64,000 nt of DNA from Gordonia sp. ABSL11-1 (lineage in GTDB: Bacteria; Actinomycetota; Actinomycetes; Mycobacteriales; Mycobacteriaceae). The number at the start of each line of letters is the position of its first letter. The first letter of the stretch is position 1. The notes beneath the pieces were generated by a model that made no database searches, had not been told where the DNA came from, and saw only the letters and a list, made by a program, of their open reading frames with translations. The translations under genes were made by a program, and so were the position numbers. Positions 1-64,000 of this stretch are shown one piece after another. Where the stretch lies: contig NZ_JASXSI010000001.1 in the NCBI RefSeq assembly GCF_030315685.1, positions 248,001-312,000 of the forward strand, written 5' to 3'.

Positions 1-1
1 C

Positions 2-388
2 GCGGTGCTGAACAAAGGTCGCATCGAGCAGGTCGGTTCCCCCGACGATCTCTACGACCGCCCGGCGAACGAGTTCGTCGCGTCGTTCCTCGGTTCGACC
101 GTCCGCCTCAACGGAGAACTGGTGCGCCCGCACGACATCCGGATCGGTCGTAATCCCGAGCTGGCGTTGCCGGCGGCGGATGCGTCACTCGACACGGGCG
201 TCATCAAGGCGACCGTGGCGCGCGTGGTGAACCTGGGCTTCGAGACCCGGGTGGAACTGATCTCGGCAGCCACCGGCGACGAGTTCCAGGCCCAGATCAC
301 CCGCGGCGACGCCAATGCACTGAATCTGCAGGCGGGGGAGACGATCTACGCCCGCGCCACGAAGGTGGCCGCGCTCACCGAGTCCTGA
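2..388 (+). CDS. cysA: Sulfate/thiosulfate ABC transporter ATP-binding protein CysA, C-terminal part (partial)
   Basis: Only the last ~128 residues are present and the gene starts before the window. The visible part begins in the tail of the ABC ATPase domain ([20 protein letters not shown], the usual segment just after the H-loop) and continues into a C-terminal regulatory/TOBE-like domain. This layout is typical of CysA, which powers sulfate import at the inner face of the membrane. The specific assignment to sulfate rests on the context: a complete sulfate-assimilation operon lies just downstream on the opposite strand. The 3' end overlaps the convergent chelatase gene by 43 bases. The walker motifs and partner permease genes lie outside the window. 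Confidence 0.75.
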
Positions 389-1122
389 CTCGCGACGTGG
401 TCGGTGGAGGCTGCGACCCAGTAGTGGTGGCAGACCGCCTCGACCACGTCGGGATGGGCGCCCAGCGGACCCGCGACCAGCGATGCCGGGGCGTGCTCGT
501 CGAGCGCGGCCTCGACTCGCTCGGTCAGCAGACCCGCGGACAGGAAGTACGGGCTGACGGCGATCCGCTCGGAGCCGGCGGCGCGTAGGCGTCGTACTGC
601 TGCGCGCAGTCGCTGGTCGCGGGCACCCAGTTTGGTAGCGAACACGACCTCGACCGGGCGGTGCAGAAGCATCGACAGTTCGATCGCGCGCCGTCGGACG
701 TGGCGGTCCGCGGACGGGTCCGAGGAACCGACTGCGGTGAGCAGGATGCCTGCACGCTCGGACCGTGCATCGAGGCCGGCCTCGATCAGCCGGTCGGCGA
801 GCGCCTGCGCGAGCGGGAACGTCCCGATCACGTCCGCCTGCACGATTCTCCGGCCGGGCCCGGTGTGCCCGGCGATGATCGTGGGCAGATCCACCTTGTG
901 GTGATATCCCGCGGCGAACAGCAGCGGCACCACCACGCAGTCACCGTCGACCTGCTCGAGCGCATCACCGACCAGTGGTCCGTCGAGATCGAGATAGGCC
1001 AGGCGGACGTCGACCCCGGGCATGGCCGTCGACACCGCGTGCAGCACACGACGGGCGGTCGCGCCGAACCGCGGATCGCGGCTGCCGTGCGCGACGAGGA
1101 GCAGGGTGGGTGTCATCGTCAC
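346..1122 (-). CDS. Sirohydrochlorin chelatase (CbiX/SirB-like)
   Basis: 258 aa, last gene of the sulfur operon, starting 37 bases after cysN. It carries two CbiX-type half domains. The N-terminal [12 protein letters not shown] signature and the [18 protein letters not shown] segment, containing the metal-binding His pair, are characteristic of class II chelatases that insert Fe2+ (or Co2+) into sirohydrochlorin. In this operon the expected product is siroheme, the prosthetic group of the sulfite reductase encoded by the first gene. The start may be GTG 1122 or the in-frame ATG at 1116; neither has a strong ribosome site. The cobalt form of the activity cannot be excluded from sequence alone. 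Confidence 0.85.
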
Positions 1123-1159
1123 GGTGATCTCTGGATGGTCGAGGCGAATGTGTACGGAA

Positions 1160-2479
1160 TCAGACCAGTTCGGGTGTCGCCGACAGGTGGAGGTTTTCCA
1201 GCGCGTCGCCGACGAGTCCGGCTCCGAGGGTGTTGCCGCCCTGCGGATCGATCAGCAGGAAGCTGCCGGACTCGCGGTTGACCTGATAGTCGTCGGCGGC
1301 GATCGGCTCGGCGGTCTGGATCGAGATGCGCCCGATCTGGTTGAGCTCGACGGTGTCCGGCGAGTCGACCAGCGCGAGGTTCTGCTCGTCGAAGAGCACC
1401 TCGAGTCCGCCGACGATCGCCTGTGTCGTGCGGGTGCCGTGCTTGAGCAGCAGCCGGGCTCCCGGCCGCAGCGGCTTCTCGGCCAGCCAGCAGACGGTGG
1501 CGCTGAACTGCTGCACCGGATCCGGGGCGTCACCGGCCGTGGCGATCAGGTCGCCGCGCGACACGTCCACGTCGTCGGCGAGCAGGATCGTCACGCTGCG
1601 CCCGGTGTGTGCGGTGGCGAGCTGTCCGTCGGCGGTGTCGATCTGGCTGACGGTGGTGCGGGTACCGGCGGGCAGCACGACGACCTCGTCACCGACCGAG
1701 ACGCGTCCGGCCGCGATCTGTCCGGCGTAACCACGGTAATCGGGGAACTCCGGTGTGCGGGGCCGGATCACATACTGGACCGGGAAGCGCAGGCCGACGT
1801 GTTCGCGGTCGGTCACGTTCGGCACCGTCTCGAGATGCTCGATGAGGGTGGGTCCGTCGTAGAAGGGTGTGGTCTCCGAGCGGGTGGCGACATTGTCGCC
1901 GTGCAGTGCCGACACCGGGATGGCGGTGACCTGCTCGGGCGACCAGCCGAGCGAGCGGGTGAGCTCCGCGAACTCCGCGGAGATGTCGGCGAACACCGAT
2001 GCCTGATCGGAGACGAGGTCGATCTTGTTGACCGCCAACACCAATTGCGGGACCCCGAGCAGGGCCATCACCGCGGCGTGCCGACGCGTCTGCGCGACCA
2101 CTCCGTTGCGGGCGTCGACCAGCAGGATGACCAGCGATGCGGTCGACGCTCCCGAGACGGTGTTCCGGGTGTACTGCACATGTCCGGGGGTGTCGGCGAG
2201 CACGAATGACCGTGCGGGCGTGGCGAAGTAGCGGTAGGCGACGTCGATCGTGATGCCCTGCTCCCGCTCCGCGCGCAGGCCGTCGACGAGCAGCGAGAGG
2301 TCGGGCCCTTCGAGTCCGCGGTCGACCGACGCCTTGGTGACGGCGTCGATCTGGTCGGCGAGCACCGATTTGGTGTCGTACAGCAGCCGGCCGACGAGTG
2401 TCGACTTGCCGTCGTCGACGCTGCCCGCGGTGGCGATGCGTAGCAGATCGGGGGCGGGACCGGAGGAGGTCGTGGTCAT
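1160..2479 (-). CDS. cysN: Sulfate adenylyltransferase subunit 1 (GTPase CysN)
   Basis: 439 aa. The translation factor-like G domain shows G1 GSVDDGKST, G3 DTPGH (LADTPGHVQYTRN) and G4 NKID, followed by EF-Tu-like beta-barrel domains. CysN hydrolyses GTP to drive formation of adenosine 5'-phosphosulfate by CysD. The start ATG overlaps the cysD stop (TGATG at 2477-2481), so the two are translationally coupled, as expected for subunits of one complex. The longer reading frame upstream of 2479 is only cysD read in another frame. At this length the protein has no C-terminal APS kinase (CysC) domain, so the mycobacterial CysNC fusion is not present here. An APS kinase is also unnecessary if the pathway goes through APS reductase. 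Confidence 0.95.
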   Translation of the reverse strand: MTTTSSGPAPDLLRIATAGSVDDGKSTLVGRLLYDTKSVLADQIDAVTKASVDRGLEGPDLSLLVDGLRAEREQGITIDVAYRYFATPARSFVLADTPGHVQYTRNTVSGASTASLVILLVDARNGVVAQTRRHAAVMALLGVPQLVLAVNKIDLVSDQASVFADISAEFAELTRSLGWSPEQVTAIPVSALHGDNVATRSETTPFYDGPTLIEHLETVPNVTDREHVGLRFPVQYVIRPRTPEFPDYRGYAGQIAAGRVSVGDEVVVLPAGTRTTVSQIDTADGQLATAHTGRSVTILLADDVDVSRGDLIATAGDAPDPVQQFSATVCWLAEKPLRPGARLLLKHGTRTTQAIVGGLEVLFDEQNLALVDSPDTVELNQIGRISIQTAEPIAADDYQVNRESGSFLLIDPQGGNTLGAGLVGDALENLHLSATPELV

Positions 2480-3432
2480 CAGAAGTATCCTTCGCGCTTG
2501 CGGTCTTCCATGGCGGCCTCGGACACGCGGTCGTCGCCGCGGGTGGCGCCACGTTCGGTCAACCGCGATGCGGCGACCTCGGCCAGGACGGCGTCGTTGT
2601 CGGCGGCGTCGGAGAGCACGGCGCCGGTCGAGGAGCCGTCTCCGACGGTCCGGTAGCGGACCGAGAGCCGTTGCAGCTCTTCGTCGTCGCGCGGACCGCC
2701 CCACGGTCCGGGGGTCATCCACATGCCGTCGCGCAGGTACACGTCACGCTGGTGTGCGTAGTAGATCTGCGGCAGCAGGACCTGCTCGCGGGCGATGTAG
2801 CGCCACACGTCGAGCTCGGTCCAGTTCGACAGCGGAAAGACACGCACGTGCTCGCCCGGTGCGTGGCGGCCGTTGTACAGGTTCCACAGTTCGGGGCGCT
2901 GCCGCTTGGGATCCCACTGGCCGAAGGCGTTGCGCAAGGAGAAGATCCGCTCCTTGGCGCGCGAACGCTCCTCGTCACGACGCCCACCCCCGAAGACCGC
3001 GTCGAAGCGGTTCTCGGTGATCGCGTCCAGCAGGGGAATGGTCTGCAGCGGGTTGCGTACCCCGTCGGGGCGTTCGGTCAGGCGTCCGTCGGCCAGGTAG
3101 TCCTCGACCCTGGCGACGTGCAGGCGAAGATTGTGGCGCGCCACGACCTGGTCGCGGAACTCGAGCACCTCCGGCAGGTTGTGGCCGGTGTCCACATGCA
3201 GCAGCGAGAACGGCAGTGGGGCAGGCCAGAACGCCTTCAACGCCACGTGCAGCAGGACCGTCGAGTCCTTTCCGCCCGAGAACAGGATGACGGGTCGCTC
3301 GAACTCGCCGGCGACCTCACGGAAGATGTGGATCGCCTCGGACTCGAGGGCGTCCAGGGTCGTGAAGTCGTCGGCGGTCTCGACGATCGGCTCGACAGCG
3401 GCGTCGGGAGCGGAGGTATCGGCAACGGTCAT
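2479..3432 (-). CDS. cysD: Sulfate adenylyltransferase subunit 2 (CysD)
   Basis: 317 aa. It contains the PP-loop ATP pyrophosphatase motif (ILFSGGKDSTVLLH, about residues 45-58), then HVDTGHNLPE and FGGGRRDEERSRAKER, all diagnostic of CysD. The C-terminal end EDRKREGYF is also conserved in this family. CysD transfers AMP from ATP to sulfate to make APS. The ATG at 3430-3432 overlaps the cysH stop (ATGA) and was preferred over upstream in-frame starts, which lie inside cysH. It is co-transcribed with sirA, cysH and cysN. Confidence 0.95.
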   Translation of the reverse strand: MTVADTSAPDAAVEPIVETADDFTTLDALESEAIHIFREVAGEFERPVILFSGGKDSTVLLHVALKAFWPAPLPFSLLHVDTGHNLPEVLEFRDQVVARHNLRLHVARVEDYLADGRLTERPDGVRNPLQTIPLLDAITENRFDAVFGGGRRDEERSRAKERIFSLRNAFGQWDPKRQRPELWNLYNGRHAPGEHVRVFPLSNWTELDVWRYIAREQVLLPQIYYAHQRDVYLRDGMWMTPGPWGGPRDDEELQRLSVRYRTVGDGSSTGAVLSDAADNDAVLAEVAASRLTERGATRGDDRVSEAAMEDRKREGYF

Positions 3433-4178
3433 GCGTGGAGCCCACATTCTGTCTTGGCGCGTCCGGCCCAACGGCCGCTGCGCGGATCGGATCCGGGTTC
3501 GGGTTTGGCCGTGCACGGAGCACAGCCGATCGACGGGTAGCCGTCGTCGACGAGCGGGTTGACCAGCACACCGTTGCGGTCGATGTAGTCCTGCATGGTC
3601 TCGTCGGACCACGCGGCGATCGGGTTGATCTTGACCAACCCGAAGCCCTCGTCGAAGGAGATCAGCGGCGCATTCGCGCGGGTGGGGGCCTCCACGCGCC
3701 GGATACCGGTGATCCACGCATCGTAATGGGCCAATCCGGCTTTGAGCGGGACGACCTTGCGCAGACGGCAGCACTCGCCGGGGTCGCGGGCGAAGAGGTT
3801 GCGGCCCAGCAGATCGTCCTGTTCGGCGACGGAGTTCTCGGGAGTGAGGTTCACCATCTCCACGCCGTAGACCTGCTCCACGGCGTCGCGCGTGCCGATG
3901 GTCTCGGCGAAGTGGTAGCCGGTGTCGAGGAAGAGGACCTTGACCGGCGACCCGCCGAGCAGTTCACGATCGACGTGCTCGACCGACAGATCGACCAGTG
4001 CGGCGTCCTGCATGTTCGACGCGACGACGAAGTTGTCGCCGAAGGTCTCCGCGGTCCAGCGGATCAGCTCCTGTGGGGATGCGTCGAGACCGAGGTCCCG
4101 GGCGCCCTTCTCCGCGATCGTGCGCAACTCGGATTCGGAGTGACGGCGTCCGGTCGTGGCGGACGTTGACGCGGTCAT
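3429..4178 (-). CDS. cysH: Adenosine 5'-phosphosulfate (APS) reductase CysH
   Basis: 249 aa. It has the CC...CxxC iron-sulfur pattern of APS reductases: GECCRLRKV and SIGCAPCTAKP, plus the C-terminal catalytic Cys in TECGLH. The paired cysteines indicate a [4Fe-4S] enzyme acting on APS rather than a PAPS reductase. It reduces APS to sulfite using thioredoxin. Both ends overlap neighbours by four bases (ATGA with sirA upstream and with cysD downstream), so translation is coupled along the operon. Confidence 0.94.
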   Translation of the reverse strand: MTASTSATTGRRHSESELRTIAEKGARDLGLDASPQELIRWTAETFGDNFVVASNMQDAALVDLSVEHVDRELLGGSPVKVLFLDTGYHFAETIGTRDAVEQVYGVEMVNLTPENSVAEQDDLLGRNLFARDPGECCRLRKVVPLKAGLAHYDAWITGIRRVEAPTRANAPLISFDEGFGLVKINPIAAWSDETMQDYIDRNGVLVNPLVDDGYPSIGCAPCTAKPEPGSDPRSGRWAGRAKTECGLHA

Positions 4179-5959
4179 CGCAGTGCCTCCTCATCAGCAC
4201 GAACGGCCCACTGCGCGAACCGCTCTCCTTCGTCTCGCTGGTCCACGTAGTTCCGCACCACGCGGTCGATGTAGTCGCCGAGCTCGGTCGAGAGGACCTT
4301 GTGCTGGCGCAGCTTGCGACCGAAACCGGAGTCCTGCCCGAGGCTGCCTCCGAGATGCACCTGGAAGCCGTCGGTCTGGTTGCCGTCCTCGTCCTCGACG
4401 AGCTGGCCCTTGAACCCGATGTCGGCCACCTGCGAGCGGGCGCAGGAGTTCGGGCATCCGTTGATGTTGACGGTGATCGGGACGTCGAGGGCCGAGTTGA
4501 TGTCGGCCAGACGCTCCTCGAGCTCGGGAACCAGACGCTGGGAACGCTTGCGGGTCTCGGTGAACGACAGCTTGCAGAACTCGATCCCGCTGCACGCCAT
4601 AAGGTTCTGTCGCCAGTTGGACGGGCGCGCCGACAGCCCGAGGGCACCGACCTCGGCGATGATCTGCTCGACCTTGTCGTCGGGGATGTCGAGCACGACG
4701 AGCTTCTGATACGGCGTGAAGCGGATGCGATCGGATCCGGCGCGCTCGGCGGCATCGGCGACAGCGGTGAGGATCGTCCCCGAGACGCGGCCGGCGATGG
4801 CGGCGAATCCGACGGAGTTCAGTCCGTTCTTGAGTCTCTGCACGCCGACGTGATCGCGGGGGCGGGTCAGCGGCTGCGGGGCGGGACCGTCGACCAGTTT
4901 GCGACCGAGGTACTCGTCCTCGAGCACCTGACGGAACTTTTCGATGCCCCAGTCCTTGATGAGGAACTTCAGGCGGGCCTTGGCGCGCAGGCGACGGTAG
5001 CCGTAGTCACGGAAGATCGAGACGACGCCCTCCCACACATCCGGGACCTCGTCGAGCGGAATCCAGGCGCCGACCCGTTGCGCCAGCATCGGATTGGTGG
5101 ACAGTCCGCCACCGACCCAGAGGTCGAGACCGGGGCCGTGCTCGGGATGGTCCACACCGATGAACGCGATGTCGTTGGTCTCGTGGGAAACGTCCTGCAG
5201 ACCGGAGATGGCCGTCTTGAACTTGCGGGGCAGGTTCGAGTACTGGGGATCGCCGATGTAGCGGCGCACGATCTCGTCGATCGCGGGAGTCGGGTCGAGC
5301 ACCTCGTCCACGGCGTCGCCGGCCAGCGGAGAGCCCAGCACGACGCGCGGGCAGTCGCCGCAGGCCTCGGTGGTCTTCAGTCCGACACCTTCGATCCGTT
5401 CCCAGATCGTCGGGACGTCCTCGATGCGGATCCAGTGGTACTGCACGTTCTCGCGATCGGACAGGTCGGCCGTGTCGCGGGCGAACTCGGTCGAGATCTG
5501 CCCGAGTGTCCGCAATTGCGCCACGTTCAGTGCGCCCGCATCGCAGCGGATACGCATCATGAAGTGGTTGTCTTCGAGGATGTCGATGTTCTCGTCACCG
5601 GTCCAGGTGCCGTCGTACCCCTCTTTGCGCTGGGTGTACAGGCCCCACCAGCGCATGCGTCCGCGTAGGTCCTGCTTGTCGATCGAGTCGAAACCCTGCT
5701 TGGCGTAGATGTTCTCGATCCGGGCCCGGACGTTGAGCGGGTTGTCGTCCTTCTTGACCTGCTCATTGGGGTTCAGCGGCTCGCGGTACCCGAGCTTCCA
5801 CTGACCCTCGGCCCGGCGCTTCGTGGGACGGGCCTTGCGGGCCGGTCGCGCGCCGCGCGCCGCGGGCTTGGTTCCCTCGGCTGCCCGGCCCTTCGACTCC
5901 CCGGGCTTGTCCGTCGAATCGGAGGTGGTCACGGAAAGGTCATCGGTGGTGGACGTCAT
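4175..5959 (-). CDS. sirA: Ferredoxin-dependent assimilatory sulfite reductase
   Basis: 594 aa, first structural gene of the operon. Two nitrite/sulfite reductase ferredoxin-like halves are visible. The siroheme-[4Fe-4S] cysteines occur as ACSGIEFCKLSFTETRKR and NGCPNSCARSQVADIG near the C terminus. An early TGDENIDILEDNHFMMRIRCD segment matches the family. A Lys/Arg/Ala-rich extension of ~50 residues precedes the catalytic part. The product reduces sulfite to sulfide for cysteine synthesis. The ATG at 5957-5959 was chosen because AGGAG lies 6 bases upstream; an earlier in-frame start (5983) would run through the hairpin described separately. Nitrite reduction cannot be excluded, but the operon points to sulfite. 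Confidence 0.93.
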   Translation of the reverse strand: MTSTTDDLSVTTSDSTDKPGESKGRAAEGTKPAARGARPARKARPTKRRAEGQWKLGYREPLNPNEQVKKDDNPLNVRARIENIYAKQGFDSIDKQDLRGRMRWWGLYTQRKEGYDGTWTGDENIDILEDNHFMMRIRCDAGALNVAQLRTLGQISTEFARDTADLSDRENVQYHWIRIEDVPTIWERIEGVGLKTTEACGDCPRVVLGSPLAGDAVDEVLDPTPAIDEIVRRYIGDPQYSNLPRKFKTAISGLQDVSHETNDIAFIGVDHPEHGPGLDLWVGGGLSTNPMLAQRVGAWIPLDEVPDVWEGVVSIFRDYGYRRLRAKARLKFLIKDWGIEKFRQVLEDEYLGRKLVDGPAPQPLTRPRDHVGVQRLKNGLNSVGFAAIAGRVSGTILTAVADAAERAGSDRIRFTPYQKLVVLDIPDDKVEQIIAEVGALGLSARPSNWRQNLMACSGIEFCKLSFTETRKRSQRLVPELEERLADINSALDVPITVNINGCPNSCARSQVADIGFKGQLVEDEDGNQTDGFQVHLGGSLGQDSGFGRKLRQHKVLSTELGDYIDRVVRNYVDQRDEGERFAQWAVRADEEALR

Positions 5960-5971
5960 GAAGTCTCCTGC

Positions 5972-5991
5972 GCTGACGCGCACACGTCAGC
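5972..5991 (-). promoter_or_regulatory. Stem-loop abutting the sirA ribosome-binding site
   Basis: A perfect 7-bp inverted repeat (GCTGACG / CGTCAGC, 6-base loop) ends only a few bases before the AGGAG of sirA in the transcript. A structure there could modulate ribosome access, or be the last element of the leader attenuator upstream. Seen directly; the function is inference. Confidence 0.45.
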
Positions 5992-6062
5992 AGTCACGAA
6001 TGGTGGGCTGGAAACGTGCCGGCATACCCGCGCGAATGCGGGGAACTCCTCAGGGCCGAACC

Positions 6063-6104
6063 GTCGTCTGCTGACGACAGGGGAGCACGTCGTCTAAGGA
6101 CGAC
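6063..6104 (-). promoter_or_regulatory. Tandem complementary stem-loops in the sulfur-operon leader (putative attenuator)
   Basis: In the minus-strand transcript two stem-loops, GTCGTC-CTTA-GACGAC (6104-6089) and GTCGTC-AGCA-GACGAC (6078-6063), follow each other with a 10-base spacer. The arms are identical, so arm 2 can also pair with arm 3, giving the mutually exclusive 1:2/3:4 versus 2:3 geometry of attenuators. Arm 1 overlaps the last Cys codon (TGT) and stop region of the leader ORF. The same DNA could alternatively be two tandem palindromic operators 26 bp apart. Confidence 0.6.
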
Positions 6105-6183
6105 AGAATGCGCTGCAGACGCGCTTGAGATCGATGTGGCGTCGAGCTGCGAGCCACACCCCTGGGGAAGTCACGCCGTTCAT
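6094..6183 (-). CDS. Cysteine-containing leader peptide upstream of sirA (29 aa)
   Basis: ATG (6181-6183) to TAG (6094-6096), 29 codons, entirely upstream of sirA on the same strand. The C-terminal part reads ARRHIDLKRVCSAFCRP. This resembles the RRH(I/V)DL-xRV-SSA-C pattern of short leader peptides placed before sulfur-assimilation genes in actinobacteria, as I recall that family. Two Cys codons (TGC, TGT) sit near the end, just where the first stem-loop begins, so ribosome stalling at low charged tRNA-Cys would occlude its first arm. The role is therefore probably cis-regulatory rather than a functional peptide. No strong Shine-Dalgarno sequence is seen, so it may be translated leaderlessly or weakly. 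Confidence 0.65.
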   Translation of the reverse strand: MNGVTSPGVWLAARRHIDLKRVCSAFCRP

Positions 6184-6395
6184 AGTGCCACGATCACCCT
6201 TGCTGCGTCTACTTGGGGTTATTTTCCCTCACGGTGACGCAAATGCCCACCGCGAGGTCCACATGTGGGTTTCAAGGCAGGCCCACCGGTCGATATTCCC
6301 GGGACCGCCTGATCGCAGACGTCGCGGGAATCGTCTCCCGGCGCCGATTCCGTGACGTCTGCGGGATCGTGGGGTGGGGTGTGCATGATGGACCA

Positions 6396-7607
6396 GTGGA
6401 AGTCGAGTGTGAAACGGACGTCGAGGGCGTCGTCGCGGCCGCCTGCGGTGCCGTCGATCCGTCCACCCCGTTGGGGCTCTATCTCCACGTCCCGTTCTGC
6501 GCCACTCGCTGCGGCTACTGCGATTTCAACACCTACACGGCGGGGGAGTTGGGGAGTTCATCATCGCCGGAATCGTGGCAGCAGGCCGTCGACCTCGAGC
6601 TGACAGCGGCTGCGCGACTTCTCCATCCGACCCGCAAGGTGTCGACGATCTTCGTCGGCGGGGGAACGCCGTCACTTCTCGGCGCCGACGGATTGGGCCG
6701 GCTGCTGCGTTCCGTTCGCGACAACTTCGACCTCGACGACGACGCCGAGGTGACCACCGAGTCCAATCCGGAATCGACCTCCCCGGAGTTCTTCGACGGA
6801 CTGCTGCGGGCGGGATTCACCCGTATCTCGCTCGGCATGCAGTCGGCGGCGCCCCATGTGCTCGCGACTCTGGACCGCACCCACACTCCCGGGCGAGCGG
6901 TGGCCGCGGCCCGGGAGGCCGAGGCGGCCGGCTTCGACCACGTGAACCTCGACCTCATCTACGGAACGCCGGGCGAGAGTGACGCGGACTTGCACGCGAG
7001 TCTCGACGCGGTGCTGTCCACCTCGGTCGACCACGTGTCGGCGTACGCACTGATCGTGGAGGACGGGACCGCCCTCGCGCGCCGCATCCGTCGCGGCGAA
7101 CTACCTGCCCCGGACGACGATGTGCTGGCCGATCGCTACCGCATCCTCGACGACCGCCTGCGTGCCGACGGTTTCGACTGGTACGAGGTGTCGAACTGGT
7201 CGAGGTCGGCGGCGGCGGCATGTCGGCACAACCTCGCGTATTGGCACAGCAGCGACTGGTGGGGCATGGGACCCGGCGCGCACTCCCATGTCGGCGGGGT
7301 GCGGTGGTGGAACGTCACACATCCGGCGCGCTACGCTGGCGGACTCTCCGACGGACATCTGCCGATCGGCGGGCACGAGGTGTTGTCCGACGAGGACCGC
7401 CACGTGGAGTCGGTGATGCTCACCGCTCGCTGCCGGGGTGGACTGGCCGTTGACGAGCTGACCGCCGACGAATACCGCCGGGCGGCCGACTTCATCGCCG
7501 ACGGGTTGATCGAACACGTCGGCAGTGTCGGTGCGCGGCTGGTCCTCACCGACGCCGGCCGGCTTCTCGCCGATCGTGTCGTCCGGGAGATCCTGGTCGC
7601 GGGCTGA
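6396..7607 (+). CDS. hemW: Radical SAM heme chaperone HemW
   Basis: About 403 aa. The radical SAM motif appears as CATRCGYCDFN near the N terminus, preceded by LGLYLHVPF. It is followed by FVGGGTPSLL, SLGMQSA and a C-terminal HemW domain with NLAYWHSSDWWGMGPGAHSH. The single CxxxCxxC with the HemW tail distinguishes it from oxygen-independent coproporphyrinogen oxidase HemN; HemW binds heme and delivers it to acceptor proteins. I chose GTG 6396, but GTG 6381 is equally possible; earlier in-frame codons back to 6213 read as non-coding leader. It diverges from the sulfur operon. Confidence 0.88.
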   Translation: MEVECETDVEGVVAAACGAVDPSTPLGLYLHVPFCATRCGYCDFNTYTAGELGSSSSPESWQQAVDLELTAAARLLHPTRKVSTIFVGGGTPSLLGADGLGRLLRSVRDNFDLDDDAEVTTESNPESTSPEFFDGLLRAGFTRISLGMQSAAPHVLATLDRTHTPGRAVAAAREAEAAGFDHVNLDLIYGTPGESDADLHASLDAVLSTSVDHVSAYALIVEDGTALARRIRRGELPAPDDDVLADRYRILDDRLRADGFDWYEVSNWSRSAAAACRHNLAYWHSSDWWGMGPGAHSHVGGVRWWNVTHPARYAGGLSDGHLPIGGHEVLSDEDRHVESVMLTARCRGGLAVDELTADEYRRAADFIADGLIEHVGSVGARLVLTDAGRLLADRVVREILVAG

Positions 7608-7650
7608 CCGGCGGCTTCAGGATGCGAGGTCGCCACGCGTGCCGAACCCC

Positions 7651-8115
7651 TCACCGGTCCGGCGCGGCCGCACTGTTGGGCGGGAGCGTCCAGCCTGTGC
7701 TGCGGGCGCTGCGCCGGTGGGCACCGGGTGTCGTCGGCGGTGTCGGCGCACGACCCGGTGACGGCAGTTCGGCCGTGTCGAGCTCATCCTCGACGGACTC
7801 GGCGGCGGGATCGAGTTCGAGTGCGTCGAGATCGAGCATCCGTGCGTGGATGATATGCCGGTTGCGCAGTGCGGACCGGACGGCGCGGTGCAGACCGTCC
7901 TCCAGATAGAGATTGCCCTGCCACCGGACGACATGGGAGAAGAGGTCGCCGTAGAACGTGGAGTCCTCGCTGAGCAGTTTGTCGAGTGCCAGCACGGTCG
8001 TGACGGTGGTGAGTTCGTCGAGACGGAACTGCCGCGGCGGGATCTTGGCCCAGGCTCGCGCGGACAATCCGTGGTCGGGATAGGGCCTACCCTCCCGCAC
8101 CCCCTTGAAGATCAT
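7651..8115 (-). CDS. Conserved actinobacterial hypothetical protein next to hrcA
   Basis: 154 aa. The first ~100 residues ([20 protein letters not shown], then [21 protein letters not shown] and the stretch up to [12 protein letters not shown]) form the conserved part of a family found beside hrcA/dnaJ in mycobacteria and relatives; I recall it being labelled VapB-like in some annotations. No catalytic motif is recognised. The C-terminal ~50 residues are acidic, then Pro/Arg-rich and low-complexity. ATG 8113-8115 was chosen because AGGGA lies upstream; an earlier in-frame start at 8196 would extend into the hrcA promoter. It is transcribed divergently from hrcA. The function is unknown. Confidence 0.7.
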
Positions 8116-8236
8116 CGAGCACTTCCCTGAGTCCGGCGCGGCCACCCGGATCGGATCCAGCGGGTTGCGCGCAACGGTTCGTAAGATGGACGTCACCTAC
8201 TGTATGGCAGAGTTGTCGAACCGGGAGGTGCGCCGC

Positions 8237-9271
8237 ATGTCGACTACGGACGATCGACGGTTCGCGATCCTGCGTGCCATCGTCACGGACTTCGTCGACA
8301 CACAGGAACCCATCGGTTCCAAGGCGCTGGTCGAACGTCACCAGCTCGGGGTGTCGAGCGCAACGGTCCGCAACGACATGGCCGTCCTCGAGGCCGAGGG
8401 ATACATCGCCCAGCCGCACACCAGTTCCGGTCGTATCCCGACCGACAAGGGCTACCGGATGTTCGTGGACCGGATCAGCGAGATCAAGCCGCTGTCGGCG
8501 GCCGAACGCCGCGCGATCCTGTCCGTGCTGGACTCCGGCGTCGACCTCGACGACGTACTGCGCCGCTCGGTCAAGCTCCTCGCACAGCTCACCCGGCAGG
8601 TCGCGGTCATCCAGTACCCGGTGCTGTCGACGGCGACGGTCCGGCACCTCGAGGTGGTCTCGCTGACGCCATCGCGTCTGCTCCTCGTCGTGATCACCGA
8701 CACCGGGCGGGTCGAGCAGCGCATGGTCGGCCTCGCCGACGACCTCGCCGACGAGGACTACATCCGTCTGCGCGACATGTTCTCGGCGGCCCTGCACGGC
8801 AAGCGTCTCGAGGCGGCGTCGGCGGCGGTGGCCGAACTGGCCAACGAGGCGCCCGATGACATCCGGGCCGCCGCGATCACCGTGGCGACGGTTCTGGTCG
8901 AGACACTCGTGGAACGCGGCGACGATCGTCTGGTCCTCGGCGGGACGTCGAACCTGGCGCGATCGGCCGCCGACTTCGCGCCTGCCGCCGGTGGCATGGA
9001 CACCGTCCTCGACGCGCTCGAGGAGCAGGTGGTCGTGTTGAAACTTCTCGCCACCAGTCAGAGCATGGGTGCGGTGACCGTGCAGATCGGAGAGGAGACG
9101 CAGACCGCGAACCTGCGTGGGACCTCGGTCGTCTCGACAGGGTACGGTGCATCGGGCACTGTGTTCGGCGGCGTCGGCGTGGTCGGTCCCACCCGCATGG
9201 ACTACCCGGGAACAATCGCGTCTGTCGCAGCCGTTGCGAAGTATGTCGGCGAAGTGTTGTCCGATCGGTGA
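8237..9271 (+). CDS. hrcA: Heat-inducible transcription repressor HrcA
   Basis: 344 aa, normal length. An N-terminal winged helix ([20 protein letters not shown], then [19 protein letters not shown] and [15 protein letters not shown]) is followed by the HrcA GAF-like domain. HrcA represses class I heat-shock genes through CIRCE operators (TTAGCACTC-N9-GAGTGCTAA). I looked for CIRCE in the short upstream region and did not see one, so its targets, presumably groES/groEL, lie elsewhere. ATG 8237 has GGGAGG upstream. It is followed by dnaJ and rsmE in the usual actinobacterial order. Confidence 0.95.
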
Positions 9272-9357
9272 CCTGTGCGGCCGCACGCGCGGCCCGGGTA
9301 CCGGCCGATCCGACCGCCGGCCCTGTGAGACCAATGAGATAGAGGACCGAGACAACT

Positions 9358-10518
9358 GTGGCACGTGACTACTACGGCATCCTGGGCGTGGACAAAGGCG
9401 CCAGCGACCAGGAGATCAAGCGCGCCTACCGCAAGAAGGCACGCGAACTCCACCCGGACGTCAACCCGGGTGAGGAGGAGCGCTTCAAGGAGGTCAGCGC
9501 CGCGTACGAGGTGTTGACCGACCCCGAGAAGCGTCGCATCGTCGATGCCGGCGGTGACCCGCTGGCCGGTGCCGGTGCCGGAGGGTTCGGCGGTGGCTTC
9601 GGCAGCGGTGGTCTCGGCGACGTATTCGAGGCGTTCTTCGGTTCCGGCGGTGGTTTCGGTGGGGGTGGCTTCGGCTCGGGCCGCGGACCGCGGGGTCGCG
9701 TGCAGCCGGGCGAGCCCGCGCTCGTCGCCGTCGATCTCGATCTCGAAGAGTGCGCGTCCGGGGTCAACAAGGAGATCACGGTCGACACGGCGATCCTCTG
9801 CGACCTGTGCAAGGGCGCAGGTACCCACAACAATTCGACACCGACCACCTGCGACACCTGCAAGGGTGCCGGCGAGATCCAGGCCGTGCAGCGCTCGTTC
9901 CTCGGCCAGGTGATGACCGTCCGCGAATGTCCCACCTGCCACGGCGTCGGTGAGGTCATCCCGGACCCGTGCCGCAAGTGCGGTGGCGACGGCCGGGTGC
10001 GGTCGCGGCGCACCATGACCGTGAAGATCCCCGCCGGCATCGAGAGCGGCATGCGCGTCCGGCTCTCCGGTCAGGGTGAGGTCGGTCCCGGCGGCGGTCC
10101 GGCCGGCGACCTGTACGTCGAGGTCGGCGAACGCGCCCACGAGGTCTTCGTCCGTGACAAGGACGATCTGCACTGCACGATCCGCGTGCCCATCGTCGAC
10201 GCCGCGCTCGGCGGTGAGATCGACGTCGACACCATCCTCGGCGGGACCGCACGCGTATCCTTCGCCGCGGGCACCCAGCCCGGACAGGTGGTCAAGGTGC
10301 GGGGCCAGGGTATGCCGCATCTCAACACCGGCGTCCGCGGCACGCTGCATGCTCATCTCGACGTCGTGGTCCCGACCCGACTCGATTCGGCGCAGACCGA
10401 GGCGCTCAACCGATTCCGCGCGGCCTCCGACGATCATGTCGAGGTCGTCACGTCGTCGGCGAGCAGCGCCTCGAGCGGCTTGTTCTCCCGACTGCGCAAC
10501 GCGTTCGCCGGACGCTGA
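9358..10518 (+). CDS. dnaJ: Chaperone DnaJ (DnaJ2 type)
   Basis: 386 aa with full type I architecture. It has a J domain with HPD (ELHPDVNP, residues ~30-37), a Gly/Phe-rich linker (~75-120), four CxxCxGxG zinc repeats ([32 protein letters not shown]) and C-terminal substrate-binding domains. It stimulates DnaK ATPase and binds unfolded proteins. The start is GTG 9358, opening [15 protein letters not shown]. Its position just after hrcA fits the second dnaJ of actinobacteria, not the one in the dnaK operon. Confidence 0.96.
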
Positions 10519-10536
10519 CGAGGGCGGGGCGCCGAC

Positions 10537-11289
10537 GTGAGTCCACCCCTGTTCTGGGTCGATGCGGTGCCCCGTCTCGGCGCCGACGTCACCCTCTCCG
10601 GTGCGGAGGGGCGCCATGCCGTCACCGTCACGCGAATCGCTGCCGGTGAAGAACTGGTCGTCGGGGACGGTCGCGGCTCCACGGCGCGCTGTGAGGTCGC
10701 CGCGATCACCGCGAAGGACACCCTGATCGCCCGCGCGCACACCTATGCCTATGTCGATCGCCCGCGGCCCACGGTGACGGTAGTGCAGGCGCTGCCGAAG
10801 GGGGAGCGGTCCGAACTGGCGGTCGACCTCGCGACCGAGGCCGGCGCGGATCGGATCATCCCCTGGCAGGCGGCGCGCTGCGTGGCGCGGTGGACCGGCA
10901 AGGTCGACAAGGGTCTCGCCAAGTGGGCATCGGCCGCGTCTGCCGCGGCCAAACAGAGTCGACGCCCCTGGATTCCCGACATCGGCCCGCTGGCCTCGAC
11001 CACCGATGTCCGGGCCTTGAGCTCGGACGTGATCGCGGGCGGCGGCATCGTCGCCGTCCTCCACGAACACGGCGCCGTCGGCCTCCGCGATCTCGGGGTG
11101 GCCGACGTCGGCGAGATCGTTCTGGTGATCGGTCCCGAAGGAGGTCTCGACGACACCGAGATCGCCGACCTCACGGCGTTGGGCGCGACGTCGGTGATCC
11201 TCGGTCCGCAGGTGCTCCGTACGTCGACGGCGGCCGCCGTCGCGCTGGGCGCCCTCGGGGTGCTGACCGACCGTTGGTCCACGACATGA
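10537..11289 (+). CDS. rsmE: 16S rRNA (uracil(1498)-N(3))-methyltransferase RsmE
   Basis: 250 aa. An N-terminal PUA-like domain (GAEGRHAVTVTRIAAGEELV) precedes a SPOUT methyltransferase domain with the knot signatures LVIGPEGGLDDTEI and LGPQVLRTSTAAAVAL. It methylates U1498 of 16S rRNA using SAM. Start GTG 10537; it lies 18 bases after dnaJ and is probably co-transcribed with it. Confidence 0.94.
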   Translation: MSPPLFWVDAVPRLGADVTLSGAEGRHAVTVTRIAAGEELVVGDGRGSTARCEVAAITAKDTLIARAHTYAYVDRPRPTVTVVQALPKGERSELAVDLATEAGADRIIPWQAARCVARWTGKVDKGLAKWASAASAAAKQSRRPWIPDIGPLASTTDVRALSSDVIAGGGIVAVLHEHGAVGLRDLGVADVGEIVLVIGPEGGLDDTEIADLTALGATSVILGPQVLRTSTAAAVALGALGVLTDRWSTT

Positions 11290-11299
11290 CCTGGGAGTT

Positions 11300-12082
11300 G
11301 TGATGAGGAAGTGTGCGGCGCACCGCACCAAGATCGAATATGGCTCTGCGCCATCGCAATTCGGTCACGTCTACTATCCCGTCGACGGTGTCGGACCGGA
11401 CGCCGTCGTGCGGCCGGTGGTCCTCGTCCACGGCGGGTACTGGACCACCGAATTCGGCCTCACCATCGAGACCGCGATCGCCCGGCTGTGCGCCGAACGC
11501 GGAGCCGTGGTGTGGAACGTCGAGTACCGGCGCGTGGGTGAACCCGGTGGCGGCTGGCCGACGACCGGTCGTGACGTCGTCGCGGCCATCCGCGCCCTCG
11601 ACGGTACGGTTCCGGCCGCACTGCCCGCCGAGATCAACCAACGGGTGGACTGGGGCTCGGTCGCCGTCGTCGGACATTCGGCGGGCGGCCAGCTCGCGGT
11701 GTGGTCGGTCTCGCAACTGCGGGCACGGACCGATACGTGTGCGATCACAACGGTGATCGCACAGTCGGCCGCCCTGGACCTCGAGGCGGGCGCCGACCGC
11801 CCGTCGATCCGCGGACTGATGGGCCGGCCCGCCGACGAGATCGGCCACCGCTACCGCGACGCGTCGCCGCTGTGCCAGGAGCCGTTCGACGCGCACGTCA
11901 TCGCACTGCACGCCGAGGACGATATCGCCATCCCGGTCGAGTCGAGCCGTCGCTACGTCGACGCGGTGACGGCGCGCGGGCAGTCCGCAGAACTGATCGT
12001 CGTACCGGGTGAGGGGCATGACGCCTTCGTCGATCCGCGCAGCGCGTCGACGCGACAGACCGTGCGGCTGCTCGGTCTGTGA
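11300..12082 (+). CDS. Alpha/beta hydrolase, kynurenine formamidase-like
   Basis: 260 aa. The HGGYW oxyanion motif near residue 45 and the nucleophile elbow GHSAGGQLA are visible. A likely acid in HAEDDIAIPVESS and a catalytic His in GEGHDAFVD complete an alpha/beta-hydrolase triad. HGGxW is typical of arylformamidase-like esterases, but no tryptophan-degradation genes are nearby, so the substrate is unknown. It starts 10 bases after rsmE and belongs to the same transcription unit leading into phoH. Confidence 0.75.
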   Translation: MMRKCAAHRTKIEYGSAPSQFGHVYYPVDGVGPDAVVRPVVLVHGGYWTTEFGLTIETAIARLCAERGAVVWNVEYRRVGEPGGGWPTTGRDVVAAIRALDGTVPAALPAEINQRVDWGSVAVVGHSAGGQLAVWSVSQLRARTDTCAITTVIAQSAALDLEAGADRPSIRGLMGRPADEIGHRYRDASPLCQEPFDAHVIALHAEDDIAIPVESSRRYVDAVTARGQSAELIVVPGEGHDAFVDPRSASTRQTVRLLGL

Positions 12083-12223
12083 TGCGTCTCGGGTTCCGAG
12101 CCGGGAACGGCATGCCCGGACCCGGGAATATTGCCTGGGAGATGCGCGGTTCGATCGCGTTAGACTGGCTGCATCCCGGCGACAAGAATGCGTCGAGAAG
12201 ACCCCTGAGGAGTGATTTCATAC

Positions 12224-14386
12224 GTGAGTGACGACAACCCCGACGTGAGCACGCCGACGAGCCGAACTCCTGCGGGCCGATCTGTCACCTCCAACGTGGA
12301 AATCTCTCCCGAGGTGGTCTTCGGTCTGCTCGGCACCAGCGACGTCAATCTGCGCACTCTCGAACAGTTGCTTCCCGCCGACATCCATGTCCGTGGCAAC
12401 CAGGTCACCCTCACCGGTGTGCCGGCCGACGTCGCCGCGTCCGAGCGGGTCATCGCCGAACTCGTCGATCTGGTGGGTCGCGGTACGCCGCTGACCCCCG
12501 ATCTCGTGCGACACAGCGTCTCGATGCTGTCCGAGGGATCGGCGGAGTCGCCCGCAGACGTGCTGTCCCTCGACATCATCTCGCGGCGCGGCAAGACGAT
12601 CCGGCCGAAGACGCTCAACCAGAAGCGCTACGTCGACGCCATCGACGACAACACAATCGTCTTCGGTCTCGGACCCGCCGGCACGGGCAAGACCTACCTC
12701 GGGATGGCAAAGGCAGTGCAGGCCTTGCAGTCCAAGTCGGTCAACCGCATCATCCTCACGCGTCCGGCGGTCGAGGCCGGCGAGCGGCTCGGCTTCCTGC
12801 CCGGCACGCTGAGCGAGAAGATCGATCCGTATCTGCGGCCGCTGTACGACGCGCTGCACGACATGATGGATCCCGAGGCGATCCCGAAGCTGATGGCGGC
12901 GGGGGTCATCGAGGTCGCGCCGCTGGCATATATGCGTGGTCGGGCGCAGCCCCTGTCGACGCGCGTACTCACCCCGACCGGTTTCCGTCCGATCGGTGAC
13001 CTCGTGGAGGGCGACGAGGTGATCGGCTCGAATGGGGCCCCGACCGAGGTGCTGGGCGTGTACCCGCAGGGATTCAAGGACATCGTGCGTGTGACCGCCC
13101 AGGACGGTGCGACGACCTTGTGCTCGACCGATCATCTGTGGTCGGTCTACACACGCGGCGATCGTCGGCGTGGCAAGGGTCCTCGCGTCCTCGCCGCCAA
13201 GGAGATGATCGGAAACCTCCGAGCAGCGCACTACCACCGCTACGAGCTGCCCGTTCTCTCCGCGCCGGTGTCGTTCGACGCCCGGCCTGTGCCGTTCGAT
13301 CCATACGCCCTCGGCCTGATGCTGGGCGACGGTTGCATGGCGGGCATGACCACACCGTCGTTCACGACCGCTGACCCGGACCTTGTCGAGGCGCTGGTCG
13401 AGGCGGTCCCAGGCATCCGGGCCCGGCGGAAGTCGGATGTGGACTATGTGTTGAACCGGATCACCAGTCCGGGTGAGGTCATCACGATCGAGAACCCCGT
13501 CACGGGTGCGATGCGTGTGCTCGGCCTGTGGGGTAGCAAGTCCGCGACGAAGTTCGTGCCCCCGCGGTACCTGCAGAACTCTGCCGACGTCCGGCTGGCG
13601 GTTCTCCAGGGTCTTCTCGACACCGATGGCGGACCGGTCGATCAGGCGGGCCGCACCTGCCGTGTCCAGTACACGACGACCTCCGATCGGTTGCGCGACG
13701 ACGTGGCCTTCCTGGTCCGGTCACTCGGCGGGGTGGTCTACACACGCACTCGCGCTGCGGCCGGCCGGACGCCCTGCCACGCGAGGGGAAGAGACGTGCC
13801 CTATCGGCATGATTCGCACGTGCTCGACATCCGGCTCCCCAAGGGACTCGCCCCGTTCCGGCTCGCGCGCAAGGCAGCGAAGTACGACGCGGGCGCGCCC
13901 AAGGAGCCCAAACGCTACATCGAGAGCATCGAGGAGGCGGGCACGAAGGAGTCCGTGTGCATCCGGGTGGCCGCCGAGGACTCGCTGTACGTGACCGAGG
14001 ACTTCCTGCTGACCCACAACACGCTCAATGATGCCTTCATCATCCTCGACGAGGCGCAGAACACCACCGGCGAGCAGATGAAGATGTTCCTGACCCGGCT
14101 CGGTTTCGGGTCCAAGGTGGTCGTCACCGGTGACACCACACAGGTGGATCTGCCGGGCGGCGCGCAGAGCGGGCTCACCGCCGCGACCCGCATCCTGGAC
14201 GGCATTGACGACATCCATTTCTCGCACCTGACAAGTGCCGACGTCGTCCGACACCGCCTGGTCGCCGACATTGTCGACGCGTACGGACGTGCCGAGGAGA
14301 ACGACCGGGGCAGGTTGCGTGATGCCGACCGGCTGCCGGGCAACCGTGCGTCCCGACGCGCGGCGACCCACGGGCGTCGGTCATGA
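12224..14386 (+). CDS. phoH: PhoH-family ATPase, interrupted by an in-frame intein
   Basis: 720-aa precursor. The exteins join into an ordinary ~361-aa PhoH protein: an N-terminal RNA-binding-like region, Walker [12 protein letters not shown], then Walker [12 protein letters not shown] and [10 protein letters not shown]. The PhoH family is a predicted RNA helicase/NTPase group linked to ribosome quality control, and it pairs here with the rRNA endonuclease gene ybeY. A 359-residue intein (precursor residues 241-599) separates YMRGR from [13 protein letters not shown], between Walker A and B, so PhoH activity needs protein splicing. GTG 12224 was chosen with AGGAG 11 bases upstream; the earlier GTG at 12212 overlaps that site. 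Confidence 0.93.
12944..14020 (+). mobile_element. Intein in PhoH with class 3 splicing residues and a LAGLIDADG endonuclease
   Basis: 359 residues in frame within phoH. The first residue is Ala, not Cys/Ser, and the end is Thr-His-Asn followed by extein Thr. Block B has Trp in DHLW (intein W66), block F has Cys in VCIRV (C339), and block G has Thr before His-Asn (T357-H358-N359). This is the W-C-T triplet that defines class 3 inteins, where Cys in block F begins splicing instead of residue 1. Two LAGLIDADG-type motifs, LGLMLGDGC (~125-133) and LLDTDGG (~224-231), keep their acidic residues, so the homing endonuclease may be active. Confidence 0.9.
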
Positions 14387-14949
14387 GCATCGAGCTGGCG
14401 AACGAATCCGGGGTCGAGGTCCCCGACGACCTGATCATCGCCGCGGCGCGGTTCGCGATCGTGGCGATGGACGTGAATCCGGCGGCCGAGTTGTCGGTGC
14501 TCCTCGTCGACGAGGACGCGATGGCCGACATGCACATGCAGTGGATGGATCTGCCCGGACCGACGGACGTGATGAGCTTCCCGATGGACGAGTTGGTCCC
14601 GGGAGGTCGTCCGGATGCGGCCGAGCCGGGTCCGGCGATCCTCGGTGACATCGTGCTCTGTCCGGAGTTCGCGGCACAGCAGGCGAAGTCGGCGCGCCGT
14701 TCGTTCGAGCACGAGTTGTCGATGCTGACCATCCACGGTGTCTTGCATCTCCTCGGCTACGACCACGCCGAGCCGGAGGAGGAGAAGGAGATGTTCGGGC
14801 TGCAGAACCGGATCCTCGAGGACTTCTACGCCGAACGTCATCGACTGGCACAGAATCGCCGTCAGTCGGATCGGGACACCAAGCTGTTGACCAACATCGG
14901 TTTCGCCGAGACCGCTCTGCCCGAGAACGCCGCGCGCGAGGAGGAGTGA
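14383..14949 (+). CDS. ybeY: Endoribonuclease YbeY
   Basis: 188 aa. The zinc-binding [11 protein letters not shown] motif (His3) and the upstream [10 protein letters not shown] segment identify YbeY, which acts in 16S rRNA 3'-end maturation and ribosome quality control. It overlaps phoH by ATGA (14383-14386), a conserved pairing. The C-terminal ~45 residues after the motif are longer than in E. coli and rich in charged residues. Confidence 0.95.
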
Positions 14950-14951
14950 GG

Positions 14952-16379
14952 GTGCCCGACGACGTCTGGTTCGTCGTGGCCGCACTGCTCCTGGTGCCGC
15001 TGGGCGGGATCTTCGCCGCCATCGACGCCGCCTTGTCGACCGTGTCCATCGCACGGGTCGAGGACATGGTCAAAGAGCAGCGTGCGGGCGCGATCCGGTT
15101 GGCCTCCGTGTTGCAGGGACGCGGTACCTATGTGGGTCTGGCCGTGTTGTTGCGGGTGACGTGTGAGACGGCCTCGGTGGCCCTCATCGCGCTGGTCCTC
15201 ACCGATTCGCTCGGCGTGGGGTGGGGTCTGTTCACCACCATCGTCGGGATGGCGGTCGTGTCGTATGTGGCCGTCGGCGTCGGGCCGCGCACCCTCGGAC
15301 GGCAGCACGCCTACACGATCGCGTTGTCCTCGGCGATCGTCGTGCAGGCAATCGGCCTGCTGCTCAAGCCGGTCACGCGATTGCTCATCCTGGTGGGCAA
15401 CGCCGTGACCCCGGGCAAGGGGTATCGCAACGGTCCGTTCGCGACCGAGGTCGAACTGCGCGAGGTCGTCGATCTCGCAGAGGCCAGCGGCGTCGTCGCC
15501 GCCGATGAGCGGCGGATGATCCAGTCGGTGTTCGATCTCGGTGACACGAACGCGCGCGAGGTGATGGTGCCGCGTCCCGAGATGATCTGGATCGAGCGCG
15601 ACAAGACGGCCGCCCAGGCGATGAACCTGGCCGTGCGTTCGGGACATTCGCGGATTCCGGTGATCGGAGAGAACCCCGACGACATCGTCGGCGTCGTCTA
15701 CCTCAAGGACCTCGTCGCCGGTAGCGCGCAGCAGCTCTCCGGGCGTGTCGACGACGTGATGCGAGACGCCCAGTTCATCCCCGACTCCAAGCCCCTGGAC
15801 AAGGTGCTCGCCGACATGCAGCGCACGCGTAACCACATGGCGCTGCTCGTGGACGAGTACGGCGGCATCGCCGGACTGGTCACCATCGAGGACGTGCTGG
15901 AGGAGATCGTCGGCGAGATCACCGACGAGTACGACACGGACGAGGTCGCCCCGATCGAGGATCTCGGCGACGGCTCCTACCGGGTGTCGGCGCGACTGCC
16001 CGTCGAGGACCTCGGCGAACTCTTCGGCCTGGACATCGATGACGACGAGGTCGAGACGGTGGGCGGTCTCATCGGTCTCGAACTCGGTCGTGTGCCGTTG
16101 CCGGGAGCGCGGGTCGAGTCCGATGGTCTGCTGTTGATCGCCGAGGGCGGACCGAACCGCCGGGGTCGTCAGCGCATCATCACCGTGTTGGCCAGTCGTA
16201 TCGACGAACCCGAGACCGACGCCACGCCCGACGACGACCGTGACGACACGGACAGCGACATGGCCGTCGACGATCGCCCCGAGACGCCCAACGGTACGGA
16301 ATACTCCATGTCCAGCCGCGGACGTTCCTCCGACCGTTCGCGCGCCGACGACCACGACAACAGCGAGGACCGACAGTGA
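14952..16379 (+). CDS. CNNM/CorC-like membrane protein with CBS pair (hemolysin C family)
   Basis: About 475 aa. An N-terminal DUF21-type membrane domain has about four hydrophobic segments ([18 protein letters not shown], then [20 protein letters not shown] and further on). Two CBS domains (around [13 protein letters not shown] and [20 protein letters not shown]) and a CorC/HlyC transporter-associated domain follow. The last ~60 residues are Asp/Arg-rich. Such proteins are linked to Mg2+/Co2+ homeostasis, although the name hemolysin persists. Start GTG 14952 is preferred over GTG 14946, which overlaps the ybeY stop and the ribosome site. It forms a tight operon with ybeY and the next gene. 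Confidence 0.85.
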
Positions 16380-16735
16380 CCCCATCCCCGAGCGGACAGC
16401 CCGACCTGTCCGACGAGGACCAGAAGCTCGTCGTACTGGCCCGAGGTGCCCTCGCCCGCGCCGAGACGCCGTCGGCGGCGGCCGTCCGCGACGGTGACGG
16501 CCGTACCTATGCCGGCGCACCGGTGACGACGTCGACGCTCACGCTCTCCGGTCTACAGGTCGCGGTTGCGACGGCCCTCTCGAGCGGGGCGCAGGCCTTC
16601 GAGGCCGCCGTGCTGGTGAACGGCGACGCCGACGACCCCGGGATGGCCACCCTGGCCGAGATCACGCCGTCCGCCTACGCGGTGGTGACCGATCTGTCGG
16701 GCACGCCCACCGGCCGCACGGACGGCCGAGGATGA
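16376..16735 (+). CDS. Cytidine deaminase-like protein lacking zinc-site residues
   Basis: 119 aa. The pattern [41 protein letters not shown] and AVLVNGD follows the fold of small cytidine deaminases. However, the CAE and PCxxC zinc/catalytic motifs are missing, replaced by SGLQ and no cysteines at all. It is therefore probably not a deaminase. A similar protein sits between the CBS-domain gene and era in mycobacteria. ATGA-type overlaps tie it to both neighbours. Function unknown. Confidence 0.6.
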
Positions 16736-17709
16736 CCGAGTTCCGGTCCGGCTTCGTCTGTTTCGTCGGCAGGCCCAACACAGGCAAGTCGACGTTGACC
16801 AACGCATTGGTCGGCGAGAAGATCGCCATCACCTCCAACCGTCCCCAGACCACTCGACACACGATCCGCGGGATCGTGAATCGTGATGACGCGCAGCTGA
16901 TCCTGGTCGACACGCCCGGACTCCACCGCCCGCGTACGCTTCTCGGGCAACGCCTCAACGATCTGGTCCGCGACACCTACTCCGAGGTCGACGTCATCTG
17001 CGTCTGCGTGCCCGCCGACGAGTCCATCGGCCCGGGGGACCGGTGGATCGTCTCGCAGGTGCGTCAGATGGCCCCCCGCACCACGATTCTCGGCGTCGTC
17101 ACCAAGATCGACCGGGTGACCCGCGACAAGGTGGCCTCGCAGCTGGTGGCGCTCTCCGAATTGCTCGGACCGACGTCGGAAGTCGTTCCCGTGTCCGCGA
17201 AGTCGGGCAAGCAGCTCGACGTCCTCACCGACGTGCTGGTCGGTCTCATGGAACCCGGCCCCGCGTTCTACCCTGACGGCGAGCTCACCGACGAGCCCGA
17301 AGAGGTCCTGATGGCGGAGTTCATCCGCGAGGCGGCCCTCGAAGGCGTCCGCGATGAGCTGCCGCACTCGCTGGCGGTGGTGATCGAGGAGATCATCCCG
17401 CGCGGCGATCCCGACGGCGACCACAACACCGTTACCCGGGCCGACACCGACCACGACGACGCCGGACACGACCAGGAGTCCACCGCCGGCCCGAGGATGA
17501 TCGATGTGCACGCGCTCCTCTACGTCGAGCGGGACAGCCAGAAAGGGATCATCATCGGCCATCGAGGTGCCCGCCTCAAGGAGGTCGGGACCGTCGCGCG
17601 CGCGCAGATCGAGAAGCTGCTCGGCACGAAGGTGTACCTCGATCTCCACGTGAAGGTCGCCAAGGACTGGCAGCGCGATCCGAAACAGTTGGGACGCATG
17701 GGCTTCTAG
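16732..17709 (+). CDS. era: GTPase Era
   Basis: 325 aa. The G motifs are GRPNTGKST (G1), DTPGLHRPR (G3) and TKID (G4); the C-terminal KH domain ends with GIIIGHRGARLKEVG and WQRDPKQLGRMGF. Era binds the 3' end of 16S rRNA and assists 30S assembly, in keeping with nearby ybeY, phoH and rsmE. An acidic, His/Asp-rich insertion of about 30 residues (around NTVTRADTDHDDAGHDQEST) interrupts the start of the KH domain between VVIEEI and VHALLYVERD and is not part of the usual fold. Confidence 0.96.
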   Translation: MTEFRSGFVCFVGRPNTGKSTLTNALVGEKIAITSNRPQTTRHTIRGIVNRDDAQLILVDTPGLHRPRTLLGQRLNDLVRDTYSEVDVICVCVPADESIGPGDRWIVSQVRQMAPRTTILGVVTKIDRVTRDKVASQLVALSELLGPTSEVVPVSAKSGKQLDVLTDVLVGLMEPGPAFYPDGELTDEPEEVLMAEFIREAALEGVRDELPHSLAVVIEEIIPRGDPDGDHNTVTRADTDHDDAGHDQESTAGPRMIDVHALLYVERDSQKGIIIGHRGARLKEVGTVARAQIEKLLGTKVYLDLHVKVAKDWQRDPKQLGRMGF

Positions 17710-17746
17710 AAGAGCGGAGTCGGTCGGCGATCGAGGGGAGAGCGAG

Positions 17747-19264
17747 ATGGGCAGACACGAGAACTCCGACGACGGCGACGCCGCGGTCGAGCAGGTGGGT
17801 CAGGGCATGCACTCGACGCCCGCTCACGATGCCGAGGCGGGCACGACGATCGCCGGCGTGTTGCGCTCACCGCGCTTCTGGCTGGCACCGCTGATCCTGG
17901 TCGTCGTCATCATGTCGCTGATGGCCGCGCTGTACATGGGCGCCGTCGCCGATCCGCAGAAGAACCTGCACGATTTCCCGATCGCTCTGGTGAACGAGGA
18001 TCGTGGCGGTGAGGTCGACAACCCGGACGGTGGCACGACGAAACAGAACTTCGGTGATCAGGTCGCCGACGCGATGGTGCCGACGGCGGCGAAGAGTGGC
18101 ATCGCCCTGCATCGCACCGACCGCGTCACCGCCCTCAACGACCTGAACTCGGGTAAGGCCTACGGGGTCGTCGTGATCGGCCCCAACTTCACCAACCGCG
18201 CGGTGAGCCTCGGTCGGGCGGCGGTTCTCCAGGCCAAACCGGACCCGATGGCGATCGACGTGTTCATCAACCGCGGTTCCGGGACCTTCGCGTCCGCGGT
18301 CACGACGACCTTCGCCGACGAGTTGTCGACGCAGGTCAACGCGCAGGTGGGAGAACGTCTGACGGCCACCGTCCGGCAATCGCTGGTCCGGGCGGACGTC
18401 CCGTTCAGTGGCGCTGCGCAACTGGCGTTGTCGAATCCGGTCGACGTGAAGGTCGTCGAGCCCACTCCGCTGCCCGACGGCTCCGGAAACGGGTTGTCGG
18501 CGTTCTACTACACATTGCTGCTCATCCTGGCGGGCTTCACCGGGGCGATGATGGTGAGCATCGTCGTCGACGGCATGCTCGGCCAGACACCCATCGAGTA
18601 CGGCCCGTTCTACCAACTGCGCCAACGACTCGCGATCTCCCGCTGGGGGACGCTCGCCGCGAAGTGGACGGTCATGGTGCTCGTCGCGATCGTACAGTCG
18701 GCGCTGTTCATCGGAGTGTGTACCGCGGTCGGCACGTCCCTGCCGAATGCGTTCTCGCTGTGGATGTTCTCGGTGCTCGCCATCTCGGCCGTCGGGATCT
18801 CGGCGAGCGCGATGATGGCGGTGTTCGGCAATCCCGGCCTGTTGGTCAATCTGATCTTCTTCGTGATCCTCGGTCTGCCGTCGTCGGGCGGCACCGTGCC
18901 GCTCGAGGCCTCTCCGCGCCTGTTCGCATGGATCGCGGCGGTCGAACCCATGCACGTCGTGTATCTCGGGTGCCGGGCGATCCTGTATTTCGACGCCGAC
19001 TTCGACGCCGGCCTCGGTCGATCGGTCATCCAGTGCGCGGTCGGTCTGCTCGTCGGGGCGCTGCTCGGGTGGGGCGGCACCAAGCTCTACGACCGCAAGG
19101 GGTGGCATCGCTTCCCGGGTGGGATGACATTGCCGCCACGGCTCGCCCGGATCGCCGACAGCACGGGTATGCCGACGATCACCACGCCGTCGGCGGCGCA
19201 TGTCGCCGGGATCGGGGCCGTGCGCCCCGGAGACGAGACCGAGGATCGTCACGTGTCGGGGTAG
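17747..19264 (+). CDS. YhgE/Pip-type (DUF3533) integral membrane protein
   Basis: 505 aa. One N-terminal transmembrane segment (LAPLILVVVIMSLMAALYMG, ~residues 42-61) is followed by a large extracytoplasmic domain beginning DFPIALVNEDRGG. A cluster of about five hydrophobic helices then covers the second half (FYYTLLLILAGFTGAMMVSI onward). This 1+5 topology with the early VNEDxG motif is that of YhgE/Pip and ABC-2-like membrane proteins; relatives include phage receptors and export-associated proteins. No ATPase partner is adjacent. The precise role is unknown. Confidence 0.75.
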   Translation: MGRHENSDDGDAAVEQVGQGMHSTPAHDAEAGTTIAGVLRSPRFWLAPLILVVVIMSLMAALYMGAVADPQKNLHDFPIALVNEDRGGEVDNPDGGTTKQNFGDQVADAMVPTAAKSGIALHRTDRVTALNDLNSGKAYGVVVIGPNFTNRAVSLGRAAVLQAKPDPMAIDVFINRGSGTFASAVTTTFADELSTQVNAQVGERLTATVRQSLVRADVPFSGAAQLALSNPVDVKVVEPTPLPDGSGNGLSAFYYTLLLILAGFTGAMMVSIVVDGMLGQTPIEYGPFYQLRQRLAISRWGTLAAKWTVMVLVAIVQSALFIGVCTAVGTSLPNAFSLWMFSVLAISAVGISASAMMAVFGNPGLLVNLIFFVILGLPSSGGTVPLEASPRLFAWIAAVEPMHVVYLGCRAILYFDADFDAGLGRSVIQCAVGLLVGALLGWGGTKLYDRKGWHRFPGGMTLPPRLARIADSTGMPTITTPSAAHVAGIGAVRPGDETEDRHVSG

Positions 19265-19297
19265 GCCACTGTCGGTGGGCGGTGGAACAATGACCCG

Positions 19298-20056
19298 GTG
19301 AGGTTCTACCGGGATGAGGCCGTCGTGCTTCGCCAGCACAAGCTGGGCGAGGCCGATCGGATCATCACGTTGCTCACCCAGGACCATGGACTCGTGCGCG
19401 CCGTCGCCAAAGGGGTGCGCCGGACGCGTTCCAAGTTCGGCGCCCGTCTCGAACCGTTCGCCCACGTCGACGTCCACCTCTATCCGGGGCGCAATCTCGA
19501 CGTCGTGACGCAGGTCCACACCTTGCACGTCTTCGCCGACACGATCGTCGCCGACTATGGCCGGTACACCACGGCCTGCGCGGTCCTGGAGACCGCGGAG
19601 CGCCTCGCCGGTGAAGAACGCGCTCCCGCTGCTCAACTGCATCGGCTCACCGTCGGGGCACTCGCGGCGCTCGCCGAGAGTCGACGGCCGAACGAACTGA
19701 TCCTGGATGCCTATCTCCTGCGGGCGATGCATTGCGCGGGGTGGATGCCGACATTGGACGTCTGTGCCCGATGCGCCCAGCCTGGGCCCCATCGCGCCTT
19801 TCACGTCGCGGCCGGTGGAGCGGTGTGCATCCACTGCCGCCCGCCCGGTTCGGCGACACCGTCTCCGGGGGTGCTCGATCTGATGGATGCCTTGTTCCGC
19901 GGGCATTGGGAACACACGGACGGGATCAGCACCTCGATGCAGCGTCAGGCGAGCGGCCTCACCGCGGCTCATCTGCAATGGCATCTCGAGCGCCAGTTGC
20001 GAACCCTGCCGCTCATCGAGCGCGAGGCACCTCATAGGCTGGTGGACACCGCATGA
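19298..20056 (+). CDS. recO: DNA repair protein RecO
   Basis: 252 aa. It opens with [21 protein letters not shown], the RecO OB-fold start, followed by [17 protein letters not shown] zinc-binding set ([13 protein letters not shown]...CIHCRP) lies in the C-terminal half. RecO loads RecA onto SSB-coated DNA in the RecFOR pathway. GTG 19298 is the start. The order era-(membrane protein)-recO-uppS is conserved in actinobacteria. Confidence 0.93.
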
Positions 20057-20069
20057 GAGGAGACGGTTG

Positions 20070-20891
20070 ATGGCGTTACGACCCGGTTCACGATCCGGGA
20101 GTCGACAGGCCCGACCGGAACCCGTCCCCGTCCGACCGCCCGATCCACATCCCAGCGGTGCCCAACCGCCGAACCTCCAGCCCGAGCTGATCCCACGGCA
20201 TGTCGCCCTGGTGATGGACGGCAACGGACGATGGGCCCAGGATCGCGGACTGCCTCGGACCGAGGGGCACAAGCGCGGTGAGGCCGTCTTGATGGACACC
20301 GTCTGCGGCTGCATCGAACTCGGCGTCACGTGGCTGTCCGCCTACGCGTTCTCCACCGAGAACTGGTCGCGTAGCCCCGATGAGGTGCGTTTCCTGATGG
20401 GCTTCAACCGGGATGTCATCCGTCGTCGGCGTGACGAGATGAACGAGATGGGTGTGCGCGTGCGATGGGCCGGTCGCCGACCGCGACTGTGGCGCAGCGT
20501 GATCCGAGAGCTCGAGATCGCCGAGGAGATGACCCGCGACAACACCGTGATGACCCTGACGATGTGCGTCAATTACGGCGGTCGCGCCGAGATCGCTGAT
20601 GCCGCAAAAGAGATCGCGCGCCGCGCCGCGGCCGGACAGCTCGATCCGGAGCGGGTCACCGAGGCATCGTTCGCGCGCTATCTCGACGAACCGGACATGC
20701 CCGACGTCGACCTGTTCCTCCGCCCGTCGGGGGAGCAGCGGATCTCCAACTTCCTGCTGTGGCAGTCGGCCTACGCCGAGATGGTCTACCAGGAGAAGCT
20801 GTTTCCCGACTTCGATCGTCGCGACCTGTGGGCGGCATGCGTCGAGTACGCCTCCCGTGACCGACGTTTCGGCGGGGTCATGCCGAGATGA
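20070..20891 (+). CDS. uppS: Isoprenyl (decaprenyl) diphosphate synthase, UppS family
   Basis: 273 aa. Cis-prenyltransferase signatures are [20 protein letters not shown] near residue 48, [19 protein letters not shown] and the C-terminal [21 protein letters not shown]. The enzyme makes the long-chain polyprenyl diphosphate carrier for peptidoglycan and arabinogalactan; in mycobacteria the orthologue makes decaprenyl diphosphate. ATG 20070 is preceded by GAGAGGAGA. The ~45-residue Pro/Arg-rich N-terminal extension is usual in actinobacteria. Confidence 0.94.
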
Positions 20892-21313
20892 CCGACTCCG
20901 CTGCAGCCGCGTCGGAACTGCTGACCCGGGTGGTCGCCCTCGTCGGCGAGTTCGGTGAGGTCGGCGATGTCGACCGGGATTCAGTTGTGGCGCAGGTCGG
21001 TTCGACGAGATCGTCGATCCGGGCATTGAGCCTCGCCCCCGGACTCGAGGTCCTCACGGTGACCCAACTCGTCGCGGTGAACCTACCGAACACCGATGGT
21101 CTGCGCGACGACGTGGAGAGCTACGACAGCCAGCTGAGTCTGGGCGCGCTGCGACGTTCCGATCCCGCAGGTGTCACCACAGATGTGTTGCAGTACTACA
21201 CATTTCCCGCCGGATCACTCGACGACATCCCGTTGCTGACGGTGCTGCACATGGTGTTGTCGGCCGGTGCGGACGTCGCGGTCCGATTGACCGGAGGGCA
21301 GGGTGCTTCGTGA
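20888..21313 (+). CDS. Conserved hypothetical protein between uppS and zur
   Basis: 141 aa, overlapping uppS by ATGA. Visible pieces are an acidic N-terminal helix, [16 protein letters not shown], and [21 protein letters not shown]. No known catalytic motif and no signal peptide are seen. A protein of similar size stands at this place in mycobacterial genomes, so conserved synteny supports a real gene. The function is unknown. Confidence 0.65.
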
Positions 21314-21353
21314 TGCTCGCAGGCTCGCTCCTGAGGGATCGGTGAGGCTCGCG

Positions 21354-21761
21354 CTAGCGGCAGCCACCGCAATAGCCGAAGACCTCGACGGTGTGGTTGA
21401 TGTCGGTGAAACCGTGCTCGGCGGCGACGCCGGCGGCCCATTTCTCGACGGGCTCGGCCTGCACCTCGACGGTCGTCCCACACCGGCGACACACGAGGTG
21501 ATGATGATGGCCGGAGGAGCAGTGCCGGTAGCGGGTCTCTCCCGAGCCGTCCCACAGCACGTCGATCTGACCTGACTGGCTCAGCGCCTGCAGATTCCGG
21601 TACACGGTCGTCAGCCCGATCGACTCGCCGCGGGCCTTCAACTGATCGTGCAACTCCTGCGCGGAGACGAAGTCGTCCCCGGCGGCGAGGGCATCGGCGA
21701 TGGCGGCCCGTTGCCGTGTCGAGCGCACACCCGTCACCGGACGGTCCGGTTGCGTGGTCAC
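21354..21761 (-). CDS. zur: Zinc uptake regulator Zur (FurB)
   Basis: 135 aa Fur-family protein. A winged-helix domain (TRQRAAIADALA, then TVYRNLQALSQSGQID) is followed by the metal-sensing region RYRHCSSGHHHHLVCRRCG and the C-terminal CGGC. This cysteine/histidine arrangement, and its position after smtB, indicate Zur rather than an iron or peroxide Fur. It represses zinc-import genes when zinc is plentiful. ATGA overlap with smtB makes a two-gene zinc-sensing operon. Confidence 0.9.
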   Translation of the reverse strand: MTTQPDRPVTGVRSTRQRAAIADALAAGDDFVSAQELHDQLKARGESIGLTTVYRNLQALSQSGQIDVLWDGSGETRYRHCSSGHHHHLVCRRCGTTVEVQAEPVEKWAAGVAAEHGFTDINHTVEVFGYCGGCR

Positions 21762-22162
21762 GACGGCACCGCCCGGTCGTCGGCGGTGCCGGAACCGATG
21801 GGTTCCTCCATGGCGTGCACGAGTGCATCGGTGACGATGTGCGCGAGGTGCTCATCGACGAGTTCGTACATGATCTCGCGACCGTTGCGGTTGCCCCGCA
21901 CGACTCCGGCGTCCTTCAGTACCCGCAGATGCTGGCTGACCAGCGGCTGACTCAGCGCCAGCGAGCCCACCATCTCGTGAACGCACTGGGGCCGCGTGCG
22001 CAGGAGCAGCACGATCGCGACCCGGGTGGGCGAGGCGAGCGCGCGCAACAGATCGCTGGCCGCCTCACAATCCGCCGGACCCGCGACGGGGTCCGGGCCG
22101 GTGGCTGCGCAATCACGATCTGACGACTTCATCGCCTCCATACTAAGGGAAGTCGTTTTCAT
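21758..22162 (-). CDS. smtB: ArsR/SmtB-family zinc-responsive repressor
   Basis: 134 aa. Winged helix with ALASPTRVAIVLLLRTRPQCVHEMV and QPLVSQHLRVLKDAGVV. A C-terminal DEHLAHIVTDALVH helix holds the Asp/His ligands of the alpha5 zinc site seen in SmtB/CzrA. It is expected to regulate zur and zinc efflux. Start choice is uncertain (ATG 22162, 22141 or 22132). The first codons overlap an A/T-rich stretch (22148-22162, minus strand ATGAAAACGACTTCC) that partly matches a Zur-type box; if that is an operator, a downstream ATG is the true start. Confidence 0.85.
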   Translation of the reverse strand: MKTTSLSMEAMKSSDRDCAATGPDPVAGPADCEAASDLLRALASPTRVAIVLLLRTRPQCVHEMVGSLALSQPLVSQHLRVLKDAGVVRGNRNGREIMYELVDEHLAHIVTDALVHAMEEPIGSGTADDRAVPS

Positions 22163-22201
22163 TTGACTCGCGCCGCGGGCGGCGAACCCGTCGGCCCGCT
22201 G

Positions 22202-23683
22202 TCAGCAGATATCGGGTCCCGACGACAGCGCGCATGTCGCCACCGCGTAGCCGACGCCGGAGGCGGAGATCGCCAGCGCGTCGGTGTTCACGTTGTCGAC
22301 CGTGTCGCGGGCGCTGTGATAGCTCGGATCGAACGGGGCACCCGCCCGGCCACCCCACTTCTGCGCCTCATCGGCGGACTTCCGCTGCTCGGCGCCGGTC
22401 TCCGTACCACCGATCGGGATCCCGGCCTCGGCGAACGGTGCGTAATCCGACCGCCCGACCAGATCTGCTGGCGCGGTCGGTATCCGTCTGCTCTCGTAGA
22501 AGCGTCGGAACACGGCCTCGATCCGATCCGACCCCGATGGTCCCGGGCCGGCGCCGCGCTTGTCGGAGTCGTCGCCGTCGAGGACGAAGAACCCCGCGTT
22601 CGGCGAGCCGAGCATGTCGAAGTTCAGATAGGCGGAGATCGACTCGCGGGCATTGTCGTCGAGCGACTCGACATAGCGACCGGACCCGATCAGTCCTTCC
22701 TCCTCGGCACCCCAGAACGCGAAGCGCACCCCGCGGGACACCGACGGCGTCGGACCCATCCGTAACGCCGTCTCGAGAACTGCTGCGGTACCGGTGGCGT
22801 TGTCATTGATGCCGGGACCCGCGTCCACACTGTCGAGGTGGGCACCCGCCATGACGACGTCATCGTGCGCCCCGGTCCGGGTCTGGGCGATCACCGATCG
22901 GGACGTGACGGTTGTGGTCCGAGCCGTCGTCGACAGGGTGACCGACCGCGCGTCCCGCAGCCGGCCGCCGGCGCCGCGGTCGACGCCGACCACGGGGATC
23001 GAGGTGTTGTTGTCCGGTCCGAGGGTGGCGCCGGCGAGCGGATCGTCCGAGGAGTTCACGACCACCATCCCGACGGCACCGGCAGCAGTGGCCAGGTCTG
23101 CCTTCCGGGTGAACGTGCACTCGCCGCGCCCGACGACGACCACCGCGCCGCGGCTGTCGGCCGGATAGTCGCCGGGGGCGCAACCGACCCGGTCGACGGC
23201 CCGCGCAGGAGCCGACACCGGCCTCCCGTCGGTGCCTCGCGTGTACTGCAGAGGCGTCGCGCGCACGTCGGCGGCGTCGGCGGTCAGAGTCGTCGTCCCG
23301 GCATCGAAACGCGGAAAGTCGAACCGCGGGGTGGTGACGTCGAAACCCGCATCACGCAGTGTCTGCGCGACATGATCGACCGAGGCGTCGTAGCCGGGTG
23401 TCCCCGCCGCCCGGTTGCCCCCGTGCGCATCGGCGATCGACTGCAGCGCCCGAATGTGTCCGGTCACCGCCCGACCGGTCACCGCCGATGCCAAAGCGTC
23501 CGGATTCAGGTCGTTGACCACCCCGGACATCGACGACGATGACGAGGACGCCGGGGTCGACGGTCCGCCATGGTTCTCGCCGCCCGGTGCGCCGCACGCC
23601 GCCGTGGCGGCGACCGCCATCCCGAGGGCGAGCAGGCGCACCGAGTTCTTCCCGGTCCGATCGCTCACGTACACCCGCATCAC
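22202..23683 (-). CDS. M28-family aminopeptidase, lipoprotein with PA domain
   Basis: 493 aa. An N-terminal signal ends in a lipobox (AVAATAAC, Cys ~30), so it is probably anchored to the outer face of the membrane; GTG 23668 would shorten the n-region. A protease-associated domain (residues ~130-260) is followed by the M28 catalytic domain. Its zinc ligands are visible as [32 protein letters not shown] and the late YHSARDT. It probably cleaves N-terminal residues from peptides outside the cell, like the mycobacterial LpqL-type proteins. It lies upstream of smtB-zur on the same strand, but 39 bases and different function argue for a separate unit. Confidence 0.88.
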
Positions 23684-23898
23684 GGCACCAGGGTAGGCGG
23701 GCGCCCGATCGGATCGGCGCGGCGTCGAACCCCGATCGGCCGGTGTCGGTGTGTGTGGGTCGGCTGCGATTCCGTCGTCGCACGATGCTGCGGCTACCCT
23801 GTAGGGGTTGCCGTGTCCTCAGCTGGACGATCGTCCGCCGACGACACCGTCGACGCCGAACCAGACCTGCCCGCCTACTCGTTGGAGATCAGTTAACC

Positions 23899-25287
23899 GT
23901 GGCCGCCCAGTCCAACCGCGTCGAAGCCGTCGTCAATCTCGCCAAGCGTCGAGGTCTGGTGTTCCCGAGCGGAGAGATCTACGGCGGCACGAGGTCTGCG
24001 TGGGACTACGGCCCGCTGGGCGTCGAGGTGAAGGAGAACATCAAGCGCCAATGGTGGCGGTCGATGGTCACCAGCCGCGACGACATCGTCGGACTCGACT
24101 CGTCGGTCATCCTGCCGCGACGCGTGTGGGAGGCCTCCGGTCACGTGGAGGTGTTCACCGATCCGCTCGTCGAATCGCTGCACACGCACAAGCGTTACCG
24201 TGCGGATCACCTGATCGAGGCGTACGAGATCAAGCACGGCCATCCGCCGGCCAATGGGCTCGCCGACATCAACGACCCGGAGACGGGGCAGCCGGGCAAG
24301 TGGACCGAGCCGAGGGCGTTCAGTGGCCTGCTGAAGACGTTCCTCGGACCCGTCGACGACGAAGAGGGCCTGCACTACCTCCGTCCGGAGACCGCGCAGG
24401 GCATCTTCGTGAACTTCAAGAACGTGATGACCACGGCTCGTAAGAAGCCGCCGTTCGGTATCGCCCAGATCGGCAAGAGCTTCCGCAACGAGATCACCCC
24501 GGGCAACTTCATCTTCCGGACCCGCGAGTTCGAGCAGATGGAGATGGAGTTCTTCGTCAAGCCGGGCGAGGACGAGGAGTGGCACCAGTACTGGATCGAC
24601 CAGCGTTTCGACTGGTACGTGGACCTGGGGATCGATCCGGAGAACCTGCGCCTGTACGAGCATGCGCAGGACAAGCTGTCGCACTATTCGAAGCGCACGG
24701 TCGACGTCGAGTACAAGTTCGGCTTCTCCGGCAACCCGTGGGGCGAGCTCGAGGGCGTCGCGAACCGGACCGACTTCGACCTGTCGACCCACAGCAAACA
24801 CTCCGGCGAGGATCTCTCGTTCTTCGACCAGGCCTCGGGTGAGCGCTACACGCCGTACGTCATCGAGCCGGCCGCGGGTCTGACTCGGTCGCTGATGGCG
24901 TTCCTGTGCGACGCCTACACCGAGGAAGAGGTGCCGAATGCCAAGGGCGGCACCGACACCCGCACGGTCTTGCGGCTTGACCGGCGGCTCGCGCCGGTCA
25001 AGGCCGCGGTGCTCCCGCTGTCGCGCAACGAGAAGCTGTCGCCCAAGGCGAAGGATCTCGCGACGGAGCTGCGCAAGCACTGGAACGTGGACTTCGACGA
25101 CGCGCAGGGGATCGGCAAGCGCTATCGCCGCCAGGACGAGATCGGCACGCCGTTCTGTGTGACCGTCGACTTCGACACCCTCGACGACCAGGCGGTCACC
25201 GTCCGTGAGCGCGACACCATGAGCCAGGAGCGGGTCGCCCTCGACAAGGTGGTCGAGTACCTCGGCGGCAAGCTCCTCGGCGCCTGA
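23899..25287 (+). CDS. glyS: Glycyl-tRNA synthetase (dimeric type)
   Basis: 462 aa, class II synthetase of the alpha2 type. Motifs seen: [28 protein letters not shown] at the N terminus (first half shown), motif 2 [21 protein letters not shown], motif 3 [10 protein letters not shown], and the anticodon-binding domain at the C terminus. Start GTG 23899 was chosen from family length; in-frame codons further upstream are non-conserved. Confidence 0.95.
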
Positions 25288-25413
25288 GGTCGTCGCCCGT
25301 AGGTCTTCGCCGCGTCGTGCGACCTGCGGATATCTGTCATAGTTGAGTGTGGAGTTGCCGCGCGCCCGGGCATGGGGTCCGGGGAGGGAGCGGCGAGGAG
25401 AGTGAGTGCAGCA

Positions 25414-25884
25414 GTGTCCGTCAGCGGCAAGGTCGTCCATTACGACGCGAATCGGGGATTCGGGTTCCTCGCACCGGAAGCGGGCGGGGCCGATGTATTC
25501 CTGCACATCAACGACATCGACATCGACGAGAACGCGCTCAAGCCGGGCGCCAAGGTCGAGTTCGACATCGAGGAGACCGACCGGGGCACCAAGGCGGTCA
25601 ACGTCGCGGTCACCGAGGCCGCACCGGCCGACGAGTCCGGCGGCGGTTTCCGCGGGCATCGACGCGACAATCACGATCACGGTCGTTCGCACGATCGAGA
25701 CCGCGATCGCGATCGGTCCCGACGCCCGCGTGGCGGCGGCGGGTCGCTCGACGCGGCGTCGTTCACCGAGGAGCTCACCGAGCTGCTGCTCGACTCCGCC
25801 GACGACCTGACGGCGGCCCAGATCGTGGCGATCCGCCAGCGTGTCACCGACTTCGCGGTCGGCCGGGGTTGGGTGCTTGACTAG
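25414..25884 (+). CDS. Cold-shock domain protein with C-terminal extension
   Basis: About 156 aa. The first ~67 residues are a cold-shock domain with RNP1-like [10 protein letters not shown] and RNP2-like VFLHIND. An Arg/Asp/His-rich low-complexity linker ([18 protein letters not shown]) follows, then a helical C-terminal domain ([20 protein letters not shown]). CspB-like actinobacterial proteins with this extended form are nucleic-acid chaperones. The start is either GTG 25414 or GTG 25402; AGGAG sits immediately before the latter, so the former has the better spacing. Confidence 0.82.
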
Positions 25885-25894
25885 CACCACCGGT

Positions 25895-27178
25895 GTGCCC
25901 GCCATCCCGCCGACGGCCGACTATCGCGACGAGGCCGTCGAACGGATCGTGCCGGAGGCGCCCAAAGTGGCGAGCCTGCCCGGTACCCGCACCGACCATC
26001 GCAGCGATTTCGCGCGCGACCGGGCCCGTGTCCTGCATTCGGCGGCGTTGCGTCGGCTGGCGGACAAGACGCAGGTCGTCGGGCCGCGGGAGGGCGACAC
26101 CCCGCGAACCCGACTGACCCACTCCCTCGAGGTGGGGCAGATCGGTCGCGGAATCGCGATCGGACTCGGATGCGAACCCGACCTGGTGGAACTCGCCGGT
26201 CTGGCCCACGACATCGGCCATCCGCCCTACGGGCACAACGGTGAGCGGGCGCTCGACGAGGTCGCCGCCGAGATCGGCGGGTTCGAGGGCAACGCCCAGA
26301 ATCTGCGCATCCTGACCCGGCTCGAGCCGAAACTCCTCGACGCGGCCGGTCGCAGCGCGGGTCTGAATCTCACCCGTGCGTCGCTCGACTCCACCCTCAA
26401 GTACCCGTGGGCCCGATCGGGCCCGGGCACCAAGTTCGGGGCCTACGACGACGACGCGGCGGCCCTCGCGTGGATTCGCCAGGATGCCCCGGGTATCCGG
26501 CAGTGCCTCGAGGCGCAGGTCATGGACTGGTCCGACGACGTCGCCTATTCGGTGCACGACCTCGAGGACGGGGTGATCGCCGATCGCATCGATCTGCGGA
26601 CTCTCGGTGATCCCACCGACCAGCGCGCCCTCGCCGACATCGGCGTCCGCGAGTTCGACGGACTCGAGGCGGGCGCGCTGATCGATGCCGCCCAACGGCT
26701 TTCGCGGATGGAGATCGTCAACGCCGCAGGCGGATACGACGGCAGCCTGGACAGCGCGGTCGCGCTCAAGCGCCTGACGAGCGAGCTCATCGGTCGATTC
26801 GCGTCGGCCGCGATCACCGGCACACGCGCGATCGTCGGCGACCGGTCGGTGGCCCGCTACGACGCCGAGTTGACCGTCTCCCCGCTCGTGGCCGCCGAGG
26901 TCGCGATCCTCAAGACCTTGGCGCTGCGGTTCATCTTCTCCAACGAGCGGCACAAGGCGTCCCAGCACCGTCAGCGTGAGCGAATCCACCGGGTCGCGGT
27001 TTGGCTGACCGCTGCGGCGCCGGGTGGACTCGACCCGATCTTCGTGCCGCTGTGGCAGGAGGCGGCCGACGACGATGCGCGCCTGCGGGTGATCGTCGAC
27101 CAGATCGCCTCAATGACCGAAGGTCGACTCGAACGCACCGATCGCCAGAACTCGGGAGCTCAGGCCCACCTGGGATGA
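25895..27178 (+). CDS. dgt: Deoxyguanosinetriphosphate triphosphohydrolase-like protein
   Basis: About 427 aa. HD-domain dNTPase with [49 protein letters not shown] and the later [17 protein letters not shown]. These are the metal-binding His/Asp residues of Dgt/SAMHD1-like enzymes, which hydrolyse dNTPs to deoxynucleoside and triphosphate. No good ribosome site is seen; GTG 25895 is proposed, with TTG 25877 (overlapping the cold-shock gene stop) possible. It is followed by dnaG in the conserved dgt-dnaG arrangement. Confidence 0.88.
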
Positions 27179-27230
27179 GCCGCGGACGTGCCGTGCCTAC
27201 GCACGCCCGGTGATCACTACACTGGTCCGC

Positions 27231-29162
27231 GTGCCAGGCCGAATCCCCGATCGCGACATCACGGCTATCCGTGAGCAGACTCGGATCGAGGAGATCGTCG
27301 GCGACTACGTCGCGTTGCGTCGTGCGGGCGCGGACAGTCTCAAGGGTCTGTGCCCCTTCCACGACGAGAAGTCGCCGTCTTTCCACGTACGTCCGAATCA
27401 CGGTCACTTTCACTGCTTCGGTTGCGGCGAGGGCGGTGACGTCTACAGCTTCCTGCAGAAGCAGGAACACATCAGTTTCGTCGAGGCCGTCCAGCAGCTC
27501 GCCGACCGGCTCGGCTACCAGATCCACTACGAGGGCGGCGGAACCGCGATCGTCCGCGATCGCGGCACCCGCGCTCGGCTCGTCGCGGCGAACGCCGCCG
27601 CACAGAAGTTCTATGCGCAGCAGCTGCAGTCGCCCGAGGCGCAGAAGGCCCGCGACTACCTGACCGAGCGGAACTTCGATTCCGCGACCGCGGTCACCTT
27701 CGGCTGTGGCTATGCCCCGGCCGGCTGGGACACCATGACCAAGACGCTCCTCTCCCAGGGCTTCGAGTTCAGCGAGCTCGAGGCGGCCGGCCTCTCGCGC
27801 GAGGGCCGCAAGGGGCCGATGGACCGTTTCCATCGGCGGCTGCTGTGGCCGATTCGCAATCTCGGCGGCGACATCATCGGCTTCGGTGCGCGCAAACTGT
27901 TCGACGACGACAACCTCGGCAAGTACATGAACACGCCGGAGACCATGCTGTACAAGAAGTCCCAGGTGCTGTTCGGTCTCGATCACGCGAAGAAGAACAT
28001 CGCCAAGGGTCATCAGGTGGTGATCGTCGAAGGCTACACCGACGTGATGGCGATGCACCTGGCCGGTGTGACGACGGCCGTCGCGTCCTGTGGCACCGCC
28101 TTCGGCGAGGATCATCTCGCGCTGCTGCGCCGGTTGATGATGGACGACTCCTATTTCCGGGGCGAGGTCATCTACACCTTCGACGGGGACGACGCCGGGA
28201 AAGCGGCGGCACTCAAGGCTTTCGAGGGCGAGCAGAGCATCGCCGGGCAGACCTTTGTGGCGATCGCCCCCGACGGGATGGATCCGTGTGAACTCCGGCA
28301 GGCCAGCGGTGACGGGGCGGTCCGTGATCTGATCGCCCGACGCGTCCCGATGTTCGAGTTCGCGATCAAGGCACTGCTCTCCGATCACGACCTCGACACC
28401 GCCGAGGGCCGGGTGCACGCGTTGCGTGACACGGTGCCGGTGGTGGCGCGCATCAAGGACATCGCGCTGCGCGACGAGTACGCGCGCCAGCTCGCCGGCT
28501 GGGTCGGTTGGGAGGACGTCGCGCAGGTGCTGGGACGGGTGCGTGAGGAAGGTGCGCGGCACGCCAGGACGAACGGGTCGTCGGGACCGGCGCGTGGCCG
28601 CGGAGAGCGCGTCACCTCGATGCGGCGTCAGCGGCCGGAGGCGACGTCCGCACCGCCGACCGCGCGACCGCTTCCTGCGGATCCGCGGTTGTGGCCGCAG
28701 CGTGAGGCACTGAAGGCCGCGTTGCAGTATCCCGCGATCGCCGGCACGGTGTTCGATTCGCTGCCGGTGGAATGCTTCACCGAGTCGGCGTACGCCGCCA
28801 TCCGGACCGCGATGTCCGCCCTCGGTGGCACGTCCACCGGCATGGGGGGAGCGGAATGGGTCGATGCCGTGCACAACGCCGTCGACGACCCGGTCCTCGG
28901 GCCACTGGTGACCGAGCTCGCCGTCGAGTCGCTGCCGGTGGCGGAGAACAACATCTCCCGCTACATCTCGAGCGTCCTGGCACGTCTGCAGGAGGTGTGG
29001 GTCGGTGCGCAGATCGCCGACATCAAGTCCCGGCTGCGTCGGATGGCTCCCGGCGAGGACCCGGACGGATACAACGCGGTCTTCGGCGATCTCGTCGCTC
29101 TCGAGGCCTACCGTCGCAGTCTGCTCGAGCAGGCGGTCGACCCGGACGTCGACGCGGGCTGA
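27231..29162 (+). CDS. dnaG: DNA primase DnaG
   Basis: 643 aa. An N-terminal zinc-binding domain (CPFHDEKSPSFHV...HCFGCGEGGD) precedes the TOPRIM catalytic core with VIVEGYTDVMAMH and FDGDDAGKAAA. The C-terminal helicase-interacting domain follows an Arg/Pro-rich linker (residues ~440-490). It synthesises RNA primers at the replication fork. GTG 27231 is the start, as VPGRIPDRDITAIREQT matches family N termini. Confidence 0.96.
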   Translation: MPGRIPDRDITAIREQTRIEEIVGDYVALRRAGADSLKGLCPFHDEKSPSFHVRPNHGHFHCFGCGEGGDVYSFLQKQEHISFVEAVQQLADRLGYQIHYEGGGTAIVRDRGTRARLVAANAAAQKFYAQQLQSPEAQKARDYLTERNFDSATAVTFGCGYAPAGWDTMTKTLLSQGFEFSELEAAGLSREGRKGPMDRFHRRLLWPIRNLGGDIIGFGARKLFDDDNLGKYMNTPETMLYKKSQVLFGLDHAKKNIAKGHQVVIVEGYTDVMAMHLAGVTTAVASCGTAFGEDHLALLRRLMMDDSYFRGEVIYTFDGDDAGKAAALKAFEGEQSIAGQTFVAIAPDGMDPCELRQASGDGAVRDLIARRVPMFEFAIKALLSDHDLDTAEGRVHALRDTVPVVARIKDIALRDEYARQLAGWVGWEDVAQVLGRVREEGARHARTNGSSGPARGRGERVTSMRRQRPEATSAPPTARPLPADPRLWPQREALKAALQYPAIAGTVFDSLPVECFTESAYAAIRTAMSALGGTSTGMGGAEWVDAVHNAVDDPVLGPLVTELAVESLPVAENNISRYISSVLARLQEVWVGAQIADIKSRLRRMAPGEDPDGYNAVFGDLVALEAYRRSLLEQAVDPDVDAG

Positions 29163-29174
29163 CGGCGATCGTCG

Positions 29175-29342
29175 TCAGGCAGCCGTCGGGTGCCCTCTGC
29201 CCGGGCGCAGCTCCTCCGGGAACAGTGGCCGGTGTGGATCGTCGGCGTTGTAGACGCATCCGCCGGCATAGGTGTGTGCCCCCTCGCAACGATCCGGCAC
29301 CGGCTTCGGCCTGCCCCAGATGTGGCTCCCCATCCCCGTCAT
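29175..29342 (-). CDS. Small conserved-looking hypothetical protein (55 aa)
   Basis: A short gene convergent with dnaG. ATG 29340-29342 is preceded by GGGAGG at ideal distance, and TGA lies at 29175-29177. The peptide opens MTGMGSHIWGRPKPVPDRCE and later reads VYNADDPHRPLFPEELRPGR, with two cysteines and strong codon-position bias. It has no signal peptide or transmembrane segment. The composition and ribosome site look like a real gene, but I recognise no family. Function unknown. Confidence 0.6.
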   Translation of the reverse strand: MTGMGSHIWGRPKPVPDRCEGAHTYAGGCVYNADDPHRPLFPEELRPGRGHPTAA

Positions 29343-29466
29343 GTCGGCCTCCCTCGACGCTGGCGCTGATACACAGCAGTATGCGGGGTACCCGTCGAAC
29401 GGTCAGGTCGGCGCGTAGATGTCACCCGGTCGCCACGGCCGTGAGCGCGATCACAGTTTGGCCGGG

Positions 29467-30930
29467 TCAGTCTGCCTGGGAGATGGTTGTGGACAACCAG
29501 TCGCCCAGCCAGTCGAGCGCGTTGCGGCCCTGACCGTCGACGATGAGGGAGCCGTATCGCACGTGACTCTCGGACCTGTAGAACTGGGCGGCGCGGAGGC
29601 CGTCGGTGACGATTGTCCGCGGGTCGGTGATCGCGTACCTCGCCATGATCGAGGTGGCGCTCGTCGCGAGTCCCGCCACGTCGGGGGCCACGATCTCGAT
29701 GCCGTTTCCGGTCCGCGCCGACGCGGTCACGAGACCTGCGCTCATCGAGGCGAGTTCGCGTCCGATCTCGGTGAGCTCGGCGGGCGTGGTGGTCGTCGTG
29801 GGCAGGGTCTTCGCCCCGGCGCGCCCCGCGACCGATCCGGTTGCGGTCCAGGTGAGTTCCTGGATCTTCCCCACGAGATCGGCTGCGCGCTCGATGTCGA
29901 CGTGTGCGAGTGCGGCGGCCAGCAGCGACAGCGCCCGTGTCAGCCCGGTCTTGTCCGGGATGAGGGCGAGGGTGGTCGAGACCTCGGTGAAGTCGACGGA
30001 CGCGGCGAGTGTGACCAGCGGGCGGAGGTCGGCATTCACGGTGGAGGACACCGTGTGTGCGCGAGCGAGATCCCCGGCAGCCAGCAGCGTGGGCAGAGAC
30101 GCGAACCCGTCGATGATGCGCGGGAACGGGATGGACGTGAGGATCGACACCGCGTTCGCGGCCTCGCGCACCGCACCGATCGCCTGTTCCGGCGCCTTGC
30201 TCAGCGCGGTGCCCAGCGTGCCGAGGAAGGGATTGCGGTCCTTGTCGATCGAGCAATACAGATCGTCGGTGGCACAGATCGACGACACCTTGCCGAGGAG
30301 GCTGCCCATGCCGAGCGGGCGGGGATCGGCGATCCCGACTCCGTCGGCCGCGGGACCGATGACCGTCTCACCCGGCGTGCCCGCCCGCGGATCCGCGAGC
30401 AGCGCGACGCCGAGCACCTTGTCGGCGGCGATCGGCCCGAGGTGGTTGCCGATGGCCGCCGCCAGGTCGCCGGCCGCATCGGCGCCCTGGCTGTAGCCGG
30501 AGATGGTGAACTTCGCGTCCGGGAACCGCTCGGCGTGGTCCCGCAGAACCCGGGCCGCGTTGTCGAGCGCGGTCGCCTTGCTCGAGCCGTAGCTCTCGCC
30601 GTTGTCGAAGGCGCGAGCGACGTAGGGGAGGAAGTAGATGGTCGCGGCCGAACCGTGATCCCGACGGATACGGTCGGCGATCGGTTTCAGCGCGCCGATG
30701 GCGCGGAACGGATTCGCCGACGCGTCTGTCTCCCACGTCCCGGGGATGAACAGATTGAAGGTGCGGCCGGCATCGGTGTCAGTCGGGGCGGCGCCGGCGG
30801 TCGCCGGGGTGGCGGCCGCTGCGACGGCCGCACCGGCCACGACGGCACATGCCACGAGGCGCCGGATCGTGGTGGCATGGGAATGACTGGGGGAGGAGAA
30901 GTTTCGGACCGGCAACCGTGATTCTGTCAT
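29467..30930 (-). CDS. Secreted cutinase-family serine esterase with a long insertion
   Basis: 487 aa with an Ala-rich signal peptide (residues ~22-48, ending ATAGA). The nucleophile motif is FTISGYSQGADAAGDLA. A disulfide/acid region SSICATDDLYCSIDKD follows at about 230. The catalytic His is not in its usual place soon after the Asp; the best candidate is ESHVRYGSLIVDGQG near the C terminus, about 220 residues later. Related actinobacterial esterases act on polyester or lipid substrates outside the cell. A CATAAT -10-like element (31009-31014, minus strand) stands upstream. It is the last host gene before the integrated element. Confidence 0.75.
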   Translation of the reverse strand: MTESRLPVRNFSSPSHSHATTIRRLVACAVVAGAAVAAAATPATAGAAPTDTDAGRTFNLFIPGTWETDASANPFRAIGALKPIADRIRRDHGSAATIYFLPYVARAFDNGESYGSSKATALDNAARVLRDHAERFPDAKFTISGYSQGADAAGDLAAAIGNHLGPIAADKVLGVALLADPRAGTPGETVIGPAADGVGIADPRPLGMGSLLGKVSSICATDDLYCSIDKDRNPFLGTLGTALSKAPEQAIGAVREAANAVSILTSIPFPRIIDGFASLPTLLAAGDLARAHTVSSTVNADLRPLVTLAASVDFTEVSTTLALIPDKTGLTRALSLLAAALAHVDIERAADLVGKIQELTWTATGSVAGRAGAKTLPTTTTTPAELTEIGRELASMSAGLVTASARTGNGIEIVAPDVAGLATSATSIMARYAITDPRTIVTDGLRAAQFYRSESHVRYGSLIVDGQGRNALDWLGDWLSTTISQAD

Positions 30931-31340
30931 CGTTGCTTCCGCGAGCAGGGGAGGGAGGGCAAGAGAGGAATGCGGCCGAGATGGTTTGCGGGTGTGACGA
31001 ACGAGATGATTATGGCGAAGAATACCCCCGCGCTGTTCGACGACACGGTGAATTCATCTCTTCGGTGCACAGTCACTGCCGATTGCCGCGGATGCAATTG
31101 CGTTGCAACGTTTTTGAGTGTTGCGCAGCGCGACTGGAGGGGCGGATGTGGCCGATGTGGCGGGTGGGGACACGGCATGTGCAACCGGCGTTGAGCGAAC
31201 GGCACTGCGCCGCTGCTCCTTTGGCGACCGGACCGGAGATGCCTCATCAGCTCTGCGAAGGGTCCTCGCGCGCAAAGCGTTTCACGATCGCGGATCCGGG
31301 TTGAACCAACCGCTTGTCGCGGTCGAGTCATCGAGCGCGC
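30931..31340. other. Non-coding stretch between the cutinase gene and attL
   Basis: No convincing coding region is seen here on either strand. It contains the probable leftward promoter of the cutinase gene, in a locally A/T-rich patch around 31005-31025. A perfect CGTTGCAACG palindrome lies near 31102. The remainder leads into the left attachment site. Confidence 0.5.
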
Positions 31341-31379
31341 GGTGGGGCGGGTGGGGCTCGAACCCACGACCAGCGGATT
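31341..31379. repeat. attL, 39-bp direct repeat (copy 1)
   Basis: Identical over 39 bases to 46707-46745; bases on both sides differ. It contains the T-arm and 3' acceptor sequence of the tRNA gene (GGGCTCGAACCCACGACC). This is the leftover host 3' half of the tRNA, separated from its 5' half by the insertion. Confidence 0.93.
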
Positions 31380-31437
31380 CTAGAACACGCGTTCGAGTAG
31401 ATTCGTCTGAGTCTGGAATATGCTGAGCTAGAACGAC

Positions 31438-32676
31438 TCAGCGTTCAGATGCGTCCGTCTTCGTTTGTCCCGATGTGGGTCGATTCCTCTTATTTTCGTC
31501 GGATAACCGTCGGGTCACCACGGCCTCGATCGCTTGCGCCGCTTCGCTGTGCACGCCGTTACGACGCCAGTACACGTCCGCGGTCATGCTCGCCCTTGTG
31601 TGCCCGAGCTGGTCGGCGCCGACCCGAGCGGACAGACCGGCCTCGTCGATCACTGTCGCCGCCGTGCGTCGCCAGGAGTGCGACGAGACGCCCGTCAACC
31701 CGAACCGGTCACGAACCTGCCGCCACTGCTTCGAGCAATTGTTGACGTCGCGTAGCCCGCCCGTCGTCGACGGGAACACCCACGTGTCGGAGGCGGCAGT
31801 CTCGCGTCTGTGCTTGAGTGCTGCGACCAAGAATGGCGGTAAGGCGACCGTGCGTGAGGGTGCGTGATTCTTCAGGCCCTCCTGCCGAATGAGTCCGACG
31901 CCGGTCACTCGCATGACCCGGCCGGCGAACGTCACCTCGGCGGCGTCGAGGTCGACGTCCGTCCAGCGGACGCCCAGTGTCTCGGAGATGCGCGCGCCGG
32001 TGCCCATGAGGAACAGGACTAGGTCTCGCAGGTCTGTTCGCCGGCAGTAGCCGCTGGTCGTCACTCGCTTGTACGCCCGGATCATGGCGTCCTGGTCGAC
32101 GGCGGGTGCACCTTTCGCGGGTGTCCGCCGCTTCTGGCGGCCCAGCTGCAGCACGGGGTTGGCGTCGATTGCCCCGGCCAGAACGCAGTCGGTGAAGACG
32201 GCTTTGAGCAGTCCTCGTGTGTGACGGGCTCGGGTGTCCCCATGGTCGCGTTGGATGCCGCGCAGGATCTCTGAGAGCAGTCCGGGAGTCGCCTCGTGGA
32301 CGCGGATGCCGACGAACCGTTTGCGAACTGCCTTGATGGTGTCGCTGTAGGTCTCGATGCTCTTGGGTGAGAGTTCGGCTTCGTCGCGCAGTCGGTCGAG
32401 GTGCCGTGCCAGGAGTTCGGCGACGACCGACATGCTCGTGATCTCGCCGGCACCTGGTGGCCGACGAGAGTCCAGGGCATCGAGGAGCGTCTTCTCGGCG
32501 ACAGCACCGTATTGGTCTTTCGTTCCGGGCGGCGTTCGTCGTTCGACTACGCGGGTGACGCCGTCGGTGTCTCGGTATCGGCATCGAGCAACCCAGGAGT
32601 TGCCGCCCAGATCGCTGCGCGTGATCCGCCCATGCTGACCAATCCGGAGGGCGGGTCTACCGGGCGGCATCGTCAT
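31438..32676 (-). CDS. int: Tyrosine-family integrase
   Basis: 412 aa. An N-terminal arm-binding region and SAM-like core-binding domain (LSPKSIETYSDTIKAVRKRF) precede the catalytic domain. Catalytic residues visible are Arg in GTGARISETLGVRW, the HxxR box HSWRRTAA, LGHTRASMTADVYW with His and the nucleophilic Tyr. It catalyses recombination between attP and the tRNA attB. It lies just inside attL and is transcribed toward it; its start overlaps the repressor gene end by 20 bases. Confidence 0.95.
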   Translation of the reverse strand: MTMPPGRPALRIGQHGRITRSDLGGNSWVARCRYRDTDGVTRVVERRTPPGTKDQYGAVAEKTLLDALDSRRPPGAGEITSMSVVAELLARHLDRLRDEAELSPKSIETYSDTIKAVRKRFVGIRVHEATPGLLSEILRGIQRDHGDTRARHTRGLLKAVFTDCVLAGAIDANPVLQLGRQKRRTPAKGAPAVDQDAMIRAYKRVTTSGYCRRTDLRDLVLFLMGTGARISETLGVRWTDVDLDAAEVTFAGRVMRVTGVGLIRQEGLKNHAPSRTVALPPFLVAALKHRRETAASDTWVFPSTTGGLRDVNNCSKQWRQVRDRFGLTGVSSHSWRRTAATVIDEAGLSARVGADQLGHTRASMTADVYWRRNGVHSEAAQAIEAVVTRRLSDENKRNRPTSGQTKTDASER

Positions 32677-33370
32677 CGCCCTTTAGGAGGGAGCCTCGTA
32701 TTTCTTCTGCGACGCGACGCGCGCGCTCGACCGAGGCTTTCGATACCGCTCGGGATGCTTCGCGAATCGGCTCCTGAATCTGTTCGGGGTACAAGTATGG
32801 CTCGATGGTCTCTCCGCGTCGTACTGCTCGGACGACGACATCCACTAGGTTCTTTTGCGCGAGGTTGGCGAGCCTGATGGCGGTGTCAACCTCAAGGCCC
32901 TCGCTATGTTTGGCGGCAAGAGCATCGACGCGGAACCCGGCTATGGACCACTCGGCTAGCGCCTCTTGAATCTTTCGCGCTGATCCCACTCGCGTTGTGT
33001 CAGCGACTTCGTGCTGGTCGAACGACGCACTTCCGTCCGGCTCGTCTACCAGGGCTAGCTCTCCTGAGAACCATTGTGCGGCAGTAAAGGCACGCTCGAC
33101 ATGGCCAGGCCAAGCCTCGGCGAATCCGTCGGGAAGGTTGGGGTAGATCAGTTCGAGCGGCGGCACCCGCAACGCCCGTGCCAGCACGATGAGTTCTGTA
33201 ACCGTCGGCTCGCGTTCGCCCTCTTCCATCTTGCCGATGGCTACGCGATGGATTCTGTGTCCGACCTCTTCTGTTAGGGCGGATAGCTTTACGGCGCTGA
33301 GGGACTGGGCTTCGCGTGTCGCTCGGATCGCCGCCCCCATTGCCAGGGCCAGGGGGGTGGTGTCGTCCAT
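32657..33370 (-). CDS. XRE-type repressor (element immunity/lysogeny regulator)
   Basis: 237 aa. An N-terminal helix-turn-helix (MGAAIRATREAQSLSAVKLS, IHRVAIGKMEEGEREPTVTE) is followed by a ~150-residue domain I do not recognise, ending in a charged helical tail. Divergent placement from the excisionase-like gene with a promoter region between is the classic position of a master repressor, as for CI or the Stl protein of satellites. Whether induction is by RecA or by a helper protein cannot be read from the sequence; no LexA-like Ala-Gly/Ser-Lys autocleavage pattern is evident. Confidence 0.78.
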   Translation of the reverse strand: MDDTTPLALAMGAAIRATREAQSLSAVKLSALTEEVGHRIHRVAIGKMEEGEREPTVTELIVLARALRVPPLELIYPNLPDGFAEAWPGHVERAFTAAQWFSGELALVDEPDGSASFDQHEVADTTRVGSARKIQEALAEWSIAGFRVDALAAKHSEGLEVDTAIRLANLAQKNLVDVVVRAVRRGETIEPYLYPEQIQEPIREASRAVSKASVERARRVAEEIRGSLLKGDDDAAR

Positions 33371-33404
33371 GGCGACATCTTTTCACAAATCCTGGTGCGT
33401 CTCA

Positions 33405-33434
33405 TTGCAGGTTGCAGAGAACGCGTGCTAGCGT
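33405..33434 (+). promoter_or_regulatory. Predicted rightward early promoter of the element
   Basis: TTGCAG (33405-33410) and TAGCGT (33429-33434) with 18-bp spacing form a sigma-70-like promoter ahead of the excisionase-like gene. GGCGACA/CGCGACA repeats at 33371, 33442 and 33473 flank it and could be operator half-sites for the divergent repressor. Prediction only. Confidence 0.4.
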
Positions 33435-33513
33435 CGAAGTTGGCGACAGTATCAGAGAGTTCTGGTTCGGGTCGCGACAACAATCAAACCCCACAGCAAA
33501 GGACGACCTTCTT

Positions 33514-33735
33514 ATGTTCACGGTCGATACCCCGGTGACACACCAACCGGCGCACGTTCCGAACTTGAATGACTGGAAAGAGACTGGCAGCAAAATCCGC
33601 GCGTCGCGGTCCACGGTTTTCAGCCTGTGGCATTCCGGCGTTCTCGGCTCGCTCAAGGTGGGCAAGCGGCGGTTCAGCACCGATCAGCAGATCGCGGAGT
33701 TCATCGATCGTCAGTCCATGGGTGGAGCCGCATGA
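33514..33735 (+). CDS. Excisionase-like DNA-binding protein
   Basis: 73 aa. The core NLNDWKETGSKIRASRSTVF, then LGSLKVGKRRFSTDQQIAEFID, follows the winged helix-turn-helix of the MerR/excisionase type (read the site, bind, then a basic wing). As the first gene opposite the repressor, a role as Xis or as an early activator is likely. ATG 33514 has AAAGGA upstream. Confidence 0.65.
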   Translation: MFTVDTPVTHQPAHVPNLNDWKETGSKIRASRSTVFSLWHSGVLGSLKVGKRRFSTDQQIAEFIDRQSMGGAA

Positions 33736-33947
33736 TGTCGGCAACCGACTGGCCGACCCAGGACGTCGACCTAGAGACCTTCCAGTCGCTCGACGCTCCG
33801 ACCCGGAGCCTGATCCTCCGGATGCTCGATGATCCAACGGACAGTGACCACCAGGCGCTCACAGATCACCCCAACAGCAAGATGCTCGCCACCTGGCTTC
33901 TCCAGCTACCCCCGTACCAGAGCGCGTACGACGAGGAGGAGGACTGA
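33732..33947 (+). CDS. Unknown early protein of the element (71 aa)
   Basis: Overlaps the preceding gene by ATGA. It is acidic (many Asp/Glu, ending YDEEED), with a helix around TFQSLDAPTRSLILRMLDD. No family is recognised. The coupled position suggests a real early gene. Function unknown. Confidence 0.55.
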   Translation: MMSATDWPTQDVDLETFQSLDAPTRSLILRMLDDPTDSDHQALTDHPNSKMLATWLLQLPPYQSAYDEEED

Positions 33948-33949
33948 TC

Positions 33950-34114
33950 GTGCCCGACTACGACGGCATTCGTCGCAACGAAGACCTCGGCCTGGGATTC
34001 CCTCCGGCCGATCACACCGAAGATCTCGTCGGTGTAAATGAAAACGCCCCGGTCGGTGCTACCAACACCGCCGAGGCTCAAGTTCAACCCGCTACCAAAC
34101 TGGAGAACTACTGA
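33950..34114 (+). CDS. Unknown small early protein (54 aa)
   Basis: GTG 33950 follows a strong AGGAGG-type site and the gene ends TGA 34112-34114, overlapping the next ATG (TGATG). It begins MPDYDGIRRNEDLGLGFPPA and is polar and probably disordered. No family is recognised. Confidence 0.5.
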   Translation: MPDYDGIRRNEDLGLGFPPADHTEDLVGVNENAPVGATNTAEAQVQPATKLENY

Positions 34115-34284
34115 TGCAATCTACACAATCCATCCGACAAATCGAAGAGGTGCAGGTCACACTGCTGGCCGAGGTGCTCGCCGCTGTGCAACCCAGCAGC
34201 GTGGATGACCTGCTCGACCTGGCTGCCCTTGTTGGTGATGTCGAGGCTGGGCGTCTCACCGTGCAGACGGCGGTGACGGCATGA
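34114..34284 (+). CDS. Unknown small early protein (56 aa)
   Basis: ATG 34114 overlaps the preceding stop. The peptide is almost wholly helical (RQIEEVQVTLLAEVLAAVQP, VDDLLDLAALVGDVEAGRL) and could dimerise. The stop overlaps the next ATG. No family is recognised. Confidence 0.5.
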   Translation: MQSTQSIRQIEEVQVTLLAEVLAAVQPSSVDDLLDLAALVGDVEAGRLTVQTAVTA

Positions 34285-34658
34285 CGTATGGCTGGCAGTT
34301 CACCGAGTTCGCAGCGAAGACCAATCAGCTCGCACCGTTGCCGCTGCGGGCCAATTCCGACACCCACGAGTTCGTCAGTCACGCCGAAACAGGGTGGATC
34401 GACGGCATCCGTTTCGAGGAGGAGCCGGCCAGAGACCTGACCATCCGCTTCGACCGATTCGCCAACAACGATCCAGGGTGCCTCCCGATCATCGACTACG
34501 TGATCGGACTGTGCCCAGACCGTAGGACGACCCCGATCGAGTTCTCACCGTCGGCGGCGATCGACGTCGGGCGGTTCCTGATCCAGGCGGGCACTGCCGC
34601 GCTGCGGGACCTCGCTGCGAATAGTGAGTTCCTCGCCGAGGGGGACGGATCATGCTGA
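34281..34658 (+). CDS. Unknown early protein (125 aa)
   Basis: ATGA-coupled to the preceding gene. Mixed alpha/beta appearance (TYGWQFTEFAAKTNQLAPLP, LTIRFDRFANNDPGCLPIID). No signal peptide, transmembrane helix or known motif is seen. Function unknown. Confidence 0.55.
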   Translation: MTYGWQFTEFAAKTNQLAPLPLRANSDTHEFVSHAETGWIDGIRFEEEPARDLTIRFDRFANNDPGCLPIIDYVIGLCPDRRTTPIEFSPSAAIDVGRFLIQAGTAALRDLAANSEFLAEGDGSC

Positions 34659-34969
34659 CCAACCTGATCACCGATCCTGTCCCGACGTCGACGGAGGTTG
34701 CCGGTGGCCTCAAGGCCGACGACAGCGAGTGGACGACCGTCGCCCGATTCGCATCCGGCTCTGCTGAGAGCACGGTTGTCCGGTTCGACTATCTAGACGT
34801 CGACGGCTCCCTCGACACTGCGTATCAGGTCGATTGCGACTGGCTCAACGAGACTGCCGGCGGCTGCGAGTTCACTTTGTTCCAGCAAAACTGGCCTGCC
34901 CTGGCGGACATGGCGGCGGTCCTCACTGCCGTCCACGAGTTCATCGCAAGTGGGGAGGTCGGCCGATGA
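34652..34969 (+). CDS. Unknown early protein (105 aa)
   Basis: Starts inside the end of the preceding gene (7-base overlap). It is acidic and beta-rich (ESTVVRFDYLDVDGSLDTAY), ending in a helix LADMAAVLTAVHEFIASGE. No family is recognised. Confidence 0.55.
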   Translation: MLTNLITDPVPTSTEVAGGLKADDSEWTTVARFASGSAESTVVRFDYLDVDGSLDTAYQVDCDWLNETAGGCEFTLFQQNWPALADMAAVLTAVHEFIASGEVGR

Positions 34970-35262
34970 GCGATACCTGTGTTTTTGCCTGGTGCGATGC
35001 GACATGTGATGGCCACATAGACCACACCCACTCCGTGGAGTACCTGGCGGCCTCACACTCTGCTCCGTTGTCCATCGAAATAGGTGTCGGAGTCACCGTT
35101 GACGACGAGGGTCCGAGCGTGTTCGTGTCCATCCTCGACTTCGCCGGCAGGTATGACAGCGACGCTTACATGACCGCGGACGAGGCAGACACCCTCGCCG
35201 AACAACTCCGCGTCGCCATCACGCGCTGTCGCGAATCTTCCGGTTTGGCGGTGGTTCGATGA
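34966..35262 (+). CDS. Unknown Cys/His-rich early protein (98 aa)
   Basis: ATGA-coupled. An N-terminal Cys/His cluster (CVFAWCDATCDGHIDHTHS) may bind metal; the remainder is beta-strand-like (PLSIEIGVGVTVDDEGPSVF) with a final helix. It resembles small phage proteins with an amino-terminal zinc knuckle. Function unknown. Confidence 0.55.
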   Translation: MSDTCVFAWCDATCDGHIDHTHSVEYLAASHSAPLSIEIGVGVTVDDEGPSVFVSILDFAGRYDSDAYMTADEADTLAEQLRVAITRCRESSGLAVVR

Positions 35263-35561
35263 CTGAGGAGCAGTTCGAGGAGGTCTCGCGGACCTGCGAA
35301 ATCTATACCGGCAGACCGTGGGACGGCACCATCGAGCAGCTGTACGCGTCGCAGGCTCGGCAAGTCGAAATCCACGACATCCTGCAAGCGCACGTCGACT
35401 GGCTGTCCGACATCAAGGCGCGGGTCGAGGAGTCTGGGCAGCGCTGGAACACGGTCTCGTGCCGGTCGCGGTCGCGGCGGGATGGTGACCTCGGCGCACC
35501 ACCGGAATGGATCGGTGAACTGTCGGAACGGCTCACGCCGGAATGGATGTTGAACCGGTGA
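35259..35561 (+). CDS. Unknown helical early protein (100 aa)
   Basis: ATGA-coupled to its upstream neighbour. Charged and helical (EEQFEEVSRTCEIYTG, DILQAHVDWLSDIKARVEES). No motif is recognised. It sits in a run of at least eight coupled genes that probably act together early after induction. Confidence 0.5.
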   Translation: MTEEQFEEVSRTCEIYTGRPWDGTIEQLYASQARQVEIHDILQAHVDWLSDIKARVEESGQRWNTVSCRSRSRRDGDLGAPPEWIGELSERLTPEWMLNR

Positions 35562-35929
35562 CGGGCCGTGACCTCGACCCGAGTACAGCGTTCGTCAAAC
35601 GCGAACCCGATGGCGAGTACTACCTCAATCACGCCGCCACGGCCCTGCTCATGGGGGTCGATCCGTCGGTGCTGATGCAGTACTACCGCGATGCGGGTGC
35701 CGGTCAGGCGATCTACGCGCTGCCGGACACACTGCGGCAGGCCGGTATCCGCCGTTCGAAGGAGTTCGCGGCGATGACCGACTCAGCCGAACCGGACATG
35801 GGTGACGCGTTGATCTACTACGCCAGGCAAGACGGAGTCGAGTTGGTGTTCGAAGACATGACGGGTGAGCGGATCACGCTGTGCGCTAAGCCGTTCTGGC
35901 GTCGTGACGGGGGTGATGCCCGAATCTGA
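35558..35929 (+). CDS. Unknown early protein (123 aa)
   Basis: GTG 35558 overlaps the previous stop (GTGA); ATG 35543 is an alternative. The protein has an N-terminal helix region (LNHAATALLMGVDPSVLMQY) that could be an HTH, and beta strands at the end (VELVFEDMTGERITL). It is the last gene before the intergenic hairpins. Function unknown. Confidence 0.5.
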   Translation: MTGRDLDPSTAFVKREPDGEYYLNHAATALLMGVDPSVLMQYYRDAGAGQAIYALPDTLRQAGIRRSKEFAAMTDSAEPDMGDALIYYARQDGVELVFEDMTGERITLCAKPFWRRDGGDARI

Positions 35930-35947
35930 ACGTGTCCTTTTGGGTGG

Positions 35948-36037
35948 CACGAGCAACTGCTCGTGGTGCGGCTCCTGGTCAATCTCTTTCCGCTGAACCC
36001 AGCGGCGGTGGCCCCGAATGATCTCGGGGCCACCGCC
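35948..36037 (+). other. Two strong stem-loops in the gap before the replication genes
   Basis: First, CACGAGCA / TGCTCGTG (35948-35965, 2-base loop). Second, a perfect 14-bp stem from 36004-36017 and 36024-36037 with loop ATGATC. Neither is followed by a T-run, so a Rho-independent terminator is not certain. Processing sites, an attenuator or a replication-related structure are alternatives. They divide the early genes from the replication module. Confidence 0.6.
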
Positions 36038-36051
36038 TGAAAGGACTCTCC

Positions 36052-36345
36052 GTGTCTACGACACATCCTACCGATACCCCGGACAGGTATCCCGAAAATT
36101 ACGTCGACCCTGCCGACAAGCTGATGCTCGCCGCGTTGCGGGCCGGTACCTACATCCTCGCGGTCCGTTGCCGGTCGTGCGGTGCGCCGCTGACGAACCG
36201 AGAGTCGAAGGCTCTCGGCATCGGCCCCGACTGTCGCCGCAAGGCGGTCGCTATTGGAGATTCCTCCGATATGGCGGGAGGGTCACCCACACCCACCTTT
36301 TCGTCGGCGCCGACGAAAAGGTCTGCGAATGAGGGGGCGGCATGA
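36052..36345 (+). CDS. DUF6011-like zinc-ribbon protein
   Basis: 97 aa from GTG 36052. The central CRSCGAPLTNRESKALGIGP, then DC, motif is typical of a small phage and actinobacterial family with a treble-clef-like metal site (DUF6011 as I recall). The C-terminal ~30 residues are low complexity. It stands directly upstream of the primase gene, with ATGA overlap, suggesting a replication accessory role. Confidence 0.6.
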   Translation: MSTTHPTDTPDRYPENYVDPADKLMLAALRAGTYILAVRCRSCGAPLTNRESKALGIGPDCRRKAVAIGDSSDMAGGSPTPTFSSAPTKRSANEGAA

Positions 36346-37082
36346 CCGACCTCGCAACCGCCGCAATCGACTACGCCACCCGAGGATTGCCAATCTTCCC
36401 GCTCGTTCCGCGGACGAAGCGCCCAGCAACTGCTCATGGCAAGGACGACGCAACTGCCGACGTCGACCAAGTGGACCAGTGGTGGCGCGACAATCCGAAC
36501 GCCAACATCGGACTGAGGCCGCCGACGGGCTTTGTGGTCATCGACGTCGACCCTCGGGCCGGCGGCTCCCTCGATCACCTCGGGTCAGTCCCGCCAACCC
36601 GTATCGCCGCTACCGGCGGACACGGCCACCACATCTGGCTCCGCCACAGCTGCGAACGCGTCCGCGGAAGGCTCGCTGGCGCTCCCGGCATCGATTTGAA
36701 GACTGATACCGGATACGTCGTGGTACCGCCGTCGGTGCACCCGAACGGCAACCAGTACCGCTGGGTCAGCGAGTATCCGGTGGCTTGGCTTCCTGAGCAT
36801 CTTACCGAGCGGGTGTCGGCTGCCGTCTACAAGACACCATCTGTTCCGACTGGTGCACATGGTCGGTCGGCGGATCGTTTCGTCGGGCTCGTCCAGACCG
36901 TTTCAACCGCAGCCGAAGGCAATCGCAACCATCTACTTTTTTGGGCTTGCTGTAGGGCGATTGAGGGTGGCGCCGACCCGGCCGTGTTCGTCGACCTCGT
37001 GCACGCCGCGGTGAAGGTCGGCCTGGCAGAAGCCGAGGCGCAACGGACGGTGCAGTCGGCGATGCGGAGGGCAGCAGCGTGA
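36342..37082 (+). CDS. Bifunctional DNA primase/polymerase (prim-pol)
   Basis: 246 aa. An archaeo-eukaryotic-type prim-pol domain with the metal-binding FVVIDVDPR and the His of ATGGHGHHIWLRH; ALDYATRGLPIFPL-like opening (AAIDYATRGLPIFPLVPRTK) is typical. The domain is present without a fused helicase; the next gene supplies the ATPase. It should prime element replication. Overlaps neighbours by ATGA on both sides. Confidence 0.85.
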   Translation: MTDLATAAIDYATRGLPIFPLVPRTKRPATAHGKDDATADVDQVDQWWRDNPNANIGLRPPTGFVVIDVDPRAGGSLDHLGSVPPTRIAATGGHGHHIWLRHSCERVRGRLAGAPGIDLKTDTGYVVVPPSVHPNGNQYRWVSEYPVAWLPEHLTERVSAAVYKTPSVPTGAHGRSADRFVGLVQTVSTAAEGNRNHLLFWACCRAIEGGADPAVFVDLVHAAVKVGLAEAEAQRTVQSAMRRAAA

Positions 37083-38503
37083 CTGAAGCAGAGGACTTTT
37101 GGGAGTCACGGCCGATCCTGACCCACGTGCGCGACTTCGCCCGGGCCCGCCTGGTCGGGCAATGGTCGACCCTCGGCGTGCTGATGGCCCGTGCTGTCGC
37201 ATACACACCGCCCGAGGTTGTCCTGCCGCCAACGGTTGGTGACGTTGCCAGTCTCAACATGATTGTCGCGCTGACTGGTTCATCGGCGGCCGGCAAGGGT
37301 ACATCGGAGGCAGCTGCACGCGCTTGTACGAATCTGCCGCTGATCGACGAGTTGCCGATCGGTTCGGGTGAGGGCATCGCCCGCACTTTCGCGGCACCGC
37401 CGAAGCCGAAGGATGAGGACAAGCCCGCGCCGGAGGCGATCACTAAGGCCATCTTCACCGCCTCCGAGATCGACACCGTCGCCGCGATCGGTGCACGGCA
37501 GGGCTCGACACTGCTGCCGACGTTGCGGCAGGTGTATTCCGGGGAGACGTTGGGCAGCGCCAATAGTCAGGCTCACACCCGTGTCATCGTGCCCGCCCAT
37601 TCGTATCGGGCGTGCGTGATCGTGGGGGTTCAGTACGAGCGGGCCAGGGTGCTGGTCAACGACACAGCGGGCACTCGGCAGCGGATGCTGTGGCTGCCGA
37701 CAGCAGACCGCAACGCACCAGATGTGGATCTCCCTGTGCCGGACCGGTGGAACATCCCGCGCTATCTCCTAGCCGTGGGCGGTCAGCGGGTGCTGTCGTT
37801 GCCGCGGGAAGCGGTCGACGAGATCAAGGCGCATCGGCGGTCAATTCTGCGTGAGGACCCTGACGTTGACCACACTGACGGACACCGGATGCTCACTCGG
37901 GAGAAGGTCGCTGCCGCGCTGATGCTGCTCGACGGACGGTGCTCGGAGATCACGGTTGAGGACTGGGAGTTGGCGGGGATCGTGATGCGCGTCTCCGACG
38001 CGACCCGCGCGCGCATCGAACGAACACTCTCGGAGGAGCGGCAGAGGGTCAACCGGGCGAAGGCGCACGAGACGGCCGAGCGTGAGGAGACGGTTGAGAA
38101 GCGTCGCCTGGACACAGTTAAACGACGCATCCTCGCGGTCATCTCCGAGGAGTCAATGGCGCGGGGAAAGCTTCGGGCGGCGCTCGGTCGACGTGAGTAT
38201 CGAGACCTTTTTGAGCAAGCGGTTCTCGAGCTGGAGGCGTCGGGATCGATGGTCGCCGAGGCTGATGGAAACACGACCCGCTACCGGATTTCCGAAGAGG
38301 GGGTGGGGTTGAACATTGAACAGTCTGTTCAACCCTCGAAACTGCAGGTCAGAGGGGATGAACACGGGTTGAACATTGAACAGTTGCCCACTTACCTCGA
38401 AGGGCAGCGACCTGGGAAAACGCAGTCGGGGGCGCGTGGGTACTCCGGGCGGCGACCCGGTAACCGAAACCGCCGCAGCAACGACGACGGGGGTGCAGCA
38501 TGA
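37079..38503 (+). CDS. P-loop replicative helicase-like ATPase
   Basis: 474 aa. A Walker A loop (ALTGSSAAGKGTSEAA, residues ~64-79) and downstream FTASEIDTVAAIGARQGS resemble phage and island proteins of the DUF3987/helicase type that act with prim-pol enzymes. A coiled-coil stretch (RARIERTLSEERQRVNRAKA) precedes a C-terminal tail with the duplicated GLNIEQ motif encoded by the iteron-like repeats. It probably unwinds the origin in its own 3' end. The assignment to a specific helicase superfamily is uncertain. Confidence 0.7.
   Translation: MTEAEDFWESRPILTHVRDFARARLVGQWSTLGVLMARAVAYTPPEVVLPPTVGDVASLNMIVALTGSSAAGKGTSEAAARACTNLPLIDELPIGSGEGIARTFAAPPKPKDEDKPAPEAITKAIFTASEIDTVAAIGARQGSTLLPTLRQVYSGETLGSANSQAHTRVIVPAHSYRACVIVGVQYERARVLVNDTAGTRQRMLWLPTADRNAPDVDLPVPDRWNIPRYLLAVGGQRVLSLPREAVDEIKAHRRSILREDPDVDHTDGHRMLTREKVAAALMLLDGRCSEITVEDWELAGIVMRVSDATRARIERTLSEERQRVNRAKAHETAEREETVEKRRLDTVKRRILAVISEESMARGKLRAALGRREYRDLFEQAVLELEASGSMVAEADGNTTRYRISEEGVGLNIEQSVQPSKLQVRGDEHGLNIEQLPTYLEGQRPGKTQSGARGYSGRRPGNRNRRSNDDGGAA
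38306..38384. repeat. Iteron-like TGAACA cluster, candidate replication origin
   Basis: A 19-bp direct repeat, GGGTTGAACATTGAACAGT, occurs at 38306-38324 and 38366-38384, exactly 60 bp apart. Within 73 bp there are five TGAACA and one inverted TGTTCA; GGGTTGAACA (38306-38315) is mirrored by TGTTCAACCC (38326-38335). The pairs are spaced by 7 bp. Position at the end of the helicase-like gene is where satellites and many plasmids keep their origin. Confidence 0.6.
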
Positions 38504-38964
38504 CGCGCGGACAGCGACGCGAACCGGGCGTCATTTCACTCCTCGCCGGCATCTTCACCGACCTGCCCCTGCTACCCGGTGCCCGCTGCATCGGCTCCGG
38601 TGACCTGTTCGACCCACGCGCCAACGGCGAGTCCGTCCAAGCCGCGCAATACCGGCACAACCAGGCAGCAGCACTGTGTGCCCAGTGCTGCGTCCTGGCC
38701 GACTGCCGGTCGTGGGCTGACACCCAACCCGGACAACGCTCCGCAGTCATCGGAGGCCGACTCCCGGACCAACCCGGCCGACCAAGGAAGGAGGGAAACA
38801 GCCGCATGAACGAACAACGTCACCGCGACCGCAAAGAGCGGAAGAAGGTGTGCAAGCGTTGCTACGGTCCCTGCCGGACACACAAGGGAACTGTTCACGG
38901 TTGGACGTGCGAAGCGTGCCTACGCGACTACGTGGACGCACAGCTACCGAAAGGCGCGGCGTGA
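38500..38964 (+). CDS. WhiB-family protein fused to a C-terminal zinc-ribbon-like tail
   Basis: 154 aa. The four WhiB cysteines are visible: GARCIGSG, then LCAQCCVLADCRSW (Cys-x2-Cys-x5-Cys), expected to hold a [4Fe-4S] cluster. The usual G(V/I)WGG turn is degenerate (VIGGR). After residue ~105 a second Cys-rich segment (CKRCYGPCRTHKG, then WTCEAC) is added in the same frame. Phage WhiB proteins redirect host transcription, so this may regulate late genes of the element or a helper phage. Confidence 0.75.
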   Translation: MTRGQRREPGVISLLAGIFTDLPLLPGARCIGSGDLFDPRANGESVQAAQYRHNQAAALCAQCCVLADCRSWADTQPGQRSAVIGGRLPDQPGRPRKEGNSRMNEQRHRDRKERKKVCKRCYGPCRTHKGTVHGWTCEACLRDYVDAQLPKGAA

Positions 38965-39377
38965 CCGCGCGGGCGCTCGGTTCGGCCGTCCTCATCGAGG
39001 GGGCGGAGGCGTTGCGCTACCTCAATCACGCTCAGGTCGAGCTGGTCAGAAAACTGCAACGTGCCGGTATGCAACCACACCCTGAGCTGGTGGCCATCGC
39101 CCACGCCGCCCACGCCGCGATGCTCTCTCTGTCCAAGGTGGGACATGTGGACGGACCCGAAGCGGGTGCCGAACCAGAGTGGTCCCCAACGGAACTGATC
39201 AGCGCTGCGGACGCCGCGGAGATTCTGGGAGTCTCCCGCCGCCACGTAGTTCGGATCGGTACCAGCCTCGACGGGGAGCAACTTGCCAACGGCCATTGGG
39301 TTTTCCGCCGAGGTTCGGTGGAGGACTACGCGGAAGGCCGCAGGGATGAACAGCGTCGGAGACGTACAGCCGCATAA
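38961..39377 (+). CDS. Helix-turn-helix protein of the excisionase/MerR type
   Basis: 138 aa from GTG 38961, overlapping the WhiB stop (GTGA). The C-terminal half has an HTH (LISAADAAEILGVSRRHVVR) followed by the wing RGSVEDYAEGRRDEQ. The N-terminal half is helical (LRYLNHAQVELVRKLQRAG). It is the last gene before the tape measure, so it could be a late-gene activator or a second excisionase-like factor. Confidence 0.6.
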   Translation: MTARALGSAVLIEGAEALRYLNHAQVELVRKLQRAGMQPHPELVAIAHAAHAAMLSLSKVGHVDGPEAGAEPEWSPTELISAADAAEILGVSRRHVVRIGTSLDGEQLANGHWVFRRGSVEDYAEGRRDEQRRRRTAA

Positions 39378-39387
39378 CGATTCTCGG

Positions 39388-39420
39388 TCATCGGGCACCA
39401 CGACGGGGGGTGCCCGATGA
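39388..39420 (+). promoter_or_regulatory. Hairpin enclosing the tape-measure start codon
   Basis: Perfect 12-bp arms TCATCGGGCACC (39388-39399) and GGTGCCCGATGA (39409-39420) with a 9-base loop. The start ATG of the tape measure gene (39417-39419) is in the 3' arm, and the G-rich ribosome site is in the loop and arm, so folding would hide the start. Translational control is inferred. Confidence 0.6.
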
Positions 39421-42400
39421 CCGAGTTGGCCAGTGCTTACATTTCAATCATTGCGGAGACCTCATCGGTGCCGCCCGCCATACGGAAGGCGCTCGGCAAA
39501 GCTGACGGTGACGCCGCCAAGGCCGGCAAGTCGATGGGCGCGAAACTGTCCGGCGCGCTCGGCACCGCTCTCAAGGGGGGCGCCGCGACGGCCGCCGCTG
39601 CAGGCACCGCAGCCATCGGCGCCACCATGGTCAAAGGCTTCCAACGCCTTACGGCGATCGACGATGCCAAAGGCAAGCTCGCCGGTCTTGGCCATACTGC
39701 TCAGTCGACCTCGACCATCATGGACAGCGCGTTGTCGTCGGTCAAGGGCACCTCCTACGGCCTCGGCGACGCCGCCACCATCGCAGCGTCCGCTGTCGCA
39801 GCAGGGATCAAACCCGGCCAGCAACTCACCAAGTACCTGTCGATGACCGCCGATGCCGCATCCATCGCGGGTGTCGGGTTGAGCGAGATGGGGCAGGTGC
39901 TCAATCAGACGGCCACATCTGGTGTGGCGATGACCGACGACTTGAATCAGCTTGCCGACAGAGGCATTCCGATCTACACGTGGTTGGGCAAAGAGGCTGG
40001 AGTCGCGGCCGGCGAGGTCAAGGGTCTGGCGTCCGAGGGCAAGATCTCCTCGGAGATGTTGTTCCGGGCGATTCAGCAGAATATTGGTGGCGCGGCGAGG
40101 GAATCCGGTAAGACCGTCAGTGGTTCGTTCGACAATGTGCTGGCCGCGATGGGCCGTCTCGGTGCCGCGGTCGAGGGGCCGACGTTCAAGCGACTGCCGG
40201 GTTTCTTCGGTGACATCACCAGCCGGATCGATGCCGCCACCCCGTCTGCCGAGCGTTTCGCCCAGGCCCTCGACGCCAAGGTGTTCGACGAGTGGGGACC
40301 GAAGCTGCACAAGGCGTTCGAGGACTTCCGAGCGACCGGAAACATCGAGCAGGCCCGCACAGTCTTCACGTCGATGATGACGGCCGCTGGTGCCGCCGCA
40401 CCGAGTATCGGCCAGATCGCCCGCTCCCTCGCGCAGGCATCGGCGACGCTGGGTGTGTCCGGGTGGCAACTGTTCCTCACCGCCCTGCAGGTCGGCACGA
40501 CCACCCTGAACGTGCTCAATCCTTTGTTGCAGACCACCGCCAGCCTGATGCAGAACAACCAAGGCTTGGTCACCGCCTTTGTGGCCGGGTGGTTGGCGTT
40601 CAAGACCGTCCCCAACATTGTCGGCGCGGTGAACGGACCCCTCGGTACGGTCACCAGCCGACTGCGTACTGCCGGCACGACGATGCGGGACTTCGGGGCG
40701 GCGTACTCAACGTCGATGCAGTACGTGCGCCAAGCCAATCCGTCGATCTCTACCGCGGGCGCGCATCTGCAGGTGTTGCGGCAGAACGGTATGAACGCCT
40801 CCGGCGCGATGAACGCGTTGAAGGGTGGTGCCGGGTTGGCGGCCGGTGCCCTCGGCGGTCCGCTGGGGATCGCGCTCGCTGTCGGCGGTATCGCTCTGGG
40901 CGAGTACTCGAAACATCAGGCCGACGCCGCGCAGAAGGCTGCCGACCATAAACAGATGATCGATGCGCTGTCGGACTCGGTGAACTACAACACCGGCCAG
41001 TTGACCGCCAACGGGCAAGCCCAGGTGTACAAGTCGTTGAACGACGCCGACGCGTTCGCCAACGCCCGCAAGGGCGGCGTGGCCGTCAGTCGAGCGCAGA
41101 TCCAATCCGCCGGTGAGGGCAATCAAGGGGCGTTGGAAGCGGTCAACGCCGAGATCGATTCCGTTGTCCGTAATCGCGTATCTGATGTCATCTCCGACCG
41201 TCAGCAGGAGAAGCTGCGCGAAGCCGGCCTCAGCATCGACGACTACACGGCAGCACTACGCGGGAACGCTGATGCTCAGAAGAAGTTCGCCGACGCCGGC
41301 CAGGGACGCGACTGGGGTGCCGCGGCGAAGGATCTCGGCGAGACGACGCAGGCCGCTATCAAGCTCGGGTATGCCCTCGGCGACTCGAACAAGAGCCTGA
41401 AAGAGTCGCGCGATTCCGCCCGCCAAGAGTCGGAGGCGATGGGCACTGTCCAGAAGAATCTGACGTCGCTGGCCGACCAGTTCAAGGGCCAGGGGAAGGG
41501 CTTCTCGGTCACCGTCGACACCACCCAGGTCGCCGGCGCCGAGCAGGTACTCAAGGCCGCGGGCTACGCGTTGGAGCCGCTCAAGGATGGTCGGGTCCGA
41601 ATCACCGCCGAGACCGATGAGGCCGCCGCACGATTGAACCTGCTGGCCAACACGGTGCGTGAACTGCCGCCAGGCAAAGCCATCGCGGTCACCTCACCCG
41701 GCGGTATCGCTGTGCGAGACCTACTGACCTCGGTCGGCGCAAAGGTCAACCAGGACAACACGAAAGAAATCGAGGTCACCGCTCCGCTCGCCCCGGCCCA
41801 ACTGGCCCTGTTACAGCAGATTGGCGGCGAGGTCGTCACCCGCAACGGCAAGCAGATCGTTGTCACCGCCGACGACTCCGACTATCAGCGCAAGAAGTCG
41901 GTGTGGTCGCAGTCGGAAACCAAGTGGATCGAGGTGCGCGTCGCTGACGGCACCTACGGCGCCGGACTCGGTGTCCTCAAACCGGATTCACCGCTACGAC
42001 AGCACGCCAACGGTGGGATAGCCGCCTACCTCAACGGCGGCATCACCGCGGCCGAAGCCTACGCCAACGGCGGTCTCCGCGAGATCCGCAAACCCACTGC
42101 CGCCGACATCTTCGCCGGCCGCGGCGCCGGCACCATCTTCGCCGAAGAGGAAACCGGCGGCGAAGCGTATCTGCCGCTGGCCCCCGGTAAACGCCGCCGT
42201 TCGACCGACATCCTCGCCACCGTCGCGAAGATGTTCGGCTATACCCTGCTGCCGGACGGCGCACTGCCCACCAACATCAGCGATCTCCTCGGCGCCGTGT
42301 CCGGGTCGGCCGTCTCGAGACTGCTGGCCCTGCCCGGTAGTCGCTTCGCTGACGGCGGCATCGTCACCGGCGACCAACTACGCGCACTCGCCGAAGGCAA

Positions 42401-44330
42401 GGGCGCATCCCGCCCACTCCGCGGCGCACCGTACGTGTCCGGCGGCATCAACTGGGGCGACTGCTCCGGCGCCATGTCACCATTCGCCCGCCTCGCCGCC
42501 GGTCTCGACCCGTTCGGCGGACGGTTCGCCACCGCCAACGAAGGCGACTATCTGACGAAGCTCGGCGCGACCCTGGGCCGCGGCGCTGCGGGAACCTTGC
42601 GGTTCGGTTGGTATAACGGCGGTCCCGGCGGGGGGCACACGGCGGGAACCTTGCCCGACGGTACGAACATCGAGATGGGCGGCCAGAACGGTGGCGGCAT
42701 GGTCGGCGGCTCCGTCGGCGCCGACGATCCCCAATTCACCGATCACGCGTGGATGGCAGTGAAGAACGCCAACCAGTACGCCGGCAGCAGCAGCGCTGAT
42801 GCTGACTCCGATTCGGTGGCCACCGGCAGCAGCATGTCCGACTCCGGGTTGGCCAGTGGCTACGCCTTCGACCCCATCACCTCCGACACCACCAGCGGCG
42901 AAGGAGACACCAGCATCTCCGGGCGCCTCGGTGCCGTCGCGAACGCATTCGTGTCCGGGCAGGCAGCCTCGTTCATGGACCTGATCAAGCTCAGTGACAG
43001 TCCCGGCTGGTTGGCGGCCCTCGCCGAGTACGACAAGGGCAAACGCGCTGACGCCCGCCAGAATTATGAGTCGGAGAAGAAGAAACTCGACGCCGACTAC
43101 AAAGACGCTGAGGACCAACGCAAGTCTGACTACGACGATGCGAAAGAGGCCATCGACGGCGACTACCAGTCGCAGATCATTTCCGCGGCCGAACGTGACC
43201 GGCGGATGTTGGCGTTGCGCAACCAGTATGAGAGCGACGAGATCGCCAACCGCCACGACTACGAGAACGCCGTCATCGGTAAGGGCAAGCAGTACGGGCT
43301 GGTCAACCAGGACTCGGTGAGTAGCCTGTCGCTCAAGCAGAAGTACGAGAACGACCAGCTGCGCGGGTCGCAGCAGTTGCAGTCCGCCGAGTTCGACCGC
43401 GAAGCCCAGTACAACCGCGACAAACTCGCGTTGGACAACCTGAAAGCGTCGCACGCCATCAGCGACGACGTGTACGACCGCCGGTTGCGCGACACCAAAG
43501 CCAAGTACGACAGCGACATTCGCGGACTGAAGGACCGCTACAGCAGCGACCAGGCCACCCTCAAGAGCACGTTTGACCGGTCGCAGTCGATGTACGCGCC
43601 GTCCAACCGCTACCTGCCGAACAGTTCGAAACCGTCGACGTTCCACCCGACCGATCCGGGCACGATCAAACCGGCCCGCAACGAGGACCTCAACGTCGGG
43701 GCATCCAACGGCCCGAACCTCACCACCGGCAACAGCGTGAAAGACGCCGTCAGGAGTGCATTCGCCGACCGCAGGTGGAACACCGGAACCCAATGGGACG
43801 CCACCGACTACATCGTGAACAGAGAATCGGGGTGGAACCCGACCGCAGTGAACCCGTCGTCGGGTGCGTTCGGGCTGTTCCAGTTCCTCGGGTCCACCCA
43901 GCAGCAATACCTGCCCGACAAGAACCCCGATCCTGGTGTGCAGGGCCAGGCGGGCAAACGCTACATCGGCGACCGCTACGGCGACCCCACTGCGGCCCGC
44001 GCGTTCTGGGATGCCAACCACTGGTACGACCGCGGCGGCGAAGCCAACGGTATCGGCCACATGCTCAAGAACACGATCAAACCCGAACGGATGCTCTCAC
44101 CCGAACAAACCAAGTCGTTCGACGTCGGCATGCGCAACGGGTTCGGCGCCAACAATCCCGAGATGATCGGGCTGCTCCGCGACCTCGTCGACAGCAACAA
44201 CCGGATGCTCGCCATCCTCCTCAAGGGCGGCGCAGCACCCAACCACTTCCACGGCACCGACTCACGGGAACGCACCCGCATTCAGAAGCAGCAAGAACGA
44301 GACCGACGCGCAGCGTTGGCCGGACTCTAA
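39417..44330 (+). CDS. Tail tape measure protein with two peptidoglycan-hydrolase domains
   Basis: 1637 aa. It opens TELASAYISIIAETSSVPPA, typical of actinophage tape measures, followed by the tape-measure N-terminal domain (~60-260) and Ala/Gly-rich hydrophobic stretches (~355-400, ~465-500). A cysteine peptidase-like domain has Cys ~1016 (WGDCSGAM) and His ~1074 (GGGHTAG). A long coiled coil (~1205-1400) precedes a lysozyme-like transglycosylase domain with Glu ~1470 (VNRESGWNP and GAFGLFQFLG). The protein would set tail length and help DNA cross the cell wall. It is complete and unbroken, yet no tail tube, tip or capsid gene is present in the element. Confidence 0.9.
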   Translation: MTELASAYISIIAETSSVPPAIRKALGKADGDAAKAGKSMGAKLSGALGTALKGGAATAAAAGTAAIGATMVKGFQRLTAIDDAKGKLAGLGHTAQSTSTIMDSALSSVKGTSYGLGDAATIAASAVAAGIKPGQQLTKYLSMTADAASIAGVGLSEMGQVLNQTATSGVAMTDDLNQLADRGIPIYTWLGKEAGVAAGEVKGLASEGKISSEMLFRAIQQNIGGAARESGKTVSGSFDNVLAAMGRLGAAVEGPTFKRLPGFFGDITSRIDAATPSAERFAQALDAKVFDEWGPKLHKAFEDFRATGNIEQARTVFTSMMTAAGAAAPSIGQIARSLAQASATLGVSGWQLFLTALQVGTTTLNVLNPLLQTTASLMQNNQGLVTAFVAGWLAFKTVPNIVGAVNGPLGTVTSRLRTAGTTMRDFGAAYSTSMQYVRQANPSISTAGAHLQVLRQNGMNASGAMNALKGGAGLAAGALGGPLGIALAVGGIALGEYSKHQADAAQKAADHKQMIDALSDSVNYNTGQLTANGQAQVYKSLNDADAFANARKGGVAVSRAQIQSAGEGNQGALEAVNAEIDSVVRNRVSDVISDRQQEKLREAGLSIDDYTAALRGNADAQKKFADAGQGRDWGAAAKDLGETTQAAIKLGYALGDSNKSLKESRDSARQESEAMGTVQKNLTSLADQFKGQGKGFSVTVDTTQVAGAEQVLKAAGYALEPLKDGRVRITAETDEAAARLNLLANTVRELPPGKAIAVTSPGGIAVRDLLTSVGAKVNQDNTKEIEVTAPLAPAQLALLQQIGGEVVTRNGKQIVVTADDSDYQRKKSVWSQSETKWIEVRVADGTYGAGLGVLKPDSPLRQHANGGIAAYLNGGITAAEAYANGGLREIRKPTAADIFAGRGAGTIFAEEETGGEAYLPLAPGKRRRSTDILATVAKMFGYTLLPDGALPTNISDLLGAVSGSAVSRLLALPGSRFADGGIVTGDQLRALAEGKGASRPLRGAPYVSGGINWGDCSGAMSPFARLAAGLDPFGGRFATANEGDYLTKLGATLGRGAAGTLRFGWYNGGPGGGHTAGTLPDGTNIEMGGQNGGGMVGGSVGADDPQFTDHAWMAVKNANQYAGSSSADADSDSVATGSSMSDSGLASGYAFDPITSDTTSGEGDTSISGRLGAVANAFVSGQAASFMDLIKLSDSPGWLAALAEYDKGKRADARQNYESEKKKLDADYKDAEDQRKSDYDDAKEAIDGDYQSQIISAAERDRRMLALRNQYESDEIANRHDYENAVIGKGKQYGLVNQDSVSSLSLKQKYENDQLRGSQQLQSAEFDREAQYNRDKLALDNLKASHAISDDVYDRRLRDTKAKYDSDIRGLKDRYSSDQATLKSTFDRSQSMYAPSNRYLPNSSKPSTFHPTDPGTIKPARNEDLNVGASNGPNLTTGNSVKDAVRSAFADRRWNTGTQWDATDYIVNRESGWNPTAVNPSSGAFGLFQFLGSTQQQYLPDKNPDPGVQGQAGKRYIGDRYGDPTAARAFWDANHWYDRGGEANGIGHMLKNTIKPERMLSPEQTKSFDVGMRNGFGANNPEMIGLLRDLVDSNNRMLAILLKGGAAPNHFHGTDSRERTRIQKQQERDRRAALAGL

Positions 44331-44351
44331 ACCCACACGACAGAGGACACC

Positions 44352-44784
44352 ATGACCAAGTACATCATCGTCCCCTCCCACGGCGAAGAAGTGCAGTGCC
44401 ACTTCACCATCCCCCGCAAAGGCAAGACGAAAGACATCGAGTTCACCGTCCGCCGCATGGACTACATCGACCACCTCGAACGCGACCTCGTCGACTGGTC
44501 CACCGAACGGATGAAACCCACCCCCGTCCTCGACGACAACGGAGACCCCGCACTCGACGACGACGGCAACCCCATCACCGAAACCCCCGACGACATCTCC
44601 GACCGCGAAGCCATCCTCGCCCACCTCCGCCTCGCCGCCGTGCCCGCCACCACCATGCGCAGCCTCGAGACCCTGACCAACGGCGAACTCACCCACATCC
44701 ACACCACCTGGGCGCAAGCATCCAAAGAGCGCCATCCCCGTCAGGTACCGCGACTCCGACACCGGCACAGTCACCGACGCCTAA
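44352..44784 (+). CDS. Tail assembly chaperone-like protein with a change of frame near its end
   Basis: The first ~123 codons (MTKYIIVPSHGEEVQCHFTI to THIHTTWAQASK) have normal high GC at third positions. After ATCCAAAGAG at ~44725 the coding signal moves to the +1 frame (equivalent to -2), reading SAIPVRYRDSDTGTVTDA and stopping at TAA 44782-44784. The original frame runs on only as Arg/Pro-rich nonsense into the next gene. Tail assembly chaperones are well known for programmed frameshifts, though usually -1 and upstream of the tape measure. Alternatives are a one-base mutation or sequencing error. Confidence 0.6.
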
Positions 44785-44832
44785 CGACCAGCGCCACACA
44801 ACAACCCAACCACCACCTAAAGAGAGAACATC

Positions 44833-45516
44833 ATGAACCTCGTCGACCTCCACGCCGAAGTCCAGGGATACCGCGACACAGCCGGACAACTCGCCGACGA
44901 CTACACCCGCGCCCACGCCGAGATCAGCAGCAACCCCGCACTCACCAACGACGGCAAGCGCGAACAACTCGAACCACTCCACCAAGAGACCGCCGACAAG
45001 ATGCACGAGCTGCACCAGCGTGAGAAGACCGCGGTCAAAACCTACAAGGAGAAGCTCGAACGCAACCTCTACGGCCTCTCACCCTCAGCCAGCACCAACC
45101 CCGACCAACTCCGCCTATACCGCGAAGCACAAACCCTCACCCGCGATCTCGCCGACAGCGAGGACGCCGCCGTCGTCTACGAATCCGCCAAACGCTCCGG
45201 CGACACCATCCTCGCCGCCGCAGTCCTCGAGAAGGCACTCGTCCGAGGCTGGACCAACATCAAGAACGATTACATCGAACGCCACCCCGACACTCGCAAC
45301 GCACTCGACGACCTCGGCGCCCTCGCCAAGTTCACCGACAACCGCCTCGCCAACACCGCCCAATACATGCCACCATCGGCAGACCTGCCACGCCCATCCG
45401 CCGGCTTCCCCCAACTCGGCGACCTCACCGCGGCCAGCACACCCAAACGGCCCCGAGACCTCGGCGACGTCATGGCAGAGCGAGTCACCGCCGACGGAAC
45501 ACGCCGCTACTTCTAA
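44833..45516 (+). CDS. Unknown helical protein of the late module (227 aa)
   Basis: Long helices predominate (LHAEVQGYRDTAGQLADDYT, EPLHQETADKMHELHQREKT), then a Pro-rich tail from about residue 175. No transmembrane segment or known motif is seen. A place between tape measure and nuclease genes suggests a structural, scaffold-like or assembly role, but this is only a guess. Confidence 0.55.
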   Translation: MNLVDLHAEVQGYRDTAGQLADDYTRAHAEISSNPALTNDGKREQLEPLHQETADKMHELHQREKTAVKTYKEKLERNLYGLSPSASTNPDQLRLYREAQTLTRDLADSEDAAVVYESAKRSGDTILAAAVLEKALVRGWTNIKNDYIERHPDTRNALDDLGALAKFTDNRLANTAQYMPPSADLPRPSAGFPQLGDLTAASTPKRPRDLGDVMAERVTADGTRRYF

Positions 45517-45620
45517 CCCCAGGGGCAGGACCCCACGGACCCCACAAACCGGCCTCTGTAGGCATAGACAGCTGTGTGTGTGGGACCCCCTACCCCTCCC
45601 CCCTGAAAGAGGTGTGACTG
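45517..45620. other. Repeat-containing gap before the HNH gene, possible packaging site
   Basis: Holds a tandem 9-bp repeat GGACCCCAC (45528-45536 and 45537-45545), a TG-repeat and then a C-rich run (ACCCCCTACCCCTCCCCCC). In cos phages the cohesive-end site often lies just before the HNH/small terminase genes, so this is the best place for one here. Nothing in the sequence proves it. Confidence 0.3.
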
Positions 45621-45953
45621 ATGCCGTTCGCTTCGACCACGATTCGGACTCGTCGTCGTGCTGAGGTTCGTCGTCGTGATGGGGATGCGCCGTGTGCCCT
45701 GCAGATCACGGCGGATTGTCAGGCGGTCAACGGGCAGATCGAGTACAACGCGCGCCCCCCTGATCCGCGGTCGTTCGAGGTAGATCACATCGTTTCCTCG
45801 GATGAGGCGATGCGCGCTGGCTGGACAGAAGCGGAAGCCGACGCGCTCGAGAACACGCAGGGTGTGTGCCGGCAGTGCAATCGTGCGAAGTCGTCCGGCA
45901 ACCGCCCGGTGGCGGCCGTGCGTCCGACGTACATCAACCCTCGATTCACCTAG
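45621..45953 (+). CDS. HNH endonuclease
   Basis: 110 aa. The HNH core is visible as FEVDHIVSS, LENTQGVCRQCNRAKSS, with an upstream CALQITADC pair giving the zinc site. Phage HNH proteins of this size work with terminase to cut cos ends. Together with the next gene, this could form the DNA-recognition and cutting part of a packaging complex that borrows a helper large terminase. Confidence 0.85.
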   Translation: MPFASTTIRTRRRAEVRRRDGDAPCALQITADCQAVNGQIEYNARPPDPRSFEVDHIVSSDEAMRAGWTEAEADALENTQGVCRQCNRAKSSGNRPVAAVRPTYINPRFT

Positions 45954-45964
45954 GGAGAGAAACC

Positions 45965-46222
45965 ATGGCTCGACATGAGACGTTGGCGGCGGCGATGGCT
46001 GCTGGTGATGTGCTTGCTGAGGCGGAGATGCGGTACAAGCTGTTGGCGGAGACGTTTGAGGAGATGCCGCAACTCCGGGCGAATATCAATGCGCAGTTGG
46101 AGCGGGCGAAGGCGGAGATCATTCGGCTGCGGGCGTTGGCGGAGGCGTCGAAGCCGGCGGGGAAGGACGACAGCACGGTGGTGGCGTTCGACGCCACGAG
46201 GTTCCGGAAGTCAGGCGCATAG
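45965..46222 (+). CDS. Small helical protein in the small-terminase position
   Basis: 85 aa, ATG 45965 preceded by GGGAGAGA. Two helices dominate (TLAAAMAAGDVLAEAEMRYK, LRANINAQLERAKAEIIRLR), the second coiled-coil-like. Such small oligomerising proteins after an HNH gene are often TerS, but no HTH signature is clear, so this assignment comes from place and shape alone. Confidence 0.45.
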   Translation: MARHETLAAAMAAGDVLAEAEMRYKLLAETFEEMPQLRANINAQLERAKAEIIRLRALAEASKPAGKDDSTVVAFDATRFRKSGA

Positions 46223-46280
46223 AGGCAACCGTGGTCAACTTGACCACGGTTGGCGAGATCACATTGGACGAAGCGAAGAG

Positions 46281-46589
46281 CTACCGTCTGCCGTTGTTGG
46301 TGATGGCCGCTCCGAGGAGTGCGGCGATAGCAGCGATTCCGAGTACGGCGACGATGGGGGTCCGATCCGAGATCGCATCCTCGCATTGGTCGACACTGGT
46401 CTCATTGCCCGTGGTGGTGCCCCATATGTCGGACTTCTTCGCCTCGGTGTCGTCACGGGAGAACCAGCTGCCGCAGCTGACGGTGTCGGAGTCGTAGGTT
46501 CTGCCGCTGTCGACGGTGATGGGTTTGAATCCGGCGACACCTGTGGCGATGAGCAGTACCACGCCGAGTGCGAGGAGGATGCGCGTCAT
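46281..46589 (-). CDS. Two-pass membrane protein next to attR (accessory gene)
   Basis: 102 aa. Transmembrane helix 1 (LLALGVVLLIATGVAGF, ~5-21) and helix 2 (IVAVLGIAAIAALLGAAI, ~79-96) flank an extracytoplasmic loop with two Cys (VSCGSWFS and VDQCEDA) that could form a disulfide. It is on the opposite strand to the late genes and abuts the attachment site, where lysogenic-conversion or superinfection-exclusion genes often sit. Function unproven. Confidence 0.6.
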   Translation of the reverse strand: MTRILLALGVVLLIATGVAGFKPITVDSGRTYDSDTVSCGSWFSRDDTEAKKSDIWGTTTGNETSVDQCEDAISDRTPIVAVLGIAAIAALLGAAITNNGRR

Positions 46590-46706
46590 AGCGCCGATCT
46601 TTGCACGTGATCAGCGCAGATGAACGGCGTTTGTGTTTAAGCGATGGATATTCGACGGATTGGGGTTGCTGGCAACGTCGAATGGGTAGGGTATTGGCTG
46701 TTCAGA

Positions 46707-46745
46707 GGTGGGGCGGGTGGGGCTCGAACCCACGACCAGCGGATT
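46707..46745. repeat. attR, 39-bp direct repeat (copy 2)
   Basis: Matches 31341-31379 in all 39 bases. It supplies the 3' half of the tRNA gene, and its right end (46745) coincides with the anticodon loop, a common crossover site for tyrosine integrases. Confidence 0.93.
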
Positions 46746-46782
46746 ATGAGTCCGCGGCTCTAACCGACTGAGCTACCGCCCC
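46709..46782 (-). tRNA. tRNA-Met (anticodon CAT; tRNA-Ile2 also possible)
   Basis: Cloverleaf: acceptor GGGGCGG / CCGCCCC, D-arm GCTC...GAGC, anticodon stem GCGGA / TCCGC with loop CTCATAA (anticodon on plus strand 46746-46748), T-arm GTGGG TTCGAGC CCCAC, discriminator A. The 3' CCA is not encoded. A CAT anticodon can be elongator Met or Ile2 (lysidine-modified); the choice needs covariance scoring. The gene is restored at attR by element sequence. Confidence 0.88.
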
Positions 46783-46949
46783 CGGTGGGCGCCGCCGAGC
46801 GGCGCGCCCGCCGGTGGATATTATGGCAAGTCGCCGGAGGGGTGCCGCGACGAGGTCGTACTCCGGGCGCGGGCCGCGTCCGTCGGGGCAGCGTGCTCCG
46901 CCGTCACACTAGACTGCAGGCATCACACCGACGACAGGATGAGGAGCTC

Positions 46950-47651
46950 ATGGCCGCCGAGGGGGCGAAGGTGGACAGCGAACTTCCCGAGAGTCTGGTT
47001 GATGTAGCCGGTCGTCGAGTTCGGGACGCGATCCTCTCCGGCGCTCTCCGGCCCGGACAGAAGATCGTCGAGGAGACGCTGTGCGCCGACCTCGGCATTA
47101 GCCGGGCGCCCTTGCGTGAGGCTCTCCGGCTGCTCGCCCAGCAGGGGCTCGTCGAGCATCAGCCGCGGCGCGGCACCCGGGTGTCGGAGTGGTCGCCGGA
47201 GGACATCGTCCAGCTCTTCGGTCTGCGTCAGGTCCTGGAGAGATTCGCGGTGGAGTCGGCGTTGCCGTTGGCGGATCCCGAGAGCCAACTGGCGCCGGTG
47301 CGAGCGGCGGTCGACGAGATGAGGCGGGCGAACGACGACCTGTCCAAGGACGACGCCCATCGGCGTTTCCATGCGGCCGTGGTGGGCTTGGCGGGAAATC
47401 GCCAGCTCGACATCGCGCTCGAGCCGATCCTACTCAAACTCCAGTTGCCGATGGCGGTGAATCTGCGATCGGAGACCATCGAACACCACGGCCCCGGAGA
47501 CGGGGTGAAGCGGCATCTGGCGATCCTCGCCGCGCTCGAGACCAACGATGCCGAGGCGGCGATCGCCGCGCTCCGCGACCACGGACACCTGCATTACCTG
47601 GACCTTGCCGTCGCCGGTGACGGGGCGGCGGGCAGGCCGGGCGCCGAGTAG
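46950..47651 (+). CDS. GntR-family (FadR/FCD) transcriptional regulator
   Basis: 233 aa. A winged helix (VRDAILSGALRPGQKIVEET, ISRAPLREALRLLAQQGLV) precedes an FCD ligand-binding domain with metal-site residues (DAHRRFHAAVVG, HLAILAALETND). ATG 46950 follows GAGGAG. It lies just upstream of and parallel to the amidase/biuret genes and probably regulates them in response to a pathway compound. Confidence 0.85.
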   Translation: MAAEGAKVDSELPESLVDVAGRRVRDAILSGALRPGQKIVEETLCADLGISRAPLREALRLLAQQGLVEHQPRRGTRVSEWSPEDIVQLFGLRQVLERFAVESALPLADPESQLAPVRAAVDEMRRANDDLSKDDAHRRFHAAVVGLAGNRQLDIALEPILLKLQLPMAVNLRSETIEHHGPGDGVKRHLAILAALETNDAEAAIAALRDHGHLHYLDLAVAGDGAAGRPGAE

Positions 47652-47694
47652 CTAACACAACCGACACACAGTCGATCCGCAGGCGCCACATTTC

Positions 47695-47702
47695 TGTCGA
47701 CA
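47695..47702. promoter_or_regulatory. TGTCGACA palindrome ahead of the amidase gene
   Basis: An 8-bp perfect palindrome, embedded in CTGTCGACAA, lies 10 bases before the start of the amidase gene. FCD-type GntR repressors often bind GTCGAC- or TGT-ACA-centred palindromes, so this is a candidate operator for the upstream regulator. Confidence 0.35.
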
Positions 47703-47711
47703 ATCGACGGT

Positions 47712-49151
47712 ATGAATCATTCGCCCCGGGCCTCAGCAAGGCCCACGGTCGGTCCCTCGGTGGCCGAGATCCTCGACAGCCACGTGAGCGGTAGCGGCTC
47801 GCCGACTCGAACGGCGCGGATGGTCGCCGATGCGATCGATGCCCGCGGGGACGACGGCACGTGGCTGTCCACGGTGCCGCGCGACGAACTGCTCGCCGCG
47901 GCGTCGGATCTCGAGAATCGTCCGGGGGCTCGTGGCCTGCCGCTCTACGGCGTGCCCTTCGGGGTGAAGGACAGCATCGACGTCGCGGGAGTGCCGACGA
48001 CCCTGTCCTGCCCGGGCTATGCGTATGTCGCCGAACGGACGGCTCCCGCGGTGCAGCGGCTGCTGGATGCCGGCGCCCTCTACGTCGGCAAGACCAACCT
48101 CGATCAGTTCGCGACCGGACTGAACGGCACGCGAACGCCGTACACGATCCCGCGGAGCGTCTACGGCGGCGAGATGATCTCGGGCGGATCGAGTTCGGGA
48201 TCGGCGCTGGCCGTCGCGCTCGGACAGGTGCCGTTCGCGGTGGCCACCGACACCGCCGGTTCGGGGCGGGTACCGGCGGCGCTGAACGGCGTCGTCGGCT
48301 ACAAACCGTCACGCGGACTCATCAGCACAGTCGGTCTCGTCCCGGCGTGCAAGTCCCTCGACTGCATCACCCTGATGACCGGATGCGTCGACGACGTGGA
48401 CCGCGTGATGGCGGTGATGGCCGGTCGCGACGACGACGATCCGTGGTCGAGGACCGTGGGGGCGGAATTCCCCGGGGGACCGATCCGGGTGGGTCTTCCG
48501 CCGGTCGGCGAGCTCGAGTTCTTCGGCGACGATGCGATGCGGGCCGCGCATCTCGCGTTCCGGAACCGACTGGGACATCACGGCTTCCCGGTGGAGGTCG
48601 ACATCACCGAGGTGTCGCTGGCGCCGTTCCTCGCGGCCGGTGAACTTCTCTACGCCGGTCCGTGGGTCGCCGAGAGGCTCGTCGTCTTCGGTGACTTCCT
48701 GTCCGAGCATGCCGACGACATCCATCCGGTCGTGCGTGACATTCTGCGCAGCGGTGAGAAGTACAGCGCCGTAGACGCATTCACCGCTCTGCAGACGTTG
48801 CAGGAGTTGCGCGCGGAGGTCGGACGACTCTGGTCGGGGTGCGACGTCCTCGTCGTGCCGACCATCGGCCGAACCTTCACCGTCGGGGAGGTGCTCGACC
48901 GGCCGATCGAGACGAACACGATGCTCGGGCACTACACACATTTCGGCAACCTCCTGGATCTTCTCGGTGTCGCCGTGCCGCAGGGCGAGACCACCGACGG
49001 ACGCCCGCACAGCACGATGCTGCTCGGCAACGCCCTCACCGACGACACGGTGCTGCACCTCGCGGCGGCACTGCTGGACGAACCGCGCAACACCCCCGCA
49101 CCGTCGCGGAACCCCGACACAGAAAGGGCCACCACATGGACGGCACCGTGA
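47712..49151 (+). CDS. atzF: Amidase-signature enzyme, allophanate hydrolase-like (AtzF family)
   Basis: 479 aa. The amidase Ser-cisSer-Lys triad is seen: Lys in [12 protein letters not shown], Ser in [14 protein letters not shown] and [21 protein letters not shown](V/I)PA with NxRT-like LNGTRTPY is characteristic of allophanate hydrolases, which turn allophanate into ammonia and CO2. The common C-terminal domain of ~600-aa allophanate hydrolases is absent, so the protein is the short amidase-only form. Its 3' end overlaps the next gene by 16 bases. Confidence 0.82.
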
Positions 49152-49843
49152 CCATTCCCGCCCGACCCGGGCCCATCGCCCTGGACCTCGCGCACACGGC
49201 TCTCGTCATCATCGACATGCAACGGGACTTCCTGCTGCCCGGTGGATTCGGCGAGACCCTCGGCAACGACGTCGGCCAATTGCAACGTGTTGTCGAACCG
49301 CTCGTGGGTCTCCTGGCGGCCGCGCGCGAATCCGGCATGCTCGTCGTCCACACCAGGGAGGGTCATCTGCCGGACCTCTCGGACTGCCCGCCGGCCAAAC
49401 TGAACCGAGGTGCACCGTCCAAGCGGATCGGGGACCCGGGTGCCTTCGGGCGCATCCTGATCCGCGGCGAGTACGGCCACGACATCATCGACGAACTCGC
49501 CCCGGCCGACGACGAGGTGGTCATCGACAAGCCCGGCAAGGGCGCCTTCCATGCGACCGACCTCGGTGACGTGCTCGCCGCGCACGGGATCACCCAGCTA
49601 CTCATCAGCGGCGTCACCACCGAGGTGTGCGTGCACACGACCACTCGCGAGGCCAACGACCGCGGCTACGAATGTGTGGTCGTGTCCGACTGCGTCGGTT
49701 CGTATTTCCCCGAGTTCCACCGAGCCGGTCTGGAGATGATCGCCGCCCAGGGCGGCATCTTCGGGTGGACCGCTCCCAGCGACGTGCTCATCGCCGCGCT
49801 CACCGAACAGGCGGCAGCGTCGCCGACCGCCCCCATCTCCTGA
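49136..49843 (+). CDS. biuH: Biuret amidohydrolase-like cysteine hydrolase (isochorismatase superfamily)
   Basis: 235 aa. Catalytic triad: Asp in [10 protein letters not shown], Lys in [15 protein letters not shown], Cys in [11 protein letters not shown]. The stretch [17 protein letters not shown], then [20 protein letters not shown] closely follows biuret hydrolase BiuH as I remember it, rather than nicotinamidase or isochorismatase. Biuret hydrolysis yields allophanate, the substrate of the preceding enzyme. Triuret or another ureide is an alternative substrate. Confidence 0.8.
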
Positions 49844-49883
49844 CAGCTTGAGAAGTCTTGTCGTCGAAAGGAAGCCGACGCTC

Positions 49884-51482
49884 ATGAGTACCTCCACCGA
49901 ACCTGCTCCGCCCGCCGATCCGCCGTCATCGGCGGCGCCCACCTCGGTCCCGTGGTGGACCCGGGGTGACACCAACGCCTTCTTCGGGTTGGGCTTCAAC
50001 ATCCTCGTCAACGTGCTCACGTTGACCGGGTTGATGATCGCCGTGGTCAAGATCCCCGCCGGCGACGTCCTCGGCACCGTGCTGCCCGCCCTCGGCGTCG
50101 CACTCATCCTGGGCAACCTGTACTACACGTTCTTGGCGCGCCGGCTCGCGAGACGTGAGGGTCGCGACGATGTCACGGCCCTTCCCTACGGTCCCAGCGT
50201 CCCGCACATGTTCATCGTCGTCTTCGTCGTCATGCTGCCGGTCTACCTCGCGACCGGCGACGCGATGCAGGCGTGGGAATCAGGCCTGGCGTGGGCGTTC
50301 ATGATCGGCGTGATCGTCATGATCGGTGCGTTCGTCGGGCCCTACGTCCGCAAGATCACGCCACGGGCGGCGATGCTCGGCACGCTGGCGGGCATCTCGA
50401 TCACCTTCATCTCGATGCGTCCGGCCGCACAGATGTGGGAGGTCGCCTGGATCGGCCTGCCGGTGCTCGCGATCATCCTGATCGGGTTCTTCACCGACGT
50501 CCGGCTGCCGGGCAACATCCCGGTGGGTCTCGCCGCACTGCTGGTGGGCACCGCAATCGGATGGATCGGCGGCTACATGTCGGTACCCGATCTGACGCAG
50601 GCGGTATCGGACATCGCCGTCGGCATCCCGGATCAACGATTCGACATGCTGTTCTCCGGACTGGGTGATCTGGCACCGCTGCTGGGCACCGCGATCCCAC
50701 TCGGTGTCTACAACTTCACCGAGGCGATGAGTAATGTGGAGAGCGCCGCGGCGGCGGGCGACAACTACAACCTGCGCAGTGTGCTGCTCGCCGACGGCGC
50801 CGGTGCGTGCATCGGTGCGGCCTTCGGCTCGCCGTTCCCGCCGGCGGTCTACATCGGCCACCCGGGGTGGAAGGATGCGGGCGGGCGCACCTCCTACTCG
50901 CTCGCGAGTGGTATCGCGATCGGTGTGCTGTGTTTCGTCGGACTCTTCGGCGTCCTGGAGGCGCTGCTGCCGGTGCCCGCGATCGTGCCGATCCTGCTCT
51001 ACATCGGTCTGCTGATCGGGGCGCAGGCGTTCCAGGCGGTCCCACGCCTGCACGCCATCGCGGTCGTCGCGGCGATCCTCCCCAACCTCGCGCAGTGGGG
51101 TTCCGGGATGATCGACAACGCGCTGTCGGCCGCGGGGACCACCGCAGCGGAGGTCGGCAACGACGCCCTCGGCAACGCCGGCGTCGTGTACGACGGTCTG
51201 CAGACCCTCGGAGAAGGAGCGGTGCTGGTCGGCCTGGTCCTCGGGGCCATCGTCACCTTCATCCTGGACAAGAAGTTCCACTACGCGGCGATCGCATGCG
51301 GGGTGGGTGCGGTGCTCTCGTTCATCGGTCTGATCCACGCCCCGGAAGTGGCGTGGGCAGCCAATCCCGAGGTGGCACTGGGGTACCTGTTCTTTGGTGT
51401 GGTGTGCATCGCGTACTGGTTCCTACCCGGTGCGCGGACCCCGGTGACCGTCGACGAGGCTGACGTCGTCGCAGGCCACTGA
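49884..51482 (+). CDS. NCS2/AzgA-like permease of the putative biuret operon
   Basis: 532 aa with about 12 hydrophobic segments (NAFFGLGFNILVNVLTLTGL, LGVALILGNLYYTFLARRLA onward). Conserved internal pieces YGPSVPHMFIV and PLGVYNFTEAMSNVESAAAAG, including the acidic NxxE-type residue, recall xanthine/uracil/AzgA carriers. ATG 49884 is 40 bases after the biuret hydrolase gene. It probably imports the nitrogen compound degraded by the two enzymes. Confidence 0.75.
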   Translation: MSTSTEPAPPADPPSSAAPTSVPWWTRGDTNAFFGLGFNILVNVLTLTGLMIAVVKIPAGDVLGTVLPALGVALILGNLYYTFLARRLARREGRDDVTALPYGPSVPHMFIVVFVVMLPVYLATGDAMQAWESGLAWAFMIGVIVMIGAFVGPYVRKITPRAAMLGTLAGISITFISMRPAAQMWEVAWIGLPVLAIILIGFFTDVRLPGNIPVGLAALLVGTAIGWIGGYMSVPDLTQAVSDIAVGIPDQRFDMLFSGLGDLAPLLGTAIPLGVYNFTEAMSNVESAAAAGDNYNLRSVLLADGAGACIGAAFGSPFPPAVYIGHPGWKDAGGRTSYSLASGIAIGVLCFVGLFGVLEALLPVPAIVPILLYIGLLIGAQAFQAVPRLHAIAVVAAILPNLAQWGSGMIDNALSAAGTTAAEVGNDALGNAGVVYDGLQTLGEGAVLVGLVLGAIVTFILDKKFHYAAIACGVGAVLSFIGLIHAPEVAWAANPEVALGYLFFGVVCIAYWFLPGARTPVTVDEADVVAGH

Positions 51483-51582
51483 ACGGGAACACGGTTCGCG
51501 GAGGCGCCGGAGAACAGACCGTGCAGGCGTTTTGTTCTCCGGTGCATCCATGCGCTAAAGTCAGCACTCGGTTCGAGAGCAT

Positions 51583-51655
51583 TCCCCCATAGCTCAATTG
51601 GCAGAGCATTCGACTGTTAATCGAACGGTTACTGGTTCGAGTCCAGTTGGGGGAG
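51583..51655 (+). tRNA. tRNA-Asn (anticodon GTT)
   Basis: 73 nt. Acceptor TCCCCCA / TGGGGGA, D-arm GCTC..GAGC, anticodon loop CTGTTAA (GTT at 51616-51618), T-arm ACTGG TTCGAGT CCAGT, discriminator G. The 3' CCA is not encoded. Confidence 0.95.
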
Positions 51656-51681
51656 CAGAGAATACGCAGGTCAGGCCCGGT

Positions 51682-52209
51682 TTATGCCGGGCCTTTCTTG
51701 TTATTCCGCGTGTGGTCCCTCGGGTGCCAGATCATGACCCCATCGTCGGCGCAGCCCGGCACCGAGGTGAAGCCGAGACTCTTGTAGAGTTTCGACGCCC
51801 GTGTGTTGCCCTCCTCCACCGAGAGGCTGACAGGGATCGCGCGTCGGGTGGCAACGGCGAGGACGCGAATGGTCAGCGCGCGACCGATGCCAAGGCCGCG
51901 TGCATCGTCGGCAACCCACACGCTGAACTCAGGTGTGTGCGAGTCCACATACCCGTAGCCCGGTTCATCAGCAGACGTGAACAACGCCCACCCGACCCCG
52001 ACCGGGCGGGAGTCACGCTCTGCGACAAGTCCGAAGTCGCCGCGATCCGGTACGAGCCTGGTGTAGTGCGCGAAGGTGGGGTTGTCGAGTACGTCGAACC
52101 GACTGAATCGGCCTTCCCGCCAGTTGAGGTTTCCCAGCGTCGCGGTGACAAGCAGGTCTTTCTCATCTGGCCCCAGGTGGCGGATCTCGAATGCACTCAC
52201 GGGAGCCAT
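51682..52209 (-). CDS. GNAT-family N-acetyltransferase
   Basis: About 175 aa. GNAT fold with the acetyl-CoA loop VADDARGLGIGRALTIRVL and the final VEEGNTRASKLYKSLGF motif. Substrate unknown. ATG 52209 was chosen over an upstream in-frame codon at 52275. It faces tRNA-Asn and diverges from the next gene. Confidence 0.82.
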   Translation of the reverse strand: MAPVSAFEIRHLGPDEKDLLVTATLGNLNWREGRFSRFDVLDNPTFAHYTRLVPDRGDFGLVAERDSRPVGVGWALFTSADEPGYGYVDSHTPEFSVWVADDARGLGIGRALTIRVLAVATRRAIPVSLSVEEGNTRASKLYKSLGFTSVPGCADDGVMIWHPRDHTRNNKKGPA

Positions 52210-52296
52210 CTTGGCTGATTTCACGGCGCCGGTCGTTCGCCGAGATGTCGTGACCGTGTCAGCCCCGGATGTCACAGCCGGGTCCTACCGTGGGGT

Positions 52297-52722
52297 ATGG
52301 CACTTTCCACGAACGAACGCGAAGCATTCCTGGCCCAGCCCCACATCGCCGCGCTGTCGGTGGAGGCCGGATCCGACAGGGCGCCACTGGTGGTGCCGAT
52401 CTGGTATCAGTACGAGCCCGGTGGCAATCCGTGGTTCCTCACCGGGACCACATCTCGCAAACTCGACCTGATCCGGGCCGCCGGCCGGTGCACGCTGATG
52501 GTCGAGACCATCGAACCGTCGATCCGCTATGTCGCGGTGTCGGGGGACGTCATCGACTACTCCGACGGCACGCGGGATCAGCTGACCGAGATGGCCGCGC
52601 GGTATCTGCCGGCTGACAAGGTCGACGCGTACGTCGAGTTCGCCACGGTCGATCACGGCGACCAGACCAAGGTGGTGTTCGCTCCGGGGCAGTGGATCTC
52701 ATCGGATCTCGGGACTGTGTGA
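52297..52722 (+). CDS. Pyridoxamine 5'-phosphate oxidase-fold protein (FMN/F420-binding family)
   Basis: 141 aa split beta-barrel protein, opening MALSTNEREAFLAQPHIAAL, then APLVVPIWYQYE and FLTGTTSRKLDLIRAAGRC. These match small actinobacterial flavin/F420-dependent reductases of the PNPOx-like group. The substrate cannot be told. Confidence 0.75.
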   Translation: MALSTNEREAFLAQPHIAALSVEAGSDRAPLVVPIWYQYEPGGNPWFLTGTTSRKLDLIRAAGRCTLMVETIEPSIRYVAVSGDVIDYSDGTRDQLTEMAARYLPADKVDAYVEFATVDHGDQTKVVFAPGQWISSDLGTV

Positions 52723-52895
52723 GGTCGTCGGCGGCCCGCCGTCGGAGGCAATCCGACAGATACGTCAGCGCCGCCCAGGGCGGGACTGGTCGTCGGGGGT
52801 GACCAGCCCCGCCCTCGGCGGCGCCGTGGTATTCGAGCGTACCCGACGCGAACAGATCTCTCCGCACGGGGCCGACCAGTGCGCGACGCGCTCGG

Positions 52896-53651
52896 TCAGG
52901 TGGTCTCGTCCGATTCGGTGGAGGTGTCCCAGATGCCGGTCGTCTCGAGGTGGCGGGTCAATCGCGTCGCACCGTCCGTGAACTGCCGGCGGGTCTGTTC
53001 GACGACCTGGTCGCGATTGGCCGAGCGATAGGCCTCGATCAGCTTCGCATGCGAGTCGACGGCGACCTCGCCCCACTCGGGGTCCGTCGCGTAGAGCTTC
53101 GCGGGGGTGTATCGCGTGGCGCTCAACAGGAACCAGGCGAGCTTTCCGCCGGATGCGATCAGGTTGTGCGACCGGTGGAACTCGAATTCCGCGGTGGCCA
53201 CCTGCTGGCCGTCGCCGGAGGACAGCGCGGCGCGTAGCTGTTGGTTGTGCCACTCGAGCTCGGCGATCTGCTCGGCGGTGATCGCCGCGGCGGTGCGCAG
53301 CGCGAGTCTGACCGCGATCTCGCCCTGCAGCCAGAACAGATCCTCGACGTCGGTCCGGTTCAGTTCGGCGACGATGTACCCGCGATGGGGCGCGAGATTG
53401 ACCATGCCCTCACCACGCAGGGTCAGCAACGCCTCTCGGACCGGTGTGACGCTGACGCCGAGACGTTCGGCCGTCTCGTCCATCCGCACATATTCACCGG
53501 GGCGGATCGCGGCGGTCATGATCTGCTCACGCAGATGTGCCGCGACCTCTTCGGACAGCTGAGGTCGGCGACGGAGCCGTTGCCCCGATGCCGAGCGCCC
53601 GGTGCGCTCAGAGCCCGAAGGTCTTGCCGATGATGTCGCGCTGGATCTCAT
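52896..53651 (-). CDS. GntR-family (FCD) transcriptional regulator
   Basis: About 251 aa. HTH with LREQIMTAAIRPGEYVRMDE and GVSVTPVREALLTLRGEGMV, followed by a helical FCD domain (EFEFHRSHNLIASGG). It starts within the last 44 bases of the acyl-CoA dehydrogenase gene, so it is co-transcribed with it and may regulate that operon. A short Ser-rich N-terminal part is unconserved; the exact start is uncertain. Confidence 0.82.
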   Translation of the reverse strand: MRSSATSSARPSGSERTGRSASGQRLRRRPQLSEEVAAHLREQIMTAAIRPGEYVRMDETAERLGVSVTPVREALLTLRGEGMVNLAPHRGYIVAELNRTDVEDLFWLQGEIAVRLALRTAAAITAEQIAELEWHNQQLRAALSSGDGQQVATAEFEFHRSHNLIASGGKLAWFLLSATRYTPAKLYATDPEWGEVAVDSHAKLIEAYRSANRDQVVEQTRRQFTDGATRLTRHLETTGIWDTSTESDETT

Positions 53652-54747
53652 TTGTGCCACCGTAGACGGTCGAGATGATTGCGCCACGCATCAAACGCTC
53701 GGCGTCGAACTCGGTTGCATATCCGTAACCGCCCATCATCTGCATCGCGTCGATGGTCATCCGCTTCGACGTCTCGGTGGCCTTGAGCTTGGCCATCGAC
53801 GCCTCGCGCGGCAACAGTCGGGTCGGGTCGTCGTCGGCCTGCTGTGCCACCGAGTACACGAGGAGCTTGGTGCATTCGATCTCGGTCGCCAGGTCGGCCA
53901 TGCGGTGCCGCAGCGCCTGGAAGCTGCCGATCGGCCGGCCGAACTGCTTGCGTTCGGTGATGAACGACAACGTATCGGCGAAGGAACGCTCGGCCACGCC
54001 GAGTTGCATGGCCGCGAGGATCAGGCGCTCGGTGTTGAGACCGGACATCAATTGCTCCCAGCCGTTGCCGACCTCTCCGACAACGGCCGAGTCAGGGATC
54101 TCGCAGTCGGTGAAGTACAGGTCGTTGACCTCACGACCACCCAGGGTGTCGATGCCCTTGATCTCGAGTCCCGGTGTGCCGGCGGCGATGTGGAACTGGG
54201 TCAGTCCCTCGTGCTTCTTGCCGGTCTTCTCCGTCCGCGCGATCAGGAGGATGGAGCGGGCGAAGTGCGCGTTGGAACACCAGGTCTTCTGGCCGTTGAT
54301 CACCCACCCGCCGTCGACCTTCTCGGCCCGGCAGCTGAGATTGGCGACATCCGACCCGGCCTCGGGTTCCGACATCGAGATCGACAGGGAGTCGCCCGCG
54401 GCCACGCCCGTGAGCACCTCTTTCTTGAGTTGCTCGTCGGCGAATTTCTGATACGCGGCCGCGGTGATCAGCGTCGGTCCTATCCCACCGATCGGCGCCA
54501 TTCCGCGCATGGCCTCCTCCAGTAGGATGCACATCTCCACGTTGCCGGCGGCCGCACCGCCGTACTCCTCGGGGACCAGGATTCCGGTCCACCCGAGTCC
54601 GGCCATCTTCGAGTACAGGATCTGTGAGTGCAGCTCGGCGCCACCGTCGGTGAGGGCATCCCGCTGCTCTCGTGTTCCGGCCTCGCGCTTGCAGAAGTCG
54701 GCGATCGCCGCCGCGAAGGCGGCCTGTTCCTCGGTGAGGTTCGGCAT
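53608..54747 (-). CDS. Acyl-CoA dehydrogenase
   Basis: 379 aa. FAD-binding SMSEPEAGSDVANLSCRAEK and WVINGQKTWCSNA, C-terminal MQMMGGYGYATEF and the catalytic Glu in YGGTNEIQRDIIGK. It introduces the alpha-beta double bond into acyl-CoA. ATG 54747 (MPNLTEEQAAF) was preferred over an upstream in-frame codon. A TCACA-N4-TGTGA palindrome stands in its promoter region. Confidence 0.9.
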   Translation of the reverse strand: MPNLTEEQAAFAAAIADFCKREAGTREQRDALTDGGAELHSQILYSKMAGLGWTGILVPEEYGGAAAGNVEMCILLEEAMRGMAPIGGIGPTLITAAAYQKFADEQLKKEVLTGVAAGDSLSISMSEPEAGSDVANLSCRAEKVDGGWVINGQKTWCSNAHFARSILLIARTEKTGKKHEGLTQFHIAAGTPGLEIKGIDTLGGREVNDLYFTDCEIPDSAVVGEVGNGWEQLMSGLNTERLILAAMQLGVAERSFADTLSFITERKQFGRPIGSFQALRHRMADLATEIECTKLLVYSVAQQADDDPTRLLPREASMAKLKATETSKRMTIDAMQMMGGYGYATEFDAERLMRGAIISTVYGGTNEIQRDIIGKTFGL

Positions 54748-54814
54748 CGGATGTCTCCCGTCCGGCGCGTCGCGGCGGCCCTCGCCGCGCCACACCTCCA
54801 GTCACGCTAACACG

Positions 54815-54828
54815 TCACATATATGTGA
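54815..54828. promoter_or_regulatory. TCACATATATGTGA palindrome between divergent genes
   Basis: Perfect 14-bp palindrome (TCACA-TATA-TGTGA) between the acyl-CoA dehydrogenase and the Mce-associated gene. The same half-sites with the same spacing recur at 61877-61890. It is likely an operator; the GntR or TetR proteins nearby are candidate binders. Confidence 0.55.
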
Positions 54829-54879
54829 TATGAACCGACCGTGAGCTGGGCCACAGGTTCGGATCGCTACATTGGTCGC

Positions 54880-55629
54880 ATGCCGAAGTCCCAACGACCG
54901 TCCGCGGTCGAGGCGAATGATGTCGCCGAAGTCGTGCAGGCCGACGCGTCACCACTCGACGGCGACGAATTCCTCGCCGCCAATCGGGCGAGCCGTGAAC
55001 GGCTCCGCGCCGAGGCCGAGCAGAAGGCAGACCGTAAAGGAGAGCGCAAGGCGGACAGGGGGAGTGCGCATGACCGCGTGCCAGGAAAGGTGGCGACCGG
55101 TTCGTCTCGGAGCACGAGCAGGACGGTGCGGACTGCGCTCATCGGACTGAGTGTGCTCGTGCTGATCCTCGCGGCATCCACCGCGTACTTCGCGTACGGG
55201 ATGGTCCAGGCCGACCGGCGGGCGGAGGCGTCCGGCCCGTCGGGTGCGGACCGCCAGAAGGCGATGGATCTCGCGCGGACCTATGCGTCGAGTCTGGCGA
55301 CCTATGACCCCGCCGACTACGGCGATCTCGATCGGAGGATCCGGGAGATCTCGACTCCGGACTTCGCGAAGACCTACATCACGTCCTCGCAGGATGCGCG
55401 CCGTGGCAACGCGGACGCGCGCGGCACGTCACGTGCTGAATCCAAAGACGCCGGTCTGCAATCGATGACGGACGGCAAGGCCGTCGTGCTGGTGACGCTC
55501 GATCAGACAGTGACCTCGCCCGAGGTGAATTCCCAGGTGCCCGACGGTATTCCGTATCAGTCGCGAGTGAAGGTGACGCTGGAGAAGCGCGATGGCCGCT
55601 GGTTACTGTCCGATTTCGACACCGTCTGA
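54880..55629 (+). CDS. Mce-associated-like membrane protein
   Basis: 249 aa. A charged cytoplasmic N-terminal ~90 residues (Lys/Arg/Glu-rich), one transmembrane helix (TALIGLSVLVLILAASTAYF, ~100-119), then an extracytoplasmic NTF2-like domain (AMDLARTYASSLATYDPADY to DGRWLLSDFDTV). This design is shared by the Mas/Mam proteins of Mce lipid-import systems. There is no mce gene in view. ATG 54880 or GTG 54841 may be the start. Its end overlaps the convergent TetR gene by 27 bases. Confidence 0.75.
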   Translation: MPKSQRPSAVEANDVAEVVQADASPLDGDEFLAANRASRERLRAEAEQKADRKGERKADRGSAHDRVPGKVATGSSRSTSRTVRTALIGLSVLVLILAASTAYFAYGMVQADRRAEASGPSGADRQKAMDLARTYASSLATYDPADYGDLDRRIREISTPDFAKTYITSSQDARRGNADARGTSRAESKDAGLQSMTDGKAVVLVTLDQTVTSPEVNSQVPDGIPYQSRVKVTLEKRDGRWLLSDFDTV

Positions 55630-56844
55630 CGAGTGTTGGGAGCCGAGCAGGACGCGTAGTGCCAGCGCCGAGATCTGCTCGGGAGTGGGGCGTCGCCGCG
55701 GCCGGGTGAGGTCGATGATGACGTTGAGCGCCGCCTGGACGAGAAATCGTGCCTGCACGGACGTCAGATCGGTGCGCGCGCGGGTGAGCCATGCGGCCCA
55801 TTCGTCGACGTTGATGCGTTGCCTGCTGCGCAGTTCGGTGCGCTGCGCGGGCGCGAGGTTGCCGATCTCCTTCATATAGACCGAGAGCATGTCGTTGTTC
55901 GTGCACGACAGGTCGACGTACCGATTGACCAGCGCGACCAGTGCCTCCTCGGGGGTGGTCGACGACGCCAGCGCATCGGCGATCATCGTCGCCACCCGGT
56001 CTGAGGTCCGCCAGAAGGCGGCGAGCAGGATCGCGGACTTGCTCTCGAAGTGGCGGTAAACGCCCGAGGCGGGCAGGTCGGCGGCGCGGGCGATGTCGTC
56101 GATCGTGACCTCGCGAAAACCGTGTGCCGCGAACAGTTTCGTCGACTCGGCCAGCAGCACCTCGCGTTTGGAGGTGGGGGACAGTCCGGTTGAGGACGTG
56201 TCCTCGACGCGAGCGTGTCCGGCAGGGACGGGGGCGTCCATCAGGGATACCGCCGCGGCCGAGATCAGGTCGTCGATCTGTCGTGCGCCGAGGGTGGCGC
56301 GGTGCGTTGCCGGGCTCGCCACGGTGCTGGTCATCGCTGCCGTGATGAGGTCGGCCGCGTCATGATCCAGGGCCGGACGGGCCACCTCCAGGACCCCGCG
56401 GATGCGCCGATGCTGACCGACGACGATGTCGCGCACATGGCGCGCGTCGTCACCCCGCAGATAGTCGGCCTCCCAGTGGTACAGCCCGCCGGTACGACGG
56501 TTCTCGATTGCCGCGCCGGTGAGCGCCGAGAGCAGTCCGCGCAGCTCGAGCTGGGGATGGTCCGGGTCGGCCGGCACCTCACCGACAGCGACGGCGAGCG
56601 CATCGGCGAGCATCCGAGCAGTCTCCGCGAACAGCGCGTACTTGTTCGGGAAGTGGCGGTACAGCGCCGGCGCGGACACCCCCGCCGCCTCGGCGATGTC
56701 GTCGAGGCGAACTGCGTGATAACCGTTGTCGCTGAATGCCTTGGCGGCGGCGCGCAGGATGATGTCGCGCCGATCGGCGGGCCGGCGTCGTCGCGCGCGG
56801 GCCGGGGACGCAGGCGTGGTCGCCGGGTGGGCAGGCATGAGCAC
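55603..56844 (-). CDS. Tandem (double) TetR-family regulator
   Basis: 413 aa, twice the normal length. Two complete TetR units are fused: HTH 1 IILRAAAKAFSDNGYHAVRL, VSAPALYRHFPNKYALFAET (~28-75) and HTH 2 LLAESTKLFAAHGFREVTID, PASGVYRHFESKSAILLAAF (~228-275), each followed by its own helical ligand-binding part. A single polypeptide could act as a pseudo-dimer. Both YRHF motifs are intact. Regulates perhaps the adjacent acyl-CoA genes. Confidence 0.88.
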   Translation of the reverse strand: MLMPAHPATTPASPARARRRRPADRRDIILRAAAKAFSDNGYHAVRLDDIAEAAGVSAPALYRHFPNKYALFAETARMLADALAVAVGEVPADPDHPQLELRGLLSALTGAAIENRRTGGLYHWEADYLRGDDARHVRDIVVGQHRRIRGVLEVARPALDHDAADLITAAMTSTVASPATHRATLGARQIDDLISAAAVSLMDAPVPAGHARVEDTSSTGLSPTSKREVLLAESTKLFAAHGFREVTIDDIARAADLPASGVYRHFESKSAILLAAFWRTSDRVATMIADALASSTTPEEALVALVNRYVDLSCTNNDMLSVYMKEIGNLAPAQRTELRSRQRINVDEWAAWLTRARTDLTSVQARFLVQAALNVIIDLTRPRRRPTPEQISALALRVLLGSQHSSDGVEIGQ

Positions 56845-57035
56845 CGAGCGTAGCCGGAGTCGGAGTTCACCATGATGATTTTCCCTACCTCGGATGAATA
56901 CGCAGGAAAACAGCCGCTTCCGTATCTCTAAGTTAATGAGTATTCTCGTGATCTGGGTCGCACTGTGGTAGTAGTGTGGTCGAGGCCCGACCTGCTGCGG
57001 GTCGGGGACGAACAGTGGTGAGGGGCGAGTTGGCG

Positions 57036-57845
57036 GTGAGTGACAACGTGGCCGGTGGCGACGAGATCCGGGTCAGTGTCGATGACCGAGGGGTGGCGCG
57101 GATCGAGATCCACCGACCGCATCGGATGAATGCGTTGGACGGCGCCGCGTCCCGCGTCATCATCGGCGCGCTCGAGGAGTGGTCGGCCCGAGATGACATC
57201 CGTGTCGTGGTGATCGACGGCGCCGGTGGCAGTTTCAGCACCGGCGCCGACGTCATCGACATCGCCGCCACGGCAGGGGAGAACACCGGTGGTGGACTCG
57301 ACCCGACCCAGGCGCGCGGGGTGATCTCAGGTGGTTCAGACCTGGCCCGTGCCGTGCGGGGTGTCGCAGTGCCCGTCGTCGCCGTGGTGGACGGGCCGGC
57401 GGTCGGTATCGGCGCATCGCTGGCGTTCGCGGCCGACCTCGTCTATGCGACCGAGCGGTCGTACTTCCTGCTCGCGTTCATCAACATCGGGCTCATGCCG
57501 GATGGTGGCGCCTCGATGTCGGTGGCCGCAGCGGTTGGCCGCGCGCGGGCGAACGCGATGGCGCTGCTCGGTGAGAAGCTGCCGGCCACCGAAGCTTTCG
57601 ACGCGGGCCTGATCACGAAGATCGTCGCCGACCGGGAGGCACTCGACGCGACCGTCGACGCGACGGTCGCGAAATTGGTCGCGACATCGGCGAGCGCTCT
57701 ACGTCTGACCAAGAAGGCTCTCGACGCTCATACGATGGGTGACTTCGATGCCGCCCTCGACCGTGAACTCGAGGGCCAGACGGCGCTGCTGCAATCCGCG
57801 GAGTTCCAGGCCGCGATGGCTGCCTTCGCCGGTGCCAAGCCCTGA
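57036..57845 (+). CDS. Enoyl-CoA hydratase/isomerase family protein
   Basis: About 269 aa crotonase. Oxyanion-hole segments GGSFSTGADVIDIA and VDGPAVGIGASLAFAADLV are present, and INIGLMPDGGASM holds the usual acidic position (Asp in place of Glu). It hydrates or isomerises enoyl-CoA in fatty-acid or steroid side-chain breakdown. GTG 57036 follows GAGGGG; GTG 57018 is possible. Confidence 0.87.
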   Translation: MSDNVAGGDEIRVSVDDRGVARIEIHRPHRMNALDGAASRVIIGALEEWSARDDIRVVVIDGAGGSFSTGADVIDIAATAGENTGGGLDPTQARGVISGGSDLARAVRGVAVPVVAVVDGPAVGIGASLAFAADLVYATERSYFLLAFINIGLMPDGGASMSVAAAVGRARANAMALLGEKLPATEAFDAGLITKIVADREALDATVDATVAKLVATSASALRLTKKALDAHTMGDFDAALDRELEGQTALLQSAEFQAAMAAFAGAKP

Positions 57846-57975
57846 CCCACCCGCCGGACGCCCCTGACCGATTCCATCCCCATCCCGACCCGATCCTTTA
57901 GATTCATGACCGTGCGGCAGGCCGAATGCGCCGGCCCGCAGTCGCAGAACTCTCACCGCACAGAGGAGAACTGAC

Positions 57976-59580
57976 ATGACCGCCACCGTCGACTCGACCA
58001 GCGACCTCACCACCGAGCCCCTCCGGTCCCGCCGTAATCACTGGAACAACCAGGTCCGGCGACATGCGTTCACGACGCCGGACAAGCCTGCGCTGAAATT
58101 CCTCGGGAACGTCACCACGTGGTCCCAGCTCGAAGAGCGCTCGCGAGGGTTCGCGGCTGCTCTGAGCCGCCGCGGTGTGCAATTCGGCGACCGCATCCTG
58201 CTCGTCCTGCTCAATCGCAGCGAGTATGTCGAGGCCGTGCTGGGGGCGAACCTGATCGGCGCCATCCCGGTGCCGGTCAATGTGCGCATGAGCCCGGCAG
58301 AGATCGCGTTCCTGGTGTCCGACAGCGGTGCGAAGATCATCGTCACCGAGGCGCTGCTGGCACCGCTGGCGGACGCGGTGAGCGCGTCCACCGGCGCGGT
58401 CGACGCGACCGTCGTGGTGGGCGAGACCGACAACCCGGCCCATCTGCGGTTCGAGGATCTCGTGACCGAGGACTCCTCGGATCTGCCCGAGATCGACGTG
58501 CCCGAGGAGACCGTCGCACTGATCATGTATACCTCCGGGACCACCGGAAAGCCCAAGGGCGCCATGCTGACCCACACGAACATCCAGGCGCAGGCGGTCA
58601 CCTGTCTGCAGGCGTTGCAGACACGGCCCGACGACATCGGTTCGTGTGTCGCGCCCATGTTCCACATCGCAGGCCTCGGGGCCATGGCCCCGCTGTTCTA
58701 CATGGGCGCCCTCTCGGTGATCCATCCGCTCGGTGCCTTCGACCCCAACGACATGCTCGACACCCTGGAACAGGAGGGCACCACGTCGATCTTCCTGGTG
58801 CCCGCCCAATGGCAGGCCGTCTGCGCCGCACAGCAGGCGAAACCGCGCGACCTCAGGCTCCGGGTGATCAGCTGGGGTGCCGCGCCGGCGTCGGACACCG
58901 TGCTGCGCGCGATGGGCGAGACCTTCCCAGACGCCCTGAACGTCGCCGTGTTCGGACAGACCGAGATGTCGCCCATCACCTGCGTGCTCGAGGGCACCGA
59001 CGCGCTCCGCAAGATCGGCTCCATCGGCAAGGTGGTCCCGGCGGTGACGGCGCGCGTGGTCGATCCCGAGATGAACGACGTCATCCCCGGGCAGGTCGGC
59101 GAGATCGTCTACCGGGGCCCGAACATGATGAAGGGATACTGGCAGAACCCGCAGGGCACCGCGGACGCGTTCCACGGTGGCTGGTTCCACTCCGGGGACC
59201 TCGTGCGGCAGGACGAGGAGGGCTTCCTCTACGTCGTCGACCGCGCCAAGGACATGATCATCTCGGGTGGCGAGAACATCTACTGCGCCGAGGTCGAGAA
59301 CGCGCTCTTCGGGCACGTCAAGATCTCCGAGGCGGCCATCATCGGTCGCGCACACGAGAAGTGGGGTGAGGTCCCGGTGGCGGTGGTGGTCCTGGCCGAG
59401 GGCGTCGATGATCTGACCCTCGAGGAACTCGAGCCCTACCTCAACGACAACCTCGCGCGATTCAAGCACCCGAAGGACCTCGTCATCGTCGACGAACTGC
59501 CGCGCAACGCCGGTGGCAAGGTCGTCAAACCGTCGCTGCGGTCGACATACGGCAGCAAGGACGCGGGCCTGAAGGACTAG
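57976..59580 (+). CDS. Long-chain fatty-acid-CoA ligase (FadD, FadD5-like)
   Basis: 534 aa. ANL-superfamily adenylating enzyme with P-loop YTSGTTGKPKGAMLTH, FGQTEMSP (A5), WFHSGDLVRQDEEGFLYVVDR (A7-A8) and the catalytic Lys in PRNAGGKVVKPSLR. It activates fatty acids to acyl-CoA and sits 130 bases after the enoyl-CoA hydratase. A strong terminator follows. Confidence 0.9.
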   Translation: MTATVDSTSDLTTEPLRSRRNHWNNQVRRHAFTTPDKPALKFLGNVTTWSQLEERSRGFAAALSRRGVQFGDRILLVLLNRSEYVEAVLGANLIGAIPVPVNVRMSPAEIAFLVSDSGAKIIVTEALLAPLADAVSASTGAVDATVVVGETDNPAHLRFEDLVTEDSSDLPEIDVPEETVALIMYTSGTTGKPKGAMLTHTNIQAQAVTCLQALQTRPDDIGSCVAPMFHIAGLGAMAPLFYMGALSVIHPLGAFDPNDMLDTLEQEGTTSIFLVPAQWQAVCAAQQAKPRDLRLRVISWGAAPASDTVLRAMGETFPDALNVAVFGQTEMSPITCVLEGTDALRKIGSIGKVVPAVTARVVDPEMNDVIPGQVGEIVYRGPNMMKGYWQNPQGTADAFHGGWFHSGDLVRQDEEGFLYVVDRAKDMIISGGENIYCAEVENALFGHVKISEAAIIGRAHEKWGEVPVAVVVLAEGVDDLTLEELEPYLNDNLARFKHPKDLVIVDELPRNAGGKVVKPSLRSTYGSKDAGLKD

Positions 59581-59620
59581 CCGCGGACCGGCCCCGTGGC
59601 GTCGGGCCGGCCAGCAGAGA

Positions 59621-59658
59621 CGAGCCGCACACCCACCCTTCGGTGGGGGTGCGGCTCG
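59621..59658 (+). terminator. Intrinsic terminator after the FadD gene
   Basis: Arms 59621-59637 and 59642-59658 pair over 16 of 17 positions (CGAGCCGCAC / GTGCGGCTCG at the base) with a CTTC loop. A T-poor tail follows, as is usual in GC-rich actinobacteria. Confidence 0.75.
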
Positions 59659-59707
59659 TCCGTGTGCGGGTGGCCGCCGGCTCGAGCGCGGGAGCGGAAT
59701 TCGCAAC

Positions 59708-59721
59708 TAGAACACGTTCCA
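59708..59721. promoter_or_regulatory. KstR-type operator upstream of the alcohol dehydrogenase
   Basis: TAGAACACGTTCCA fits the KstR consensus TnnAACnnGTTnnA at every fixed position. KstR represses cholesterol and lipid catabolic genes in mycolic-acid bacteria. The site is ~100 bases before the dehydrogenase start. Binding is predicted, not shown. Confidence 0.6.
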
Positions 59722-59821
59722 TTTTTGCCCTGGAGTGACTAGGGTCTCTTCTAGTTGTCTTGCGTCTGTCGGGGGGGTCGATCCGTCGGGCGACGCGCGT
59801 CTATCGAGTGGAGGTTGTGAA

Positions 59822-60952
59822 GTGAAGACCAAGGGTGCGCTGCTGCGGGAGAACAACAAGCCGTGGGAGATCGAGGAGATCGAGATCGGCGATCCGCAAC
59901 GCAGCGAGATCAAGATCAGGATGGAAGCGGCCGGGATGTGCCACTCCGACCATCACCTGATGACCGGCGGGATCCCCATGGCCGGGTTCCCGATCCTCGG
60001 TGGGCACGAGGGCGCGGGCGTCGTCGAGCGGGTCGGGGAGGGTGTCACCGATTTCGAGGTAGGCGACCACGTCGTCCTGTCGTTCATCCCGTCGTGTGGC
60101 AAGTGTCCGTCATGTAAGGCCGGGCTCGCAAACCTTTGTGACTTCGGTGCGATGTTGCTTCAAGGAGAAGCGGTGTCCGACAACACCTTCCGCATCCACA
60201 CCGCCTCGGGCGAGCCGGTCTACCCGATGACCCTCCTCGGTACGTTCTCGCCGTACATGGTCGTCCACGAGGCGTCTGCGGTGAAGATCGACAAGGACAT
60301 CCCGTTCGAGGTCGCCGCGCTGTGCGGCTGCGGCATCCCGACGGGATACGGATCGTCCACGCGCAGCGGTGATGTGCGGCCGGGAGAGGACGTGGCCATC
60401 GTCGGCGTCGGTGGTGTGGGTACCGCGGCCCTCCAGGGTGCGGTCATCTCCGGCGCACGGAACGTCATCGCGATCGATCCGGTGGAGTGGAAGCGCGAGC
60501 AGGCGATGAAGTTCGGCGCGACACACGCGTTCGCCTCGGTGGAGGAAGCGGCGACGAGCATCGCCGAACTGACCCAGGGGCACATGTGCCACAAGGTGAT
60601 CGTCACCGTCGGCGAGGTCCATGGCAAGGACGTCGACACCTGGATGGGCATCACCGCGAAGGCGGGGACCTGTGTGCTCACCGGTATGGGCAACATGATG
60701 GAGAACGAGGTCACCCTGAACCTCGCGATGCTGACTCTGCTGCAGAAGAACCTGCAGGGCACCATCTTCGGCGGCGCCAACCCGAAGCTCGACATCCCGC
60801 AGCTGCTCTCGATGTACCGGATGGGCAAGCTCAACATCGAAGACATGATCACCCGTCAGTACCGCCTGGATCAGATCAACGAGGGCTACCAGGACATGCT
60901 CGACGGCAAGAACATCCGCGGTGTCATCCGTTACACCGACGAGGATCGCTGA
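59822..60952 (+). CDS. NDMA-type zinc-dependent alcohol dehydrogenase
   Basis: 376 aa. Catalytic zinc ligands in AAGMCHSDHHLM and GGHEGAGVVERVGEGV, the structural zinc cluster CGKCPSCKAGLANLC, and the NAD-binding VGVGGVGTAALQGA. The overall pattern, including IPTGYGSSTRSGDVRPGE and the C-terminal GANPKLDIPQLL, fits actinobacterial NDMA-dependent/mycofactocin-associated alcohol dehydrogenases with tightly held nicotinamide cofactor. No mycofactocin genes are in the window. GTG 59822 follows GGAGG. Confidence 0.85.
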   Translation: MKTKGALLRENNKPWEIEEIEIGDPQRSEIKIRMEAAGMCHSDHHLMTGGIPMAGFPILGGHEGAGVVERVGEGVTDFEVGDHVVLSFIPSCGKCPSCKAGLANLCDFGAMLLQGEAVSDNTFRIHTASGEPVYPMTLLGTFSPYMVVHEASAVKIDKDIPFEVAALCGCGIPTGYGSSTRSGDVRPGEDVAIVGVGGVGTAALQGAVISGARNVIAIDPVEWKREQAMKFGATHAFASVEEAATSIAELTQGHMCHKVIVTVGEVHGKDVDTWMGITAKAGTCVLTGMGNMMENEVTLNLAMLTLLQKNLQGTIFGGANPKLDIPQLLSMYRMGKLNIEDMITRQYRLDQINEGYQDMLDGKNIRGVIRYTDEDR

Positions 60953-61001
60953 GTCCGGCTCCGCTCAGACCGTCCGGGGTGTGCGTCGGTAGGGTTGCGA
61001 T

Positions 61002-61814
61002 GTGTCAGCACTCGATGCCCTAGCGCAGTGGCCGGCCGACAACGTGGCGGCCGCGATCATCACCCCGTCCGGTGTCGGCGACGTCTTCGGCGACACCGGA
61101 CGGGTGTTCGAACTGGCCTCGGTCACCAAACTCCTGGTGGCCGAGGCCGTTCTCGTCGCGGTGGAGGAGGGGGCGACCGAACTCGACGATCCGGCGGGGC
61201 CGCCGGGCGCGACGGTCGCCCACCTGCTCGCACATGCGTCGGGACTCGCCTTCGACAGCCGGGACGTCGTCGCCCCGCCCGCCACCCAGCGCATCTACTC
61301 CAGCGCCGGGTTCGAGGTGCTCGCCGAGACGATCGAGGAGGCCGCCGACATCGCCTTCGCCGACTACCTGCGCCAGTCGGTCGCCGAGCCCCTGCAGATG
61401 ATGTCGTCGGAGCTCGTCGGGCCGGCGGGCCACGGCGCCCGATCCACGGTGGACGACCTGTCCCGATTCGCCCGCGAACTGCTCTCTCCGACCCTGCTGT
61501 CGACGGAGACCGTCGCGGCGGCGACGTCCGTGCAGTTCCCGGGCCTCGACGGTTTCGTCCCCGGTTACGGCAAGCACCGCCCCAACGACTGGGGCCTCGG
61601 ATTCGAGATTCGATCGGACAAGCACCCCCATTGGACGGGCACACGGAACTCGCCGCGCACCTTCGGTCACTTCGGTCAGAGCGGCACGTTCCTCTGGGTG
61701 GACCCCGAGCTGCACACCGCGTGTGTTGTCTTGACCGACCGTCAGTTCGGAGCCTGGGCGAAGCCACTCTGGAGCGAGTTCAACGACTCCGTCGTCGCCG
61801 AGATCTCGAGGTGA
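61002..61814 (+). CDS. Serine beta-lactamase-like hydrolase
   Basis: 270 aa. SxxK motif in FELASVTKLLVAEA, Tyr motif as IYSSAGFEVL (YxS in place of YxN), and HFGQSGTFLW as the third motif. No signal peptide, so it is cytoplasmic and more likely an esterase or peptidase than a true beta-lactamase. Start GTG 61002. Confidence 0.78.
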   Translation: MSALDALAQWPADNVAAAIITPSGVGDVFGDTGRVFELASVTKLLVAEAVLVAVEEGATELDDPAGPPGATVAHLLAHASGLAFDSRDVVAPPATQRIYSSAGFEVLAETIEEAADIAFADYLRQSVAEPLQMMSSELVGPAGHGARSTVDDLSRFARELLSPTLLSTETVAAATSVQFPGLDGFVPGYGKHRPNDWGLGFEIRSDKHPHWTGTRNSPRTFGHFGQSGTFLWVDPELHTACVVLTDRQFGAWAKPLWSEFNDSVVAEISR

Positions 61815-61875
61815 CACCAATCCTGAGAAAGCACTCGAGAAACTGGCGCAACACGGGCCACATGAGGCACAATTA

Positions 61876-61891
61876 ATCACACGAGTGTGAT
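61876..61891. promoter_or_regulatory. ATCACACGAGTGTGAT palindrome upstream of the DUF3145 gene
   Basis: Perfect 16-bp palindrome 60 bases before the start; its core is TCACA-CGAG-TGTGA, sharing half-sites and spacing with the palindrome at 54815-54828. Confidence 0.5.
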
Positions 61892-61950
61892 ACCCGGTTC
61901 GAGAGGTGTGTTGGGGAAGACGTTCCTCGTCGAAACCGGAGGTGAACAAG

Positions 61951-62469
61951 GTGCGCAATCTGAATCAGTTTGCGGACATGACGACAGGAGTGGTGTACAT
62001 CCACTCGGCGCCGGTGGCGCTCTGCCCGCATGTCGAGTGGGCTCTGTCGTCGACCCTGAATGCGCGGGCCAACCTGAAATGGTCTGCGCAGGAGGCCGAC
62101 CCCGGTCTGCAGCGGGCCACCGTTGACTGGGCCGGCCCAGTCGGCACTGGCGCACGCCTGGTGACGGCGTTGCGCGAATGGTCGGCACTGCGTTTCGAGG
62201 TGACCGAGAACGCCAGCGACGGCGTCGACGGCGAGCGATTCAGCTATGTGCCCGGTCTCGGGCTCTGGCGTGGGTCGACCAGTGCCAACGGCGATGTGAT
62301 CATCGGTGAGATGCAGTTGCGCTCGCTGATCGAATCCCAGCCCGACAGCGTCGGTCTCGCCGGCGAACTCGAGGCGGCCATCGGCACGGCGTGGGATGAG
62401 GCCCTCGAGCCATACCGCATGGGCGGCGCAGGCGCCGAGGTCACCTGGCTCCAGCAACGCGTGGGATAG
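61951..62469 (+). CDS. DUF3145 family protein
   Basis: 172 aa from GTG 61951, which follows a strong GGAGGTGA site. It opens MRNLNQFADMTTGVVYIHSA, matching the actinobacterial DUF3145 family of unknown function (VALCPHVEWALSSTL, YVPGLGLWRGSTSANGDVII). It is convergent with the carboxylase gene, a neighbourhood I associate with this family in relatives. Confidence 0.8.
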   Translation: MRNLNQFADMTTGVVYIHSAPVALCPHVEWALSSTLNARANLKWSAQEADPGLQRATVDWAGPVGTGARLVTALREWSALRFEVTENASDGVDGERFSYVPGLGLWRGSTSANGDVIIGEMQLRSLIESQPDSVGLAGELEAAIGTAWDEALEPYRMGGAGAEVTWLQQRVG

Positions 62470-62484
62470 ACACCCACCTACGAG

Positions 62485-62518
62485 ATTCGGCCCCGGTAGC
62501 GAGCTGCCGGGGCCGAAT
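62485..62518. terminator. Bidirectional terminator between convergent genes
   Basis: Perfect 12-bp stem ATTCGGCCCCGG (62485-62496) / CCGGGGCCGAAT (62507-62518) between the ends of the DUF3145 gene and the carboxylase gene; the A/T ends give short U-tracts in both directions. Confidence 0.75.
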
Positions 62519-62590
62519 TGTGCTGTCCGGACGGGTCGGTGCGCGGCGGGCTCACGATGTCGCCCGCGACCGCCCGAAACGGACCGGATG

Positions 62591-64000
62591 TCAGAGCGGG
62601 ATGTTCTTGTGGCGGCCACGTCGTGCCGGTGCCGCGGCCAGGGCCTCGGCGATGCGGCTGCGGGTGGTCGCCGGGTCGATGACGTCGTCGACGACACCGA
62701 TCGACTGTGCCCGCCCGACCCCGCCCGCGATGGCCTCGTGCTCGGCGGCCAGACGGTCGTGCAGCGCCTCGCGCTCGTCGTCTGGCGCGGCGGCCAGGGC
62801 CTTCTTGTGGAGAATGCCGACCGCTGCCTTGGCGCCCATGACGGCGACCTCCGAGCCCGGCCACGCGAAGACCGCGGTGGCGCCGAGTGCGCGCGAGTTC
62901 ATCGCGATGTAGGCGCCGCCGTAGATCTTGCGGGTCACCAGGGTCACCCGGGGGACGGTGCACTCGGCGAAGGCGTGCAGCAGCTTCGCCCCGCGGCGGA
63001 CCACACCGTTCCACTCCTGGCCCACGCCGGGAAGGTAGCCGGGCACGTCGGTCAGAACGATCAGCGGGACACCGAAGGCGTCGCACAGGCGAACGAAACG
63101 AGAGGCCTTCTCGGCGCTCTCGGAGTTCAGGCAGCCACCCATGCGGAGGGGATTGTTGGCGATGACGCCGACGCTGCGACCGGACAGGCGGCCCAACCCG
63201 ATGACGATGTTCGGCGCCCACTTGGCTTGCAGCTCTTCGAAACTGGAAACCTCGGTCTCGCCGTCGGCGGCGAGCTGGGTGTCGAGCAGCTGCTCGACGA
63301 CCGGGTGCACGTCGTAGGCGCGACGATTCGATTCCGGCAGCAGGGCCTTGAGATCGGTGTCGCGTGCCTCGGCCTGCTCGCGGTTGAAAGTACCCTGCCG
63401 GCTGAACGTCGACACCAGACGCCGTGCGCGCCAGTAGGCGTCGGGTTCGGAGTCGGCGGTGATGTGACTGACGCCGGACTTCTTGCCGTGGGTGAGGGGA
63501 CCGCCGAGCGACTCCATGTCGACCGACTCCCCGGTGACGCTCTTGACGACGTCGGGACCGGTGACGAACACACGTCCCGCGGGCGCCATGATCACGACAT
63601 CGGTGAGCGCAGGACCGTAGGCGGCGCCTCCGGCGGCGAAGCCGACGACCACCGAGATCTGCGGTACGTAGCCGGAGGCGCGCACCATCGCCTCGAACAC
63701 CCCGCCGACCGCGTGGAGGGCTTCGACGCCCTCGGCCAGCCGGGCGCCACCCGAGTGCCAGATGCCCACGACGGGTGCCTGTTCGGTGATGGCGGTGTCG
63801 ATCGCGTTGACGATGTGAGCACACCCGACCACACCCATGGCACCGCCCATCACGGTGCCATCGGTGCAATAGGAGACGGTCCGGACGCCGTTGACCTGCC
63901 CGATGGCGGCCTGCACGCCGGACTTGTCGCGTGCGTGCAGGAGCGACATCGAGCCTTCGTCGAAGAAGTTGGTCAGACGCAGTAGCGGGTCGCGGGGATC
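62591..64000 (-). CDS. accD6: Acyl-CoA carboxylase carboxyltransferase subunit, AccD6-like (5' end outside)
   Basis: At least 469 residues, running off the right edge. Two crotonase-like carboxyltransferase halves are visible: GTVMGGAMGVVGCAHIVNAI and IWHSGGARLAEGVEAL in the N half, VPGYLPGVGQEWNGVVRRGA and KIYGGAYIAMNSRALGA in the C half. It transfers the carboxyl group from biotin to acetyl- or propionyl-CoA. The C-terminal helical end VIDPATTRSRIAEALAA is complete. AccD6 (malonyl-CoA for the FAS-II system) is likely because of the neighbouring DUF3145; AccD5 or AccD4 cannot be excluded without the upstream kas genes. Confidence 0.82.
   Translation of the reverse strand, partial: DPRDPLLRLTNFFDEGSMSLLHARDKSGVQAAIGQVNGVRTVSYCTDGTVMGGAMGVVGCAHIVNAIDTAITEQAPVVGIWHSGGARLAEGVEALHAVGGVFEAMVRASGYVPQISVVVGFAAGGAAYGPALTDVVIMAPAGRVFVTGPDVVKSVTGESVDMESLGGPLTHGKKSGVSHITADSEPDAYWRARRLVSTFSRQGTFNREQAEARDTDLKALLPESNRRAYDVHPVVEQLLDTQLAADGETEVSSFEELQAKWAPNIVIGLGRLSGRSVGVIANNPLRMGGCLNSESAEKASRFVRLCDAFGVPLIVLTDVPGYLPGVGQEWNGVVRRGAKLLHAFAECTVPRVTLVTRKIYGGAYIAMNSRALGATAVFAWPGSEVAVMGAKAAVGILHKKALAAAPDDEREALHDRLAAEHEAIAGGVGRAQSIGVVDDVIDPATTRSRIAEALAAAPARRGRHKNIPL

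What the first reader, a model, noticed from the sequence alone, without database searches (positions are those of the whole stretch)
39417..44330. A complete tape measure gene without any capsid or tail-tube genes
The 1637-codon gene is intact, with peptidase and transglycosylase active-site residues in place, yet no capsid, portal, terminase large subunit, tail tube or tip gene occurs in the element. If functional, a satellite would be imposing its own tail length or DNA-ejection enzymes on helper tails, the tail counterpart of satellites that re-size helper capsids. At about 0.15 nm per residue it would specify a tail of roughly 200-250 nm (rule of thumb).
Basis: partly seen in the sequence, partly recalled or inferred. 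Interest (0 to 1): 0.8.

Follow-up and report, generated by a model that had tools for sequence, protein, structure and literature searches.

The report
Phage satellite carrying tail-length gene
A small mobile DNA element in a soil bacterium has no recognisable shell genes but carries an intact gene for the ruler protein that sets phage tail length, which suggests that it builds hybrid tails on a helper virus, a trick recently shown in an unrelated cholera satellite.

Summary
39417-44330 is an intact 1637-codon tape measure protein (TMP) gene in a 15.4-kb island (31341-46745; 39-nt att repeats at tRNA-Met) without recognisable capsid, portal, TerL, tube or tip gene; a related genome has the empty site. 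Where tested (five satellite TMPs), dN/dS is 0.13-0.30; nearest relatives are different phages, implying repeated capture. Best explanation: packaged by a cos-phage helper, the satellite swaps in its own TMP and chaperone to make chimeric tails, as shown for Vibrio PLEs (PMC12987554). Tails would be about 20-35 nm shorter than an ODay-like helper's. Two sister TMPs have phage length, so re-sizing is probably not the shared purpose. A new variant of a recently described kind; function untested.

The parts
31341..31379 (.). attL, 39-nt core identical to attR
   Evidence: (D9)
46707..46745 (.). attR, 39-nt core inside the 3' part of tRNA-Met(cat) 46707-46782(-)
   Evidence: empty attB in G041:C72
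31438..32676 (-). tyrosine integrase
   Evidence: PF00589 E 1e-17, phrog_1 E 6e-48
32657..33370 (-). repressor-like HTH protein
   Evidence: phrog_11503 (HTH) is matched by one of the 21 window ORFs and by the G054 homologue, which is 87% identical; weak NCBIfam BldD/RstR hits
33514..33735 (+). excisionase-like small HTH protein
   Evidence: position next to repressor; 83% identical in sister island G054; function inferred
35543..35929 (+). satellite early protein, unknown, used as family marker
   Evidence: 13 of 401 family genomes, own genome included
36342..37082 (+). Prim-Pol primase/polymerase
   Evidence: PF09250 E 3e-36
37079..38503 (+). primase/polymerase C-terminal / helicase-like part
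   Evidence: phrog_28894 E 1e-61
38500..38964 (+). WhiB-like regulator
   Evidence: weak PHROG/Pfam WhiB hits; conserved beside the TMP slot in several sister islands
38850..39377 (+). HTH_17 protein immediately before the TMP (start uncertain)
   Evidence: PF12728 E 1e-5, below the curated cut-off; homologue directly before the TMP in G054, G022, G047, G073a
39417..44330 (+). tape measure protein, 1637 aa
42459..42638 (+). Cys...His pair of the putative peptidase (DCSG at residue 1015, GH at residue 1073)
43824..43883 (+). transglycosylase motif ESGWNPTAVNPSSGAFGLFQ (residues 1470-1489)
44352..45023 (+). tail assembly chaperone; conserved domain residues 1-126; the C-terminal tail homologous to the G054 copy lies in the +1 frame
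   Evidence: phrog_28033 E 3e-24; 43-45% to chaperones of 18 Gordonia phages; DNA
44833..45516 (+). o44833: helical satellite protein, unknown function (capsid redirector proposed)
   Evidence: 19 of 401 genomes by profile; no hit in 50,697 phage records with the window sequence at E <= 0.01; model pLDDT 71
45549..45582 (+). cos-like site; phage genome end corresponds to GGCAT 45561-45565 | 45566
45585..45598 (-). 14-nt element next to cos, same as in ODay but inverted
45621..45953 (+). HNH endonuclease, 80-83% identical to gene 1 of ODay and Spooky
45965..46222 (+). terminase small subunit, 67-69% identical to gene 2 of ODay, Spooky, Job42
   Evidence: phrog_4479 E 1e-35
46281..46589 (-). small membrane-like protein, unknown (label by eye)

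Best explanation
The island is an integrated phage satellite. Shown by sequence: it is bounded by att repeats in a tRNA gene, has integrase, repressor-like and replication genes, and carries a cos-TerS packaging module of a named cos-phage type but no recognisable head, large terminase or tail tube gene. Inferred: when a cos phage of the ODay/Spooky/Job42 type grows in the cell, the island excises and replicates, its TerS directs the helper's large terminase to the island's cos, and its DNA enters helper-built heads, probably small ones (o44833 or another island protein may redirect assembly). During tail assembly the island's TMP, with its chaperone, replaces the helper TMP, so that island particles have chimeric tails: helper tube and tip around an island ruler that also delivers its own wall-cutting domains. 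With an ODay-like helper (TMP 1837 aa) or a Spooky-like one (1871 aa) the tails would be about 20-35 nm shorter. The benefit is probably a reserved supply or escape from TMP-targeted interference rather than length itself.
For: Island and mobility: exact att repeats, natural empty site spanning the joined flanks at 81% in G041. Packaging: TerS 67-69% to gene 2 of ODay, Spooky and Job42 and HNH 80-83% to gene 1 of ODay and Spooky, 72% to that of Job42, at the left ends of these genomes. The cos junction GGCAT(N)7TGTGTG is matched 55 bp upstream of HNH, the only such site in 64 kb. Six other islands have this TerS; by eye the sequence before it is a full cos match in G147 and G073b and a variant with the TGTG run in G312, G296a and G381a. 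Recurrence: 9 further TMP islands in the first set (8 in the genus plus G130); 7 open plus 1 broken TMP among 18 further o44833 loci, fetched whether or not a TMP was near (the search profile came from TMP islands). Selection: dN/dS 0.227 against the G054 satellite TMP over residues 2-755 and 0.272 in 520-755; phage-phage control 0.151. Chaperone beside the TMP in the window and G054. Precedent: PLE TMP is in the virion, tails are 10 nm shorter, deletion of tmp cuts transduction by 96-99.9% (PMC12987554, section 8).
Against: No expression, particle or mass-spectrometry data. The window TMP is only 34-39% identical to ODay/Ecliptus TMP, in two blocks with an unaligned middle, and only a 209-residue C-terminal stretch matches Spooky's TMP (25%, E 7e-4), so fit to the helper's tube is assumed. 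The cos pattern is absent from the other nine TMP islands of the first set, and G205 has this TerS without the motif. The chaperone's C-terminal tail is out of frame here, and among the islands searched a chaperone was found only here and in G054. Ten of 18 o44833 loci show no TMP, so TMP is optional. The own genome, in 121 contigs, lacks an ODay-type TerL, so the helper is hypothetical. dS is 0.6-1.7 (partly saturated), only windows of 50% or more identity were counted, and most pairs there include a phage branch.
Confidence: 0.62

Rival explanations
1. Weapon, not part: the island TMP and chaperone are made to poison helper tail assembly (decoy TMP that titrates chaperone, tube or tip), lowering helper yield while island particles still use the helper TMP.
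For: TMP differs strongly from the likely helpers' TMPs; tail-assembly interference by satellites is known (Tai, PMC11364771, passages; Rta, PMC12987554, passages).
Against: A full-length protein of about 1300-1880 aa is more than a decoy needs; the window copy keeps its wall-cutting motifs; PLE TMPs are incorporated, not just inhibitory.
Confidence: 0.15
2. Ejection or host-range module: the TMP is swapped so that island DNA is delivered through the host envelope by a TMP with matched wall-cutting and membrane-crossing parts; tail length is incidental.
For: Length is preserved, not changed, in G022 and G047; Cys/His pair and SLT motif kept in the window; G205 carries a minor tail protein after TerS instead.
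Against: The Cys/His pair is missing from 9 of 16 sister TMPs by pattern; no phenotype data. Overlaps with the best explanation, as it also needs chimeric tails.
Confidence: 0.13
3. Defective prophage: a decayed Lucky10/ODay-like prophage that happens to keep its TMP.
For: TMP, chaperone, HNH and TerS are all phage genes.
Against: A similar order of early genes, WhiB-like, HTH, TMP and o44833 recurs in different species and att sites; the chaperone lies after, not before, the TMP; o44833 has no phage hit; TMPs in sister islands are nearest to different phages; purifying selection.
Confidence: 0.05
4. Passenger: the TMP was picked up by recombination and is retained without function.
For: TMP is optional in the family; one broken copy (G237).
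Against: 17 of 18 TMP loci, the window included, have an open frame of about 1300 codons or more; dN/dS well below 1 where tested; capture from several sources.
Confidence: 0.05

Closest known systems
Vibrio cholerae PLE satellites (PLE1, 4, 11) with tmp, tac and, in PLE11, bhuB (PMC12987554; passages, section 8)
   Same: Satellite without its own tube encodes TMP and TAC; TMP unlike the helper's; predicted shorter tail; chimeric tail model.
   Different: Here an actinobacterial island with a phage-type cos-HNH-TerS module, TMP optional in the family and captured several times. Chimeric tails are shown for PLE, only inferred here. The words Gordonia and Actinobacteria do not occur in that paper's main text.
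cf-PICIs (capsid-forming PICIs), some with putative tmp (Extended Data Fig. 10 legend of PMC12987554)
   Same: Integrated island with phage morphogenesis genes.
   Different: cf-PICIs encode capsid, portal and terminase; in the window island only TerS was recognised. G042 (TMP + major head protein) and G048 (TerL, portal, MuF, no TMP seen) lie between the two kinds or on the cf-PICI side.
Classical PICIs / SaPIs (recalled) and Mycobacterium candidate PICIs (PMC10654092, passages)
   Same: 10-20 kb, integrase at one end, repressor, primase, TerS, helper-dependent packaging.
   Different: No tail gene is known to me in classical PICIs (recalled); the Mycobacterium survey defined candidates by integrase plus capsid gene, so TMP-only islands would have been missed; 'tape measure' does not occur in its main text.
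ODay/Spooky/Ecliptus and Job42-type cos phages
   Same: cos-HNH-TerS module; TMP superfamily.
   Different: Complete 55-60 kb phages; TMP 1837 aa (ODay, Ecliptus; 34-39% identical in two blocks) or 1871 aa (Spooky; only a C-terminal match). Job42's TMP was not examined.

Membership tests
PLE satellites | Satellite-encoded TMP with TAC | tested here: met
PLE satellites | Vibrio host and ICP1 helper | tested here: not met
   Gordonia genus (G054, same genus as the window, has a contig of the same length and island coordinates as a G. tangerina contig); cos module of Gordonia/Mycobacterium phages. Works like, but is not, a PLE.
PLE satellites | TMP incorporated into satellite virions | not testable with these tools
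   needs particles
cf-PICI | Own major capsid, portal, protease, TerL | tested here: not met
   none recognised
PICI (classical) | Integrase, repressor divergent from the early genes, primase, TerS, 10-20 kb, att repeats (definition recalled) | tested here: met
   the repressor label itself is inferred
PICI (classical) | Induced and packaged by a helper phage | not testable with these tools
   only the cos/TerS match
Complete or defective prophage | Contiguous head-tail gene order of a phage, or its remains | tested here: not met
   no head/tube/tip gene recognised; chaperone after instead of before the TMP; recurrent satellite order
Tape measure protein superfamily | Profile match over most of the protein | tested here: met
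   phrog_10780 residues 677-1569, phrog_8927 residues 24-390

The most novel reading that the evidence does not exclude
A large, undescribed family of satellites in Gordonia and its relatives, marked by o44833, treats phage morphogenesis genes as exchangeable cargo: a tape measure here and in 12 other o44833 islands, a minor tail protein in G205, a head protease in G361. It thereby builds chimeric virions part by part, having evolved tail-gene piracy independently of Vibrio PLEs and more than once.
Probability: 0.5. Interest if true: 0.8.

Novelty: new variant of a known kind. Interest (0 to 1): 0.68.

Why it matters
Chimeric tails were shown in 2026 for one satellite group in one pathogen, with the benefit unknown (PMC12987554). 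An independent, widespread and tractable actinobacterial family, with isolated Gordonia phages as helper candidates (ODay, Spooky, Ecliptus), would show that taking over the tail ruler is a general satellite strategy. Sister islands with shorter and with phage-length TMPs would let one test whether length, ejection or escape from tail-directed defence is selected. It also means surveys that find satellites by capsid genes miss a class.

Tried and rejected
Tail shortening as the universal purpose: rejected as general, because two sister TMPs have phage length. A crude length comparison (17 satellite TMPs, median 1484 aa, against 18 phage/prophage TMPs, median 1768; Mann-Whitney p = 0.017) is suggestive only. 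Values were typed, ten prophage values are open-frame lengths, lineages are not independent, and G027, G037, G008, G018 and G056 were dropped as cut, split, unclear or multi-copy.

Resident prophage-like region (G000:C1 about 185-228 kb, TMP 1971 aa) as helper: not favoured. The own genome has no ODay-type TerL and only one phrog_4479 TerS, the island's.

o44833 as a TMP partner: rejected as sole role, since loci without TMP also carry it. Structure search gave only generic helical bundles (viral: no match at E <= 0.001; PDB second look: best Z 11, within the range the tool warns of for helical proteins).

Hidden TMPs in the ten o44833 loci without one: only two ORFs of 900 aa or more occur there (G381a, G381b) and PHROGs names them a DNA helicase and a reductase-like protein.

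Viral-contig scans with the TMP and two o44833 proteins found no relatives. PDB sequence searches of the two enzyme regions found nothing usable; the single-sequence model of the peptidase region was worthless. att repeats were not found in the stretches held for the o44833 loci (10 of 18 had an integrase hit and were searched, 0 found), so their borders are unknown.
Full report
Observation. The 1637-codon frame at 39417-44330 is exactly as described and is a tape measure protein by three libraries. The island that holds it runs from 31341 to 46745, bounded by a 39-nt exact repeat whose right copy is the 3' part of a tRNA-Met gene. A related genome, G041, carries the joined flanks without the island (query 1-478 of 480 at 81%), so the site is naturally empty there.

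What else is in the island. Integrase and repressor-like genes point left; a run of small early genes, Prim-Pol primase, primase/helicase-like protein, WhiB-like and HTH proteins lead to the TMP. After the TMP come a tail assembly chaperone, o44833, an HNH endonuclease and a terminase small subunit. Twenty-one ORFs besides the TMP were scanned against PHROGs: chaperone, TerS, HNH and replication families appear; no capsid, portal, TerL, tube or tip (25 of 37 families printed; one search gives 9 of the 21 in full). Of 24 Lucky10 proteins used as probes only the TMP hits the window.

Which phage packages it. TerS matches 109 phage records at E <= 1e-3, 108 of them at 60-80% identity, in Gordonia phages such as Spooky and ODay and in Mycobacterium phages such as Job42. 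In those phages HNH is gene 1, about 40 bases from the left end, and TerS is gene 2. I joined the two ends of four such genomes (ODay, Spooky, Job42, Ecliptus) and found their junction in the island: GGCAT, seven bases, then a TGTGTG run, 55 bp upstream of HNH. A loose and a strict form of the pattern each occur once in the window (the strict form was tried on the + strand only). The loose form is absent from the other nine TMP islands of the first set, so their packaging modules differ. Six further loci have this TerS. By eye, G147 and G073b have the full motif, G312, G296a and G381a a variant keeping the TGTG run, and G205 none. The own genome gives no match to ODay TerL, against 10 of 59 genus genomes with some match, the best 36% identical, so the helper would be an incoming phage.

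Is it a one-off? No. TMP searches in 59 genus genomes gave matches in 24. I fetched and annotated stretches and searched for att repeats. Nine genus islands with TMP, the window included, have exact repeats of 26-48 nt at tRNA genes, spacing 10.3-19.5 kb: G000, G054, G022, G047, G053, G020, G050, G015, G042. A tenth, G130 from another genus, has only a weak 21-nt repeat. PHROG scans covered 118 of 120 listed ORFs of the nine other islands (TMPs and integrases not listed; two ORFs that cross a stretch border were left out; 25 of 102 families printed), and 20 chosen ORFs were scanned one by one (nine of them from G047, G053, G015 and G130). G020 also has TerS, TerL and a minor head protein; G050 has TerL; G042 has a major head protein. 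In the other six (G054, G022, G047, G053, G130, G015) no head gene was seen in these scans or in BLAST against labelled phage proteins.

o44833. A profile of six copies, all from TMP islands, found this protein in 19 of 401 family genomes, 7 of 31 genera, 27 places. Six are the seeds; 18 further stretches were fetched and three fragments were not. Of those 18, seven have an open TMP of 1305-1600 aa (G312, G147, G201, G073a, G296b, G261, G073c), one has a broken TMP (G237), one a minor tail protein (G205), one a head maturation protease (G361), and eight no TMP or head gene that I recognised, one of them cut by a contig end. Among 48 other ORFs of the seven, no capsid, portal or TerL family was printed (25 of 48 families); G201 has a scaffolding-protein fragment. 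The window o44833 has no hit in 50,697 phage records at E <= 0.01, no Pfam family above its cut-off and no NCBIfam family. Its model is a long helical hairpin plus a helical domain. By analogy with satellite capsid redirectors I propose, without proof, that it acts on head assembly.

Selection and origin. Pairs with a satellite TMP (five satellites: G000, G054, G022, G047, G053) give dN/dS 0.13-0.25 (windows of at least 50% identity). For the window against the G054 satellite it is 0.227 over residues 2-755, with parts at 0.186, 0.295 and 0.272; residues 501-700 are 64-73% identical to G054 and at most 29% to the other ten TMPs aligned. Among 27 TMPs compared (17 satellite, 10 phage, prophage or unclear), nearest neighbours differ: G022 to phage Angelique (65%), G047 to Ecliptus/ODay (63%), G053 and the window to a G. 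tangerina prophage (54%, 60%), G201 to a Rhodococcus phage (40%), G050 and G261 to TMPs in unclear contexts (G018, G008); the other ten are nearest to another satellite. Repeated capture is the simplest reading.

How it most likely works. Shown: mobility marks, packaging module, intact and constrained TMP, recurrent architecture. Inferred: helper-induced excision, TerS-directed packaging, small heads, incorporation of the island TMP.

Comparison with the literature. The Nature 2026 study (PMC12987554; passages, section 8) shows that PLE11 puts its own TMP and hub into virions and that tmp is needed for efficient transduction of PLE1, 4 and 11; its Extended Data Fig. 10 legend lists putative tmp genes in PLE-like elements and in cf-PICIs. 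So TMP-bearing satellites are not new as such. My searches for TMP with satellites, in general and in Gordonia or Actinobacteria, listed no description of this family; only open-licence PMC papers are covered and most listed papers were seen as listings only. The Streptomyces satellites (PMC10690885, passages) encode heads and do not mention a tape measure. The Mycobacterium survey (PMC10654092, passages) defined candidate PICIs by a capsid gene and would miss these. The Pseudomonas satellite AH14b (PMC4936722, passages) is said to lack structural genes. Tail interference by satellites is known (PMC11364771, passages), as is capsid redirection (PMC12409344, passages).

Weak points. No functional data. 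The chaperone's last residues are out of frame in this copy; programmed shift, mutation or assembly error cannot be told apart. The peptidase label rests on a conserved residue pair alone. The island TMP is far from Spooky's. Borders of the seven further family islands are unknown. On rechecking I lowered the best explanation from 0.64 to 0.62 because of the poor match to Spooky's TMP and the absence of the cos pattern in the other nine islands.

Noticed in passing
window 44691-44840: The C-terminal tail of the tail assembly chaperone that matches the G054 copy reads in the +1 frame (VRYRDSDTGTVTDA then stop, just before o44833), while the listed frame runs on to 45023. Programmed frameshift, mutation or assembly error is unresolved (read by eye).
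   Followed up: partly
window 45585-45598: The GAGGGGTAGGGGGT element beside cos in ODay is present but inverted in the island; CCCCCTACCCC-like sequence is also seen beside cos in several other islands.
   Followed up: partly
L127 (G205) 13986-16818: A related island carries a 595-aa minor tail protein (phrog_110, E 3e-185) right after TerS instead of a TMP, a possible parallel to the hub protein of PLE11.
   Followed up: partly
L078 (G042), L069 (G020), L070 (G050), L073 (G048): Islands mixing TMP with a major head protein, or with TerL/TerS/minor head protein, and one with TerL-portal-MuF but no TMP seen: a continuum between TMP-only and capsid-type satellites.
   Followed up: partly
L071 (G046) 1663-11827: An att-bounded island (51-nt repeat at tRNA-Met) with integrase, repressor, Prim-Pol and DUF3987-like relatives of the window's but no TMP between the repeats.
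   Followed up: partly
L136 (G201) 13462-13887: A 141-aa piece of a head scaffolding protein sits directly before o44833, hinting at capsid redirection.
   Followed up: no
L143 (G237), 15729-17260 in the orientation: Broken TMP (pieces of 156 and 354 aa) downstream of o44833: the only decayed TMP among the 18 TMP loci.
   Followed up: no
G000:C1:185913-228426 (L033-L035): A prophage-like region with a 1971-aa TMP, TerL and minor tail proteins ends about 51 kb from the island (borders not determined); its TMP is 56% identical to the island TMP over 504 residues.
   Followed up: partly
window 31341-31379: The 39-nt att core is identical to a sequence in Mycobacterium phages Yoshi, RitSun, ThetaBob and Demsculpinboyz, which probably use the same tRNA-Met site.
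   Followed up: no
genome G056, contigs C2, C7, C15, C17, C27, C32: Eleven TMP matches in one genome, several with short frames (563-1094 aa) and opposite orientations.
   Followed up: no
L067: Relative of the island primase (46%) on a 4.2-kb contig of Dietzia cercidiphylli.
   Followed up: no
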